Shown: one piece after another, positions 1 through 64,000 of the stretch
Layout of the letters: every line of letters starts with the position of its first letter
How positions within the stretch are numbered: position 1 is the first letter of the stretch
Assembly: GCA_006384855.1 (NCBI GenBank)
Contig: VCJN01001015.1
Span: forward strand, 62,001-126,000
Origin: Tetraselmis striata
Lineage: Eukaryota > Chlorophyta > Chlorodendrophyceae > Chlorodendrales > Chlorodendraceae
Direction of reading: 5' to 3'
DNA: 64,000 nucleotides
The notes under the pieces: generated by a model
What the model saw: only the letters and a program-made list of their open reading frames with translations
Told to the model about the DNA's origin: nothing
The model's database searches: none
Made by a program: the position numbers and the translations under genes

Positions 1-3000
1 GTGCAGCTTTGCCCAGTGCCGCTCAGCGCCTGACTCCCTCCATCCCCCGTGTGCCCCCCAGGCGGCGCTGGGCGACCTGAACAAGAAAGGCCTGAACAAG
101 GAGTTTCAGACCAAGGTGTATGCGCTCAACCCTAAGAGCGTGACAATGGGGCAGCTGTACGGGCAGGAGGACCCGGTGAGCAAGGAGTGGACGGACGGCG
201 TGCTGGCGGTGCTGTTCCGCAACGCCACGCGCGACACCAGCCCGGACCGCAAGTGGGTGCTGTTTGACGGCCCCGTGGACGCCATCTGGATCGAGAACAT
301 GAACACCGTGCTGGACGACAACAAGAAGCTGTGCCTCAACAGCGGCGAGATTATTGCCATGCAGGCGAGGCGCCTATTCAGCCCCTGCATATCCCCCCCC
401 CCCCCCCCCCATTCTAGCTCTGTCGAGCGCCAGACAACAGAGCGCCTGCTAACGGAGCGCCTGACAATGGGGCGTCTTGGCGGAGCGCCTGATGACAAAG
501 CGCCTGATGGCGGAGCGCCTCATTGCGATGCGCCGCAGATGTGCTGGGTTGCAGGATGCGGCTGCTCCGCTGGTCGCCCCGCCGAGCTTGGGCGCTGAGC
601 CCCCTTCCCGTGCGCCTGCGCGCAGGGCCTGATGAATATGATCTTCGAGGTGCAAGACCTGGCGGTGGCCTCCCCCGCAACCGTCAGCCGCTGCGGCATG
701 GTGTACATGCAGGCCCAGCTGCTTGGGTGGCGCCCTGTGATGGACAGCTGGCTGGCGACGCTGCCGCCCGGCGTGACGGAGGAGCACCGCGCCCAGATCG
801 CCGCGCTGTTTGACTGGCTGATCCCGCCCGCGCTGCGCATCGCAACCAAGATTGTGCGGCCGACGCTGCCGATGCAGGAGATCAACCTTGCGGTGGCGTG
901 CATGCGGCTGATGGAGGCGCAGCTGGACGAGTTCCGCGACAGCCCCGCCGTGATTGCAGAGATGAACGAGAACATGCAGAGCGTGTGGCTGCAGAGCCTC
1001 TTTCTCTTTGCGCTCGTGTGGAGCTGCGGCGCCAACACGGACGGCGAGGGCCGCAAGACGTTTGACGCCATGCTGCGCCGGCTGCTTGTCAACGACACGC
1101 CGCCGGAGCTCAAGATCTTTGTGAAGGGCGCGCCCGTGAAGGTGACGCAGCTGTTCCCGGAGGGCAAGCTGGTGCACGAGTTTGCGTTTGACAAGGGCCG
1201 CAACAAGTGGGTGCCGTGGCTGGACACGGTGGAGGCCAAGCCACTGGACCCCGAGGCGGAGTACGCCAGCATCGTGGTCCCCACGCTGGACACGGTGCGG
1301 TACACCTTCCTGCTGGACGCGCTGGTGCGCCACGGGCGGCACACCATGCTGGTGGGCCCCACCGGCACCGGCAAGACGGTGTACGTGAAACGCCACCTGC
1401 AGGAGGGGCTCCCCTCGGAGTACACCAGCATGTTCTTCAACTTCTCCGCGCAAACGAGCGCCAACATGACGCAGGACGTCATTGACGGCCGCCTGGACAA
1501 GCGCAAGAAGGGCGTGTACGGGCCACCACCCGGCAAGAAGCTCGTCATGTTTGTGGATGACCTCAACATGCCGCAGGTGGAGACGTACGGAGCGCAGCCG
1601 CCCATCGAGCTGCTGCGCCAGTGGATGGACCACTCGGGCTGGTACGACCGCAAGGAGCTCACGTTCAAGAAGCTGGTCGACATGCAGTTTGTGGCGGCGA
1701 TGGGGCCGCCGGGCGGCGGCCGCAACAGCGTGACCAACCGCTACCTGCGCCACTTCAACGTCATCAGTGTCACGCAGTTCGACACGGCCACCATGAGCAC
1801 CATCTTCACCGCTCTCGTGGAGTGGTGGATGCGCGGGAACGAATACGACCAGGCCATTCTGCGCATGTCCAAGAGCATCGTGGCCGCCACCATCGAGCTG
1901 TACGACCTCAGCCAGAAGCAGCTGCTGCCCACGCCCGCCAAGAGCCACTACACCTTCAACCTGCGCGACGTGAGCAAGGTGGTGCAGGGCATCACGCGCG
2001 CCACCAACACCGTCGAGGACAGCGCGATGATGCTGCGGCTGTGGGCGCACGAGTCGCAGCGCGTGTTTTACGACCGCCTGACGGACGACGAGGACCGCGA
2101 CACGATGGTAGGTTGGCTAATCCAGCTGATGGAGGGCCACTTTCGGGAGAAGCTTAACAAGCTGATTGGCGCGGAGGGCACCGACGTGCCTGCAGTGCGC
2201 GACCGCCTGCGTTACATCATGTTTGCGGACTACATGGTGCCGGGTCAGGACCCCAAGCTGTACACGGAGGTGAAGGAGCACTCGGCTATGGTGGCCATGT
2301 GCAACGAGTACCTGAGCGACCACAACGCAACGAGCAAGAAGCCGATGAACCTGGTGCTGTTCACGTACGCGCTGGAGCACATCAACCGCATCGCGCGCAT
2401 CATCACCAGCCCCGGCGGCAACGCCCTGCTCGTGGGCATGGGCGGCCGCGGGCGCAGCAGCCTGAGCCGGCTGGCGGCCTTCATGGAGGAGTACGAGGTG
2501 TTCAGCATCGAGATCAGCAAGACGTACGGCATGCCTGACTGGCACGACGACATCAAGAAGGTTCTCAAGATGGCGGGCGAGTCCAACAAGAAGGTCGTCT
2601 TTCTGTTTGCCGACACCCAGATCAAGAACGAGACCTTTGTAGAGGACCTCTCCAACCTGCTCAACACATACGAGGTGCCCAACCTGCTGCAGAACAGCGA
2701 CCTCGTCACCGTGTACGAGAACGTTGCGGGCCGCGCCAAGGCCGCCGGGATGGACGGCTCCAAGGAGGCGCTGTACAACTTTTTCCTGCAGGAGGTGCGC
2801 CGCCCCCCCTTCCCCTGTCCCACGTCGCCGCCACTACCGCCGATTGCCTGGTGGTTTATTGGCATGACCCACTTTTTGTCTCACCGCTACTCCTCTGCCC
2901 CCCGTGGCTGTGCTGTCCCGCCCACAGGTCCGACGCAACCTGCACATTGTGATCACATTCAGCCCGATTGGCGACGCCTTCCGCGAGCGACTCCGCAAGT

Positions 3001-6000
3001 TTCCGTCCCTTGTCAACTGCACCACCATCGACTGGTTCACGCAGTGGCCGGACGACGCGCTGCGCAGTGTGGCGACCAGCTTCCTGGCCAACCTGCCGGG
3101 CGTGGAGCCGGAGGTGGTGGCCGCGCTGCCCGAGACGTGTATGGTGATGCAGAACAGCGTGCGCAACCTGGCCACGCGCTTCCTCAACGAGCAGCGGCGC
3201 CACTTTTACGTGACACCCACGGGGTACCTCGACCTGCTCAACAGCTACCTGCGCCTGCTGGGCGAGCGCCAGCGCGACGTCAGCACGGTGAAGAAGCGGT
3301 ACGAGGTGGGCCTGGAGAAGCTCGCGACGACGGAGGCGAGTGTTTCGGGCATGCAGGAGGAGCTCATTGCGCTGCAGCCGCAGCTGGAGGTTGCAACCAA
3401 GGAGACGGAGGCGGCGATGGAGGTCATCGCGGCGGAGACAATCGAGGCGGACAAGGTGAAGGAGGTGGTGAGCAAGGAGGAGGCGATCGCCAGCGCGGAG
3501 GCAGCCAAGGTCAAGGCGGTCAAGGACGAATGCGATGCCGACCTGGCCGAGGCGATGCCCATGCTGGAGGCGGCGCTTAAGGCGCTGGACACGCTCACCA
3601 AGAACGACATCACGGAGGTCAAAGGCATGAAGAGCCCGCCCGCGGGCGTCAAGCTGGTCATGGAGGGCGTCTGCATCATGCGCGGCGTCAAGCCCGTGCG
3701 CGCCAAGGACCCCAACTCAGGCAAGATGGTAGACGACTACTGGGAGGCCAGCAAGAAGCTGCTCATGGAGCCCGACTTTCTGCAGGTGCGGCGCCCTGGC
3801 TGGCGTGCGCTGGCCCTGCCATGACACGGTGACTTTGACTCGAACGCATCCTAGTGGTAGTCATGCCCGCGGCGGACATGCTACAACACAGCCATCGATA
3901 CCAGTACCGGTGTTCATCATCACAGGATCCTCATGTCTACTACTATGATTGCAGCACTCCTACCTTGTCATGATGGCTTTGACTAGCACTTGTCCTTCTT
4001 GTGGTAGTCATGCCCGAAGTAGTCGTGCTATGAAACAGCCATCGATACCAGCCCAGTGTTCAATGTCACAGGATCCGCATGTCCAGTATGGTGATTGTAC
4101 CACTCCTGCTTTGTCATGATGACTCGCACTAGGATTGCCGTGCGTGGTCATCGCCCTATCCATGATGTGACTGTCACAACAGATGGTCTCATTGTGAATC
4201 TGCGGCTCGCTTGGGCTGCGCTGTGCGCTGACTTGCATGCGTCCACGCGGAGCACAGGTGCTGAAGGACTACGACAAGGACCACATCCCCACGGCCACGA
4301 TCTCCAAGATCCGCGTGTATGTGGAGAACCCCGACTTTGAGCCCAGCAAGATCCTGAGCGTGTCCAAGGCGGCGTACGGCCTCTGCTGCTGGGTGCGCGC
4401 CATGGAGGCGTACGACCGCGTGGTCAAGGTGGTGGAGCCCAAGAAGATCAAGCTCGCCGGTGCTGAAAAGGAGCTGGCGGTGGTGATGGGCGCGCTGGCG
4501 GAGAAGCAGGCGGCGCTGAAGGAGGTGCTGGACAAGCTGCAGGCGCTGGACGACGACCTCACGGCTAAGAAGAACAACAAGGAGAGCCTCAACCAGCAGG
4601 TGCACATGTGCGGCGTCAAGCTTGACCGCGCGCAGAAGCTCATCACGGGGCTGGGCGGCGAGAAGACGCGCTGGACGGCCGCCGCGGAGCGCCTGGGCAG
4701 GGAGTACCACACCCTCACCGGCGACGTGCTGCTCGCCGCGGCCCAGATCGCGTACCTTGGCCCCTTCACCGCTTCGTACCGGAACGACGTGTGCCAGCTG
4801 TGGGTGGCGGAGCTGGAGAGCCGCGGAATCCCCTGCACGCCCGGCTTCAAGCTCGAGACGGTGCTGGGCGACCCGGTGCTCACCCGGCAGTGGAACCTGT
4901 ACGGCCTTCCCAAGGACGGCTTCTCTGCGGAGAACGGCACCTGCATGTACCGCGGCTCGCGCTGGCCGCTCTGCATTGACCCGCAGGGCGCGGCCAACAA
5001 GTTCATCCGCAACATGGAGAAGGACCGCGGCCTCATTGTGGTCAAGCTGACCGACGCCAACTTCCTGCGCACGCTGGAGAACGCAATGCCGTTTGGCAAG
5101 CCGGTGCTGATGGAGAACGTGGGCGAGGCCCTGGACGCCAGCTTGGAGAGCCTGCTACTGAAGCAGACGTTCAAGCAGGGCGGCGCAACGTGCATTAAGC
5201 TGGGCGATGCGGTCGTCGAGTTTGCGGACGACTTCAAGTTTTATATCACTACCAAGCTGCGCAACCCGCACTACTCGCCGGAGCTGTGTACCAAGGTAAC
5301 CCCACCCCCCGTTCGAAAAGATGTACCTATCGATGCGGTACATTAATACCAACTCTCAAACAATGAACTTCCGCCGTCCCTCTTGTCAAGAGACCTGTCT
5401 GACTGGCGGACTCAACAGTCTATAAGAATGGAAGTTAAGCAATCAGGAATGGAATGGAATAGAATATGTGTTGATAGTTTTACTATTCTGAAAGGAAACT
5501 GACAGGTACATCTGAGTCGTATTACAAATCGATTTTGGAACGCTCTCAGTACATTGCTTGAGTTTGCACTGCCCCTTTGTCAAGGAACAGAACACATACA
5601 TTGTTTGAAACTAGATAGCGCTACCGGTAGGCACAACGGTAAGACGACGAAATAATCATGCTGGCAGCGATAACTACGCTATGTTATTAAGTAATCCTTG
5701 TGCTTCCGCGTCGGATCGTATTGGATCCAATACCATAGTAATCCTTGCACAGTAAATAAATAAACACATATGCAACGCGTATATATACATATACTTGTGA
5801 GGACTACATAGCGTGTTTGGTAAGGATTAACAACGCCATTCATTCAGGTGTAGACATGAATGATCAAATAATCCTTAGTACTGCTTGTAAACGACCTATT
5901 ACAATGGAGCTTCTGGGATACTAAGAATAAGAGAATAAAGCACCATAATATAGTAGTAATAAAAGAGACGCTGGAAGGGTGGCAAATTAAACACGACCAG

Positions 6001-9000
6001 GCACCGCAGTTGAAAAGTGTTTTTACGCCTACACGCTGGTATGGACTAACCGTGGCTGTGCCGGCGCGCAGGTGAGCCTGCTCAACTTCATGACGACGCC
6101 GGAGGGGCTGCAAGACCAGCTGCTTGGCATCGTGGTGGCCAAGGAGCGGCCTGACCTGGAGGAGGAGAAGAACAAGCTGCTGGTGAGCGGCACCGAGAAC
6201 AAGAGGAAGCTGCAGGACATCGAGGACCAGATCTTGAAGATCCTGTCGAGCAGCGAGGGCAACATCCTGGAGGACGAGGCCGCGGTAAACGTTCTGCAGA
6301 GCAGTAAGGTCCTGGCGGACGACATCAACGAGAAGCAGAAGATTGCGGACGAGACGGAGATCAAGATCGACGAGGCGCGCTCGGGCTACACCAGTGTCGC
6401 CTGGCACTCGGCCATCCTCTACTTTTGCGTGGTGGACCTGGGCAACATTGACCCCATGTACCAGTACTCCCTGCCCTGGTTTGTCAACCTCTTCAACCGC
6501 GCCATCAGTGAGAGCCAGCAGAGCGACGAGCTGGAGATCCGGCTGCAGCTGCTCAACGACTTCTTCACGTTCCTGCTCTATCAGAACGTGTGCCGGTCGC
6601 TGTTCGAGAAGGACAAGCTGCTGTTTGCGTTCCACCTGGCCAGCCGGCTGCAGACGGAGCACGGCAAGATGCGGCCGGCGGAGCTGCGCTTCCTGCTGAC
6701 TGGCGGCGTGGCGATGGGCGAGCTGCCTGCGGCCAACCCAGCGCCCGACTGGCTCAGCGACAAGAGCTGGGGCGAGCTGTGCCGCGCCAGCGCCCTGTCG
6801 GCCGGCGAGGACAATGACGTGTGGGCTGGCCTGTACGCCGACGTGGCCGCAGCGCCGGACGACTGGCGGCGCATCTACGACAGCCTGGAGCCAGATACGG
6901 AGCCGCTGCCTGAGCCGTGGCACGGCAAGCTGGACCTGTTCCAGCGCATTGTGGTGCTGCGCTGCATGCGCCCCGACAAAGCCATCCCCGCGCTGACGCA
7001 CTACGTGGCGGAGGTGATGGGCAAGCGCTTTGTGGAGCCGATGCCGTTTGCCCTGGAGCCGTGCTACAACGACTCCAACTCCACCACGCCGCTTGTATTT
7101 GTGCTCTCGCCGGGGTCTGACCCAATGGCGAACTTGCTCAAGTTTGCGGACGACCGCGAGATCAAGGTGGAGGGCGTGAGCCTTGGGCAAGGGCAGGGCC
7201 CTGTCGCGCAGCGCACCTTGGAGCAGGGCATGAAGGAGGGTTTCTGGGTGGTGCTACAGAACTGCCACCTCGCCAAGAGCTTTCTGCCGCAGCTGGAGCT
7301 GTTCTGCGAGCAGCAGCTGGTGCCGGAGAACACGCACCAGAAGTTCCGCCTCTGGCTCACCTCGTACCCTTCCGATATCTTCCCCGTGCCCATCCTGGAG
7401 AACAGTGTGAAGATCACAAACGAGCCGCCAAAGGTGTGCCCCCGCCTCCCCCCCCCCCCCCCCCCCCCCAGCCCTCCCCCGCCCTCCCCCGCCACCTTGG
7501 GCTTCTGGCTGTGTACCGCATTTTTCGGGCTAGCTAGCAGCTTCCTGGAGCACAGCGCCAATGATTGCGCCGACGCATGTCGCACCTGGTCGCCCCGCCC
7601 TCCTTTTGCGCAGGGATTGCGCGCAGGGATGTTTCGCACCTTTGGAAGCGACCCGCTGTCCGACCCTGAGTTTTTCGACACCTGCACGAAGGACGCCGAG
7701 TTCCGGAAACTCATCTTTGGGCTTGCGTTTTTCCACTCGATTGTGCAAGAACGGCGCAAGTTTGGGCCCATCGGCTGGAACATCCCGTACGAGTTCAATG
7801 AGAACGACCTGCGGATCAGCGTGCGTCAGCTCAAGATGTTCCTCGACGAGTTCCCTGACGTCCCGTATGACACGCTGTGCTATACCGCGGGCGAGTGCAA
7901 CTATGGCGGCAAGGTGACGGACGGGCACGATCGGCACACGCTGATGACCATTCTGGACACGTACTACACACCCAGGATGATGGACGACGACTACAAGCTG
8001 TCAGCCAGCGGGACGTACTACGCGCCCCCCAAGATGGAGTACAAGGGCTACCTGGAGTACATCAACAGCCTGCCACTCATCGCTCAGCCTGAGGTGTTTG
8101 GGCTGCATGCCAACGCGGATATGACGAAGGACATGCAGGAGACCAACCTATTGTTAGACAGCTTGCTGCTGACGCAGAGCCGTGACGCCGCCGGTGGCGG
8201 CAAGAGCCCGGAGGAGATCATCGGCGAGGTGGCCGCCGACATCCTGGACAACTTGCCCCCTAACTTCGACACCGAGGCTGTGGCGCGCAAGTACCCGCAG
8301 GACTACTACGACAGCATGAACACCGTGCTGGTGCAGGAGCTTGGGCGCTGCAACAACCTGCTGACGCGTGTGCGCTCTACGCTTGTCAACCTGGGCAAGG
8401 CGGTCAAGGGTCTGGCGCTCATGAGCGCGGACCTAGACGCCATGGGGCAGGCACTCTTCAACGGCAAGGTTCCTGAGCTGTGGCTCAAGGTGTCCTACCC
8501 CAGCCTCAAGCCGCTGGGCCCCTACGTGGCCGAGCTCCATGAGCGCGTTGAGGAGTTTGCGCGATGGGTAGATGGCGGGTCGCCCACCGTCTTCTGGCTC
8601 TCGGGCTTCTTCTTCACGCAGGCGTTCATGACCGGCGCGCGCCAGAACTTCGCGCGGAAGTTCAAGATCCCCATTGACGAGATCGACTTTGACTTTGTCG
8701 TCAGGGACGGGGAGGACGACTGCGCGCAGCCCCCGGAGAACGGCGTTTACGTGCGCGGCCTGTTCCTGGAGGGCTGCCGCTGGGACTACGACACGCACGT
8801 GCTGGGGGAGAGCGAGCCCAAGGTGCTGTTCACAGCGATGCCAAACATCTGGATGCTGCCCGCCGAGATCAAGAACTTCCGCGAGTTCAAAAACTACAAC
8901 TGCCCCATGTACAAAACCTCAGCGCGCCGCGGCATTCTGTCCACCACCGGCCACTCCACCAACTTTGTCATGGACGTGCGCGTGCCCAGTGACCAGCATG

Positions 9001-9053
9001 ACTCGCACTGGACCAAGCGCGGCGTGGCACTCATTTGCAGCCTGGACAATTAG
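1..9053 (+). CDS. axonemal dynein heavy chain, inner-arm type, 3' part (six exons)
   Basis: Motor subunit of an axonemal dynein, which hydrolyses ATP to slide outer-doublet microtubules. Exons, all joined in phase: 62-364, 626-2794, 2928-3785, 4258-5295, 6072-7433, 7614-9053 (stop TAG); together 2389 codons, so the tail, AAA1 and part of AAA2 (roughly 1,700-2,000 residues in the family) lie upstream of the window. Seen in order: the AAA2 Walker B region (LFDGPVD, residue ~68); AAA3 P-loop GPTGTGKT (~345) and Walker B FVDDLNMP (~410); AAA4 P-loop GMGGRGRSS (~705); stalk coiled coil and microtubule-binding tip spanning the exon 3/4 join; AAA5; AAA6; and the C-terminal domain ending in CSLDN. 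The C-terminal wording resembles single-headed inner-arm chains (DNAH3/7/12 class); the exact isoform is uncertain. Intron 365-625 uses a GC donor. Confidence 0.95.
365..625 (+). other. dynein intron with GC donor, poly-C run and minisatellite
   Basis: The exon ends ...ATG CAG and the intron opens GCGAGG, so this is a GC-AG intron; its removal joins IIAMQ to GLMNMIFEV in phase, as in other dynein heavy chains. It contains a C run at about 391-408 and, from about 424 to 535, six or more imperfect copies of a roughly 17-base unit built around gagcgcctgatgacaa. Confidence 0.8.
3854..4126 (+). repeat. diverged 147-base tandem duplication in a dynein intron
   Basis: Within intron 3786-4257, the sequence beginning gtggtagtcatgcccg at 3854 starts again at 4001. 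Matching blocks follow in the same order in both units (cagccatcgataccag, cacaggatcc, ttgtcatgatg), so this is an old tandem duplication. The rest of the intron shows nothing else. Confidence 0.75.
5598..6042 (+). repeat. intronic dispersed repeat, copy 1 (dynein intron 5296-6071)
   Basis: This AT-rich stretch is clearly homologous to 41821-42281, which lies in an intron of the acylaminoacyl-peptidase gene, in the same orientation relative to transcription. Shared landmarks in order: acattgtttgaaa, tttggtaagga, ataatccttagtac, aagaataa and cacgct. The similarity stops 30-45 bases before the splice acceptor. No coding capacity is visible. It is either a non-autonomous element that favours introns or a mobile intron-like sequence. 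Confidence 0.75.
7434..7613 (+). other. stop-free 180-base dynein intron
   Basis: Donor GTGTGC after ...NEPPK and acceptor TTTTGCGCAG before [10 protein letters not shown]. The length is a multiple of three and there is no in-frame stop, so 6072-9053 reads as one open frame. The intervening residues are a proline run from a poly-C tract followed by unrelated sequence, and removing them restores normal dynein spacing, so I treat it as an intron. Confidence 0.8.
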
Positions 9054-11775
9054 CCCCCCCTCCCCCTCCCCCCCTCCCTCCCCAACCTCATTCATATTTA
9101 GGAGCTGCGCGCGCACCCAAGCCCTGCGCTGGGACACCGCCATGTATGGTAGTGCAGCGATGGTGTGCACACTTCCACTGCTGCGCTGCCCGCCAGCGCT
9201 CAGTGATGCGAATCCAATTTGTAACGAACAAAGCAACAATCTCACACTTGTGCTGTTGCGCCAGCCAAGCTTGCCTGGCTGTACACTCTGCCATGCGATT
9301 CATTGTGCTACCGTGCCAAATCTTGAGGCCCGTGAAATGTGGCCATGCACTTGTACCGCGTACCAACCAATGTGTATGCTGTGTGACGAGAATCCTACTT
9401 GTGTTAGTTGCTGTGTAGTTTTCTGGTTGTGATGTGTAATATTATTGGCATAGTCGCTATGCTGCGGGTAGGCGCTATAGCACAAATCGTCTTGCCACAT
9501 CGTGCTGATATTACTGGCATGATATAATAATAATACATAGCAGGAGCGCAAGGCAGACAGCTGCAGTTACAGCTCCCTTCCACATAAGTATGGGGGTTGC
9601 GAAATTGATCGACATGCGCCTGTGCGGCTACACTGAGGCCATAGTGCGCGTGTGCATGCATGATACTTGGGGTTGTACAGCTTGAAGGAAATGCTACGAG
9701 AGCGTGATACGCCCGACATTGCTGAGCGTTAGCCGTTGCGGTACATTTTCATTTAGGTAAAAGTGCTTGTGGCGCTTACTAGCGCTTCAAAAGCACAAAT
9801 CGCGCCATCTGTGTGCATATAAGCATGGGACACCACTGCCCCCGTACGCATACCACATCGCACTGGGTATGATAGCTATCCGCAATGCGCGTATGGCACT
9901 ATGGCAGAGAAATTGTTCATTCAGGATATAGGAAGCCCTATGCGTAGATTCCGCTGGTCTACAGCAGGCAAAATTATATAGACAATATGCTTTTGTCATC
10001 GTTGCATTATATCGCATATGCGCAAAGCTGGGGAGTATGGTTCTCGCGGCCTCATTGCTGTAGGGCAAAGATTATTCATATATATGATTATTGTCGCAAT
10101 GTGCACGGCCGCGTGCCCACAGCGCGCCATCATGAGCCGAGTAGCACGTGAATGGCGAGCACTTTTATGCGTCGTTGCTGGTAACTCGGAAAATGCTGTG
10201 AAACGGGTGAGGACGATCAGGTGGGGCGGCTGTGTATAATACGCGGGCAGCACGCGAGCATCGCTCAAGGGGAGCATGAGCTAAGTATGAGTGGTTCGTG
10301 CACGAGTACACCTAACATACTGTCATGCCAGTACCGTTTATCAGGTTTTGATATATTCTTGGCATAAAGTTTCAGTGGTACGTTCATATGTGGTGACAAC
10401 ACGCTGTCACATACATCCAAGATCGACCCTTTGTTCCAAAAAATCTCATGAAGTACCTAGACAACCTCAGACAGCCGTCGTAGTTATTGAGTATGAGAGG
10501 ATGGTAGCCATGCTCGCGTTGATTTTAGCAATGTTCTTCATTGAAATGTTTCTGACGTTATTTTCTCGCAAAAACGCTCTAAGCAATGCCGTGAATTGAG
10601 AGCTGCTGCACGACAAGGCAGCACTACTGCATTGGCGACGGTCGGTATTCATCACGCCACGTCATGCATGGGCGCAGGTAGACCAATATGGCCCCACGTC
10701 AGCCAATAACGTCCAAGGAGACCTGGCATCCTGCTGATATGTTTCTCGCCCATCCATGGCCACCCCATCATGCAATTGTTTATGCATACGCGGCGGCATG
10801 CGTGGGGCATAAATCCCAGTTGTTGCAGGGGCGGTGCTGCTGGCGGAAACGCTCAATGTAGCGAAAACACCACTCATGTATGGAACTTGCCGGGGCCATA
10901 AGGCTTGCTAAGACTATATGGTGATGGATAAAGGCGAACATACATGTAGTGCACCATTCGAGAGTGTCAGTAGGTCAGCGTAAACCCTATATTCACACGC
11001 AGCCCTAATACTAGGAAGTTCAGATTCGACGGAAAAAAGGCATGGGACTTATATAGTGTGGAGGGACTACATATTCGATTGTGAAAATTCTACCATATAT
11101 AAATCATAATTTGGGATAGTGAAATAGTGAATCGCAATTGGGTCAATACTTGTTGCTGCGCCGCATTTAACTGCTGCCCGCCGTACAACTTATTCATCGC
11201 GCGTTGCTGCTCGTACTCGTCTTGGCGTATAATATAGCAACGTACACCTGCCCACACGTATGGCCCCCTGCTTGTCGATCATCAATTGTATATTGGCCCA
11301 TTATCAGCCCCCGCCTTCGTTTCCGGTCGCGCCCTTCCATGTGCCATACGTGAAGTTGACATCATGCGTTGGGCAACCCTAAATACCGTTTGTTGTGCTC
11401 TCGTTGTAAAAGCCATGCGTGTGCGTGTCATTGTTCAGGGTTAGGTAATGAATTTGATAATCCAATGCCACGAGGGCACGATTATGTATGTACCAAGTAT
11501 ATGCGTTCTATGTGTAGTACGGCTGCACACCAAGAGTTAGCTCGATTATGTGGAACACATTCACAAATGCGCGCTCTCCCCGCCGTCGGCATGGAAGCAA
11601 GTGAGCAGTACCCGCAAAACGGCCAATACTGCAAATTAAGGCCTGCTCCAAAGCTAGCATCGGGGGTTGCACCCCTGCGCAGTACGGGATGAAGCCCGGC
11701 TCTACCAATCGCGCATTGAATATGCGGACAGCGGCTGCAGTCTCTACAGTACAACGTCCGTTTAGGCCGACTCTC
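9054..11775. other. dynein 3' UTR and long intergenic stretch
   Basis: TGTAA motifs at 9219 and about 9434 lie 165 and 380 bases after the dynein stop and are candidate poly(A) signals. The remainder is AT-richer than the exons, has only short scattered open frames with no recognisable domain, and shows no RNA gene that I can support. Confidence 0.5.
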
Positions 11776-11915
11776 TGTACCCGGCCGCAGCCGTAAATAT
11801 TAGTAAGGGTACCGGTACGAAATTTACGATTCGTTGCGAGCCGTACGAGCCTGTTTAGGGTTCTACCTGTACGAGCCGGCGTAGTCGGCGGTAAACACCA
11901 TACTATCAGAAAGGT

Positions 11916-11988
11916 ACATCCCTTGTCCGCTCGGTAGAGCGGTCGTCTCGTGTGCGAGAGGTACCGGGTTCGATTCCTGGCCGATGTA
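11916..11988 (+). ncRNA. tRNA-like sequence (tRNA-derived SINE head or decayed tRNA)
   Basis: A D-arm-like hairpin (CCGC, loop TCGGTAGA, GCGG at 11926-11943) is followed by a near-perfect B box, GGTTCGATTCC at 11967-11977, set in a five-base-pair T stem. Five of seven acceptor-stem pairs can form. The anticodon arm does not fold with a seven-base loop, so a working tRNA is unlikely. A second B-box-like word (GGGTTCGAATG) occurs near 12048. A Pol III-type SINE head fits best. Confidence 0.45.
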
Positions 11989-12720
11989 TTTCGGCAATAT
12001 CGGCCCGGCGTGTCCCGGGTTTACTCGGTTGATGCATTAGCCCTTCGGGGTTCGAATGAGGCAATGGTCTATGGGCTATGCCAGACCTACGACTGCAGTT
12101 GGCGCACGAGGTCAAGTGCTGGGGCGGCTTCGGCCGATGTCCCGGGGCGAACTTTTACTATCAGACCGAACCGTATTAACCGTAAATATTCCTTTTTTGG
12201 TGATTTCCTGATATATCGCCTTCTGCTGCTAGCTCGTGTAAGTATATGTATTAACCGTAGTAAATCGCTGATATTTGCGGCTGAAGATTTGCGGCCGGCC
12301 GCGCCAGCCGCAAATATGGCCATACTTGCGGCTGTCGAAAATCGGCGTTAGGTAGTCCGCCAGACGTAAATCGAAATAGTACTTAGCGCTTAACATATAT
12401 TCTGCACGATGTACACAGCAACCACAAATCTCCAGTAGGCGCGGACGACGCCCGCCGCCCGCCCACAGCGCGCCCCCGCCCCCCCCCCCCCCCCCCCCCC
12501 CCCCCCGTCCCGCCCAGCGGTCACCCCAACGATCGCGCATGATGGCGCGCTCATGGCACCATGCCGAGTCAAAGAGTTTGAGCTTCCGAACTCTAAAAAC
12601 CATGTGCTTTCGTCGGCGAGGCGCAGTCAAACTTCCATCTTCATCTCGTGCCATTCTTGACGCCCTCCTCCCACGATCCTCGTCACACGGGCGCAGCGCC
12701 CACACACATCGCCCGTCGCC

Positions 12721-13038
12721 ATGGCCGCCGTCTCGCCCCAGGACATGACTCCTCACCTCAATGAGGCCGGGCAGGCAGGCGAGTCTATCAAATAGCTGGA
12801 GGAGGAGGAACTCGTCGAAGAGGAGTATGGCAACGGTGGTAGCGACGATGGCCATGGCGACCAAGAGGATGGCGACGAGGATCCTGACGATGACCATCAT
12901 GGGGACTCCCGGCGGGAGCGACGTATTGACGGTTGCTCCAGGATTCCAAACCGCACCTGCGTTGCGGCCGTCCGCAGCCGTGAACAACCGGCAAAATTTG
13001 CGATTCGTACGGATTTCCCGTACCCGGATACGTATTAA
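12721..13038 (+). pseudogene. broken acidic reading frame, unrecognised
   Basis: An ATG in good context (gtcgccATGg) opens a frame reading MAAVSPQDMTPHLNEAG. It meets one TAG after 24 codons and then continues open with a strongly acidic stretch (LEEEELVEEEYG, then D/E/G/H-rich) to about 13038. This could be the remnant of a transposon-encoded protein or an acidic host-gene fragment. No family was recognised. Confidence 0.25.
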
Positions 13039-13474
13039 CGACTAATCCGGCTGCGGCCGGGTACACTTACATGGGTACACTTTCAACCTCAACCGGTCAT
13101 ATGGTTTCCATCAGCGATTTTCCCAATTGTTTTTTGAACGTAAGCTCATTGAGGAGAGGTGCTGCACCGCAGCTTCGGATAAAATATCATATCTTCCCAG
13201 GCGGGTCGATCGCATTTCATCCAACCTCGGACGTGCGAATCTGCAAATTAGTTGCACACTCTCCACATCTGTACATTCGTATCGTGCGTTAATGTCGATA
13301 AGAATGTAGACAGTAGGCCAGCCGCTTTTGCTTATACTCCAAATGACATCACATAATTACATGCCAAACCAGTGCAACTGCTAGAACAATACCTGAAGGT
13401 ATTTGAGTCTCCGACTGGCGGTTCCTTGCTCACTCCACCAACCACACCGGGGTTGACGCCGATGACAGCTGCAA

Positions 13475-14938
13475 GTGCAACATGCCACTGCTCAGAAGCG
13501 GGCAGGACGAGAGCGCTTTCAAGGCGTTTGCAAGGTCCAAGCGTCGTGTTTGGGTAGTGAACGACAAGATGCCGCTCTAGAAGAAGGGCAAGGCACTGGC
13601 GAGATGGCTTCAGCGTTCAATGACGAGTTACTTGGCTGGGGGCTCAAGCTCTCACTTGCTGCACTAGAGAAGATCAATGCCTGGCATGCTGAGCAGCTCC
13701 CGCCACGGCCGCCTTTGAAAGTGAGTCCAGGGCTCATGTACCTGCGGTACGGCACATGTGTGTGGTGGACATACGACAGCTTCGCTGAGCAAGTGGAGGC
13801 AATGATAGATTGCTACGAGGTACTCTTCCCCGAGTTTCATCGAGGTTGCTCACAGCCAGGGCCATGCAAAGAAAAAAGGTGGGAGCGCTGTGTGTCACTG
13901 ACATGACCTTGAACTGGGGCGGCAAGAAGGATCCCATTCTTCATGGAGAAGGGTCCTTGACGAATGATTGTGTCTGCAGTCAGCCTCCTTTACCCCCCCC
14001 CCCCCTACAGTCTGATGACAGAAACACGTAAGTGCGCTGCTCCATTGTGTTGTTGTGTTGCTGCATGTATATTGATTCGAGCAAACATGCAAAGCACAAT
14101 CCTTCACATGAAAAGTGCTGACTAACGTGACACTCAATTGTATGCAAGCCCCGATGGCATTGTCACTCACCACGATTGCCGCGTCTGTGCTGTCACTGTT
14201 CAACACTTCATTTTCCCAGAGCCTCAGCGAAGTGCTCCACCATCTCCACCTCCTTGGTACCAGCCCGATGCCCCGCCATTTGACATCACCGGCACAAACT
14301 CCCTGGGCGAGGTGGTGGTGACACAGCCTGGATATGTGGGCAATAACAAGGGGATCAAGCAACTTTTGTGGGAGCGCGGTTTGTGGGAAATTGGCATATA
14401 GCTTGAGAGCGCTCTGAAGGTCTAGGTAGCCAACCTTGAAGACTTCGAGTCGGAGAAGTCTGCATTGGAGGAGCTAGTCCACAGCCGAGGGCACATTCTT
14501 GTCATGAGTCCAAAACGTCACTCCGAGCTTGCTGGCAAGGGCGTGGAGTATGCCTTGGGAGCTGCCAAGCTGCTCTTCCGCAAGATCAATGATTGCAAGG
14601 TGAAGAATCTGCACATCAACACCCTTCGAGTTATGGACACCGACTACCTCACGCTTGAGAGATGCCGCAAGTTGGCAAGGAAGGCACGATACTATAGGAA
14701 CGCCTACGAGTACTGTAACGTGGGGCTCGAGGAGATGGAAATGATGAATAAACACTCGAAGGCTCACCGTTGCACGATGCACCAGGACATGGGTTTCTCG
14801 ATGCGCATCTTGGACATCGACATCCCACAAACGGGCGCGGCCGCGCGGACTGCCGTCCGGAGCACCCAAGCCGCCCTCGATCGCCGAGACAACGCGGCTG
14901 AGGCACCGACGTACAGCGGCTGGGTAGTGGGCGACTGA
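13475..14938 (+). pseudogene. decayed DDE-superfamily transposase, unit 1
   Basis: Three open segments in order resemble one transposase: 13475-13906; 14138-14401, with PGYVGNNKGIKQLLWERGLW; and 14465-14938. In the last, EELVHSRGHILVMSPKRHSEL..GVEYALGAAK corresponds to the region with the final catalytic Glu of the fungal/oomycete/algal DDE family (pattern GH..fLPKfHcELN.IE..WG.aK), followed by the RYYRNAY...SKAHR tail. In-frame stops at 14399 and 14424 and loss of the ELNxIE wording show it is dead. Part of the break at 13900-14140, which contains a poly-C run, could be intron. Confidence 0.6.
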
Positions 14939-15310
14939 ATGCACAGTTCTGGGCTGCCTGCACGAACTGGTGAATGCGCCATCCTGGGCTGGTTTGACCC
15001 GCCGAGCTGCGCAGCGACGCGCGCTGCGGAATTTAGTTTCCGGAATTTACATTATATCAAACAGAATTCGTATTACTGTGTTTTGCAATTAAAGCGACAT
15101 CTCCGAATAATAACCGCAAAAGGGGGTGGTCATTGCCTTTTTCTTGAGAACGAATGGGGACCAAACTCGAGAATTCCAACGGAGAAAAGTTGCCTTTGCA
15201 GGTGGGCTTTCAGGCGCAGCTTGTCCGACCGCATTATGTTAAGTATCGGCGTCAAAAAGTCTGGCACAAGCAAAAGTACATTCTTAAGTGAACCTCCCCT
15301 ATAGCCTAAA
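14939..15310. other. noncoding part of duplication unit 1
   Basis: This lies between the transposase relic and the opposing retroelement end and is repeated exactly at 17725-18096. It contains only short open frames and no recognised motif. It may hold the 3' end of the DDE element, but no terminal inverted repeat was found. Confidence 0.4.
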
Positions 15311-15317
15311 AGCAGTA

Positions 15318-15900
15318 CTAAAATATCAACACAGCAACCCGCCTATAGGCGGCCGCATCCCGCACGAGGCGGGATGGATGAGTAATGCGCACACGATTCA
15401 GAGTCCAGGCCACGCGTGCACGTGTGTGCGAGGGTGATCCCCGGACGTGCTGTGCTGCAACCTCGGCAACGGGATGGCGGACGAATCTGCGACGTCTGAT
15501 GAGGAAGCGAGTACGCTCTCGAGCCGCCACCAAGCTCAGGACCCCGAGAAATTGTGATGCGAGTAAGGCCTCCTGGTGAGCCCGGGTGGTGCACCGAGTG
15601 CCCCGCGATTAGAGGGCATCCCGATCCGCGGCCAAGCACGCGCACAGTGCGGTGCACCCCCTTTCTCACCTCACCCATTGTGCCGAAGACCATGCCCGTG
15701 TACACCGACACATCCATGATGTCTCGAAGAGGGCGCTTCTGTGCGGGCTCAGTGTTGTGCCACGCCGCATCCCGCACTGCCAACTCCCGTTGTATGTCGC
15801 CTAACAGGGAGCGCTTAAACCGATCCACAGCCGTGGCCCGGGGCACCGCAGTGCTGTACTTGACCCCGTGCATAGTCTTCAACTCCAACAACGTGAACTT
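15318..15900 (-). pseudogene. 3' end of RT-nuclease element, cut by the duplication join
   Basis: The reverse strand matches the C-terminal ~190 codons and 3' end of the element at 46709-51308 (LLELKTM.GVKY, DRFKRSLLGDIQREL, HNTEP, YTGMVFGT.GEV). The match stops exactly at 15900/15901, the tandem-duplication junction, whereas the second unit continues into the same element. It is inactive: shifted and lacking everything upstream. Confidence 0.8.
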
Positions 15901-18686
15901 CGATTTTCCCAATTGTTTTTTGAACGTAAGCTCATTGAGGAGAGGTGCTGCACCGCAGCTTCGGATAAAATATCATATCTTCCCAGGCGGGTCGATCGCA
16001 TTTCATCCAACCTCGGACGTGCGAATCTGCAAATTAGTTGCACACTCTCCACATCTGTACATTCGTATCGTGCGTTAATGTCGATAAGAATGTAGACAGT
16101 AGGCCAGCCGCTTTTGCTTATACTCCAAATGACATCACATAATTACATGCCAAACCAGTGCAACTGCTAGAACAATACCTGAAGGTATTTGAGTCTCCGA
16201 CTGGCGGTTCCTTGCTCACTCCACCAACCACACCGGGGTTGACGCCGATGACAGCTGCAAGTGCAACATGCCACTGCTCAGAAGCGGGCAGGACGAGAGC
16301 GCTTTCAAGGCGTTTGCAAGGTCCAAGCGTCGTGTTTGGGTAGTGAACGACAAGATGCCGCTCTAGAAGAAGGGCAAGGCACTGGCGAGATGGCTTCAGC
16401 GTTCAATGACGAGTTACTTGGCTGGGGGCTCAAGCTCTCACTTGCTGCACTAGAGAAGATCAATGCCTGGCATGCTGAGCAGCTCCCGCCACGGCCGCCT
16501 TTGAAAGTGAGTCCAGGGCTCATGTACCTGCGGTACGGCACATGTGTGTGGTGGACATACGACAGCTTCGCTGAGCAAGTGGAGGCAATGATAGATTGCT
16601 ACGAGGTACTCTTCCCCGAGTTTCATCGAGGTTGCTCACAGCCAGGGCCATGCAAAGAAAAAAGGTGGGAGCGCTGTGTGTCACTGACATGACCTTGAAC
16701 TGGGGCGGCAAGAAGGATCCCATTCTTCATGGAGAAGGGTCCTTGACGAATGATTGTGTCTGCAGTCAGCCTCCTTTACCCCCCCCCCCCCTACAGTCTG
16801 ATGACAGAAACACGTAAGTGCGCTGCTCCATTGTGTTGTTGTGTTGCTGCATGTATATTGATTCGAGCAAACATGCAAAGCACAATCCTTCACATGAAAA
16901 GTGCTGACTAACGTGACACTCAATTGTATGCAAGCCCCGATGGCATTGTCACTCACCACGATTGCCGCGTCTGTGCTGTCACTGTTCAACACTTCATTTT
17001 CCCAGAGCCTCAGCGAAGTGCTCCACCATCTCCACCTCCTTGGTACCAGCCCGATGCCCCGCCATTTGACATCACCGGCACAAACTCCCTGGGCGAGGTG
17101 GTGGTGACACAGCCTGGATATGTGGGCAATAACAAGGGGATCAAGCAACTTTTGTGGGAGCGCGGTTTGTGGGAAATTGGCATATAGCTTGAGAGCGCTC
17201 TGAAGGTCTAGGTAGCCAACCTTGAAGACTTCGAGTCGGAGAAGTCTGCATTGGAGGAGCTAGTCCACAGCCGAGGGCACATTCTTGTCATGAGTCCAAA
17301 ACGTCACTCCGAGCTTGCTGGCAAGGGCGTGGAGTATGCCTTGGGAGCTGCCAAGCTGCTCTTCCGCAAGATCAATGATTGCAAGGTGAAGAATCTGCAC
17401 ATCAACACCCTTCGAGTTATGGACACCGACTACCTCACGCTTGAGAGATGCCGCAAGTTGGCAAGGAAGGCACGATACTATAGGAACGCCTACGAGTACT
17501 GTAACGTGGGGCTCGAGGAGATGGAAATGATGAATAAACACTCGAAGGCTCACCGTTGCACGATGCACCAGGACATGGGTTTCTCGATGCGCATCTTGGA
17601 CATCGACATCCCACAAACGGGCGCGGCCGCGCGGACTGCCGTCCGGAGCACCCAAGCCGCCCTCGATCGCCGAGACAACGCGGCTGAGGCACCGACGTAC
17701 AGCGGCTGGGTAGTGGGCGACTGAATGCACAGTTCTGGGCTGCCTGCACGAACTGGTGAATGCGCCATCCTGGGCTGGTTTGACCCGCCGAGCTGCGCAG
17801 CGACGCGCGCTGCGGAATTTAGTTTCCGGAATTTACATTATATCAAACAGAATTCGTATTACTGTGTTTTGCAATTAAAGCGACATCTCCGAATAATAAC
17901 CGCAAAAGGGGGTGGTCATTGCCTTTTTCTTGAGAACGAATGGGGACCAAACTCGAGAATTCCAACGGAGAAAAGTTGCCTTTGCAGGTGGGCTTTCAGG
18001 CGCAGCTTGTCCGACCGCATTATGTTAAGTATCGGCGTCAAAAAGTCTGGCACAAGCAAAAGTACATTCTTAAGTGAACCTCCCCTATAGCCTAAAAGCA
18101 GTACTAAAATATCAACACAGCAACCCGCCTATAGGCGGCCGCATCCCGCACGAGGCGGGATGGATGAGTAATGCGCACACGATTCAGAGTCCAGGCCACG
18201 CGTGCACGTGTGTGCGAGGGTGATCCCCGGACGTGCTGTGCTGCAACCTCGGCAACGGGATGGCGGACGAATCTGCGACGTCTGATGAGGAAGCGAGTAC
18301 GCTCTCGAGCCGCCACCAAGCTCAGGACCCCGAGAAATTGTGATGCGAGTAAGGCCTCCTGGTGAGCCCGGGTGGTGCACCGAGTGCCCCGCGATTAGAG
18401 GGCATCCCGATCCGCGGCCAAGCACGCGCACAGTGCGGTGCACCCCCTTTCTCACCTCACCCATTGTGCCGAAGACCATGCCCGTGTACACCGACACATC
18501 CATGATGTCTCGAAGAGGGCGCTTCTGTGCGGGCTCAGTGTTGTGCCACGCCGCATCCCGCACTGCCAACTCCCGTTGTATGTCGCCTAACAGGGAGCGC
18601 TTAAACCGATCCACAGCCGTGGCCCGGGGCACCGCAGTGCTGTACTTGACCCCGTGCATAGTCTTCAACTCCAACAACGTGAACTT
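15901..18686. repeat. tandem duplication, unit 2 (2786 bases)
   Basis: Head-to-tail copy of 13115-15900. After position 18686 the sequence goes on into older retroelement sequence (catgctccggg...), which unit 1 lacks, so the original locus is the right-hand one and the duplication joined position 18686 to 13115. No more than one base of microhomology is seen at the join. Confidence 0.9.
16261..17724 (+). pseudogene. decayed DDE-superfamily transposase, unit 2
   Basis: Identical copy of the relic at 13475-14938, with the same open segments (16261-16692, 16924-17187, 17251-17724) and the same in-frame stops. It adds no independent information except that it decayed before the duplication took place. 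Confidence 0.6.
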
Positions 18687-19345
18687 CATGCTCCGGGTAT
18701 CATAGCTCCCATTCACGACGCTGAACGCCGGGAGAGAGAGCTCTGCGTCCGGCACCATGTCTTTGAATTCATCCCTAGGTACGGTGTTGCCGAGAGGCAC
18801 GGCCTGCTGGAACTTACAAGCAATTATCCACCTCCCGGCGTACAACGATACCCATGTCGTGAACACAGTTATCGCGGAAGGCGTCTGCGATAGCGTCGTG
18901 CTGTACACGCCAGTGGACGTCTCCATGTGGCGGGAGGTTCATGAGCGCGTCGCCATATAGGTCAACAGTGAGGGGCTGTGCTCTATCGAGGGCAGAATGA
19001 TATGGGCTCCCTACCACCGGGGGTAGGCACGGGCTAGGCATCAGAAGGAAGTACCCGGCAGCGACCTCCCGAAGCTCACGCAGAGTCATGACCGTCCGCG
19101 CCGTAGGGATGGCTTCCGTCCACATGCCCGACGCCGCATCGAGCTGGTTGAACAATACCCGTTCCCTACATGTGACATGGAGAGCGCACACCTCATTCTG
19201 AAGCCGAGAGTTGTTGGCTTGGTCCAGAAATGCCGTCAGCTCCTTTGCATGCTCTACGCAGCCTCCGCCTCCCGCTCCATCACGCGGGCATTTGCGGCGC
19301 TGAGGTGGCCAGCAGGAGCCGCTTGGAGGCGGCCCCACGATTAAC
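18104..19345 (-). pseudogene. 5'-truncated RT-nuclease non-LTR element
   Basis: The reverse strand encodes the C-terminal third of the ORF seen complete at 46889-51253: KELTAFLDQANNSRLQNEV, LFNQLDAASGMW, VDLYGDALMNLPPHGD, MVPDAELSLP and LLELKTM. The PD and E-x-K residues of the nuclease-like domain are kept, but the frame is broken near 18830 and the RT is missing. It is clearly diverged from the other copies, so it is an older insertion. Confidence 0.8.
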
Positions 19346-19439
19346 ATATGACGATTTAGTCGCTATAGAGCCGCGCAGCCGCCGCCGGCCTTTTTTTTTA
19401 CCCGGCTGCCGGCCGGTAGCAGGCATGTACTGCTGTATA

Positions 19440-19900
19440 AATCGTCCTTAATTATTAACATTATTCCTTGATTAAACGGTGCGTCTACATCTTCGCTGTG
19501 TTACTCGCTGTGCGCAACTTCCTTGGCGGTCCTTCCGCCCCGACTTCATGCTTCCTTCGTGGTCGGTCCGTCCAGGCTCTTCGAAACATTGTTACCAGCC
19601 ATCCCGCTGAGTTCCGCCATCACCTGTCGCGCCGCGGCGGAGGTTGTTGCAGCGCGTCTCTGCTTATTTGCGTGCATGTTGCCTTGGGCGGCATTATCTC
19701 TGCCAGAGTGCAGACAGCGCCAAATCTGATGCGTCTGCCCGCCGTGCTCATTCCGCACCCTCTTCTGGTGCTGCTTCGACTACTACCATACCGCGCGTAT
19801 TATCGTCATAATATCAATTCCTGCAGTGGACGTTTCCTATTGCTTTTTCGGGTGGTTTTCTGACCGCCTTTTGCAGCTAGCTAATGTAACCTACTATACT
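19440..19900 (+). pseudogene. non-LTR fragment: RNase H C-terminal half and 3' end
   Basis: Homologous to the reverse strand of 52470-52900 and to parts of 22900-23290 and 23840-24245: cgcaacttcc.tggcggtccttccgccccg, ctgagttccgcc, then a tail ending gcagctagctaatgtaa. In the better-kept reverse-strand copy this corresponds to an RNase H-like domain. The reading frame is broken. Confidence 0.55.
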
Positions 19901-19914
19901 ATCTCGATACTTTC

Positions 19915-21530
19915 TGTCAGAGTTTTGCGGATGATTGCGGCGCGGTCACTGCCACGGCTCACGTTCCGCGCGTTTTCGACGAGCACTGCACGGAGCTTTA
20001 CAACGTCGGACTGGTGGTACATGACAGTAAGACGAGGTACGTTCGTCACCCCGGTGACAGCGAGTCCGAGTTGCGGACAGTACGGGAGAAGTTGGCCCCG
20101 CGAGGATTTCATATTCCGGCCGATGATCCTGTCCATGATGGTAAATACCCAGCTAATAGTGTACCGGGGTGCTCCTATTAGCCACTACCCCGAGTGGATG
20201 ACGGCGCGTTGGGGCGTCGGGGAGGCCCACGCCTCACTGTTATTGGAGCGCATCGCCTCCTTTGGCACGTCGGGATACGGCTGCCACCATGGGGCCATGC
20301 GGTTGCTGGTCGTATGCGCGGTGCGGCAGACTGCCTTCCTCAGCCGCATGATGCCGCCGTCGGAGCTGGGCCCTTTCTTGGAGGCCGTGGACGCCGCCAA
20401 CATTTCGGCTGCGCTTTCGCTGCTTGGCCTAGACGCTTGCGACCAGTCTACACCGCGAATGGAGGCTGCGATCGTTCAGATGAGTATGGCATTGCCCGCG
20501 GATTTTGGCGGCCTGAATCTGGCCTTGCTGCAGTCTGAGGCCCATGCGGCGTTTATTCCGCGCAATCGGTTGCCCTGCCATAGCTGGTACGGGAGTACGG
20601 GCCCGCCCTCGGCCCCTGGTACAAGGCGGTTCGCGCCGAGGTGTCGTCCGTGGCTACGAGTGCTTTGCCACGGGCGCGCGAGACGCGCCGCGTGTACGAG
20701 ACTGTACGGGCCCTCACCACGTTACCGCAGAAAGATGTGCGGCGCGCACGCGTGTCGTATGGGCACGCCCACGAGATCTTCGAGCTACTTACGGTCAATA
20801 ATGCTACGACCACCGCTGCATCGGATCCAGCAGCTGGTACTACGGCCCGTACGGGTACGAGCACTAGCGGAGGACTGCGCGTCACCACATCTCCTTTTAC
20901 GGCCACTCCTCTTGGAGTTAGTACTGGTGAGGCCGCCTCTGCTGCCCCGCAACTGCTTCCCATCGCTGGTACGAGTACTGCCAATACCGTTACTACATGC
21001 GCTTCTGTAGCTCTGAAGATACCGTCGCTGGGCAATTTAGTGGCGCACCCTCCGTCAGCAGCAACTGTTTCCCTCCCAGAATCGCTGCCATGATCTACTG
21101 CTCCGCCCTCGGGTACGGGTTCGGGTGCGGCCTCCGATGATCAGCCCACGACCATGGTTGTCCAACGCCACCTCAGCCGTGCGATTCGCTTGCGTGACTT
21201 CGTGGCCCTCGATCTCAGCTTCCAGCGTACTGGTGCCGCGGCCTCGCGACTTGATACCCTACGCCTGTGCAGCGCGTGCGGGCGCCGGGCTCCATAATTA
21301 TCAGCGTTTCTAGTCGGATCACGAGTCAGCCCGCAAGATTCCCCATGTCGCTTATTCGGCCGCCGCTGCGCGTGTGCTGGGCCTTTGCCCGCGCGCAGAG
21401 GTTCCGCGCTTGTCACTTGCCTTGGCCCCCCGTGTGGTATCGATCCTTTATGGCTTCGCTCTACGGATGGCTCGAACCGGAGGCCGGAGCGCTACGGATT
21501 TCATTGTGGATCATCTGCGACAGTCTCAGC
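19915..21530 (+). pseudogene. non-LTR fragment: RT from motif C to the start of RNase H
   Basis: From about 19923 one frame reads QSFADDCGAV, an RT motif C (F-A-D-D), followed by ~60 codons up to a stop near 20180. Shifted frames go on with LLLERIASFG..GAMRLLVVCAVRQTAFLSRMMPPSEL and MALPADFGGLNLALLQSEAHAA, the usual post-RT region of non-LTR elements (R..yLLR..PP, LP..GGLGL). At about 21470 RSTDGSNRRPERYG marks the start of RNase H. At least three frame changes show it is dead. It is cut at 21530 by the hairpin-family repeat. Confidence 0.65.
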
Positions 21531-21846
21531 CGGATAGAGACTGCAAGGACAAACAACGGTGGTGTGCAGTGGTGGTGCAAAGGCTAGAGGCTACAGTGTT
21601 TTTAGAATACAACAACTGTTTAACACAACGCTTACCACATGGCAGCATTATACAGTACACATACTCGTAGTCTCAGGTACACATTGTACTAGTGCACACA
21701 GGTGCTAACTGACCTAACTCGTAGTATACTATACTCGTATAATTGTCACATTGTACTAGTACACACAGGTGCTAACTGACCTAACTCGTAGTATACTATA
21801 CTCGTATAATTGTCACACTACATTCCGCCCCCCCCCCCCCTGCGAG

Positions 21847-21950
21847 AATTCAATTCTCGACATCAGCGGGGTTCGCACTGGTGACCCTTACATCAGGATG
21901 CTGGCGCCTTGTAACAATTGAGGCGGTATCAATCCGGCTCCGAAGCACAA
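21847..21950 (-). ncRNA. second tRNA-like sequence (weak)
   Basis: On the reverse strand, CGCCT and AGGCG form a D-arm-like stem around a CAATTG-containing loop, followed about 35 bases later by GTGCGAACCCC, a degenerate B box. A short palindrome (GAGAATTCAATTCTC, 21844-21858) flanks it. Acceptor and anticodon stems are not convincing, so this is at best a tRNA-derived relic. Confidence 0.25.
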
Positions 21951-22069
21951 CGCTTACCACATGGCAGCATTATACAGTACACATACTCGTAGTCTCAGGT
22001 ACACATTGTACTATACACACAGGTACTAACTCGTAGTATATCATACTCGTATAATTGTCACACTAAATC

Positions 22070-22441
22070 GAGTTAGTACCTGTGTGTACTAGTACAATGC
22101 ATGTGTACCTGAGACTACGAGTATGTGTATTGTATAGTGCTGCCATGTGGTTAGTAATAAGCGTTGTGTTAAACAATTGTTGTGTTCTTAAAACACTGTA
22201 GCCTCTCGCCTTTGCACCACCACTGCACACCACCTTTGTTTGTCCTTGCAGTCTCAATCCGGCTGAGAGACTGCAAGGACAAACAAAGGTGGTGTGCAGT
22301 GGTGGTGCAAAGGCGAGCGGCTACAGTGTTTTTAGAATACAACAATTGTTTAACACAACGCTTACCACATGGCAGCATTATACAGTACACATACTCGTAG
22401 TCTCAGGTACACATTGTACTAGTACACACATGTACTAACTC
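22070..22441. repeat. long hairpin: ~185-base inverted arms around a 12-base loop
   Basis: Arms 22070-22254 and 22267-22441 are near-perfect reverse complements, meeting at gtccttgcagtctc / gagactgcaaggac with loop aatccggctgag. A few one- or two-base differences (for example tgtgtg against catgtg) show that it is not an exact fold-back artefact. Confidence 0.85.
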
Positions 22442-22477
22442 GTAGTATATCATACTCGTATAATTGTCACACATCTA

Positions 22478-23290
22478 CCCATCTGCCCCGCAACGAACTA
22501 CAAGCACCGCATGCATACCGCTTTGAAGAATCTGTGGGCAGCTGTGGCAATTGACGCGGGGGTGGTGCATGACCGGGACCGCTCGGGAGCCGGCGACTTG
22601 ACCCTTGAGACCATTGAGTGGGCTGCGCCCAGCGGACCGCTTGCGGCCGTCGGACTTGATGCTGGCGGCGGGGGGGGGGGGGGGGGGGGGGGTGCGGCGT
22701 GCGTGCTGTCCTCCACGACCCCCACTTGGAGCAACGACCCCCGCTGGTGCACCCCGGGAATCGCGGCGACCGAGGCGGAGCATTGTAAGTTGGCAGCGGA
22801 GCGGACATCTTCCGCCCCAGTGCAGGGTGTTCACCGGTACGTACTACCCTTCTGTGGTTGAGGACTGCGGCCGTCTCGGGAAGTCCGCTTTGACGGTGGT
22901 CTACCTACATCTTCGCGGTGTTGCTGGCTGTGTGCAACTTCCATGGCGGTCCTTCCGCCCCGACCTCATGCTTCCTTCGTGGTCAATCCGTTCAAGCACT
23001 TCGCAACTTTACCGCTAGCCAACCTGCTGAGTTCCGCCGTCACCTGTCGCGCACACGGCGGGGGCTGTTGCAGCGGATCTCTGCTTGCTTGCGTGCATGG
23101 TGCCCTCGGCGGCATTCTCTCTGCCGGTGTGCGGATGGCCAAGTCCGATGCGTGGGCTCGTGCCCATTCTGCATCTTCTCCTGCTAATGCATCCACCTCG
23201 CAGTTGCTAGAGAGGACCTTGACGATTGTTCTTTATTTCTGTTGGTTTCGTGATATCGCCTTCTGCAGCTTGCTCATGTAATTATATTAT
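22478..23290 (+). pseudogene. non-LTR fragment with RNase H C-terminal part, tandem copy 1
   Basis: Begins catctacccatctgccccg and ends gcttgctcatgtaatta. The second half matches the RNase H/3' end of the family. The first half (GDLTLETIEWAAPSGPLAAVGLDAGG, then a G run at 22670-22691) occurs only here and in the next copy. No intact frame is present. Confidence 0.5.
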
Positions 23291-23384
23291 CTCGTAGTCA
23301 TATCCGTATACTACTAATGCTGGTACTACGGTCGCTACCCTATCTACCATATACTACTAGGTACCCATATATATCATCTACCCA

Positions 23385-24245
23385 TATGCCCCGTAGCGAA
23401 CTACAAGCACCGCATGCATACCGCTTTGAAGAATCTGTGGGCATCTGTGGCAATTGATGCGGGGGCGGTGCTTGACCGCGACCGCTCGGGAGCCGGCGAC
23501 TTGACCCTTGAGACGATTGAGTGGGCGGCGCCCAGCGGACCGCTCGCGGCCGTCGGACTTGACGCTGGCGGGGGGGGGGGGGGGGGGGGGGCGTGCGATT
23601 ACATGATCGACTTCGCGTGCGCGCTGTCCTCCACGTACGACCCCCACTTGGAGCAACGACCCCCGCTGGTGCACCCCGCCGGGAATCGCGGCGACCGAGG
23701 CGGATGGAGCATTGTAAGTTGGCAGCGGACCGGACGTCTTCCGCCCCAGTGCAGGGTGTTCACCGGTACTACCCTTCTGTGGTTGAGGACCGCGGCCGTC
23801 TCGGGAAGTCCGCTTTGACGGTGGTTTACCTACATCTTCGCGGTGTTGCTGGCTGTGCGCAACTTCCATGGCGCTCGGTCCTTCCGCCCCGACCTCATGC
23901 GACCCCGACCCCCGACCTCCTTCGTGGTCAATCCGTTCAGGGCACTTCGGAACTTCATTTGTCGCTAGCCAACCGGCTGAGTTCCGCCGTCACCTGTCGC
24001 GCACACGGCGGGGGCTGTTGCAACGGGTCTCTGCTTGCGTGCATGGTACCCTCGGCGGCATTATCTCTGCCGGAGTGCAGCAGATGGCCAAGTCCGATGC
24101 GTGGGCTCGTGCCCATTCTGCGTCTTCTCCCTACTGCTTCCACCTCGCAGTTGCTGTAGAGGACCTTTCTGATTGTCCTTTTCTGGTGATTTCCTGATTT
24201 CGCCTTCTGCTGCTGGCTCATGTAATTATATACTACTATGTACTC
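23385..24245 (+). pseudogene. non-LTR fragment, tandem copy 2
   Basis: Repeats 22478-23290 at an offset of about 905 bases with many substitutions and small indels, including a longer version of the segment after its G run (23571-23590). It ends gctggctcatgtaatta. It is the last repeat before the glutathione transferase gene. Confidence 0.5.
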
Positions 24246-24412
24246 GTACAGCAGGTACGGTACATCAGCTGGCGCGATGAGGAGGCCACCCGCGCACACT
24301 AGATGAGTGGGGCGACCGACTCACCTCTACGCCATCTATCACTTGGCTACCGCTCCCCCGCCAGAAGACCCACGAGCTCGTCTAGTCCTGGCCATCGTCG
24401 GCGCAAGCCACT

Positions 24413-25009
24413 ATGGCTCTGCAGGCCTGCAGCAGCAACCTGGCCGCCGCCGGCGCCGCGCAACGGCTGACGTACTTCTCCGCGTGGTGGGGCTGCCACG
24501 CCGTGCTGCGATGTGCTGTCCGCGCACACCTCCCTCGCCGAACCGCGCGCCTGTTCCGCTCCGACTTACCACTCTGCCGCCTCATCTCCACGTGCTGCGT
24601 CAACAGCCTATTGTTTGACGACGCCCTGTGCGCGCTGCCAGGTTTTGCCCCTTCGCCCACCGGGCCACCATCGCGCTGCACCACCACGCGCAGCACCTGA
24701 ACTGGGACTGGGTGGAGAGCCTGGGCTGGGAAAAGCGCGCCAGCAGCGACGCCAACACGCGGCTGCAGGCCAATGAACCCGTCCACGAGAATTGGTGCGC
24801 GCCCTGCGCGGGGTGGTCGGGTGGTCGCACCAAGGGCATCACTATTCTGCCATCCCAACCCTACCCCACCCCACCCCACCTCACCCCACCCGACCCCTCC
24901 AAATCACACCGCTCCACACCACACCACACCACACCACATCACACCGCATCACATCACCTCACATCACCTGTCAAATACGTGTGGACCCGGGGAGAGAGTG
25001 AAGGGGAAA

Positions 25010-25041
<32 letters not shown>

Positions 25042-26049
25042 CTGCAGCGCTGTATCAGTGGCGTGCAGTTTGCAGAATTCTTACTTCCGCGGGGGTGACC
25101 GCATCAATGGGGATCCAGAACTGTCTTTCGCCTTTAAACGGAGACAATTCCTTCATAGCAAACCACCATGAAGATGTCATGTCAGCTTCCCTGCTTGACT
25201 AAGCCACACTGATGGCTCGGTTCGGAGGCCCGGTTCATGCCTACTGGCCGGCCAACCACCTCCCATGGCTGAAAGTGTTGGATTGGTGAGCTTGGGGGTG
25301 CGCTCGATTAGCGAAGAGCAGCTCCGCGACCTGGGCACTCGGGCTGCTGCCCGGTCCGTGTCCTTTGATTGCCGCTTAGGGGCCATATGGATTGTGTTGG
25401 ACCCAGGTACCACTGGAAGCACCCCGACCTGCTGAAGCACACCCCGGCTGGGCTCATCCCCACCGTGGTTGATGCCAAGGGGCGCTCCATCCACGAGTCG
25501 CTGCTGGTGATGGAGTACTTGGACGATGTGGCCCGTGAGGCGGCGCGCGCCAACGGGTCGGAGGCCTCATTCGAGACGCTGCTGTCAGAGGATCCGATGG
25601 AACGCGCACAGATGCGGCTGATGGCGGAGGAGGTCAACCGGAAGCTGTGCTCGCCCTACTACGCCATGCTTGTGCGCACCGACCCCGCCGAGCAGCGACA
25701 GGCCTTTGACAAGTTTCTGAAGGACCTGGGCGAGTTCCAGGACACCCTTGCGCAGCCGTTTGCCTACGGGGACAGACTCTCTATCGTGGACGTGGCGCTG
25801 CTGCCGTGGGCGCAGCGCTTCTACATCCTAGAGCACTACCGCAACTTTGTGATCCCGCCGGAGATGACCCGCTACCACGAGTGGCTCTGTGCCTGCCGTG
25901 CGCTCCCGTGTGTTGCCAACTCAACGCCTGATCACGACGAGTATCTGCAGCATATCGGCCGCTACGCTGACTCATCCGCACGCTCCAAGGTGGCGAACGC
26001 CGTCCGCAGCGGGCGCTCCGCACATGAGCTGGACCCTGATCATGACTGA
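24413..26049 (+). CDS. omega-class-like glutathione S-transferase (three exons)
   Basis: Cytosolic-type glutathione transferase/thiol oxidoreductase. Exons 24413-24486, 24642-24794 and 25407-26049 (TGA) join in phase to 289 codons. The start is the ATG in agccactATGg. Splicing exon 1 to 2 creates FSAWFCPFAHR, placing the omega-type catalytic Cys (CPFA) at residue 27 after a short beta strand. Exon 2 to 3 gives ENWYHWKHPDLLKHTPAGLIPTV, then SIHESLLVMEYLDD, the glutathione-binding cis-Pro and ES/EYLD region; residues ~110-260 are the helical C-domain. Class is inferred from the Cys and the W..K.P.G..P.V pattern; lambda or bacterial-like relatives are possible. TGTAA at 26155 is a likely poly(A) signal. 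Intron 2 holds CACAC/CACCC simple repeats and a 32-base G run (25010-25041). Confidence 0.85.
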
Positions 26050-27146
26050 AGCTGAGGGCGCAGTGCAGTTATAGCCCTCTCAGCAACCCGTCCAGAACAC
26101 TCATAATAAACCGCCACTGCGCTTTTATTGGGATATCACCATAATGGCCTGCGACTGTAAAAGTACGCCAATTTGCCGAATATGCTTGTTAGGCATTATC
26201 TGGCCAACATTGATTGATCAGGCAGCAAGCACATCCGGCCATCATGCACAAAGTCACTTAAGCCTAAAGTCACTTTGCCTTATCCTACAAGGCATACTGC
26301 CGATGTTTTGTAACCATGTATGGCGACAACTTGGCAAGACACACAGCGGTTTGTGTAATTGCCAATGCGCGCAACCGCGTGTTTTTCCATCCCAACGGTA
26401 GCTTACCTGCCCAGCCTCCTGTATGAGGTAGTCCTTCGTCGGTATCAAAGAGATGCAACCCTGTCAACGGTATTGCAATATGCATGGGACATATACGAGT
26501 ATGGTTGATGTTGCCTTACGATTGTGGGTGCCGACTTACCTACAGAAACCCGCATAATAAGCCTGTAAGTGGGCCTGCATGCAACCTATATGAACGTTAA
26601 TATAGTTTCGCTAAGGTTTTTTTGGTCCAGCACAGGACTTTTCATGGTCCGCTGTAGTTTTGTCTACATCTGCCGTCTGACAGGCAGGGCGGGGGATTAT
26701 TTGCAGTGTTTATTTGCGCGTCGGCACCTGTTTGTCATGCGGTGGATTAGTTAGTACAACAAACACATATCAAACGCACAGCATGCACATGCCGTTCCGC
26801 TGTCTTTGCAATGACCACATGGCATGCAGGGGTGCCGTCTTGCTATGCAGGTATGTTCCCGGATACCAGAACCAGATCACTGCCACGTCGCAGCCAGGGG
26901 AGGGCCTTCGCTGCTGCATAGATCACCACGCTGATGCGATGATGCGCTACATATGAGAATTTCATTTTAAAATGCCAAGCTTCAATTGCAGATAGCAGTG
27001 ATTCAATCTTGACTGGTGTGTTTCTGGTGCATTGCGCAAGACGTAGCCATTGCACAGCGCCTAGCTCCTCAAGCCCGCCGTCAAGCCTCATACAAAAGAG
27101 ACAAGTGCGATAGTGAGATTTGCTTTGGAGTGATATAATGAATAAG

Positions 27147-27177
<31 letters not shown>

Positions 27178-27240
27178 AGCTTCAGTTGGTTTGTCACGCA
27201 GCAAGACGTCAACGCCCTCAACGGAAGGCGCTATTCTTAG
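26050..27240. other. GST 3' region and intergenic
   Basis: Apart from the TGTAA at 26155 and a 30-base C run at 27147-27176, I see no gene, structured RNA or repeat boundary here. Only short, composition-driven open frames occur. Confidence 0.5.
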
Positions 27241-28573
27241 ATGACTCCATCCGCTTTTTGGCACTTGTCCTTGGTACCAATGCCTGTGCCGCCATGGCTC
27301 CGCGCGGCGAAGATTTTGGCGTGTGCTTTTGAGCCCGCCTACTTGATTTTCCGGCCGCAGCATGGCCACTCTCTTTGGGAGCTGCTGGCACCCTTGATTT
27401 ACCCGCAGATGGACGCCCACTTCCGCTCCTGGCTGTCTCGTGCCCACGCCTCCGCTGCTGCCTCTCTTGACTTAACGGAGATGGCCTTGGAAGGCTCTCT
27501 GGTGACGGGGAATCTGTGCCTTCATACTCGTACACTTGGTGGGCATGGGAATGCTGCCCGTCTCTGTTATGCAGCTGGTCTGACAGATTGGGACTCCACT
27601 GGATGGGCACATATGATGGTGCAGGGGCTGCACCACGGAGCGCCAACATGTCAGGTGAGGACCATGCTGCCCCGCTTCTTGTCTGAAAATCGCACATAAT
27701 AGCATGCCAGGAAGGATGCGGTCAGCGGACAAGGAAACTTCATACCCACGCGCAGCTTATGTGGCGCTACTGCAAGCAGAGGGAGCAGAGAACAGAGGCG
27801 CACGAGCACACCTGATGGAATCCATACTGGGGCGGCGGGCTCTGTTGGGGGTGCTGGAGGCCAAATGCGGGCGGCGGTGGGCCTTGCGAGTTCAAATCAA
27901 AGGACGGGACCTCCTGCACGCCAACGCAAACGAGGCTGCTGACTCAGTCATCACGCTGTTGGCAAAAAATGCTGACTGTCCCACTGCGGCAGCGAGGCAG
28001 GACAACATGTTCACACATAATGCGGGCTGGCGCGTTGCCAAGAATGCAGTACTGTGTGTCGTACCTGCCGTCTGCTGTCTGAGATGTGTACCCCATTGCT
28101 ATCACAGATCAGCGGAGATGCCATCTCCTCCAACGAAGGCACGGCTTCCTGCTGAACAGAAATCGAAAAACAGATATGAACGCTCTGTTAGGACTCGATG
28201 CACCACACAGCCCGTGCCCAGCAGTCAATCGAGAAGAACAAAGGGGGGAGGGTGCAGAAGCATCACCAGGGCCTGTAGCTGCACTGCTAGGAAAGGGGCT
28301 GACCTTGGGTTGCAATTCACAATCAGTGTAGCAGGACAGCGGAGTGCTGGCCACTCCACGCCCCTCAGTATGCAGAGCTTGACCCGTCTTACCACCCTCG
28401 TTGGCAGATGGCCGCAGTCCCTGCCCAGGGGATTTAGACGAGAGTTCACTAAAGGTCTCAGGACTAGGGGACAACCCCATGCCATGCTTCTGGCCTGGCT
28501 GCTGCATCTGGACAAGGCTGCCTTGGCTCTGCTTGAAGTCGGCCTGCAACAAGCACACAGTTGGCACTTTTAA
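27241..28573 (+). CDS. possible two-exon gene, unrecognised
   Basis: An open frame from ATG 27241 reads MTPSAFWHLSLVPMPVPPW... with normal-looking hydrophobic content (AFEPAYLIFRPQHGHSLWELLAPLIYPQMD). It reaches a good donor (TCAG|GTGAGG at 27654/27655). A second open frame, 27704-28573, could be spliced on near 27791 (acceptor ...cagag). The second half becomes low-complexity. No family is recognised and strand choice is not certain, since the reverse strand is also partly open. It would be tail to tail with the coiled-coil gene. Confidence 0.25.
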
Positions 28574-28600
28574 CAAAGGAGATTGGCGGCAAGCTGCTCC

Positions 28601-30053
28601 TCAGCTTTGCCACCGTCGGAAACCGCGTCGCACCTCAAGGCTCGCCACCTGCCTCTTCGCGTCCAACAGCTGCCTCTGCACCGACTGCAGCTCCATCCCT
28701 TTGGAAACACTGCTCTCCAGCTCAACAATCATCCGCCACAGCTGACTCACACGCGCCTGCAACACACATTTGTTGAGCACAAACTGCGAATGTGCTCACA
28801 GTTTTTCATCACGCTTGGGACTAAAATAACCTCGTATACCTCAGCCTCCTCGGCACGAATTCGCCACTGCCTCACGGTCTGCTGCAGCGCCGCGTTTCGC
28901 GTGACCTGCTCTTCCATGTTGGCCGACATATTCTTCTTCAGTGCTGCATACCGCGAGTTGCGAAGAAGTAGGGCAGAGCATTGCTTCTCGTATTCATTGA
29001 CCTGTCAGGGCAAGAACTGAGATTAGGTGGAATAAAACATCAACGCCCATGATGCTCCTGCTGGGAGATAGGGGGGGGGGGGGGGGGGGATCTGTGACTC
29101 ACCTGCACCCGGAGCTGCAGGTTTTCATCCTCGGCATGCCGGCAGCGGGCTTCAAGTGCTGAAAGGCGAAGCATTGCCGGGCTGGGATCTTGCGTGGCCT
29201 CCCGCATGCAGCTTGCCTCAATCTCCATGGTTCTCGCCTTCATCTCTCGGACCTGTACCCCAGCAGGATAAGCTAAAGAAACTGACTGGTTTGAGCTGTG
29301 ACAGAGGGCACATCGCACAGCCTGGGGATGCATGTGTAGCACCCCGGAAACAGGTACGAGGTGCAGACATCTCGCAGCAGATTCACCTGATGTTGCCAGT
29401 CACGAACACAGTCTATTACTTGCGTGAATGGCTCCCACATGCCCTCCTCGCCCTCGGAGCCTAGTTGCAGCAAGGTACCCTGCGCACACAACGCGCGTCA
29501 TTGTCAGTAGATTTGCAGTGTGCCAGCCAGCCCAATCAGCGCGAGGCTGGGACCGGAGGAGTAGACGAGGTATGCACACGTTATCATACTCGTCCCGGTC
29601 GCCCAGGCTGTCGTCCATTAGCTCTGGGTCGTGCTTGATGCCGGTGGCCAGCAGCGATGGCTTGTCTTGCGCAGACTCCCGCGTGTCACCGAGAAAGCAC
29701 CGCACCGCCACCTCTCTCGGCGCGGGAGTCCCCTCCGCTCGACCCTCACCGATAGCGCTGTGGGCACCACCATGCTGCGTAAGACCTTCGCGATGGTCCA
29801 ATTTGCTGGTCTCTAGCGCGTAGCTTTGCTGCTCCAGCGCCTTCTGCTCGTCGAGGGTGAGGCCGACCACTGTGAGCGAGTCGCCCACAGCGCATGCCGC
29901 GCCGTCATCGTACAGCGAGTTGAACCTGGACAACTGCTTGTCGCACGGATCCTTGCCCGGAACTTCGAGACTCTTTTTTGCCGTTTCCGCCTGATTGCCT
30001 CCGCCGCAGGCCGCCAGCGCCCTGGCGATGCGCGACAGACCCTTTTGGCCCAT
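28601..30053 (-). CDS. coiled-coil protein, five exons, function unknown
   Basis: Exons on the reverse strand: 30053-29580, 29479-29387, 29252-29103, 29001-28840, 28756-28601 (TGA). Every intron is GT-AG and phase 0, giving 344 codons; this consistency is the main evidence. The start is the first ATG (MGQKGLSRIARAL); an upstream exon cannot be excluded. Residues ~1-158 are polar and acidic near the end (DDSLGDRDEYDN). Exon 2 reads EEGMWEPFTQVIDCVRDWQHQ. Exons 3-5 are heptad-rich (MKARTMEIEASCMREA, LEARCRHAEDENLQLRVQ, MIVELESSVSKG). Heptads and acidic patches suggest a structural or scaffold role, possibly cytoskeletal, but nothing in the sequence proves it. Intron 3 has a poly-C run on the coding strand. 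Confidence 0.6.
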
Positions 30054-30646
30054 CCCGCGCGCTTCTCGAACTCGGCGCCGATCACACCAGCCCCGGAGCG
30101 TCTCCGCCTCGCGTCGCCTAGCGCGCGACCCGCCACAAGGCTGCTGGCGCAAGGAGTTTTCCTCACAGCTGCATCCAGACCGTGTGGAATTCCTTCCGGT
30201 GTGTCGTGACCCGCGTGCCGCGGGATGGGAGAAGCGGCTGCCCTGTGGCGGGCCGGCTGCGCTGCCAGCAGTTTGGGGCGTTGCGGTGAGCTGTCAGCGG
30301 ACCCTACTGCGACAGACGACGAAACAAAACCGTTACGGTAGCGGGTATGATCTAAACTAGTTTATGGGGTTTCCATCCTTGACCTAACCGCTTTTCAGCT
30401 ACAAGTGCTGCGCAGTGGTACGGGAACTAGTAACTGTTGTTGCGCCCTTGTTGGGTGCAGCACGAGTAGACATAAAAGCAGCCAGAACAGCTGAGCCTGC
30501 CATCTTCCAGTTTTCGCTGCGTTCCACGCAGCGCTGTAAAAACTGTCTCGTAACCCGTTGCGAGCAAGGTCACCCCAGGTTGTTCAAGACCACACCCGGC
30601 TCGCCATCCGAGTGTGATATTCTCGTCCGTACGTCCGTGCGTTACT

Positions 30647-31522
30647 ATGTCAGATGGAGAAGAACCCGTCGCTGAGCCGACGTTGCAGTCACTGAACGCA
30701 GATATGAGGGCCCAGTCTTCATTACTGCGAGAGCTGGCTACAGCTGTGGCACAATTGACGGCTCGTGATCGCGTTGTTGATGGAGAAGGGGCACATGGCT
30801 CCGGCTCAGGGCAGCGCTTCGCGAGACAGCCGACAGGCAGCGGGGGAGCCGCAGAGCGCCCCGACTTGCTAGAGCTAGCCCAGAGCGGCCGTGTCGGAGC
30901 AAAATCCGTGAGTGCCGAGGATGATTACCTCGCGGTGCCAGAGCTACTGCAGAGAGCAGAGTCTGGTTACGAGGCCGTTCGACCGGTCAGCCGAGTGCCT
31001 GGACTTTTCCCTTTGAGCACCGACTTAACGAACGAGTACCTCAAGCAGGATGACCGGCGTCTGCCGGCCCAGGAGGAGTACTTGTGGATGTCGTGTTTCG
31101 GGGCCCACATGGCCGCCCTTTTCGTGGCGCTCGACGAGCTGCTACCTTACGTCCCCGCCACTAACCAGGACTTCACCCCCTACCTCGCGAGAGCCCGGAA
31201 CCACGCCGAGGCCATCGACAAGGCGTTTCGGTTTCGTCTGGCCTTCCTACGGAAGCTCAATGAGATCAAGCGTGTGCACGGTGACCAAGGTGTTCTGGAT
31301 GTGCTGCGAGCCCAGCATTTTCAGCCTGCTTCGGAGCATCTGGGTTCCGCGATCTTTGGGGACCTCATGCGGGACTACGAGCGCCGTGTCTTCGAGGCGA
31401 CCGTCGCCAGCAGCGCCAAGGCGACCGCTACTTCTCGAGTGGTGGCTGCAGCTGCAGGTCGCGGGCGTGGGCGAGGACGTGGCGGCGGACGTGGGCGTGG
31501 CCGCGAAGGTGAGCACGAGTGA
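30647..31522 (+). CDS. Gag-like ORF1 of the tyrosine-recombinase element
   Basis: The start is ATG 30647 (MSDGEEPVAEP); 291 codons. A short N-terminal coiled-coil-like part (LNADMRAQSSLLRELATAVAQL) precedes a conserved helical core (LLQRAESGYEAVRPVSRVPG to HFQPASEHLGSAIFGDLM) and a C-terminal RG-rich tail (residues ~265-290) likely to bind nucleic acid. The position and RG tail suggest a nucleocapsid or ORF1-like role; there is no zinc knuckle. Near its end, GCGAAG|GTGAGC is a consensus splice donor that could fuse it to ORF2. Confidence 0.7.
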   Translation: MSDGEEPVAEPTLQSLNADMRAQSSLLRELATAVAQLTARDRVVDGEGAHGSGSGQRFARQPTGSGGAAERPDLLELAQSGRVGAKSVSAEDDYLAVPELLQRAESGYEAVRPVSRVPGLFPLSTDLTNEYLKQDDRRLPAQEEYLWMSCFGAHMAALFVALDELLPYVPATNQDFTPYLARARNHAEAIDKAFRFRLAFLRKLNEIKRVHGDQGVLDVLRAQHFQPASEHLGSAIFGDLMRDYERRVFEATVASSAKATATSRVVAAAAGRGRGRGRGGGRGRGREGEHE

Positions 31523-31634
31523 CGGTGTGGGGCGCCGTTCGTCGGAGCTGCAGGAGCCTTGCGAGGCCACCTTTCGGTGACCGCCGCAAGACGCACCCTT
31601 GCAGCTCAACGGCGGGATGAGCGCCCTGTGTCAG

Positions 31635-33184
31635 GACCTGACCCCCCCACCTTACAGACTTCACTCAGACCTTCCTCGGTGCGGCGCTTCTTACAGCTAC
31701 AGCCGAGTGCGGCTCAACCATCCGCACACCTGCACATGGCGGCTCAACCATCCGCCTTTCTTACAACCCCATCTCTGCGTTCGTCGGTTGTTACACTACG
31801 AGTTACAACCGGTTCGCAACGACCAAGTTTCGCGCGTGTACGTTACGCACGGGACAGGCGCTATGAGCGCGAAGGGCGCGCGGGGCGGCCCGCCTACCTG
31901 AACCTAGCCCCGCAAACCCGTACTGAAGCTACTGCAAACCCGTCCAGCAACTACCGGCCAACCGCCGGGAACCTAACCGCTGCTGCCGAGTACTTTGCGA
32001 ACAGTAGCCGTGCCGGTGGCACTCTGTCAGAAAAACGACGCACTTACGTAATCGACGAGCCCGCAGCTGTCGCTCCGTGGGCTGCGTCACTGCGATCCCG
32101 ACTACAGGACGCGTTCGGCTCAGACGAGCTAGGCCAGCGGACGCTCGACTTGCTCTCCAGCTCCCTTAGCGCTCAGACCCTCAAGAGCTACGCCGGCAGG
32201 TTGGCTCAGTTCGCTGAGTTCTGCCACGACTCCGAGAACATCAGCCCGCTAGAGGCGACTACTGCTACTGTTGTTCGGTACGTTGCTTGGATCGGGGAGC
32301 GAGGGCATATCGCAGCTAAGTCGCTACAGCCCTATCTGTCTGCCATCAACACCTTCTTCGAGCTGCACAACCTCGTCCCGATCGCCAAGGACAGCCTACA
32401 CCTCACTTCGGCAAGACGTGGGTTAATGTTACGTCAGCGTCGACTGGACGCTGCCCCTTTGCGTGTCCCTCTGCCTGCGGATGTAGCTTACCGCTTCGTC
32501 TCGAAGGCCGAGCTAATTGTGTCTGCTCCTTACCCAGAGTCCCACCTCGACTACCGAGCCCTCTTGGCCTCGGTTGTCAACTTCCTGTTCTTTGCCAGGG
32601 GCCTTACTGGCGTCTCCTGTCGAGTGCAAGATGTGCATGTCGACACCTACAACATCACCTTGCAGATCTACCGCGAGAAGGGTCGCGCCGGCCGGCGGGG
32701 ACCTGACGACCTGCGCGTACTTCTCCTTCCAGTGTCCGAGCACCCTCGAGTGGCACGTCTCTTGCGCTACTTCATCGACAACGTCCAGTCTGTCCCCCTG
32801 GTTACTGTTGGCTTGGCTACCTCCAACTTCTGGGCTGTCAATGTGGCTGAGCAGTCGAAACCTTGGACTGCTACTACGATGTCAGACTGGTTGTCCACAG
32901 CAGTCAACCTAGTCAACGCTGCCCCCCCTGCTGGCACTTCCTGGACTTCACACAGTCTACGCAAGGGCGCAGCCTCTGCAGCAAACGCCATTGGAGCGCC
33001 ACTGTCCCACATCCGCTACCAGGGCGGTTGGGCCACTAACTCTGATGTCGTTCTGGACTACATCGACCCCAACGTTCTTCCTTCTCCTGGGGCGTGGTTC
33101 TTCTTTGGACACATCGCCCCCCTCCGCCACTTCCAAGTCCAACAGGACTCCGCAGCGGTGGCCTTCCCAGTGCCTCCTTCATGA
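31635..33184 (+). CDS. tyrosine recombinase (integrase-type), ORF2
   Basis: Open to the TGA at 33184. The first in-frame ATG is 31736, but I favour entry by splicing from ORF1 (donor 31509, acceptor ending 31634, phase-compatible). A SAM-like N-domain (LSAQTLKSYAGRLAQFAEFC, ISPLEATTATVVRYVAWIGERGHIAAKSLQPYLSAI) is followed by the catalytic domain: a first Arg probably in FFARGLTGVSCR, the box H-S-L-R-K-G (SHSLRKGAASAANAIGAPLSHI), then GGWATNSDVVLDYID with the nucleophile Tyr. It probably integrates circular element DNA. The frame is intact here and frameshifted in the copy at 55899-57525. Confidence 0.85.
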
Positions 33185-33568
33185 CTTGGCGCTACCCCTT
33201 CTCCGTCAATCCACCGCTCTCTCCGTTCGCTCAAGACTGGCAAAACCAGACTCAACTTTGAAATGATCTAAACTAGTTTATGGGGTTTCCATCCTTGACC
33301 TAACCGCTTTTCAGCTACAAGTGCTGCGCAGTGGTACGGGAACTAGTAACTGTTGTTGCGCCCTTGTTGGGTGCAGCACGAGTAGACATAAAAGCAGCCA
33401 GAACAGCTGAGCCTGCCATCTTCCAGTTTTCGCTGCGTTCCACGCAGCGCCCCCCCTGACTCCGTTTTCCCTCCACGCTTTTCGCTAAACCTTCCTGCCA
33501 ATTTCGGCTCTTGACCGTGTAAAACAGCCTGCGCGACCTTTTTGGCAAAACCAGACTCAACTTTGAAA

Positions 33569-35028
33569 CATGATATTCATATTGGTACACGATCCATTCC
33601 GCGGGTTCGTTACGCGGGTTCGTTACGCAATTACCGGTACGGCGGCTAGATGCACTTGTCAGCGGCGGGCGGGAGGACGAGCAGCGCAGGAGAGCGGGCG
33701 GAAACAGCCTGCGCCTGTGGGTACCCGGGTACGAGAATTTAGACGAACCCAGTAGGGCCCGCAAATAAACCACAGGGTATGAGTATGTTTCCTTCTGGAT
33801 TTCTGTCTGGGTGCTGATATGCTGATGGTGGTGCTTCTGATGGCAATCCTTATCGGCATCCGCGCGGACCGACGATATGGGCGAACTTGCAGCAGGGCGG
33901 GGCGATATGATAGCAAGCAGGCGGTGATCTGCCAGGAATGCCCTTGACAATAGTACCAGGACATTCAGGGACGGGTGCCGCAACGGACTTAACAGCCGCA
34001 GGGACCGGCAACTGGGCAGCTGGACTCCCCGCCTGGCCTGCGCCGAGCATGAACCTCCACTGCGTCGGCCTCGCACTTCGCAGCCGCCCGCCGCTCCTCA
34101 GGCACGCGTCCCGGCGCGCCGCAGCCACGCGCGCCGGCCGGGGCATCGCCAGCAGCACAAGCAGCAGCAGGTGACGGGGCGCGCCTGCAGCCCACTAGCC
34201 CCATAGCATCTATGTAGATGCTGCCTTTGAAGCCACTGAACTCAATCCACCGATCGACCAATATGGACAAACCGGTCGTCCCCACCCACTCACCGCCAAA
34301 GCTCACGAACGGGCATCGCCTGTCTCGCTAAAGGGGGTTGTAGCCGCAGCTTGCCCCCGCCCCCCCCCCCCCCCCCCCCCCCCTGGTAGGGGTACACACC
34401 AGGGTGGTACTTTGACCCGGATATACAACAGCAGCACCAAGCTCAATTCAATACGATATACTGATTGTTACCAGAAGCAGAATCACGACAAAGCTAGTCT
34501 GGGGGCACCAGTCTATGCGTGTCGCGCCGAGCAGCGTGGGGTATACTGCCTTTGTGCGGTGTGTGTTAGGAATCGATGTTGCAATGTGGGTTTGTCGTGT
34601 GAATGCGTGGCATGCCGTGCCACACGGAATTACCTGCATGCTGGCATGCGTATGCTGCGCGGGACGTCATTTGATCCCGAATCCCTGTGCGTCGCCTGTT
34701 TTGTGTGTATGCTCCATGCGTGCGCATGCGATGTGCTTCTCGCTTGATACGAGACGCTAGCGACCTGAGTACACATCATGTGCTCATGTCATGCCATGAT
34801 GTCATGTACGGTGATGTCACGGTGTGGCAACAACACACACGCACCCGCACACGTTGTAATACGCAGCCCTGGTGCACGTCTTTTCTCCCCGCAACGCGAC
34901 ACTTCTTTCTGACGTCCTGGGATCCTGATCGCCCACACAGCAGACCCACTGCGCCACCTGCGCCACTTTCGCCGCCAGCTAGTCAGGCTCCCCGCCGCGC
35001 ACCGGCCCTCTATCGCGCCTCTGCCACC
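33569..35028. other. intergenic, upstream of acylaminoacyl-peptidase
   Basis: A 13-base direct repeat (gcgggttcgttac, ~33601-33626) and a C run (34359-34383) are the only marked features. Short frames occur on both strands without recognisable domains. The last 100-200 bases probably hold the promoter and 5' UTR of the downstream gene; no TATA-like element is convincing. Confidence 0.45.
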
Positions 35029-38000
35029 ATGCCGCTGTCGGATGGGCACAGCGAGGGCGGCAGCGGGCCACGCGAGGTGCCAACGGGTGTGGAGCGGGAG
35101 GAGGTGCTGCTGGAGTCGCTGGCGGGTGTGCCGATGGTGTCGCAGGCCTGGTGCCTGCCGCGCCCCTCTGGCGGTGTGGAGCTCAAGGTGCCAGCACCCC
35201 CTGCCCCCGTTGCTGCGACGCCCCCAGCAGAGGGCGAACCAGAAGAGGGGAGGGGACTCAATACTGCCAGATTCATCCCAGACAGTACCTACATAGCAAA
35301 CCTAAAGTTAACATTGGTACAGCATAACTACATACAGATATAAAACCAGCAACTAGCAACTACAGGCGCCACAATAGTAGTAAAACACTGCGAATATGAA
35401 CCTACCCTGCCTGCCAGAGGTCAAATGTATACTACACTAAAGTGGAACTATGGCGAATGTTGTTACTCGTAGCATGCGCGCCCAATCCGAGGCTTGTACT
35501 AAGGGTAATTACAGTGCGACTGGCGCTTGTAGGACCAGAAGTACAAAGTCATGTGCCCCCCCCCCCCCCCCCCTTTCGCCCCCCGCCGGAACCCATTTTG
35601 CCTCAGCGACTGAGTGGGCCCATCCGTCCGCAGGTCAAGTGCGGCCAGCGCCACCTCCCCGCCAACAAGATGCGCTCCTTTGTGTTCTCCGCCGCCATCC
35701 CGGCAGGCTACGAGCCTGGTGTGGCGCTGGAGTGGAGTTGGCCGGTGGAGAGCAGTGACGTGCTGATGCACAGCTTCTCACCCTCTGGTCAGGCCTCCCC
35801 CATCTCCCCCGCCCCCCCCCCCCCCCACACCTCCACCCGCTCTCCCAAGACTTCATTCATTGGATTGCCAACTGCCACTCCCGCTGCCGCAGGGAAGCGC
35901 ATGGTGGCCGTCAAGGCGGGCCCGGCAGACGCCGATGCAGCGGTGCTGGAGCTGTGGGGCGCCGGGCGCCTGCTGCGCGCCGTGGTGGTCCCCAAGGCGC
36001 TGCATGGCGGTGTCATCAATGACGGCTACTTTGCGGCTGGCATGGCATGGTCGCCAGACGAGGTGCCCCCCCCCCCCCCCCCCCCGAGAAACCAGTGGTG
36101 CTGGCGTGTGCCTGACGCTGTTGATGCCGCAATGGCAGAGCCGCGTAGCGTACACGGCCGAGGCGCCGCCCGCCGTCAAGAGTAAGGAGTTCGGGGCAAA
36201 GGTCAGCACGGAGGGCGGCAAGGAGGCGCCGACCGCGGCGCCGCAGACCTGGCGGGGCCTGGGGCCCTGGGAGGAGGACTGGGGCGAGAAGAATGTGGGC
36301 AAGCGGCCTCCAAGGGTGTTTGTGCTGGAGGTGCGGCTCGCAGATTGCTGTGGCGGGCCGGCAAGGCGTTACACAGCCTCTTTGTGGAACAGGGGGAGGC
36401 AGGAGCTGCATTGCTCAGCCCTCCATCACGTGCTGGGGGCGAGTGTGGCTTGCCTGCCAGTGTGATCCATCCATTCCTGCTCATGCAGTGGGCGCAGTAC
36501 CACAGCTGACGCGGTTGTTGGTGCGCGCCGCTACCCTCAACTTTGGGGGGCGCCGGCAGGTGGGCTCTGGGACGGTCACGCCTGTGGCGGGCCTTGCAGA
36601 GGACATCAGCTATGGCCAACCGGTGTGGCAGCCGGATGGTGCGGCCGCTCGCCCCCCTTCCCCCCCCCCCCCCCCCCCCGGCCTGTCTCTTCCTACTGGT
36701 GCCAACGCAGTGATAATGACACTGTAGACACTCTGGACCTGCCCTGCCTGGTAACTACTCGCGAAACTGTAGCGACTGTTCTTACAGGTTGCATGCAACC
36801 CCGCTTTCAGACTTGCACCAAGGGTTCTCATTGGTGCGTGGGCATCCGTACCTGTTTCTGGCTGTACGATTTATAATTGCTGTGGTGGGCCGCCCGTCAG
36901 GGGGCGGCCTGGTGCTGGTGGGCTGGCCCCATGCGGCAGAGAACTTCCCGCAGTCCGCCGTGCGCCTGGGCGTGGTGTACTGCTACAATCGACCCTGCCA
37001 CCTCTGGGCGGTGGAGCTGGGCATGGGAGCGCTACCACCGCGCTGCCTCACGGGTGACCCCCTGTGTTTGCTCAGGACAGCCCATTATTACCCTGCCGTG
37101 CCTGCCACACCATCACTACCTAGACACCGTTCCCCTTGTCTCAGTGGGCACAGTGCTGGTGCACGCGCCAGACCATAAACGCCGCAGCCCGGACTGCGCC
37201 GCAGAGGGACAGGGCAGCGCGCAGTCGCCGCGCTTCTCGCCGGACGGCGGGACACTCGTGTACCTGTCATGGGCGGAGGCCGTCAAGACCGGCGTCCACA
37301 ACAGCACGGTCGCCCTCATGGCGCTGGAGTGGCCCGAGGTAACCCACACTCCGCCATCCCACGGTTGCACTGGGGTAATTGTGGGATGTTACCTGTGTAA
37401 GTGCAATAACATCCTAGCTAGCTTGATTTCACTTTAGACCATCCGGATCCCAAGGTTCCTAGTGGCCGATGGGAACTCCTTACAATTTGATGACTTGCGT
37501 TTATAGTGTAACGCTGCGATGGGCTTTAAACCAGTTCCCACGCAACAGTTCCCACGCAACCTGCGAGTGGCGATTAATCATGGGAACCCCCTGAGTTGGG
37601 CCCCTGTCCGCCACAAGTTTGTTCGTGAAGTGTACCGCCCTCCCTGATTCCCCGAGCCCTTCTGACAGTGGAAATGCGGGATGGAGAGCGCCTTCACGGG
37701 GGTGATGCCCTGTGAGCTGATATGTCTGCCGCTGACTACGCAGTGCACCGCGGCGCCACGGGAGATCGTGCCGGCGGTGAGACGGCCCAAGGAGGAAGGC
37801 GGCTTCCCTGGACTCTACGCCGGCTTTGGCAGCACCCTGGTGCCCCCACCCCCCGCCCCCTCTCTCTCTTCCCCGTGGGACCTTCCTTCGCTGCTCTTCA
37901 GTCCTTGTCGTTGCCCCTGTCACTGCGTGGCATGATGGAGTGAAGGATTTGGTGAGCAAGTGTATTCTGCGGGAAGGCACACAATGAGGTGGAAACGGTA

Positions 38001-39437
38001 TAGTGTATAGTGTATCATGATGGTTTACGACCTTGCCCTTGGCTCCGAAATTGCGTAGCAAAGGGCTGTCAGAGGACAACACCCCGTAAGCAACTTTCCA
38101 GAGCACATTTCCGTCTGCGCCCCCCCCCCCCCCCCCCCCCCCCCTCCGCCCCCCTCTGGCCTGCCTCACCAAATGCGCCACTGCGGAAAATCCAGCAGGA
38201 GACCGGCAGTAGTTGCATAGTTTCATGGAGGGGCTCGCTAGAACGGCTGTACGGAGCATCCAGGATCACTAAACCTCTTGCTATTTATTCTGATTTTTGT
38301 GTCGGCACGCCGGCTTATAGGAGAAGGTGGCAAATTTGCGTAAGAAAGCCATCCTTGAGGCTTATCATGTTACATACTTAGCATCACAGAAAATCTTTGT
38401 CTCAGTCAAGGCGAGGTGCCAGTCATTGCATGTAGTGCAAAGGACTCACCAGTCGCTACCCGCCACCCGGCTCCCTGCTGATCGGCGATTGCCTCCCCCG
38501 CCCCTCCCTTCCCCACCATCAGATTGACCACCCCTTTATAGACAACGACACGCTGCTCGTTGGCACCCAGTGGCGCTCAATGATGGCTGTTGCCGCCGTC
38601 AGCCTGTCCAGTGGCGCCGTGCGCTGCCTCACCCCGCTGGACGGCGACCGGTGAGACCCCCCCCCCCCCCCCCCCCCCCCTTTCTCCCACATCTTCTTGG
38701 AGCCTTCATCGCCCGGCGTAGCTCACCCGCATCATCAGCTGACAATTTCAATTGCGGGTGGCACCCTCTATCTGACGCGCGCTCCTTGCACTTTTTCTTG
38801 GCGTTTCGCTTTGTTACTTGCATCGCTTCAGAGTCCGCAGTGCCGTTATGTGGTGAAGCGACTTGGCGACTTTGCTTGGTTGCAACTTGGTGGTGCCGCC
38901 ACTGCTTTTGATCCTCATGCATCTTCTGCTCATATACTGTTCGATATGGACACTTTGTACTCATATGCTTAGGGCAATATACAATAGTATAGCCCTGCTC
39001 TGGGAAGGAAGCCCATTGCCGCCTGACTGCTGCGAACTCTGGATCCTCACATGCAACTGCAGGCCCAGCTTCTCCCTCCTGGCCACACACGGTCGCCTGG
39101 TGGTGGCTGCCGCCTCGGGACCGTGCACCCCGCCGCAGGTGCCCCCCACCACTACCCACCTGGCGGGCGAGTCTCTCCCTCTCATACCCTTGCCCCTCTC
39201 GTGGTGGTGTTTATTGTGGACTGCTGTCGGGCTGCGGCGCTGATGAGGTATTGCATGCATTGGTACCGGAGCATTAAGTGCTCCGAAACCAGTATGTTAA
39301 GGATTTGTTACCACTGTTTTGATGATTCACATCAAGCCTGCAACGGCCTGCCAATGAATAGAGAAATGCCATCTGTCTGAATGGGAATGAGGTATATATG
39401 TGTGTACGCGCGCGCATGTGGGTGTGGGTGTGTGTAC

Positions 39438-39490
<53 letters not shown>

Positions 39491-42400
39491 TGTGTCTGTG
39501 TCTGTGTCTGTGTCTGTGTCTGTGTCTGTGTCTGTGTGTGTCTGTGTCTGTGTCTGTCTGCATGTTGGCAATGGCAGTGGGATTCTGCACCTGCTGCGCT
39601 GGTGCTAGTAGCAGTGCGGTTTCTGCGCAGCTGTCCCTCTACGGTGTGCAATCAGGCTCCTAAATCACGACTTGTGGATCTGCAGCAATATGTCCCTTAT
39701 CATTCACAGACATGATTACATGAACCTGTAGACGCACTTCTCAGGATTATGACCTCTGAGTTTAGGCATGGCTGGTTACGCAGGTGATGGTTGCGCAGGT
39801 CGGGGAGGAGCCCTCTTGCGGCCCACTGGCCTGGAGTGCCCTGCCCTTCACGGCCGAGCCAGAGGCCGCCCTGGGTCCTGCTGTGAGCGACGCTCTTGCA
39901 GGACTGGAGCACCATATCATGCCGGTGTGCCGCACCGCGCAGCTGCACCTGTTTGCTGTTGCCCCTCCCACTCCCCCCCTCAGTGACTGCTAGACTCTGG
40001 CTGACAGGCGGCACCGACGAGTTCCCGGTTAGTGGCCTATCAACAGTGTCATTGTGGCGCATCTGGTCCAGGTGATTCCGACGACCGGCGACCCAGACTC
40101 GCGGATCCCATTTGAGGCATAAACCCCCCCCCCCCCCCCCCCCCCCCCCTTATCCCTCTCTCCTTTCCCTCCTATGTGCAGGCTCCCGGCCGGTGGTTGC
40201 TGCTATGCTCTTCCTGCTGAGCTTACTAGCAGCCCCATCCTTTCGCGGATCGCTGCCATATCAGCTCGGTGGCGTCTTAGTGACAGCGCAACGATCACAA
40301 CCCCGTATCTGCTGATCTGATGCGTGAACACAGCGTCAATGATGTCTCTTACTGGCACTGAAGGGCATTGGAACATAAAACAGTGTCCCATTTTAGGCCA
40401 TATCTGAAGGAGTGCAGTGTTGCCCCAATGATCATGGCCTAGGCGTGCTGATTGCTGATGTCTCAGTTTCATAGTTCCTCCATGGAGCGAGGGAAGTCTC
40501 TTGTTGGCTTCGATGTTGACGGCTTTGGCCCCCCCCCCCCCCCCCGTTCGTCCGGTGCGCCCAGGCCATCGTCATCCGCCCTCGCGGCGCTGTTCCAGGA
40601 CCCACCGTCCTCATGCCCCACGGCGGCCCCCACCATGCATACCCCGCCGCCTACTTCCTGCCCTTCGCCTTCCTGGCCGCCACTGGCTACACCGTCATCC
40701 TCGTCAACTTCCGAGGCTCCACAGGTTTGCTGGCCCTACCTCCATGCCGCCACGGACCTCAGACCATGGGAGCATGTGCCGCTGTCACATTATTATAATT
40801 CCAAAATGGTGTCATGACATAATGATGTTGCAGCACAGGCACGCCACACAGATACACCACACCACACAAATGTACTTTGCGTAATGCTTGGATACTTGCT
40901 TACAACACTATTGCTGAGTGATACTTATTCCGTACCATTTATTTCGGTTTCTGGGTCCAGAAACAAATAGATTATTTTGCAGCAACGCGTCAGAAGACAC
41001 GTGTGGTATTCGAGATGTATTCTGGTATAATATCAATGTAGTTTTCTCACCTTGCCCGGGGGTTGGGGGGGGGGGGGGGGGGGGGGGGAGGTCAAAATTG
41101 CTGATATACCGCAAATCCAAGCATGGTTATGGTAGTTAAAATCATGAGCACAACTAAATGTATACCACTGTTTTTTAATGCCGAGACAGCACCAGCAATC
41201 AATGGACAACAACGCTTTGACTATGCACTGCCAGGATGACACTGTTGAGAGGCCACCATCCGGACTCGTCTGTGCCGCCAGTTCACGCCTGGCGCCCTGT
41301 CCCTCCTGCCAGGGTTCGGCGAGGACTGCGTGCAGAGCCTGCCTGGCAACGCGGGCACCTATGATGTGGCGGATTGTATGGATGCCCTGGACGAGGCCGT
41401 CAGCATGGAGTACGCCGATCCGAACCAGGTCGCTGTCTGCGGCGGCTCCCATGGCGGCTTTCTCACAGGTAGGCACCGCGTAATCCCAATATTAACTCTA
41501 GCAGAGACCCCGCCGTGATAAATCCATACTAAACAAGAAATGAGAACACAACTGTCTGTGTAACTGCACATGCCACTAGAACTCCCACCCTGGTCACGCG
41601 CCAAATGACCCAATTGAACTCACTGCGTGGGCATGATTGTGGCTTTCAGGGTTAATGATTGTTCTGGATTTTATTACAGGGTTTAGGAAGAGTATACGGC
41701 ACTGATTTACCATTACATGTTCAGCTACCAGCAGTCTGGATGGTCGATATGCCAGAGGGCTCTGGGTTTTGCCATGAATGCATTGAGACCTATGGGCAAC
41801 AGCCCGAAGGTACCATACGTACATTGTTTGAAATTAGATAGTGATACGCGAATGCGTACCGACGCACAATGATAACGTTAACGTTAACGCCAAGATCATG
41901 TTAAAGATTACTACTTGTTCTTAGGTACGGGTAAATATCCGTATCGTATTGTCGCAATCCTTACCACTGGTACCGGTAATTAAGCGGCTACCATAAACGT
42001 GTATACACCGCATGTATATTGGTATTGGGATTATTCATAGAGCATTTGGTAAGGAGTACAATAAACGCCGTGCTTGTAATCAAGTAGTTAAGACACACAT
42101 GATCACATAATCCTTAGTACCGCGTCGAAGCAATCTATTAAAATGGAATAACTTCAGCAATGATAAGAATAAAAAGAACACAATAGAGTAGAAAATAGAA
42201 AAAACGCTAGAAGAGTGGGAAATAAAAGACTGCCAGGTCCCGCCATTTAAAATAAGTTGCTACCTGCACGCTAGTAAGTGGGATGTTGAGGCCTGCGTTA
42301 TGTGGCCTGTTGCGCATTCGGTCAGGCCATCTGGTGGGGCAGCACCCGGAAGCCTTTCGCGCCGGCATCCTGCGCAACCCCGTGCTGGACCTGGGGCTCA

Positions 42401-43291
42401 TGGTGTTCTGTACCGACATCCCGGACTGGACATACGTGGAGGCCTGGGGCGGCCAGGCTGGTATCCAGAAGTTCAAGCCCCGGCCCGACGCGCAGGATTT
42501 GGAGCGCTTTTACGAGGTGGGGCTTGCTACCCCGGAACCTGGCTCACTTGTACTGGCATGCCTTACTGCACCGCGCAGCCGCTATTATAGAATGAAAGTG
42601 GCTTACTTGCACTTGTTGGTAGTACTATTTTTAATTAACTACCGCCCGTGAATGGCACACCCAGTAGAAGGCATCTTTGGCGGCAATCTCTTGCTGTTAT
42701 CAAACTATCAAGGCATCGAATTAACATTGGACAGTGTATATGTACACGTAGATATGTACATGCATGCATAACGTGCATGCATGTATCCAAGCCTCATTAT
42801 GTATAGGCATGTAGTACATGTTTGGGCAAGCTATAAATGCACGGCCTCTGTGGCGCCCTGGGCAGGTCCCTGACAGTGTATGGCATGCGCCATTGTGTAC
42901 CAGGTTTCGCCCATTCGGTATGTGGAGGCAGTCAAGGCGCCGCTGCTCTTCATGCTTGGGGCACAGGTTGGGCCCCCAGCACCGACGCTGTGGCCCACCA
43001 GCGGGCCTCATGATCCAACAACAGTGCTGATGATGGGCGTTTTTGTGCACGAACGCACCTTATCCGCCGCCTGCTGAGCCCCCCTCCCCCCACCCCCCCA
43101 TGTGCACCTAGGACATGCGTGTGCCCTGGAACGACGCCAAGCACTACATCAGCACCCTCAAGTCGCGGAAGGGCGCGCCGCCGGTGGCCACCTGGCTCTT
43201 CCCGGAAGACAGCCACGCTCTGGACCGCCCGCAGACGGAGTTTGAGCAGTGGCTGAACACAGCAGCCTGGCTGAAGGAGCACATGCCCTGA
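35029..43291 (+). CDS. APEH: acylaminoacyl-peptidase (acyl-peptide hydrolase), 17 exons
   Basis: Prolyl-oligopeptidase-family serine peptidase that removes N-acylated residues from peptides, normally a cytosolic oligomer. Start in a strong context (gccaccATGc). Exons: 35029-35187, 35634-35787, 35893-36062, 36139-36330, 36560-36638, 36901-37053, 37145-37338, 37744-37839, 38523-38650, 39063-39138, 39784-39924, 40072-40116, 40565-40724, 41313-41468, 42326-42516, 42904-42966, 43112-43291; about 778 codons, near the animal enzyme (~730). Exons 1-11 cover the beta-propeller, exons 12-17 the alpha/beta-hydrolase. Seen: oxyanion HGGP (~548), nucleophile in GGSHGG (Ser ~628), NPV, DIPDW, acid Asp ~720 (DMRVPWND), His ~754 (EDSHAL). 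All joins are in phase; exons 6-8 are the least certain. Intron 12 has a GC donor. TGTAA at 43438 may be the poly(A) signal. Confidence 0.9.
39396..39561 (+). repeat. GT microsatellite followed by TGTCTG repeats
   Basis: Roughly 25 GT units (39443-39489) are followed by about ten TGTCTG units to 39561, in an intron of the acylaminoacyl-peptidase gene. Open frames of Cys-Val or Thr-His repeats over this stretch are artefacts. Confidence 0.95.
40117..40564 (+). other. second GC-AG intron (acylaminoacyl-peptidase intron 12)
   Basis: The exon ends ...ATCCCATTTGAG and the next bases are GCATAA; the acceptor is GCGCCCAG before GCCATCGTC. The join gives RIPFEAIVIRP, matching the conserved FEA in this position of the enzyme family. 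There is no GT that would keep the frame. C runs at 40124-40149 and 40531-40545. Confidence 0.75.
41821..42281 (+). repeat. intronic dispersed repeat, copy 2
   Basis: Partner of 5598-6042, in intron 41469-42325 of the acylaminoacyl-peptidase gene. Both copies are on the coding strand of their host gene, both occupy the 3' half of an unusually long AT-rich intron and both end a few tens of bases before the acceptor. Confidence 0.75.
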
Positions 43292-43814
43292 AGGACCACA
43301 TGCCGGGCATGCTGTCCGCTTGCCCAGGGCATTGACGCGCTGGTGAATCAACAAGACCAGCTGCGATTGGGATCTGCTGTCAGATGCGGAAGCCGCCCAC
43401 AGTGAGGTATGCACTCAAGAGCGTGGCGATGAGGCGTGTGTAAACGGAGCTGCATTACCCCATGACATTCAGCAAGCCATTTTGGAAACCTTCCTGAGAT
43501 TTCTCATTGAGGCCAGTGAGCAATCCACTTCCGGCTTCGATGTGATGCTCCGTGTGGCCCACCTCCGCCCAATAGATAAGCTGCAATGGAGGGCCGGCGA
43601 AAGCACCGCATGTCGGCATACGATTTAATATCAGACCTGTTTTGAAGCAGCAATGTCACATCAGAAACCAAGTCACCAACGTGACAGCAATCCTCCGCAT
43701 GGAGGCCGTCAGATGAATGTAACACTGAGAGCATTCGCGGATAGAATGGCATGGTTCATACCTAAAATATTTAATTAAATAACACAACAATTCGTCCATT
43801 TCAGCTGCAACTAC
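43292..43814. other. convergent intergenic region
   Basis: Separates two genes that end towards each other. TGTAA occurs at 43438 and near 43718 on the forward strand. Nothing else is seen. Confidence 0.5.
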
Positions 43815-46475
43815 CTAGGGAGCCTGCCCTGGTAGCAGTGGCTCGCCATCGTTCTCCTGCACTGTCGCGATCACCGCGAGGCTATGCTGGATCTCCCTGG
43901 GATCGCTGTCGTAGAACTCTGCGCTGGGCTCTGGCTCGGGGCTCTTGGGGCCCTGCGCGATGGCCAGCCCATGACCTGGGGTAGACACATATTTGAGGTC
44001 TACCCATGCTGCGCGTGCCGCCTGGACACTGAACGACATGCTGGCGTGGACAGGCATGTCACTCGTCCTCCGTGGCGGGACACTGGACACCTGCAGCGGC
44101 GTGGAGGAGGCGCTTCCGTTCAGAGACAGGTTGATGGCTGAGCTGGTCCTTCGCATGTTTGAGCGGCGTGGGCGGGGATGCTCTGCTGAAATATCCATGT
44201 GGGACAGAGCCTCCGTCGTCAAGACCCCCTCGCAGTGGTCCTCGGCAAACGTCCCCATCATGGAGTGGTCCATCACTGAGTGGGATCTGTGCAGCGACGC
44301 GCCCTCAGACGATCTCCTTTGATCGAGCCTGCGTTTGATCGAAACGGCACCTTTTGAGGCCAGGGTCGCCCTGGTGGCAGTTTTGAGGGACAGATGCTGC
44401 TCCAGCAGGTGCCCCTTGAGCTCCTGGAGGTCCTCCCCGCTGGCGCGGCCCAGCACGAGTACCAGCTGGATCAGCTCGCCTTGCCCCTCCACAGGCGCCC
44501 GCGTCACGAGGGGCAGCAGCGCGCGGATTTTGTCCGCTGGCGTGTGGCAGCGCAGCTTGCCGGACAGCTTGCAGTACTTCGCAAGTGCCGCTTTGGCCAC
44601 CGCAGGCTCGAAGGGCGTCTCGCGAAGCCATAGCGGCATGACCTTAGCTCCAGCCATCTGCATGCGCTCCCGTAGCTCCTCCATCTCTTGCCCTTCCTCG
44701 CCCGACACCGCCATGCCCAGGCCGTGCTCCATGGCATCGCCAATATCCCGTGGCTGGGTCACCACGTTTAGTTTTCGCGCGATGCAGAACTCCTGGCAGG
44801 TCCACACTCGCTCGTGATACCGCGACCCCGGCGCCTCCAGGCTGCGCAGCGCCAGAGTCGCCTTGGCTGAGGCGTACACTGCCATCATGCGCGCCAGCAG
44901 CGTGTACTTCAGCTCGCACTCATGCTGCGGCACTGAGAGCCGGTCCAGCCACACATAACGGCAGCGCTGCTCCTTGATGGCCACCGCCAGCGCCTTCAGC
45001 TGAAAGGTGCTCATGTTGAGCATGCAGTCGTGGCTGATGCACATCTCCACCGTCTGCCAGCGGTAACTCACTGCCATTGTCTCCTCCATCCGTTCCGCCG
45101 TCGCCTTATAGCGTGGCAGCCGCGCTGTGTAAGGCCGCCCATCAATCGTGGCCAGCAGTGAGGCATGCAGTGCTGATGCCTTCACCACCAGCCCAAAGCC
45201 TGGGCTGGCATGCAGGTGGTCGAAGCTGGACTCCTTGTCGCGGAGCAGCACTATCAGGACAGCCAGCGTGGCGCGCCCGGCGTACACTACCACGCACAGC
45301 CCAATGGGCACGCCGCTGGCGACGCGGTAGCACATGACGAGCGCAAACACCATGATCAGGAGCTCCTGGCGGTGGCCCGTGCTCGACTCCTTCAGGACCC
45401 TGATGGCCGCGGGGATAGTCGCGGACGCCTGGCTCCCGTCGACACTCACGGTCGAACTGAAGCGGCGCGCTATGCTCGGCCGCGACACCGCCCGACGGGC
45501 CTGGCGGAAAAAGTGCCCCGCAGAGACGCCCAGAAACGCAGCCATGTCCTGCACGAGCATGCTGTTCCACACGAAGTAGAGGTGGAACAAAAAGCTGACG
45601 ACCTCGATGACGAACAGGGCGGCGACGTCCGGCCCGGAGTCGGTGCTGTTGGGCACGTCGCGCATCTCGCGGTGCACGTTCTGGTACAATACGATAACAA
45701 AAGAGATGAGCACCAAGTAAGGCGCACGCTTCAGACGGTGAAGCAGCGGGTTCCCCTTTTGCCGAAGCGCCGTCGTCATCGCGTCGCCCCAAAGGACGGT
45801 CGGCGTGGTGACAAAGTGGACGGAGGCGGCGCCCCACATTTGCAGGACCGCGCGTTCGATCATTTCGTTCCAGCGCTTGCCCATGTAGCAGAGCTGACTA
45901 GTGCCGCATATTAGCTCAAATAGCGGCGACCTGTTGTGCTGCAGGCCCACCACCAAGTAGGTGGCAACCAGGCATATCGTCACTGGGACGGTGGTAATGC
46001 CGAGCAGGATGTTGCCGGCGCGCAGCGAGTTCAGACTCTCCTGGTAGAGGTCCGGGCTGGCCGCGCACACCCAGCTGCAGTCGCCACGGCTCTCCGAACG
46101 CCCCGTGCAGCAGCAGCCGCCCTTGGTCGACCTGGAAAACCGGAGAACTGTCGCCGCCTTTACGATGAGCTGTATTGCGGCGGCCCCGAGGCACACTAAA
46201 TATCCCAGCAGCCGGATCGTCAGAATGAGCTCGTACTCCTCCACGCACAGCCCCGCCGCCTGCGAGGCGAGGCTGCCCACCTCGAAGAAGGGGCAGGGCG
46301 CGCTCAAGCAGATGCACACATCGATGACATAAATCAGGAAGAGCTGCCCAACAATCACGGACAGTGTCGTTCGGAGCTGCGGCGCGCGCAGGTACTGCAG
46401 GAACCACTGCTGTTCGGTGGCGAGGCGGTGGTGCACGCCGGAGCGCCGTCGGCGGAGGTGCGCCGCGTCAACCAT
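43815..46475 (-). CDS. multi-pass membrane protein with HET (TIR-like) domain
   Basis: One uninterrupted 886-codon frame from ATG 46475 to TAG 43815, unlike its intron-rich neighbours. Hydrophobic segments at about residues 36-58, 83-108, 155-178, 251-267, 284-306 and 371-411 suggest six or seven membrane passes. A cytoplasmic-looking region follows: residues ~467-570 read MAVSYRWQT..., YVWLDRLSVPQHE, MMAVYASAKATLAL and RVWTCQEFCIARKL, the order of motifs in heterokaryon-incompatibility (HET) domains, which are structurally related to TIR. Residues ~690-886 are polar, Ser/Arg-rich and probably disordered. HET domains in fungi trigger non-self death responses; the role in algae is unknown, and signalling at a membrane is inference. 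The non-LTR element lies about 230 bases upstream. Confidence 0.75.
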   Translation of the reverse strand: MVDAAHLRRRRSGVHHRLATEQQWFLQYLRAPQLRTTLSVIVGQLFLIYVIDVCICLSAPCPFFEVGSLASQAAGLCVEEYELILTIRLLGYLVCLGAAAIQLIVKAATVLRFSRSTKGGCCCTGRSESRGDCSWVCAASPDLYQESLNSLRAGNILLGITTVPVTICLVATYLVVGLQHNRSPLFELICGTSQLCYMGKRWNEMIERAVLQMWGAASVHFVTTPTVLWGDAMTTALRQKGNPLLHRLKRAPYLVLISFVIVLYQNVHREMRDVPNSTDSGPDVAALFVIEVVSFLFHLYFVWNSMLVQDMAAFLGVSAGHFFRQARRAVSRPSIARRFSSTVSVDGSQASATIPAAIRVLKESSTGHRQELLIMVFALVMCYRVASGVPIGLCVVVYAGRATLAVLIVLLRDKESSFDHLHASPGFGLVVKASALHASLLATIDGRPYTARLPRYKATAERMEETMAVSYRWQTVEMCISHDCMLNMSTFQLKALAVAIKEQRCRYVWLDRLSVPQHECELKYTLLARMMAVYASAKATLALRSLEAPGSRYHERVWTCQEFCIARKLNVVTQPRDIGDAMEHGLGMAVSGEEGQEMEELRERMQMAGAKVMPLWLRETPFEPAVAKAALAKYCKLSGKLRCHTPADKIRALLPLVTRAPVEGQGELIQLVLVLGRASGEDLQELKGHLLEQHLSLKTATRATLASKGAVSIKRRLDQRRSSEGASLHRSHSVMDHSMMGTFAEDHCEGVLTTEALSHMDISAEHPRPRRSNMRRTSSAINLSLNGSASSTPLQVSSVPPRRTSDMPVHASMSFSVQAARAAWVDLKYVSTPGHGLAIAQGPKSPEPEPSAEFYDSDPREIQHSLAVIATVQENDGEPLLPGQAP

Positions 46476-46694
46476 CCCACCCGCCTCCCGAAACGTTTAT
46501 GGTTCGAGGGCAAGAGCATTAGCATTGACATTCCCCTACTGAACGTGCTGTTGGTTAAGCTGGGCGTTCAGTGCAAAGTAGTGGGGGTGGCCTTGTCGGT
46601 GGGACGCTCCCGGGGCGAAGCATTTATAGCCCGCGGGAAATATACGTACCCGCGAGAGCCCGCGAGAACAGTACCAGTATCAGTACGGGTACCT

Positions 46695-46708
46695 ACCAGA
46701 ACAGTACC
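46695..46708 (+). repeat. left target-site duplication of the non-LTR element
   Basis: accagaacagtacc here and, identically, at 51309-51322. Everything between them behaves as one insertion. Confidence 0.8.
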
Positions 46709-49700
46709 GGGTTTGCGATTCCCCACCGGCCCCACCCACCCAGCGGCCCCGGAGGCGCTGCGGGGCCGTGTGTCGCCATGCCTCACCCGCCGCCCAGATC
46801 GCGTAGCTGCCCTCAACCCCCTCCCACGCGACGTCACCGTTCTGCCCGGGCTGTGGCGGGTCGCTTGTATCCGGCGGGGCGCCGCGCGATGTCTGCGCCT
46901 TCCGCCGATGGTGCGGCAGAACGCGCCGTTGACCCCGGGTCGCCGCCGCCCCCCAGTACATCGTCCAGTATATCAGGCAGCCCCGGCGCATCGCGTGCGG
47001 CGGGAGCGTCGCCCGCGGCAACACCGCCCACCGCCAGTGCACCCGACGCCACCCAGCCAAGGCCGAGCCCGCCCGCGACTGCCGTCCCGCCGGCTCCCAC
47101 GTACGCCCAGGCGGTGAGCCGGTCGTCGAGTCCCGAGTCCGCGACGGGCGCGGCAGGTACGACCGGCGCGCGCGCTGCCTCGCCTGTGTCGTCGCCGGCC
47201 CGCAGTACTTTCAGCAGTATTTCGGGGCCCGGCGCGTCACAGCGCGATCACGATGGCGCTCCGACCGGCCAGGAAGTCTCCGAGCGGCCCCAGCCGCGGC
47301 CGCGCGGCGGCAACAGCGGCATAGCGCTCACCGGCCTCGATGCTCTCGCCCGCCTGCATTCCAGGCTACACGACAGCGGGCCGGCGCGGCGGGGCGTAGC
47401 ACCGGCAGCGGCTTGGACAGTCGCCGACGCGCTTTCCGTCGCTGGCGTTGCCGCGGGCGCCGCGTGGGCGCCGAGGATTGACGCCGCAGCCAGGTCGCTC
47501 CAGCCCGCCCGCGTCAGGCACCACCCGGCCGATGTGCTGGCTTTCACCGAGGTCGCCGCCGCGTGGCTAGCCAAGGCGCGCGCCGTGTTGGCCGAGCGGC
47601 ACCGCCGTCGGGGGGCGCGCCGCGCCGGTGGAGCTGGACAATCGTCGGTGCTGCCGTCGCCCGCACTGCCGTCCGTCGCTGCGTTCCGGGGCGTCGCAGC
47701 GCCCCCGGTTGTTGCCCCCACGCCGCCAGAGGTGGGTGCACCGGCCGGCCACCCCGGTAGCGAGGCCTCACGGGCTCGGTATCCGCCCCCCCCTACTCGC
47801 CCATCTCCAGCCGGCGACGGAGTGGGGTGGGGTGCGGTGGACCACCTCTCCGACGTGGACATGGTGCACATGCCGGCGGAGATGTCCATGGAGACGGCGG
47901 TGCCGATTGACTTTCAAGAAGCGTGGGCAGAGGCACAACGCTGCGTGAATGAGCGGGTGGTGGCGGCGATGGAGGCCAATGACCCCGTGGTGTTGGATAG
48001 GGCGCTTAAGTGGAAGTACCTGTTGCCACAATTGTTGCTTAGGGCCCCGAGCCGAGGCGGACGGCGGCGGCTGCAAGCCTTGGCGTGGCGCTTCCGCGCT
48101 TTCGCGGAGAGGCGCATGACCGAACTCGTGCGCTCATGGGACGACGCGCGCACTGACGCGTTCTACGCCGGACATGCCCGCCAGCGTCGGACGGACGCCG
48201 ATCTCTTTGCGGCGCTGCTCGTGGGCACCGCGGACACCGTTGTGGCGTTGGTGGAGGACGGAGAGCTCTCCCGAGCGGCGGGCCGACTATCTTCTAAGGG
48301 TATGGGCGACTTGTCCGATCCTGCTATCCTCGCCCAGCTGCGCGACAAGCACCCGTCCCGTAGCCACCCGATCCCAGACGCCGCGTATGTCATTCCGGTG
48401 GACGAGGCCGCCCTGACGGTGGACATGCGCGTGCCGTACCAGCAACTCAAGCAGCACGTGGCGGCGGGGCCCTCAGGCATGCGCAACGAGTATCTCCGCT
48501 GCTTGGTGGGCGAATACGCCCCGGCGTCCGGGCCCGCGGCAGTCCGCGCCATGTCGGAGGTTGCCTCCATGTACCTCCAAGGCCGCCTGCCCGGGTGGTT
48601 CAACCGGCTCTTCGCCTCTGCTAGGCTCGTGGCACCTGTCAAGAAGCTAGGCGAGGGGAGGGCCCCGGACGTGCGGCCTGTGGCAGTCGGGGAGGCGGAG
48701 CGGCGCGCAGCGGAGCGTGCAGTGGTTGACAACATGAAGGAGGCATACGTGTCGGTGCTCGCTCCATCTCAGCTCGGCGTTGGCATTCCCGCGGGCGACT
48801 CTGTGCTCATCCACGGCGTCCGGCTCATCGCCGAGAAGCTTGGCCCACGTGCCGTCATCGTCCACACAGACCTTCGCAACGCTTACAACGAGGCATGGCG
48901 CCGCACCATCATCCAGCGCCACATCGATTGCTCTCCACTACACCCTGTCATCCCTGCGCTTCTAGCCTCCCTCTCCACGGACTCGTATCTGGTCGTGGAC
49001 GACCGGTCCGCCCCTCTGCGGTCGGAGGACGGCGTGCAACAGGGCGCACCTTTGGCCACGACTTCCTTTTGCGTCGCGATTCACCCCGAGGTGCAGCAGT
49101 GTGATACCACGTTGGAGGTCAATGACGGGGCGGCGCGCTTCAACGCCGACGATGGATTTTTGGTGGGCCTTCCGGAGCACGTTTGGCCGGCTCTTCACGC
49201 CTTCCGCACGTCCATCAAGGCGTCCGTGGGGCTTGAGGTGCGCTTCGACAAGATGCAGGCGTACAGCGCAGACATGGAGGCGGCGCGGCGTGAGGCTCCG
49301 GCCGACATCGAGTGGCCAGAGCTAGATGGCCATCACGGCATCGCGGTCCTCAACGTGCCGCTCGGATCGCCAGAGTATGTGCAGGCGTACATGCGCGGCA
49401 AGGCGGAGGAGCTACGAGAGGAGGTGGACGCTAGCCTGAGCAAGCTTCTGTCTGCCAAGCCCAGCCGTCGGTACACCCACGCCTTGCATCACCACGCATG
49501 GGCCCTGCTCAAGCATTGCATGCAACACAAGGCGGGGTATTGGCTCCGCAATTGTCTTCCGTCCGAGGTGGAGGCCTTTGCGGAGGCGGTGGATGCCACC
49601 ATCCTCGCGGCGGTCGAACGGGTGCTAGGGGTCTCTTTTGATCCCTCCACGTACGGCACCGACACCAATCCGGTGGTCACCGATTTCTTGGCGGAGCTTT

Positions 49701-51308
49701 TGCACGACCCCGACCCCATGGCAGCGGAGGTGGCTACCTTGAGCGAGGATGCAGTGGCCAGGGCGCGCAGCAGGCTTCACCTCCCCACTCGATTGAAGGG
49801 AGCTGGCATCCGCCGCATGGCTACCGTTCGTGATGCCGCCTTCATCGGCTGCATGAACGCCATCCTCCCAAGGTTCCTGACTAGGAACTCCGGCACCAAC
49901 ACCCCCACCCCTGGTTTCTTCGACCCACAGCTCGGGTCCGTACTTGGCCGAGGCAGCTTCAACGCAAATTCTTCCGCCCGCCAGTATGACCACTTCCTCA
50001 ACGATGCTCATGGGTCGGACAGCTACGCCGTGGAGATGCGCGAGGCGTGGGGCCGCCTCCAAGCGGCTACTGCTGGCCATCATGGCGACGCAGATGCGCG
50101 CCAGATGGAGCGGGAAGTGGAGGATGCGTCGGGCTCGCAAAAGGAGCTGACGGCATTTCTAGACCAGGCCAACAACTCCCGGCTTCGAAATGAGGTGTGC
50201 GCTCTCCCTGCCACATGTAGGGAACGGATCTTGTTCAACCAGCTCGACGCGGCGTCAGGCATGTGGACAGTGGCCATCCCCACCGCGCGGACAGCCATGA
50301 CTCCGCATGAGCTGCGAGAGGTCGCTGCCGGGTACTTCTTTCTGCCTAGCCCGTGCTTGGCCCCGGTGGTTGGGTGCCAGATTATTCTGCCCTCGACGGA
50401 GCACAACCCCGTCATTGTTGATCTATACGGCGACGCGCTCATGAACCTCCCGGCGCCTGGAGACGCTCACTGGCGTGTACAACACGACGCTATCGCAGAT
50501 GCCTTCCGCGATCACTGTGTTCACGACCTAGGTATCGCGGTACGGCGGGAGGTGGATGACTTGTTCCAGCAGGCAGTGCCTCTCGGCAACACCGTACCCC
50601 GGGATGAACTCAAGGACCTAGTGCCGGACGCAGAGCTCTCCCTTCCGGTGTTCAACGTCGTGACCGGGAGCTATGATCCCCGGAGCTTGAAGTCCACGCT
50701 GCTAGAGTTCAAGACTATGCGGTACGGGGTCAAGTACACTTCGGTGCCCCGGGCCACAGCTGTGGATCGGTTTGAGCGCTCCCTGTTGGGCGACATACAA
50801 CGGGGGTTGGCTGCGCGGGACGCGGCGTGGCACAACACAGAGCCCGGACAGAAGGGTCCTCTTCGAGACATCCTGGATATGTCGGAGTACACGGGCATGG
50901 TCTTCGGCACAGTGGGTGAGGTGAGCAAGGGGGTGCACCGCACAGTGCGTGGTATCGCATGCTTGGCTGCGGACCAGGGTGCCCTCTCATCGCGGGGCAC
51001 TCGGTGCATCACCCGGGCTCACCAGGAGGCCTTGCTCGCAAGAGATTTCCTCGGGGTCCTGAGCTTGGTGGCCGCTCGAGAGCGTGCTCGCTGCCTCATC
51101 AGACGGCGCAGATTCGTCTCCCATCCCGTTGCTGAAGCTGCACAGCACGTCCGAGGATCACCTACACACACACGTGCTCGCGTGGCCCGGACTCTGAACC
51201 GTGTGCGCATCACTCATCCATCCCGCCTTATGCGGGATGCGGGCCGCTTTTAGGCGGCTTGCTGTGTTGATTTTCTAATTCTGGGGAACTGCCCTTTTTG
51301 TAATTCAC
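46709..51308 (+). mobile_element. full-length non-LTR retroelement (RT + PD-(D/E)XK-like nuclease)
   Basis: Flanked by a perfect 14-base target duplication (46695-46708, 51309-51322). The 3' end, ctgccctttttgtaattcac, is shared with the copy ending at 61207, which confirms the boundary; there is no poly(A) tail. The 5' leader is short (70-180 bases), then one long ORF. The intact frame and exact target duplication suggest recent insertion. A 5'-truncated relative at 59321-61207 supports target-primed reverse transcription. Confidence 0.85.
46889..51253 (+). CDS. reverse transcriptase with C-terminal restriction-like endonuclease
   Basis: The start is probably ATG 46889 (MSAPSADGAAE, 1454 residues) or ATG 46778; the open frame runs further upstream but the insertion boundary at 46709 excludes that. 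Residues 1-~300 are Pro/Ala/Ser-rich, Cys-free, with a TYAQAV motif and no zinc finger. RT: AAGPSGMRNEYL; RPVAVGEAERR; motif A DLRNAYN (Asp ~661); motif B GVQQGAPL; motif C FNADDGF (Asp ~754-755), with Asn where Tyr or Phe is usual. The C-terminus has QHDAIADAF..., LVPDAELSLP (Asp ~1247) and LLEFKTM (Glu ~1273, Lys ~1275), a PD-(D/E)XK arrangement conserved in all three copies in this window. It is predicted to nick the target and prime cDNA synthesis. The nuclease call is by motif only. Confidence 0.8.
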   Translation: MSAPSADGAAERAVDPGSPPPPSTSSSISGSPGASRAAGASPAATPPTASAPDATQPRPSPPATAVPPAPTYAQAVSRSSSPESATGAAGTTGARAASPVSSPARSTFSSISGPGASQRDHDGAPTGQEVSERPQPRPRGGNSGIALTGLDALARLHSRLHDSGPARRGVAPAAAWTVADALSVAGVAAGAAWAPRIDAAARSLQPARVRHHPADVLAFTEVAAAWLAKARAVLAERHRRRGARRAGGAGQSSVLPSPALPSVAAFRGVAAPPVVAPTPPEVGAPAGHPGSEASRARYPPPPTRPSPAGDGVGWGAVDHLSDVDMVHMPAEMSMETAVPIDFQEAWAEAQRCVNERVVAAMEANDPVVLDRALKWKYLLPQLLLRAPSRGGRRRLQALAWRFRAFAERRMTELVRSWDDARTDAFYAGHARQRRTDADLFAALLVGTADTVVALVEDGELSRAAGRLSSKGMGDLSDPAILAQLRDKHPSRSHPIPDAAYVIPVDEAALTVDMRVPYQQLKQHVAAGPSGMRNEYLRCLVGEYAPASGPAAVRAMSEVASMYLQGRLPGWFNRLFASARLVAPVKKLGEGRAPDVRPVAVGEAERRAAERAVVDNMKEAYVSVLAPSQLGVGIPAGDSVLIHGVRLIAEKLGPRAVIVHTDLRNAYNEAWRRTIIQRHIDCSPLHPVIPALLASLSTDSYLVVDDRSAPLRSEDGVQQGAPLATTSFCVAIHPEVQQCDTTLEVNDGAARFNADDGFLVGLPEHVWPALHAFRTSIKASVGLEVRFDKMQAYSADMEAARREAPADIEWPELDGHHGIAVLNVPLGSPEYVQAYMRGKAEELREEVDASLSKLLSAKPSRRYTHALHHHAWALLKHCMQHKAGYWLRNCLPSEVEAFAEAVDATILAAVERVLGVSFDPSTYGTDTNPVVTDFLAELLHDPDPMAAEVATLSEDAVARARSRLHLPTRLKGAGIRRMATVRDAAFIGCMNAILPRFLTRNSGTNTPTPGFFDPQLGSVLGRGSFNANSSARQYDHFLNDAHGSDSYAVEMREAWGRLQAATAGHHGDADARQMEREVEDASGSQKELTAFLDQANNSRLRNEVCALPATCRERILFNQLDAASGMWTVAIPTARTAMTPHELREVAAGYFFLPSPCLAPVVGCQIILPSTEHNPVIVDLYGDALMNLPAPGDAHWRVQHDAIADAFRDHCVHDLGIAVRREVDDLFQQAVPLGNTVPRDELKDLVPDAELSLPVFNVVTGSYDPRSLKSTLLEFKTMRYGVKYTSVPRATAVDRFERSLLGDIQRGLAARDAAWHNTEPGQKGPLRDILDMSEYTGMVFGTVGEVSKGVHRTVRGIACLAADQGALSSRGTRCITRAHQEALLARDFLGVLSLVAARERARCLIRRRRFVSHPVAEAAQHVRGSPTHTRARVARTLNRVRITHPSRLMRDAGRF

Positions 51309-51322
51309 ACCAGAACAGTACC

Positions 51323-52469
51323 ACAACCTGTACCGGTACCGGGCGGTACGAGTATTCTACATGTGTACCCGGGTAGGTGGTGATATATTTATAAGCAGGA
51401 TATTACCGGTACCGGTAGCGAGGTGCCGCGTGTTGTACTGCGTATTTATCGGCGCATCGCTGCGATGTACAAGACTACGACTACCTGTACTCCGTGTAGT
51501 TAGGCCAGTAAGAATATTGTGGGTGTGTTTTGGGCTGTGATATATCTCGCTCAAAACAGGGGGGGGGGGGGGGGGGGGGGGGATTTTTAGCTGGGCGAAG
51601 TTTGGTAGCTAGTACTTTCCGCTTTGCTTACCGGCTCCAACTAACCGCCGTACCGTACGCACCGCACAACCCTCGCCAGCACTACCGCCGCCGCGCTAGG
51701 CCGGCATGCTTATGTTGCCCCGAGCGCAAATACCTATCAGTCCACAACCACGCCTACCTCTCGTCGCCAGCCTTCGGCTTGGGTAGCTGACACCATGTCG
51801 GTATCCACCAGGCACACCGTGAATGGGGAGGTGAAGTGGGACGGCTAGGAGTTTTCGGGTTTTCCGTTAAACCCGTGCGTGCTCTACCCCTAGAGCAAGA
51901 TTGGCTAGAGGCACGTACCGTGCGCAGCATGCTAATTATTATAGGGTATATGCAGTGAACGACCTGGAACCTAGCCTATCTTTTGAGCTCGTTGAACACA
52001 TTGTAGTGGTCGCCGTGGAGCATGAGCTGTTCAACTCGCCATCCTCGGGCAACAAGAGGCGGCATGTGACCGGCGAGTCAGGTGGCAGACGCATGCTCCA
52101 AGACAACGTGCTAACCTGTGGGATGCGATGGAAGAGGTGCCCACTCGGTCCCACTTCGAGTTCGCCGGGTGGGCACATACACGCCAGAGGGGGAAGGGGC
52201 ACCCATAGAACACTACTGTTGTATAATCGTGTGCTTTATGCTCTCAATGCTGCCCTCATGCCTTGATATGCACACCTACGCACGTGTGTGGCGGCTGCCC
52301 CCTACACAATATATGAACAATTGCAGCACTTTTCCCATGGACACTGATGTTGATAGTACTTTACACAGTACATCAGCTAGCTACAAAACTTATGGAGGGG
52401 CGAGTCAGATTAGAGGTGGTGTGTAGGGGGGGGGGGGGGGGGGGTACCTAAAACACACTAACAATTCCT
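51323..52469. other. intergenic with G runs
   Basis: Holds G runs at 51559-51582 and ~52427-52442 and many GTACC/GGTACC words, but no gene or structured RNA that I can support. Confidence 0.45.
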
Positions 52470-53400
52470 ACTGGCCTTACATGAGCTAGCTGCAAAAGGC
52501 GACCAGGAAACCACCCGAAAAGGCAATAGAAAACGTCCACTACAGCAATTTCCCGGTGGAAGCAGCACCAGGAAAGCAGCACCGGAAGAGGGTGCGGAAT
52601 GAGCACGGGCGGCAGTCGCATTAGACTTGGCCGTCTACACTCCGGCAGAGGGAATATCGCCCTAGGTACCATGCAGACAAGCTGAGACTCGCTGCAACAA
52701 CCCCCGCCGCGTGTGCGATAGGTTATGGTGGAACTCTGCGGGCTGGCTGGCAACAAAGTTTCGAAGAGCCTGGACGGACTGACAACGAAGGGCGCATGAA
52801 GTCGGGGCGGAAGGACCGCCATGGAAGTTGCGCACAGCAAGTAACACCGCGAGGATGTAGACCACCGTTAAAGCGGATTCTCCGAGGCGGCCGCGGTCCT
52901 CAGCCACAACATGGTAGTACCAATGAACATGCACCCTGGCATCGGGCCGATATCCCATGCACGTCCTCTGCAGCTTACCTGTGGCAGAGCCACCGAGCCG
53001 TGCTGGATCCACAACGCAATCCGTGGCGTTCCGGTTCGAGCCATCCGTAGAGCGAATCAAGCCATAAGGGGCCAATACCACACGAGGGGCCAAGGCATGT
53101 GACAAGCGCGGAACCCCCGCGCAGGCGAAGGCCCAGCACCCGCGCAGCGGCGGCCGAATAAGCAGCATAGTGAATCTTGCGGGCTGACTTGTGATCCGAC
53201 TGGAAAAGCGACAGGGAGTTCGGCCCGCACGCGCTGTACAAGCGCAGGGTATCAAGTCGCGAGGCCGCGGCATCCATACGCTGGAAGCCAAGAGCGAGGG
53301 CCACGCACGAAGTCACGCAAGCGAATCGCATGGCCGAGGTGGCGTTGGACAACCATGGTCGTCGTGGGTTGATCAGCTGAGGCAGCACCCGTACCCGTAT
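52470..53400 (-). pseudogene. non-LTR fragment with RNase H domain and 3' end
   Basis: Best-kept copy of the family seen at 19440-24245. On the reverse strand one frame reads SYHALAPRVVLAPYGLIRSTDGSN-like sequence (first RNase H Asp in TDGS), then RLGESALTVVYILAVLLAV (the Glu helix) and LRCQSVQALRNF, where a third catalytic Asp (S/D-S-.-.AL) is expected but lost. It ends at the shared gcagctagctcatgtaa tail near 52475. The upstream RT is missing, and stops interrupt the frame before TDGS. Confidence 0.6.
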
Positions 53401-53605
53401 CCGAGGGCGGAGCTATAGTACATACCGCCTGGCTGCGGTTCTAGTAGGGTTCTACCTGTACTCTGTCCTGTATCGAATTGCGCCACCAACTACCAGTACC
53501 TATTAAAAGGGACAGGTACCTGTAGCATTTTAAAAGGATTATCCGTGAGTTTTAGCGGGCACCCCACGCGGTGTCGCGGTCACAGTCGCACACTTTAGTT
53601 GCTAC

Positions 53606-54695
53606 CAGGGTTGCGCTGAAGGGCCTGCAGTTCAGGGTACTTCAGCCTGAAGTCCCAACCTCAGTTGAATTATTCACTTCAGCCTGAATACCTCCCGGAA
53701 ATGTCATGAATACCCCCTACCTGAACTCCCTTTGGAAATACGAGTTTCTAAGTCTGGGGCCCAGCCATAGGACCGACCACCTCTGATGGCTAGTCCGAAT
53801 CCGTGGAGAAATAAATTGTTCCCTGCCGCCCATTAGGGTGTCCTACGTGGCGCGTAGCCGTATATGGCCCAGATGTGTGGCGGATAGTATTGAATAGCCG
53901 CTATCAGTATATTAGCTAGTATTGACGTGATAATTTGCAATGTATGTACGGCCGGTGCAAAACGATTTGAATTCGTGGCATGAATATAATAGTTATTTAT
54001 AAATTCGTGGTTTAAATAATCCTCATGTTATTTATCTTTGGCGATATCTATTGACCTTGGTTCCTTGCCGACGGCTGCCGGACGCCCCGATGCTGGAAGG
54101 AGATCCGCAAGGCACATTGCACATTGCCGCACCACATTCGCCTCACCAAACCATGCATACACTCTTCCCTCACGATACCGAGCGAGTATGGATGTTACGT
54201 TACGGAGCCAGCCGCGGAGCCTGCAGTCGTGAACGCCGGCGAGTGTGGTGTTCCGGTGTCATCGGGAGGGGCTCAGCGCACGACCGCTAGCAGCGCGGCG
54301 GCGGCATCACCCCGCGGCCGTGCCGCCTCCCACCCCCATGCTAACCGCCGTGACTCGTCCCAGTTCCCTACCGCGCCTATTCAGTCCGTGTCCCATACCG
54401 GCGGTTCAGTGAGTGTCACACATGTAACAATCTGTTCAACCGCACAAAAATTGCCACTGCTCTGCGCCGCTGTTGGGGGGAGGGCCGCGGTGGGGGGGGG
54501 GGGGGGGGGGTTGGTCAGTGTGAATACATGCATACTTGAACTGAACAGACTTTAGGCTGAATTCAGGGCCTGAATTCACGGCCTGAATTCAGGCTGAAGT
54601 CTGTTCAGCTGAATTCAGCTGAAGTCATCTGAATTCAGCTGAATTCAGTTCAGGCTGAACTGAATACCTCCAGAGGGTACTTCAGCGCAACTCTG
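53606..54695. mobile_element. non-autonomous hAT-type element with EcoRI-like palindromic arrays
   Basis: Tips cagggttgcgctgaag (53606) and its near-exact inverse cttcagcgcaactctg (ending 54695). The 8-base flanks gttgctac and gtcgcta+c match at seven of eight positions if the tyrosine-recombinase element that starts at 54703 is lifted out (its right flank begins with c at 57909). Near both ends, self-complementary ctgaattcag words are repeated (53620-53690 and 54560-54670). The centre (~54040-54520) has a G run and no intact ORF. hAT assignment rests on the CAGGG tip and 8-base duplication. Confidence 0.65.
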
Positions 54696-55006
54696 GTCGC
54701 TATGATCTAAACTAGTTTATGGGGTTTCCATCCTTGACCTAACCGCCTTTTAGCTACAAGTGCTGCTCAGTGGTACGGGAACTAGTAACTGTTGTTGCGC
54801 CCTTTTTGGGTGCAGCACGAGTAGACATAAAATTAAAGCAGCCAGAACAGCTGAGCCTGCCATCTTCCAGTTTTCGCTGCGTTCCACGCAGCGATGTAAA
54901 AACTGTCTCGTAACCCGTTGCGAGCAAGGTCACCCCAGGTTGTTCAAGACCACACCCGGCTCGCCATCCGAGTGTGATATTCTCGTCCGTACGTCCGTGC
55001 GTTACT

Positions 55007-55862
55007 ATGTCAGATGGAGAAGAACCCGTCGTTGAGCCGACGCTCAAGTCGTTGCAAGCAGATGTGCGTGCATTGGCTACAGCTGTGGCACAATTGACGG
55101 CTCGTGATCGCGTTGTTGATGAAGAAGGGGCACATGGCTCCGGCTCAGGGCAGCGCTTCGCGGGACAGCCGACAGGCAGCGGGGGAGCCGCAGAGCGCCC
55201 CGACTTGCTAGAGCTAGCCCAGAGCGGCCGTGTCGGAGCAAAATCCGTGAGTGCCGAGGATGATTACCTCGCGGTGCCAGAGCTACTGCAGAGAGCAGAG
55301 TCTGGTTACGAGGCCGTTCGACCGGTCAGCCGAGTGCCTGGACTTTTCCCTTTGAGCACCGACCTAACGAACGAGTACCTCAAGCAGGATGACCGGCGTC
55401 TGCCGGCCCAGGAGGAGTACTTGTGGATGTCGTGTTTCGGGGCCCACATGGCCGCCCTTTTCGTGGCGCTCGATCGAGCTACTGCCCTACGTCCCTTCCA
55501 CCAACCAGGACTTCACCCCCTACCTCGCGAGAGCTCGGAACCACGCCGAGGCCATCGACAAGGCGTTTCGGTTTCGTTTGGCCTTCCTGCGGAGGCTAAA
55601 TGAGATCAAGCGTGTGCATGGTGACCAAGGTGTTCTGGATGTGCTGCGAGCCCAGCATTTTCAGCCCTCTTCGGAGCATCTGGGTTCCGCGATCTTTGGG
55701 GATCTCATGCGGGACTACGAGCGTCGTGTCTTCGAGGCGACCATTGCCAGCAGCGCCAAGGCGACCGCTACTTCTCGAGTGGCGGCTGCAGCTGCAGGTC
55801 GCGGGCGCGGGCGAGGACGTGGCGGCGGACGTGGACGTGGCCGCGAAGGTGAGCACGAGTGA
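55007..55862 (+). pseudogene. Gag-like ORF1, frameshifted copy
   Basis: Begins MSDGEEPVVEP and is about 90% identical to ORF1 of copy 1, with a short deletion after residue ~20. A one-base insertion near 55472 (ctcgaTcgagc) shifts the frame, and the C-terminal half continues in another frame through the RG-rich tail to 55862. The splice-donor-like GAAG|GTGAGC is conserved. Confidence 0.8.
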
Positions 55863-55974
55863 CGGTGTGGGGCGCCTTTCGTCGGAGCTGCAGGAGCCTT
55901 GCGAGGCCACCTTTCGGTGACCGCCGCAAGACGCACCCTTGCAGCTCAACGGCGGGATGAGCGCCCTGTGTCAG

Positions 55975-57525
55975 GACCTGACCCCCCCACCTTACAGACT
56001 TCATTTAGACCTTCCTCGGTGCGGCGCTTCCTACAGCTACAACCGAGTGCGGCTCAACCATCCGCACACCTGCACATGGCGGCTCAACCATCCGCCTTTC
56101 TTACAACCCCATCTCCGCGTTCGTCGGTTGTTACACTACGTGTTACAACCGGTTCGCAACGACCAAGTTTCGCGCGTGTACGTTACGCACGTGACAGGCG
56201 CTATGAGCGCGAAGGGCGCGCGGGGCGGCCCTCTTACCTGAACCTAGCCCCGCAAACCCGTACTGGAGCTACTGCAAACCCGTCCAGCAACTACCGGCCA
56301 ACCGCCGGGAACCTAACTGTTGCTGCCGAGTACTTTGCGAACAGTAGCCGTGTCGGTGGAACTCTGTCAGTAAAACGACGCACTTACGTAATTGACGAGC
56401 CCGCAGCTATCGCTCCGTGGGCTGCGTCACTGCGATCTCGACTGCAGGACGCGTTCGGCTCAGACGAGCTAGGCCAGCGGACGCTCGACCTGCTCTCCAG
56501 CTCCCTCAGCGCTCAGACCCTCAAGAGCTACGCCGGCAGGTTGTCTCAGTTCGCTGAGTTCTGCCACGACTCCGAGAACATCAGCCCGCTGGAAGCGACT
56601 ACTGCTACTGTTGTTCGGTACGTTGCCTGGATCGGGGAGCGAGGGCACATCGCAGCTAAGTCGCTGCAGCCCTACCTGTCTGCCATCAACACCTTCTTCG
56701 AGCTGCACAACCTCGTTCCGATCGCCAAGGACAGCCTACACCTCACCTCGGCACGACGTGGGTTAATGTTGCGTCAGCGCCGACTGGACGCTGCCCCTTT
56801 ACGTGTCCCTCTGCCTGCGGATGTGGCTTACCGCTTCGTCTCAAAGGCCGAGCTAATTGTGTCTGCTCCTTACCCAGAGTCCCACCTCGACTACCGAGCC
56901 CTCTTGGCCTCGGTTGTCAACTTCCTGTTCTTTGCCAGGGGCCTTACTGGCGTCTCCTGTCGAGTGCAAGATGTGCATGTCGACACCTACAACATCACCT
57001 TGCAGATCTACCGCGAGAAGGGTCGCGCTGGCCGGCGGGGACCCGACGACCTGCGCGTACTTCTCCTTCCAGTGTCCGAGCACCCTCGAGTGGCACGTCT
57101 CTTGCGCTACTTCATCGACAACGTCCAGTCTGTCCCCCATGGTTACTGTTGGCTTGGCTGCCTCCAACTTCTGGGCTGTCAATGTGGCTGAGCAGTCAAA
57201 ACCTTGGACTGCGGCTACGATGTCAGACTGGTTGTCCACAGCAGTCAACCTAGTCAACGCTGCCCCCCCTGCTGGCACTTCCTGGACTTCACACAGTCTA
57301 CGCAAGGGCGCAGCCTCTGCAGCAAACGCCATCGGAGCGCCACTGTCCCACATCCGCTACCAGGGCGGTTGGGCCACTAACTCTGATGTCGTTCTGGACT
57401 ACATCGACCCCAACGTTCTTCCTTCTCCTGGCGCGTGGTTCTTCTTTGGACACATCGCCCCCCTCCGCCACTTCCAAGTCCAACAGGACTCCGCAGCGGT
57501 GGCCTTCCCAGTGCCTCCTTCATGA
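55975..57525 (+). pseudogene. tyrosine recombinase, frameshifted copy
   Basis: Equivalent to 31635-33184. A one-base insertion near 57139 (cccccAtgg) moves the final ~130 codons, including HSLRKG and the Tyr nucleophile region, into another frame. Both parts are otherwise well conserved with copy 1, so the loss is recent. Confidence 0.85.
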
Positions 57526-58105
57526 CTTGGCGCTACCCCTTCTCCGTCAATCCGCCGCTCTCTACGTTCGCTCAAGACTGGCAAAACCAGACTCAACTTT
57601 GAAATGATCTAAACTAGTTTATGGGGTTTCCATCCTTGACCTAACCGCCTTTTAGCTACAAGTGCTGCTCAGTGGTACGGGAACTAGTAACTGTTGTTGC
57701 GCCCTTTTTGGGTGCAGCACGAGTAGACATAAAAGCAGCCAGAACAGCTGAGCCTGCCATCTTCCAGTTTTCGCTGCGTTCCACGCAGCGCCCCCCCTGA
57801 CTCCGTTTTCCCTCCACGCTTTCGCTAAACCATCCTGCCAATTTCGGCTCTTGACCGTGTAAAACACCCTGCGTGACCTTTTTGGCAAAACCAGACTCAA
57901 CTTTGAAACCCTGTTGCGCTAGTGAACATTCTGATACGCCACGCGCCAGATGATGCGTACGAGTACCAGTACTAGTAGGTACTACATCAGATGGGGGGTC
58001 GTTACTACGGGCGGTATTAATTGTTAATAATTATGATTGTACTACAGGTATAAATAATAGGGATATGCTGATTTTATGTTTTACTGCAGGAATGATGGGA
58101 TAATA

Positions 58106-58136
58106 AGGCAGGTCCGATTTAATTTGATGTTTTTTA

Positions 58137-58167
<31 letters not shown>

Positions 58168-59096
58168 ACCTCCCCCCCCCCCCCCCCCTCTGTTTCCACC
58201 AGGGTTGGGCTGCAGTATCTACTGCACTGCAGGCTGCAGAAACTGCAGCCTGCAGTTAAGCTACTGCACTGCAGCCTGTACCCGAAAAGTGGCTGCAGTG
58301 CAGTTACCCAAAGTGCCCCAAATATATGTCCTTCACTGTCCCGCCCTTGCTTATAATCAACAATTCCAGTGCTACTCCAAACTGCACTTTACTGTAGCCT
58401 GCAGTACTGCAGCATGTTGACTGCAGCCTACAGTACTGCAGCATGTTGACTGCAGCCTGCACTGCAACATGCCTGCAGCCTGCAGTACTACAGTCTGCAC
58501 AACATGCAATACTGCACTGCGGCCTGCAATACTGGAAAGTGGACTGCATCCCAACCCTGGTTTCCACCCCCTCTACTTTATTTATGTTGATCTCTCAATA
58601 CTTAGTAGAACATGCCCAAAGTTGCATGATACCTAGCACTAGCACGACTTTTAAATAGTTTCAATGCATGGCTTTGTGCAGAAGGGTGTTCCTTGCGCTT
58701 GCCATATTCAAGCATAAAATGGAGAGGGGACGGGGCAGTTTTTTGAAACCATCACCATATTACAGTCCGCATCATGACAAACCAATCATTCGGTGGCCTA
58801 TCCACCCCTCCATGTAGAGCTATGATGTTGCTAAGCTGTTGTATGCATGGCCTGGATATTAAAGACTTTCCGTGCCTTCTCTAGACGCTATCCATGTAAT
58901 CAACACAGTATAGTTATGGCGGCGGTGCGGGGCTGAGCCCCCAGCCGCTCATGCACCGCTCCCAGCCGCCAAGTACTGCTTAAGTACGTGAACATAAAGT
59001 TGAGGCCACTTACAAAGTGACCCCCCCCCCCCCCCCCCCCCCCGGGTTTCTCCGGAAAGTAGAGTACCAAAACATAACATTAAATCGGACCTGCCT
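58106..59096. mobile_element. candidate TIR element containing a nested hAT-type element
   Basis: AGGCAGGTCCGATTTAAT at 58106-58123 recurs as its exact reverse complement at 59079-59096. A diverged match to the right-hand end (aggccggtccgatttag...agtactctac) lies at 61265-61303. The interior has long C runs just inside both ends (58139-58188, 59021-59043), the nested element at 58200-58559 and no ORF. No clear target duplication is seen. Confidence 0.4.
58200..58559. mobile_element. non-autonomous hAT-type element with PstI-like palindromic arrays
   Basis: A perfect 8-base target duplication, gtttccac, at 58192-58199 and 58560-58567 flanks inverted tips cagggttgggctgcag / ctgcatcccaaccctg. 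The interior is made of ctgcag-centred self-complementary words repeated about 20 times (tgcagtactgcag, gcctgcagtac, gcagcatgttgactgcag). Total 360 bases, no coding capacity. Confidence 0.8.
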
Positions 59097-59320
59097 AATC
59101 TAGCCCTAATAGAGATTGTTATAACACTAATCATATCATACTATATGTGAATAATTATTTATTCATACAGGCAGACGGGCGGCACAGGCGTAGTAGGCTA
59201 ACAATTTACTAATAAGCTCTGGAGAACACGCGGAAAGTACTGGCGACTACAGGTGCCTGTACTGCTGAGTAAGGAAAAATCTGATTACAATAGCCAGCGG
59301 CGCTACCAGTACTTTCCGGT

Positions 59321-61207
59321 CGCTAGCCTGAGCAAGCTTCTATCTGCCAAGCCCAGTAGCCGTCGGTACACCCACGCCTTGCATCACCACGCATGGGCCC
59401 TGCTCAAGCATTGCATGCAACACAAGGCGGGGTATTGGCTCCGCAATTGTCTTCCGTCCGAGGTGGAGGCCTTTGCGGAGGCGGTGGACGCCACCATCCT
59501 CGCGGCGGTCGAACGGGTGCTAGGGGTCTCTTTTGATCCCTCCACGTAGGGCACTGCAACCAATCCGGTGGTCACCGATTTCTTGGCGGAGCTTTTGCAC
59601 GACCCCGACCCCATGGCAGCGGAGGTGGCTACCTTGAGCGAGGATGCAGTGGCCAGGGCGCGCAGCAGGCTTCACCTCCCCACTCGGTTGAAGGGAGCTG
59701 GCATCCGCCGCATGGCTACCGTTCGTGATGCCGCCTTCATCGGCTGCATGAATGCCATCCTCCCAAGGTTCCTGACTAGGAACTCCGGCACCAACACCCC
59801 CACCCCTGGTTTCTTCGACCCACAGCTCGGGTCCGTACTTGGCCGAGGCAGCTTCAATCAACGCAACTTCTTCCGCCCGCCAGTATGACCACTTCCTCAA
59901 CGATGCTCATGGGTCGGACAGCTACGCCGCGGAGATGCGCGAGGCGTGGGGCCGCCTCCAAGCGGCTACTGCTGGCCATCATGGCGACGCAGATGCGCGT
60001 CAGATGAAGCGGGAAGTGGAGGATGCGTCCGGCTCGCTAAAGGAGCTGACGGCATTTCTAGACCAGGCCAACAACTCTCGGCTACGAAATGAGGTGTGCG
60101 CTCTCCCTGACACATGTAGGGAACCGATCTTGTTCAATCAGCTCGACGCGGCGTCAGGCATGTGGACAGTGGCCATCCCCACCGCGCGGGCAGCCATGAC
60201 TCCGCATGAGCTGCGGGAGGTCGGTGACGGGTACTTTCTTCTGCCTAGCCCGTGCTTGGCCCCGGTGGTTGAGAGCCAGATCATTCTGCCCTCGACGGAG
60301 CTCAACCCCGTCACTGTTGACCTATACGGCGACGCGCTCATGAACCTCCCGGCGCCTGGAGACGCTCACTGGCGTGTACAGCACGACGCTATCGCAGATG
60401 CCTTCCGCGATCACTGTGTTCACGACCTAGGTATCGCGGTACGGCGGGAGGTGGATGACTTGTTCCAACATGCAGTGCCTCTCGGCAACACCGTGCCCAG
60501 GGATGAAGTCAAGGACCTAGTGCCGGACGCAGAGCTCTCCCTTCCGGCGTACAACGTCGTGACCGGGAGTTATGATCCCCGGAGCTTGAAGTCCACGCTG
60601 CTGGAGTTCAAGACTATGCGGTACGGGGTCAAGTACACTGCAGTGCCCCGGGCCACGGCTGTGGATCGGTTTGAGCGCTCCCTGTTGGGCGACATACAAC
60701 GGGGGTTGGCTGCGCTGGATGCGGCGTGGCACAACACGGAGCCCGGACAGAAGGGTCCTCTTCGAGACATCCTGGATATGTCGGAGTACACTGGCATGGT
60801 CTTCGGCACAGTGGGTGAGGTGAGCAAGGGGGTGCGCCGCACAGTGCGTGGTATCGCATGCTTGGCTGCGGATCGGGGTGCCCTCTCATCGCGGGGCACT
60901 CGGTGCATCACCCGGGCCCACCAGGAGGCCTTGCTCGCAAGAGATTTCCTCGGGGTCCTGACCTTGGTGGCCGCTCGAGAGCGCGCTCGCTGCCTCATCA
61001 GACGGCGCAGATTCGTCAGTCATCCCGTTGATGAAGCTGCACAGCACGTCCGAGAATCACCCACACACACACGTGCACGCGTGGCCCGGACTCTGAACCG
61101 TGTGCGCATCACTCATCCATCCCGCCTTATGCGGGATGCGGGCCGCTTTTAGGCGCCTTGCTGTGTTGATTTTCTAATTATGGGGAACTGCCCTTTTTGT
61201 AATTCAC
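59321..61207 (+). pseudogene. 5'-truncated RT-nuclease non-LTR element
   Basis: Starts abruptly at cgctagcctgagcaag, equivalent to position ~49430 of the full copy (downstream of the RT motifs), and ends at the same 3' terminus. A TAC-to-TAG stop (59547) and a frame change near 59858 break the frame. From 59839 on, the nuclease-like part is open for 437 codons, with PDAELSLP and LLEFKTM intact. Typical of incomplete target-primed reverse transcription. Confidence 0.85.
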
Positions 61208-61660
61208 ACCTGTACTACCGTACTGGGCGGTTACTGAAGAACTTGGTAAGAATGAATGCATACTAAGGCCGGTCCGATTTAGTGTTATGGTTTAGTACTC
61301 TACTATTCGTTACTAAGTACTTAACTGAGTTTAGTCAGACGACGGACCGAGTTGTGCGGTCAAACGACTACCACCTGGAAAATATAGCACAATAGCTAGT
61401 CATCGGCTCTGTCTATAATCTTCCAGGATGGGACAGTGAGCAGCGGACTCGCGACCGCACCAACTCGTGACATGTTTCCCTGCCTACCTGTAGCTACTAC
61501 TTAGCAAACTGTCTAGACCATAGCGCTCATCCCTTTTGCTGTTGCGCTTCACGCCCCAGCAATCGCGCGGCACCTGTGCCGCGAGGGGAAGCGATCCTTG
61601 TCGATATTTTTCCGCCTGCGCTAGCACGACGCCCTGCGCGCGGCATTGTCAGGGCTCAGT
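61208..61660. other. spacer before the DIRS-type element
   Basis: Holds the diverged 39-base match (61265-61303) to the right end of the element at 58106-59096. The later part is probably the left repeat and leader of the DIRS-type element, but its partner repeat lies outside the window, so no boundary can be set. Confidence 0.4.
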
Positions 61661-62826
61661 ATGCCTGACAACTCCGGTGACGCCCCTAGTGGCCTAGCCG
61701 AAGACCGCATCGCCGCGCTGGGGGCCGGTTTCGCGGGGCTTACGGAGCTTTTGGAAGCCCTACGAAGTGACCTTCAGCGGCCTAGTGGTTCTACTTCTAC
61801 CGAGCCATGCGCGCCCGTAGTAGCGCTGCCGCGGCGAGCTCCCAGCACGACGCACCGGCTCGCGCAGAGCAGGTTCCCGTGCCCCAGCCCCACCGCGGTG
61901 GTCCTAGTGCCGCTGCCCCTTCCTTAGTCTGGGAGGAGTGGGCTCATTTAATTGGCCCTGGCTTTTCCGTCCAGCCCAGCCCCGGCCTCTCTCCGATTCT
62001 CCAGTTGTACGACATCTCATCTGACGAGACGCACCGCCAGCTCATCGCGCGTCGGCACTGGGCCACTTTGGATCAGTACCGCTCTCTATACAGCTTTGGC
62101 TTCTACAATGCGGTGGCCCACGCGGCTCTCTGCGAGGCGCTCGCGTCGATTAAGAGAGCGGCAAGCGCGGCGCAGCCCCGTGATGAGGAGGACCCTCGCC
62201 TCCTTGAAGCGGGCGTGGCGGCCTACGACGTCTCAAATAAACACCGGCGCGACTTCCTGGCGTTTATCCGCCTCAACGCGTCGAAGGATGCGGATGCGCT
62301 GACCAAGACAGTCGCACATGTGGTTCGCCGCAGCCTCCTCAAGCCCGGTTTCGCGGACTATGGTTCGGAAGCGGTGGCGCAGCTCAGCGACGAGCTTTTG
62401 CGCCGCGAGGCCGAGTACAACGTCACGGCGGCGGCAAAGGCAGCCGTACAACAACGCTTCGGCATGGGACCAGACCCCATTGCAACGATGAAGAGGACAA
62501 CGACGACGAGCGACCATCCAGAGCGCGACGGCGCCGGCCCTCCGGACGCCGCCCACGCCCAGACTTCCGCCCCACAGCCGACGACGCCGACAAGGGCAAG
62601 GGCAAGGGCAAGACCTGACGGTGCGGCCCGCCGTTCCGCTTTGTTACCACGCCCCTCCACGTTTCTGCGCCATCGCATGCGGCAGAACGGGCGGGAGTGC
62701 CGGCGAATCGGAGCGAGCGGGCGCGTGCTCCGGTGGGTTCGCGAGGGAGTGCCGCTGCCTTTCACTGGCGCGGCGCCCATGCCTTTCCATCGGGGCGTCT
62801 CTCTACAGGACGCTACGCCTCAGTAG
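61661..62826 (+). pseudogene. Gag-like ORF of a DIRS/PAT-type element
   Basis: ATG 61661 opens MPDNSGDAPSGLAEDRIAALGAG; after ~45 codons the homologous-looking frame continues shifted, from about 61807 to TAG 62824. A helical core (QLYDISSDETHRQLIARRHWATLDQYRSLYSFGFYNAVAHAAL) resembles in layout ORF1 of the tyrosine-recombinase element. The frame then runs towards the RT (HRMRQNGRECRRIGASGRVLRWVREGVPLPF). The frame change and TAG mark it as decayed. Confidence 0.55.
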
Positions 62827-64000
62827 CTCGAGTGGTGGGAGCGAAAGAGCCATCGACTAGTAACAGTCGGCGCGCTTGAACCTAGCGTGCGCGAGCACTA
62901 CGTGTCGCGAGTCTTCCTAGTACCAAAGCCGGGATGCAACCAGTGGCACCTTGTAATAGACCTGCGCCATCTGAGCTCTTACTGCGCGGTCTATTCCATG
63001 CGATTCGAAACTCAGCGTCGCTTGCGATACCTGGCGAAACGCGGCGACTAGGCGTTTACCTTCGACCTGCAAAACGGGTACTACGCCCTGGGCTTGCGGG
63101 AGGACGTCCGCGACTACTTTACAATCAACGTACGTGGCACCCTGTGGCGCTTCGCGGCCCTCCCCATGGGTTGGTCGCTAAATTCTTACTACTTCTGCAC
63201 TATGATGGCGGTCATGGTGCGCTACCTGCGTCAACCAGACTTCGCGACCTACAGCATCTACGGCCGGCCCTTCCGTCGACGCTTGCGCGTCGCCGCAAGG
63301 CGCGCAGCGTTTGCCTCCTACCGTTCATCGACGACTTCCTGTTTGTGGCACCTTCGCGCCAGCTGGCTCTACGCCTACGGGCCGAGGTCGAGTGAGTATG
63401 GGGGCGCCTGGGCATGGCCAAGCACCCCACCCTGGCCCACCCCGAGCTCACCCAGCAGCTGCAGTACCTAGACATGGACTTGGACCTGGTCACTATGCAG
63501 TTCCGCGCCCCAACGGCGAAACGGCGTCGGCTCTCCAACCTGGCCCGCGACCTCGTGTGCATCGCTGCGCGCCGCCGCCGCCACGCGCCGGCCAGACTGC
63601 TTGCGTCTCTCGCCGGGCAGGGCTAGTTCCTCTACCTCGCGATGCCTCCGGCGCGTTTCTACCTCTGCGAGGCGCACACCGTCCTAGGCCGATGCTCCTC
63701 TCCGAGTGGCAAGGTCGTTCTGACGCGTCAGCTGATTCGCGATTTGGAGTGGTGGCGCTATGTTCCACAACGGCGCACCGATTCTGCGCCCGGTGGAGAC
63801 AGCCTATCTGCACACGGACTCCAGCCAGTACGGCTAGGGTGCGGTACTGTGCGAAACTACAGAGGCACGCGGATATTGGTACGAGGAGGATTGTCGACGT
63901 CATATAACGTACAAGGAGCTCAAAGCGGTACGTCTCTCCATACAGTCATTTTTGCCACGGCTGATGGGGCGCCGCGTACTTTTGTACGAGGACAATCAGG
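62827..64000 (+). pseudogene. DIRS/PAT-type reverse transcriptase and RNase H, decayed, runs off the window
   Basis: Reads HYVSRVFLVPKPGCNQWHLV, then FTFDLQNGYYALGL (motif A), LPMGWSLNSYYFC (motif B), and after a frame change near 63250 LLPFIDDFLFV (motif C, I-D-D). Next come QYLDMDLDL...FRAPTAKRRRL, the RT connection, and YLHTDSSQYG, ITYKELKAV and LLYEDNQ, the three acidic positions of RNase H. The I-D-D motif C and downstream order are typical of DIRS-like, not Gypsy or Copia, elements. In-frame stops: TAG 63049, TGA 63393, TAG 63624, TAG 63835. The recombinase expected downstream lies outside the window. Confidence 0.75.

What the first reader, a model, noticed from the sequence alone, without database searches (positions are those of the whole stretch)
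30348..33568. Tyrosine-recombinase element with PAT-style split repeats but no reverse transcriptase
The sequence shows A1 (187) - Gag-like ORF - tyrosine recombinase - B1A2B2. In described PAT/DIRS/Ngaro elements this repeat layout goes with RT and RNase H; Cryptons have the recombinase but no such repeats. Two copies with the same content, one with all frames open, argue against a random internal deletion. A1 and A2 agree within each copy but differ between copies, so repeats are still copied from one template. Either an RT is supplied in trans (a DIRS-type RT lies at 62.8-64 kb), or this is a circular-DNA recombinase element that uses the repeats differently.
Basis: partly seen in the sequence, partly recalled or inferred. 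Interest (0 to 1): 0.75.

Follow-up and report, generated by a model that had tools for sequence, protein, structure and literature searches.

The report
Retrotransposon family without reverse transcriptase
A green alga's genome holds more than a thousand copies, whole or partial, of a jumping gene that keeps the coat-like gene, the recombinase and the special end repeats of a known retrotransposon group but has no reverse transcriptase, so it probably borrows that enzyme from relatives in the same genome.

Summary
Window 30347-33568 is A1 - Gag-like ORF - tyrosine recombinase (YR) - B1A2B2 with no RT/RNase H; a second copy lies at 54702-57908. It is not a one-off deletion. The 224-Mb genome holds 1,197 B1A2 junctions of this type. 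In 20 sampled loci none shows pol; 15 are complete 3.2-kb elements. Gag and YR evolve under purifying selection (pN/pS 0.25 and 0.21; wrong-frame control 1.2). A1 and A2 are homogenised within copies. Two exact empty sites show insertion without target duplication or loss. The genome also carries RT-bearing PAT/TOC3-like families with this repeat layout and distantly related YRs (about 35-50% identical). Best reading: an old pol-less PAT lineage that keeps Gag, YR and cis-repeats and takes RT/RNase H in trans. A DNA-only mode is not excluded but fits the repeats poorly. In this family and in one RT-bearing family YR follows Gag in the same frame after UGA CGG (a leaky stop context); in the latter that frame stays open for 676 codons across pol, suggesting Gag-YR readthrough. 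New variant of a known kind.

The parts
30347..30534 (+). A1 split direct repeat, left end of copy 1; holds a TATA-like CATAAAAG at 30471-30478, so the transcript probably starts inside A1
   Evidence: 100% identical to A2; promoter position is inference from sequence
30647..31522 (+). ORF1, Gag-like, 291 aa from its ATG, arginine-glycine-rich C-terminus, one cysteine only, so no CCHC zinc finger; ends TGA at 31520-31522
   Evidence: purifying selection; weak similarity to Gag of RT-bearing PAT L033 (tblastn E 6.6e-5) and collinear weak hhalign match to L030 Gag (E 0.0015, probability 6.7)
31520..31540 (+). UGA CGG stop context and block TGACGGTGTGGGGCGCCGTTC, similar to the block after Gag in RT-bearing PAT families; possible stop-codon readthrough signal
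   Evidence: TGACGG kept in 19 of 19 copies
31523..32050 (+). linker in the same frame as Gag and YR, first Met at codon 72; stands where RT-RNase H-MT overlaps the YR frame in the RT-bearing relative
   Evidence: pN/pS about 0.41; first Met; no pol similarity
32051..33184 (+). tyrosine recombinase domain, catalytic residues present by alignment
   Evidence: pN/pS 0.21
33238..33263 (+). B1 repeat
   Evidence: similar to the B repeat of the RT-bearing PAT L030 (12 of 20,000 shuffles score as well)
33263..33450 (+). A2 repeat; B1A2 is the internal copy of the circle junction
   Evidence: 1,197 such junctions genome-wide
33518..33522 (+). TGTAA, the chlorophyte polyadenylation signal, 20 nt before B2
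   Evidence: sequence; UGUAA signal from PMC1868727 abstract
33543..33568 (+). B2 repeat, right end of copy 1
54702..57908 (+). copy 2, 96.2% identical, gag and YR frames broken (B1 57579-57604, A2 57604-57791, B2 57883-57908)
61303..64000 (+). left part of an RT-bearing PAT element (A1, gag, RT) that ends about 2.2 kb beyond the window; candidate type of RT donor, this copy broken

Best explanation
The element is a pol-less member of the PAT (TOC3-like) lineage of tyrosine-recombinase retrotransposons in a Chlamydomonas-like green alga. It is transcribed from inside A1 to a TGTAA signal just before B2, so the RNA lacks both element ends (inferred). Its own Gag packages the RNA (inferred); reverse transcriptase and RNase H come in trans from RT-bearing PAT families in the same genome (inferred); B1A2 in the RNA serves as template to restore the missing A and B ends, so that A1/A2 and B1/B2 are renewed from one template (homogenisation of A1/A2 shown, mechanism inferred). 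The circular DNA with a joined B2-A1 junction (inferred) is inserted by the element's own YR (inferred) at a short T-N/Y site without duplication or loss of target (shown at two sites). Gag and YR lie in one frame separated only by UGA CGG, so YR is probably made by stop-codon readthrough of Gag (inferred). Because pol in the RT-bearing relative is an overlapping frame, it could be lost without breaking the Gag-YR frame.
For: High copy number without RT: 1,197 B1A2 junctions and 1,340 post-Gag blocks at up to 3 mismatches, 0 in the reversed-pattern controls; pol found in 0 of 20 sampled loci; 19 of 21 exact post-Gag blocks on contigs up to C435 have an exact B1A2 1,732-1,802 bp downstream, leaving no room for pol. 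The RT-less state is old and selected: complete RT-less copies range down to 85.6% identity with copy 1, pN/pS 0.25 (gag) and 0.21 (YR) against 1.2 for the wrong frame; all 78 YR matches listed (the best of 7,722 candidates, so a favourable sample) have open frames. Template renewal: A1-A2 distance 0.012 within against 0.031 between copies, 0 of 20,000 random pairings as close. RNA ends fit the repeats: TATA-like box in A, TGTAA 20 nt before B2, and 16 nt before B2 in L030. Precise integration: array in C764 where elements sit exactly at A position 17/18 and a copy in an L030-type PAT, with L030 and L031 as empty sites; 17 of 17 right flanks start with T or C, 15 of 17 left flanks have T at -2. 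RT source: L030 has an 897-aa open frame with RVT_1 (E 1.4e-12, above cut-off) and RNase H and Dam-type MT matches below their cut-offs.
Against: No RNA, circle or protein data, and use of RT in trans is not shown. The donor is not identified: the YRs of the RT-bearing elements examined are only about 35-50% identical to this one by stretch (L030 41-42%, L031 37-43%, L029 34-52%, second type 37-39%) and Gag is barely alignable. A closer RT-bearing sibling among PAT families that I could not read (for example the abundant third class) is not excluded. Most copies are dead: both long frames are open in 4 of 17 complete copies (W1, L010, L022, L023). In 4 of 17 copies A2 of another copy is nearer to A1 than its own, and ectopic gene conversion could also homogenise A1 and A2. 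Tandem units of 2,915-2,916 bp can arise by unequal crossing-over between A repeats. The sample of 20 was drawn from exact junction matches, so older copies are under-represented.
Confidence: 0.7

Rival explanations
1. DNA-only YR element: the recombinase excises or copies a DNA circle and reinserts it; the A/B repeats are recombination sites and no RT is used.
For: No RT in the element; YR intact by alignment; head-to-tail arrays of 2,915-2,916 and 3,203 bp units; insertion without target duplication.
Against: 1,197 B1A2 junctions against 1,230 B1 contexts leave little room for A...B copies lacking A2B2, which integration of a unit circle would leave. A1/A2 renewal over deep divergence needs an added gene-conversion step. 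Gag would have no obvious role, yet it is conserved. TATA-like and TGTAA positions fit RNA ends.
Confidence: 0.12
2. Passive deletion derivatives of one RT-bearing family that share its repeats; Gag and YR are leftovers.
For: The layout is that of the RT-bearing PATs minus about 1.6 kb of pol; a truncated non-autonomous derivative, SIRE from VIPER, is known (PMC6681497, passages); most RT-less copies have a broken frame.
Against: Purifying selection on both genes among RT-less copies; no RT-bearing copy with these repeats in 20 sampled loci or by the proximity check on 98 loci; among the 91 rows that showed sequence (of 263 matches), none joined the RT-less block TGACGGTGTGGGG to a pol start.
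Confidence: 0.13
3. Crypton-like DNA transposon that captured a gag and end repeats.
For: YR without RT.
Against: Its YR is 42% identical to that of a PAT with pol, at least as near as two RT-bearing PATs are to each other over a shorter stretch (35-37%); the B repeat, the post-Gag block and the layout match PAT. No Crypton sequence was compared.
Confidence: 0.02

Closest known systems
TOC3-like PAT elements of green algae (PAT superfamily, DIRS order)
   Same: Split direct repeats A1/B1/A2/B2, YR not inverted, Gag without zinc finger (description read in PMC4157794, section 7); no target-site duplication (YR elements in general, same paper, passages).
   Different: No RT, RNase H or MT; 3.2 kb against 4.9 kb for the RT-bearing PAT of this genome; copy number far above the low numbers stated for YR elements in that section.
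L030/L031-type RT-bearing PAT of the same genome
   Same: Same layout; TGTAA between A2 and B2; similar B repeat; Gag-UGA CGG-YR in one frame; YR 42% identical over the recombinase.
   Different: Carries pol in the +1 frame overlapping 676 codons of the YR frame; no DNA similarity found in A; Gag nearly unalignable.
VIPER/SIRE of trypanosomatids
   Same: Split-repeat YR element with a short non-autonomous partner (PMC6681497, passages).
   Different: SIRE corresponds to the A2-B2 region; here Gag and YR are kept and selected.
TR-GAG LTR elements and Chlamydomonas TOC1 (both recalled, not read)
   Same: Non-autonomous retroelements; TR-GAG keeps only gag.
   Different: TR-GAG elements are LTR elements without a recombinase; I could not read what TOC1 encodes.
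Cryptons
   Same: Encode a YR and no RT.

Membership tests
PAT (TOC3-like) retrotransposon, DIRS order | A1 - ORFs - B1A2B2 split direct repeats | tested here: met
PAT (TOC3-like) retrotransposon, DIRS order | tyrosine recombinase, same strand, upstream of internal repeats | tested here: met
PAT (TOC3-like) retrotransposon, DIRS order | Gag without zinc finger | tested here: met
   ORF1 from its ATG has one cysteine; that it is a Gag rests on weak similarity to PAT Gag and position
PAT (TOC3-like) retrotransposon, DIRS order | reverse transcriptase and RNase H | tested here: not met
   no pol match in any of 20 sampled loci
PAT (TOC3-like) retrotransposon, DIRS order | MT domain | tested here: not met
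   Pfam on both ORFs against a sub-threshold Dam match in L030 pol
PAT (TOC3-like) retrotransposon, DIRS order | insertion without target-site duplication | tested here: met
   two exact empty sites
PAT (TOC3-like) retrotransposon, DIRS order | RNA intermediate and circular DNA | not testable with these tools
   indirect signs only
Crypton DNA transposon | YR as the only gene, no split repeats | tested here: not met
   gag-like gene under selection and split repeats present
Ngaro / VIPER | RT-RNase H present, MT absent, split repeats | tested here: not met
   no RT; the nearest relative examined carries a weak MT match
Stop-codon readthrough gene fusion (Gag-YR) | leaky stop with an in-frame open extension under coding selection | tested here: inconclusive
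   UGA CGG in 19 of 19 copies, linker pN/pS 0.41; L030 frame open over 676 codons, 0 of 5,000 shuffles; but one related PAT copy, L033, ends Gag with TAA

The most novel reading that the evidence does not exclude
A retrotransposon lineage has given up reverse transcription altogether: the Gag-YR element multiplies as DNA circles made and inserted by its own recombinase, with Gag and the split repeats reused for that purpose, and has grown to more than a thousand copies.
Probability: 0.1. Interest if true: 0.9.

Novelty: new variant of a known kind. Interest (0 to 1): 0.6.

Why it matters
As far as I know (recall), non-autonomous retroelements usually lose their genes or keep gag alone; this one keeps the packaging gene and the integration gene and sheds only pol, and it seems to outnumber its RT-bearing kin several-fold (1,197 junctions at up to 3 mismatches against 283 matches to one RT motif at up to 1 mismatch; the two tolerances differ). 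It separates the steps of YR retrotransposition into cis and trans, so the question of which proteins must come from the same element, open for the DIRS order as far as I know, becomes testable in an alga. If the Gag-UGA-YR frame is really read through, it also gives a way in which a recombinase can be made in low amount from an overlapping-gene retroelement.

Tried and rejected
Composite element (RT-less unit plus a downstream RT unit): in L032 and L033 an RT-bearing PAT starts about 0.5 kb downstream of an RT-less 3' end. Rejected: the spacers differ in length (about 454 and 512 bp) and are unrelated, and L034 has no RT-less match. RT-bearing sibling at C231 (RT motif 5.6 kb upstream of a B1A2): it is an RT-less element nested in a PAT copy. 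Long gap at C29 between the post-Gag block and B1A2: the copy is continuous through gag and most of YR and loses similarity at element position 2805, so pol is not between Gag and YR. Frame-preserving indels as proof of a translated linker: inconclusive, because dead copies carry many random indels. The third-frame control used the RT frame by mistake; it was redone. A hairpin in the post-Gag block is weak evidence: the predicted folds of the two families differ, and in RT-bearing families the same bases code for pol. One search failed because a paper term was too short; one search replaced it. A Rubisco search gave a large-subunit gene whose best solved match is 1gk8, by recall Chlamydomonas; a first call used wrong coordinates. 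No DNA similarity beyond chance between L030 and the RT-less element was found outside YR by BLAST; the B repeat likeness needs a shuffle test to show.
Full report
Observation. Copy 1 spans 30347-33568: A1 30347-30534, Gag-like frame 30554-31522 (ATG at 30647), YR frame 31523-33184, B1 33238-33263, A2 33263-33450, B2 33543-33568; A1=A2 (188 nt) and B1=B2 (26 nt) are exact. Copy 2 at 54702-57908 is 96.2% identical with broken frames. YR has a Phage_int_SAM match and a sub-threshold Phage_integrase match, and a weak Cre match covers the H-x-x-R, W and Y region. No pol similarity beyond chance in the element.

Genome context. The window is contig C806:62001-126000 of a 224-Mb, 2,903-contig assembly. 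A Rubisco large-subunit frame on another contig has 1gk8 as its best solved relative (by recall a Chlamydomonas structure), so I treat the host as a green alga. The exact organism is unknown to me.

Copy number and content. The B1A2 junction pattern occurs 1,197 times at up to 3 mismatches, the block after the Gag stop 1,340 times, the B1 context 1,230 times, each with 0 in the reversed control. The post-Gag pattern alone would not exclude pol behind it; the spacing test below does so for a part. At 3.2 kb each, 1,197 copies would be about 3.8 Mb or 1.7% of the assembly (arithmetic; an upper estimate, since some are truncated). I fetched 20 of the 100 exact B1A2 places listed, spread along the list: 15 are complete RT-less elements, 1 is a tandem array with 2,915-bp units (L026), and 4 (L009, L011, L013, L028) are 5'-incomplete, replaced or broken. 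A tblastn with pol of two RT-bearing families finds nothing at E 0.001 in any of the 20. Of 21 exact post-Gag blocks on contigs up to C435, 19 have an exact B1A2 1,732-1,802 bp downstream; C308:88033 has none in the exact list but has an exact B1 context 1,702 bp downstream; C29 has one 10,353 bp away because that copy loses similarity inside YR.

Selection. Among 19 copies (17 complete, 2 partial) summed pairwise pN/pS is 0.25 for gag, 0.41 for the linker before the first Met of ORF2, 0.40 for the rest of the linker, 0.21 for YR, and 1.2 when the YR is read one base off. Synonymous differences between the most distant complete copy (L024) and copy 1 reach 0.37 in YR. The RT-less form has therefore passed through many rounds of copying with both genes needed. 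Dead copies are included and pull the ratios up: both long frames are open in only 4 of the 17 complete copies (W1, L010, L022, L023).

Repeats. In 17 complete copies the mean A1-A2 distance is 0.012 within and 0.031 between copies; the summed own-pair distance is 59 against 129.5 for random pairing, 0 of 20,000 as low. Own A2 is nearest, ties included, in 13 of 17; L010, L015, L016 and L022 are exceptions. This is what end renewal from one template gives; gene conversion is an alternative. A TATA-like box lies in A, and TGTAA, the chlorophyte poly(A) signal (PMC1868727, abstract), lies 20 nt before B2 in copy 1 and 16 nt before B2 in L030. The parts missing from such an RNA are those that B1A2 repeats. 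These transcript ends are inferred.

Integration. In C764 three head-to-tail elements sit at one site inside a resident A1: the leftmost 17 nt of A, then a complete element, then B2 followed directly by A from position 18, twice over. In L040 an RT-less element interrupts an L030-type PAT; L030 and L031 hold the uninterrupted sequence, with no base duplicated or lost. In 17 insertions the right flank begins with T (11) or C (6), and the base at -2 of the left flank is T in 15. This fits YR recombination at a short core, as in the DIRS1 model, which uses a 3-bp junction and no target duplication (PMC3266345, passages).

RT-bearing relatives. L029, which begins in the window at 61303, is a complete but frame-broken PAT with gag, RT, RNase H and YR. 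L030 and L031 are 99.1% identical PATs of about 4.9 kb with the same A1...B1A2B2 layout; L031's YR frame is broken. L030 has RVT_1 above the cut-off and RNase H and Dam-type MT matches below theirs in one 897-aa frame. A second RT type (FDLQDGFY; L032-L034) has its own Gag, and L033 and L034 show YR remains. One RT motif gives 283 matches at up to 1 mismatch. YR identities: RT-less to L030 42% over the recombinase, to L029 34% and 52% over two stretches, to the second type 37-39% over the N-terminal part; L030 to the second type 35-37% over a similar part. The RT-less lineage is thus about as far from each RT-bearing family as those are from each other. Its B repeat resembles that of L030 (12 of 20,000 shuffles). 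I did not find a closer RT-bearing sibling.

Frame arrangement. In the RT-less family and in L030, Gag ends with TGA CGG and the YR frame follows in the same frame without any other stop. In L030 this frame runs 676 codons over RT-RNase H-MT, which are read in the +1 frame: 0 stops observed against a mean of 15.4 (minimum 6) in 5,000 synonymous-codon shuffles; the remaining frame has 18 observed against 24 expected; L031 agrees over the overlap but is not independent. Long pol/YR overlap is known in the DIRS order (PMC3266345, passages). What I add is the shared Gag frame and the leaky stop: UGA CGG and UGA CUA are listed among typical leaky contexts (PMC11166343, passages). The L030 YR frame has no Met before codon 358 and the RT-less one none before codon 72, so an internal AUG start would not need the upstream part open. 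Against: L033 has TAA at the same place; in RT-bearing families the conserved block also codes for pol; the 263 matches required TGACGG by design; and nothing here measures translation. I give readthrough about 0.5.

Print search. Seven full-text searches, five of them on YR elements or TOC/Kangaroo, listed no paper that by its title or the start of its abstract describes a split-repeat YR element with gag and YR but no RT. I saw passages or one section of PMC4157794, PMC3266345, PMC6681497, PMC8547959, PMC8226300, PMC5753468 and PMC11166343, and the abstract of PMC1868727, only. The primary TOC1, TOC3, Kangaroo and PAT papers did not appear in these listings.

Verdict. A pol-less, Gag+YR-bearing PAT lineage that most likely borrows RT in trans: a new variant of a known kind.

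Noticed in passing
L030:2655-5849 (overlap 2655-4683); L031:1313-3748: YR frame stays open for 676 codons across the pol frame, starting right after Gag's UGA CGG, against about 15 stops expected from synonymous shuffles.
   Followed up: partly
   Followed up: no
L035/L036 (C764:24000-37600): Three RT-less elements stacked head to tail by repeated insertion at A position 17/18; a hot target inside the element's own end.
   Followed up: yes
L032 about 598-1052; L033 about 953-1465: RT-bearing PAT copies begin about 0.5 kb downstream of RT-less 3' ends at two loci with unrelated spacers; possible clustering of insertions.
   Followed up: partly
window 13115-15901 and 15901-18687: Perfect 2,787-bp tandem duplication, 100% identical; real recent duplication or assembly artefact.
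   Followed up: no
RT-less copies aligned to 30347-33568: Many insertions seen in a single copy are exactly 4 bp long, a possible signature of break repair in this alga.
   Followed up: no
window 599-3580 and 5991-9053: Exons of a dynein heavy chain gene (Pfam AAA_7, AAA_8, Dynein_C).
   Followed up: no
window 43815-46496 (-) and 46559-51253 (+): A frame with a HET (heterokaryon incompatibility) domain match, E 1.7e-6, beside a 1,564-aa frame with a sub-threshold RVT_1 match, perhaps a LINE-like element; 49426-51311 is repeated at 59318-61210 at 96%.
   Followed up: no
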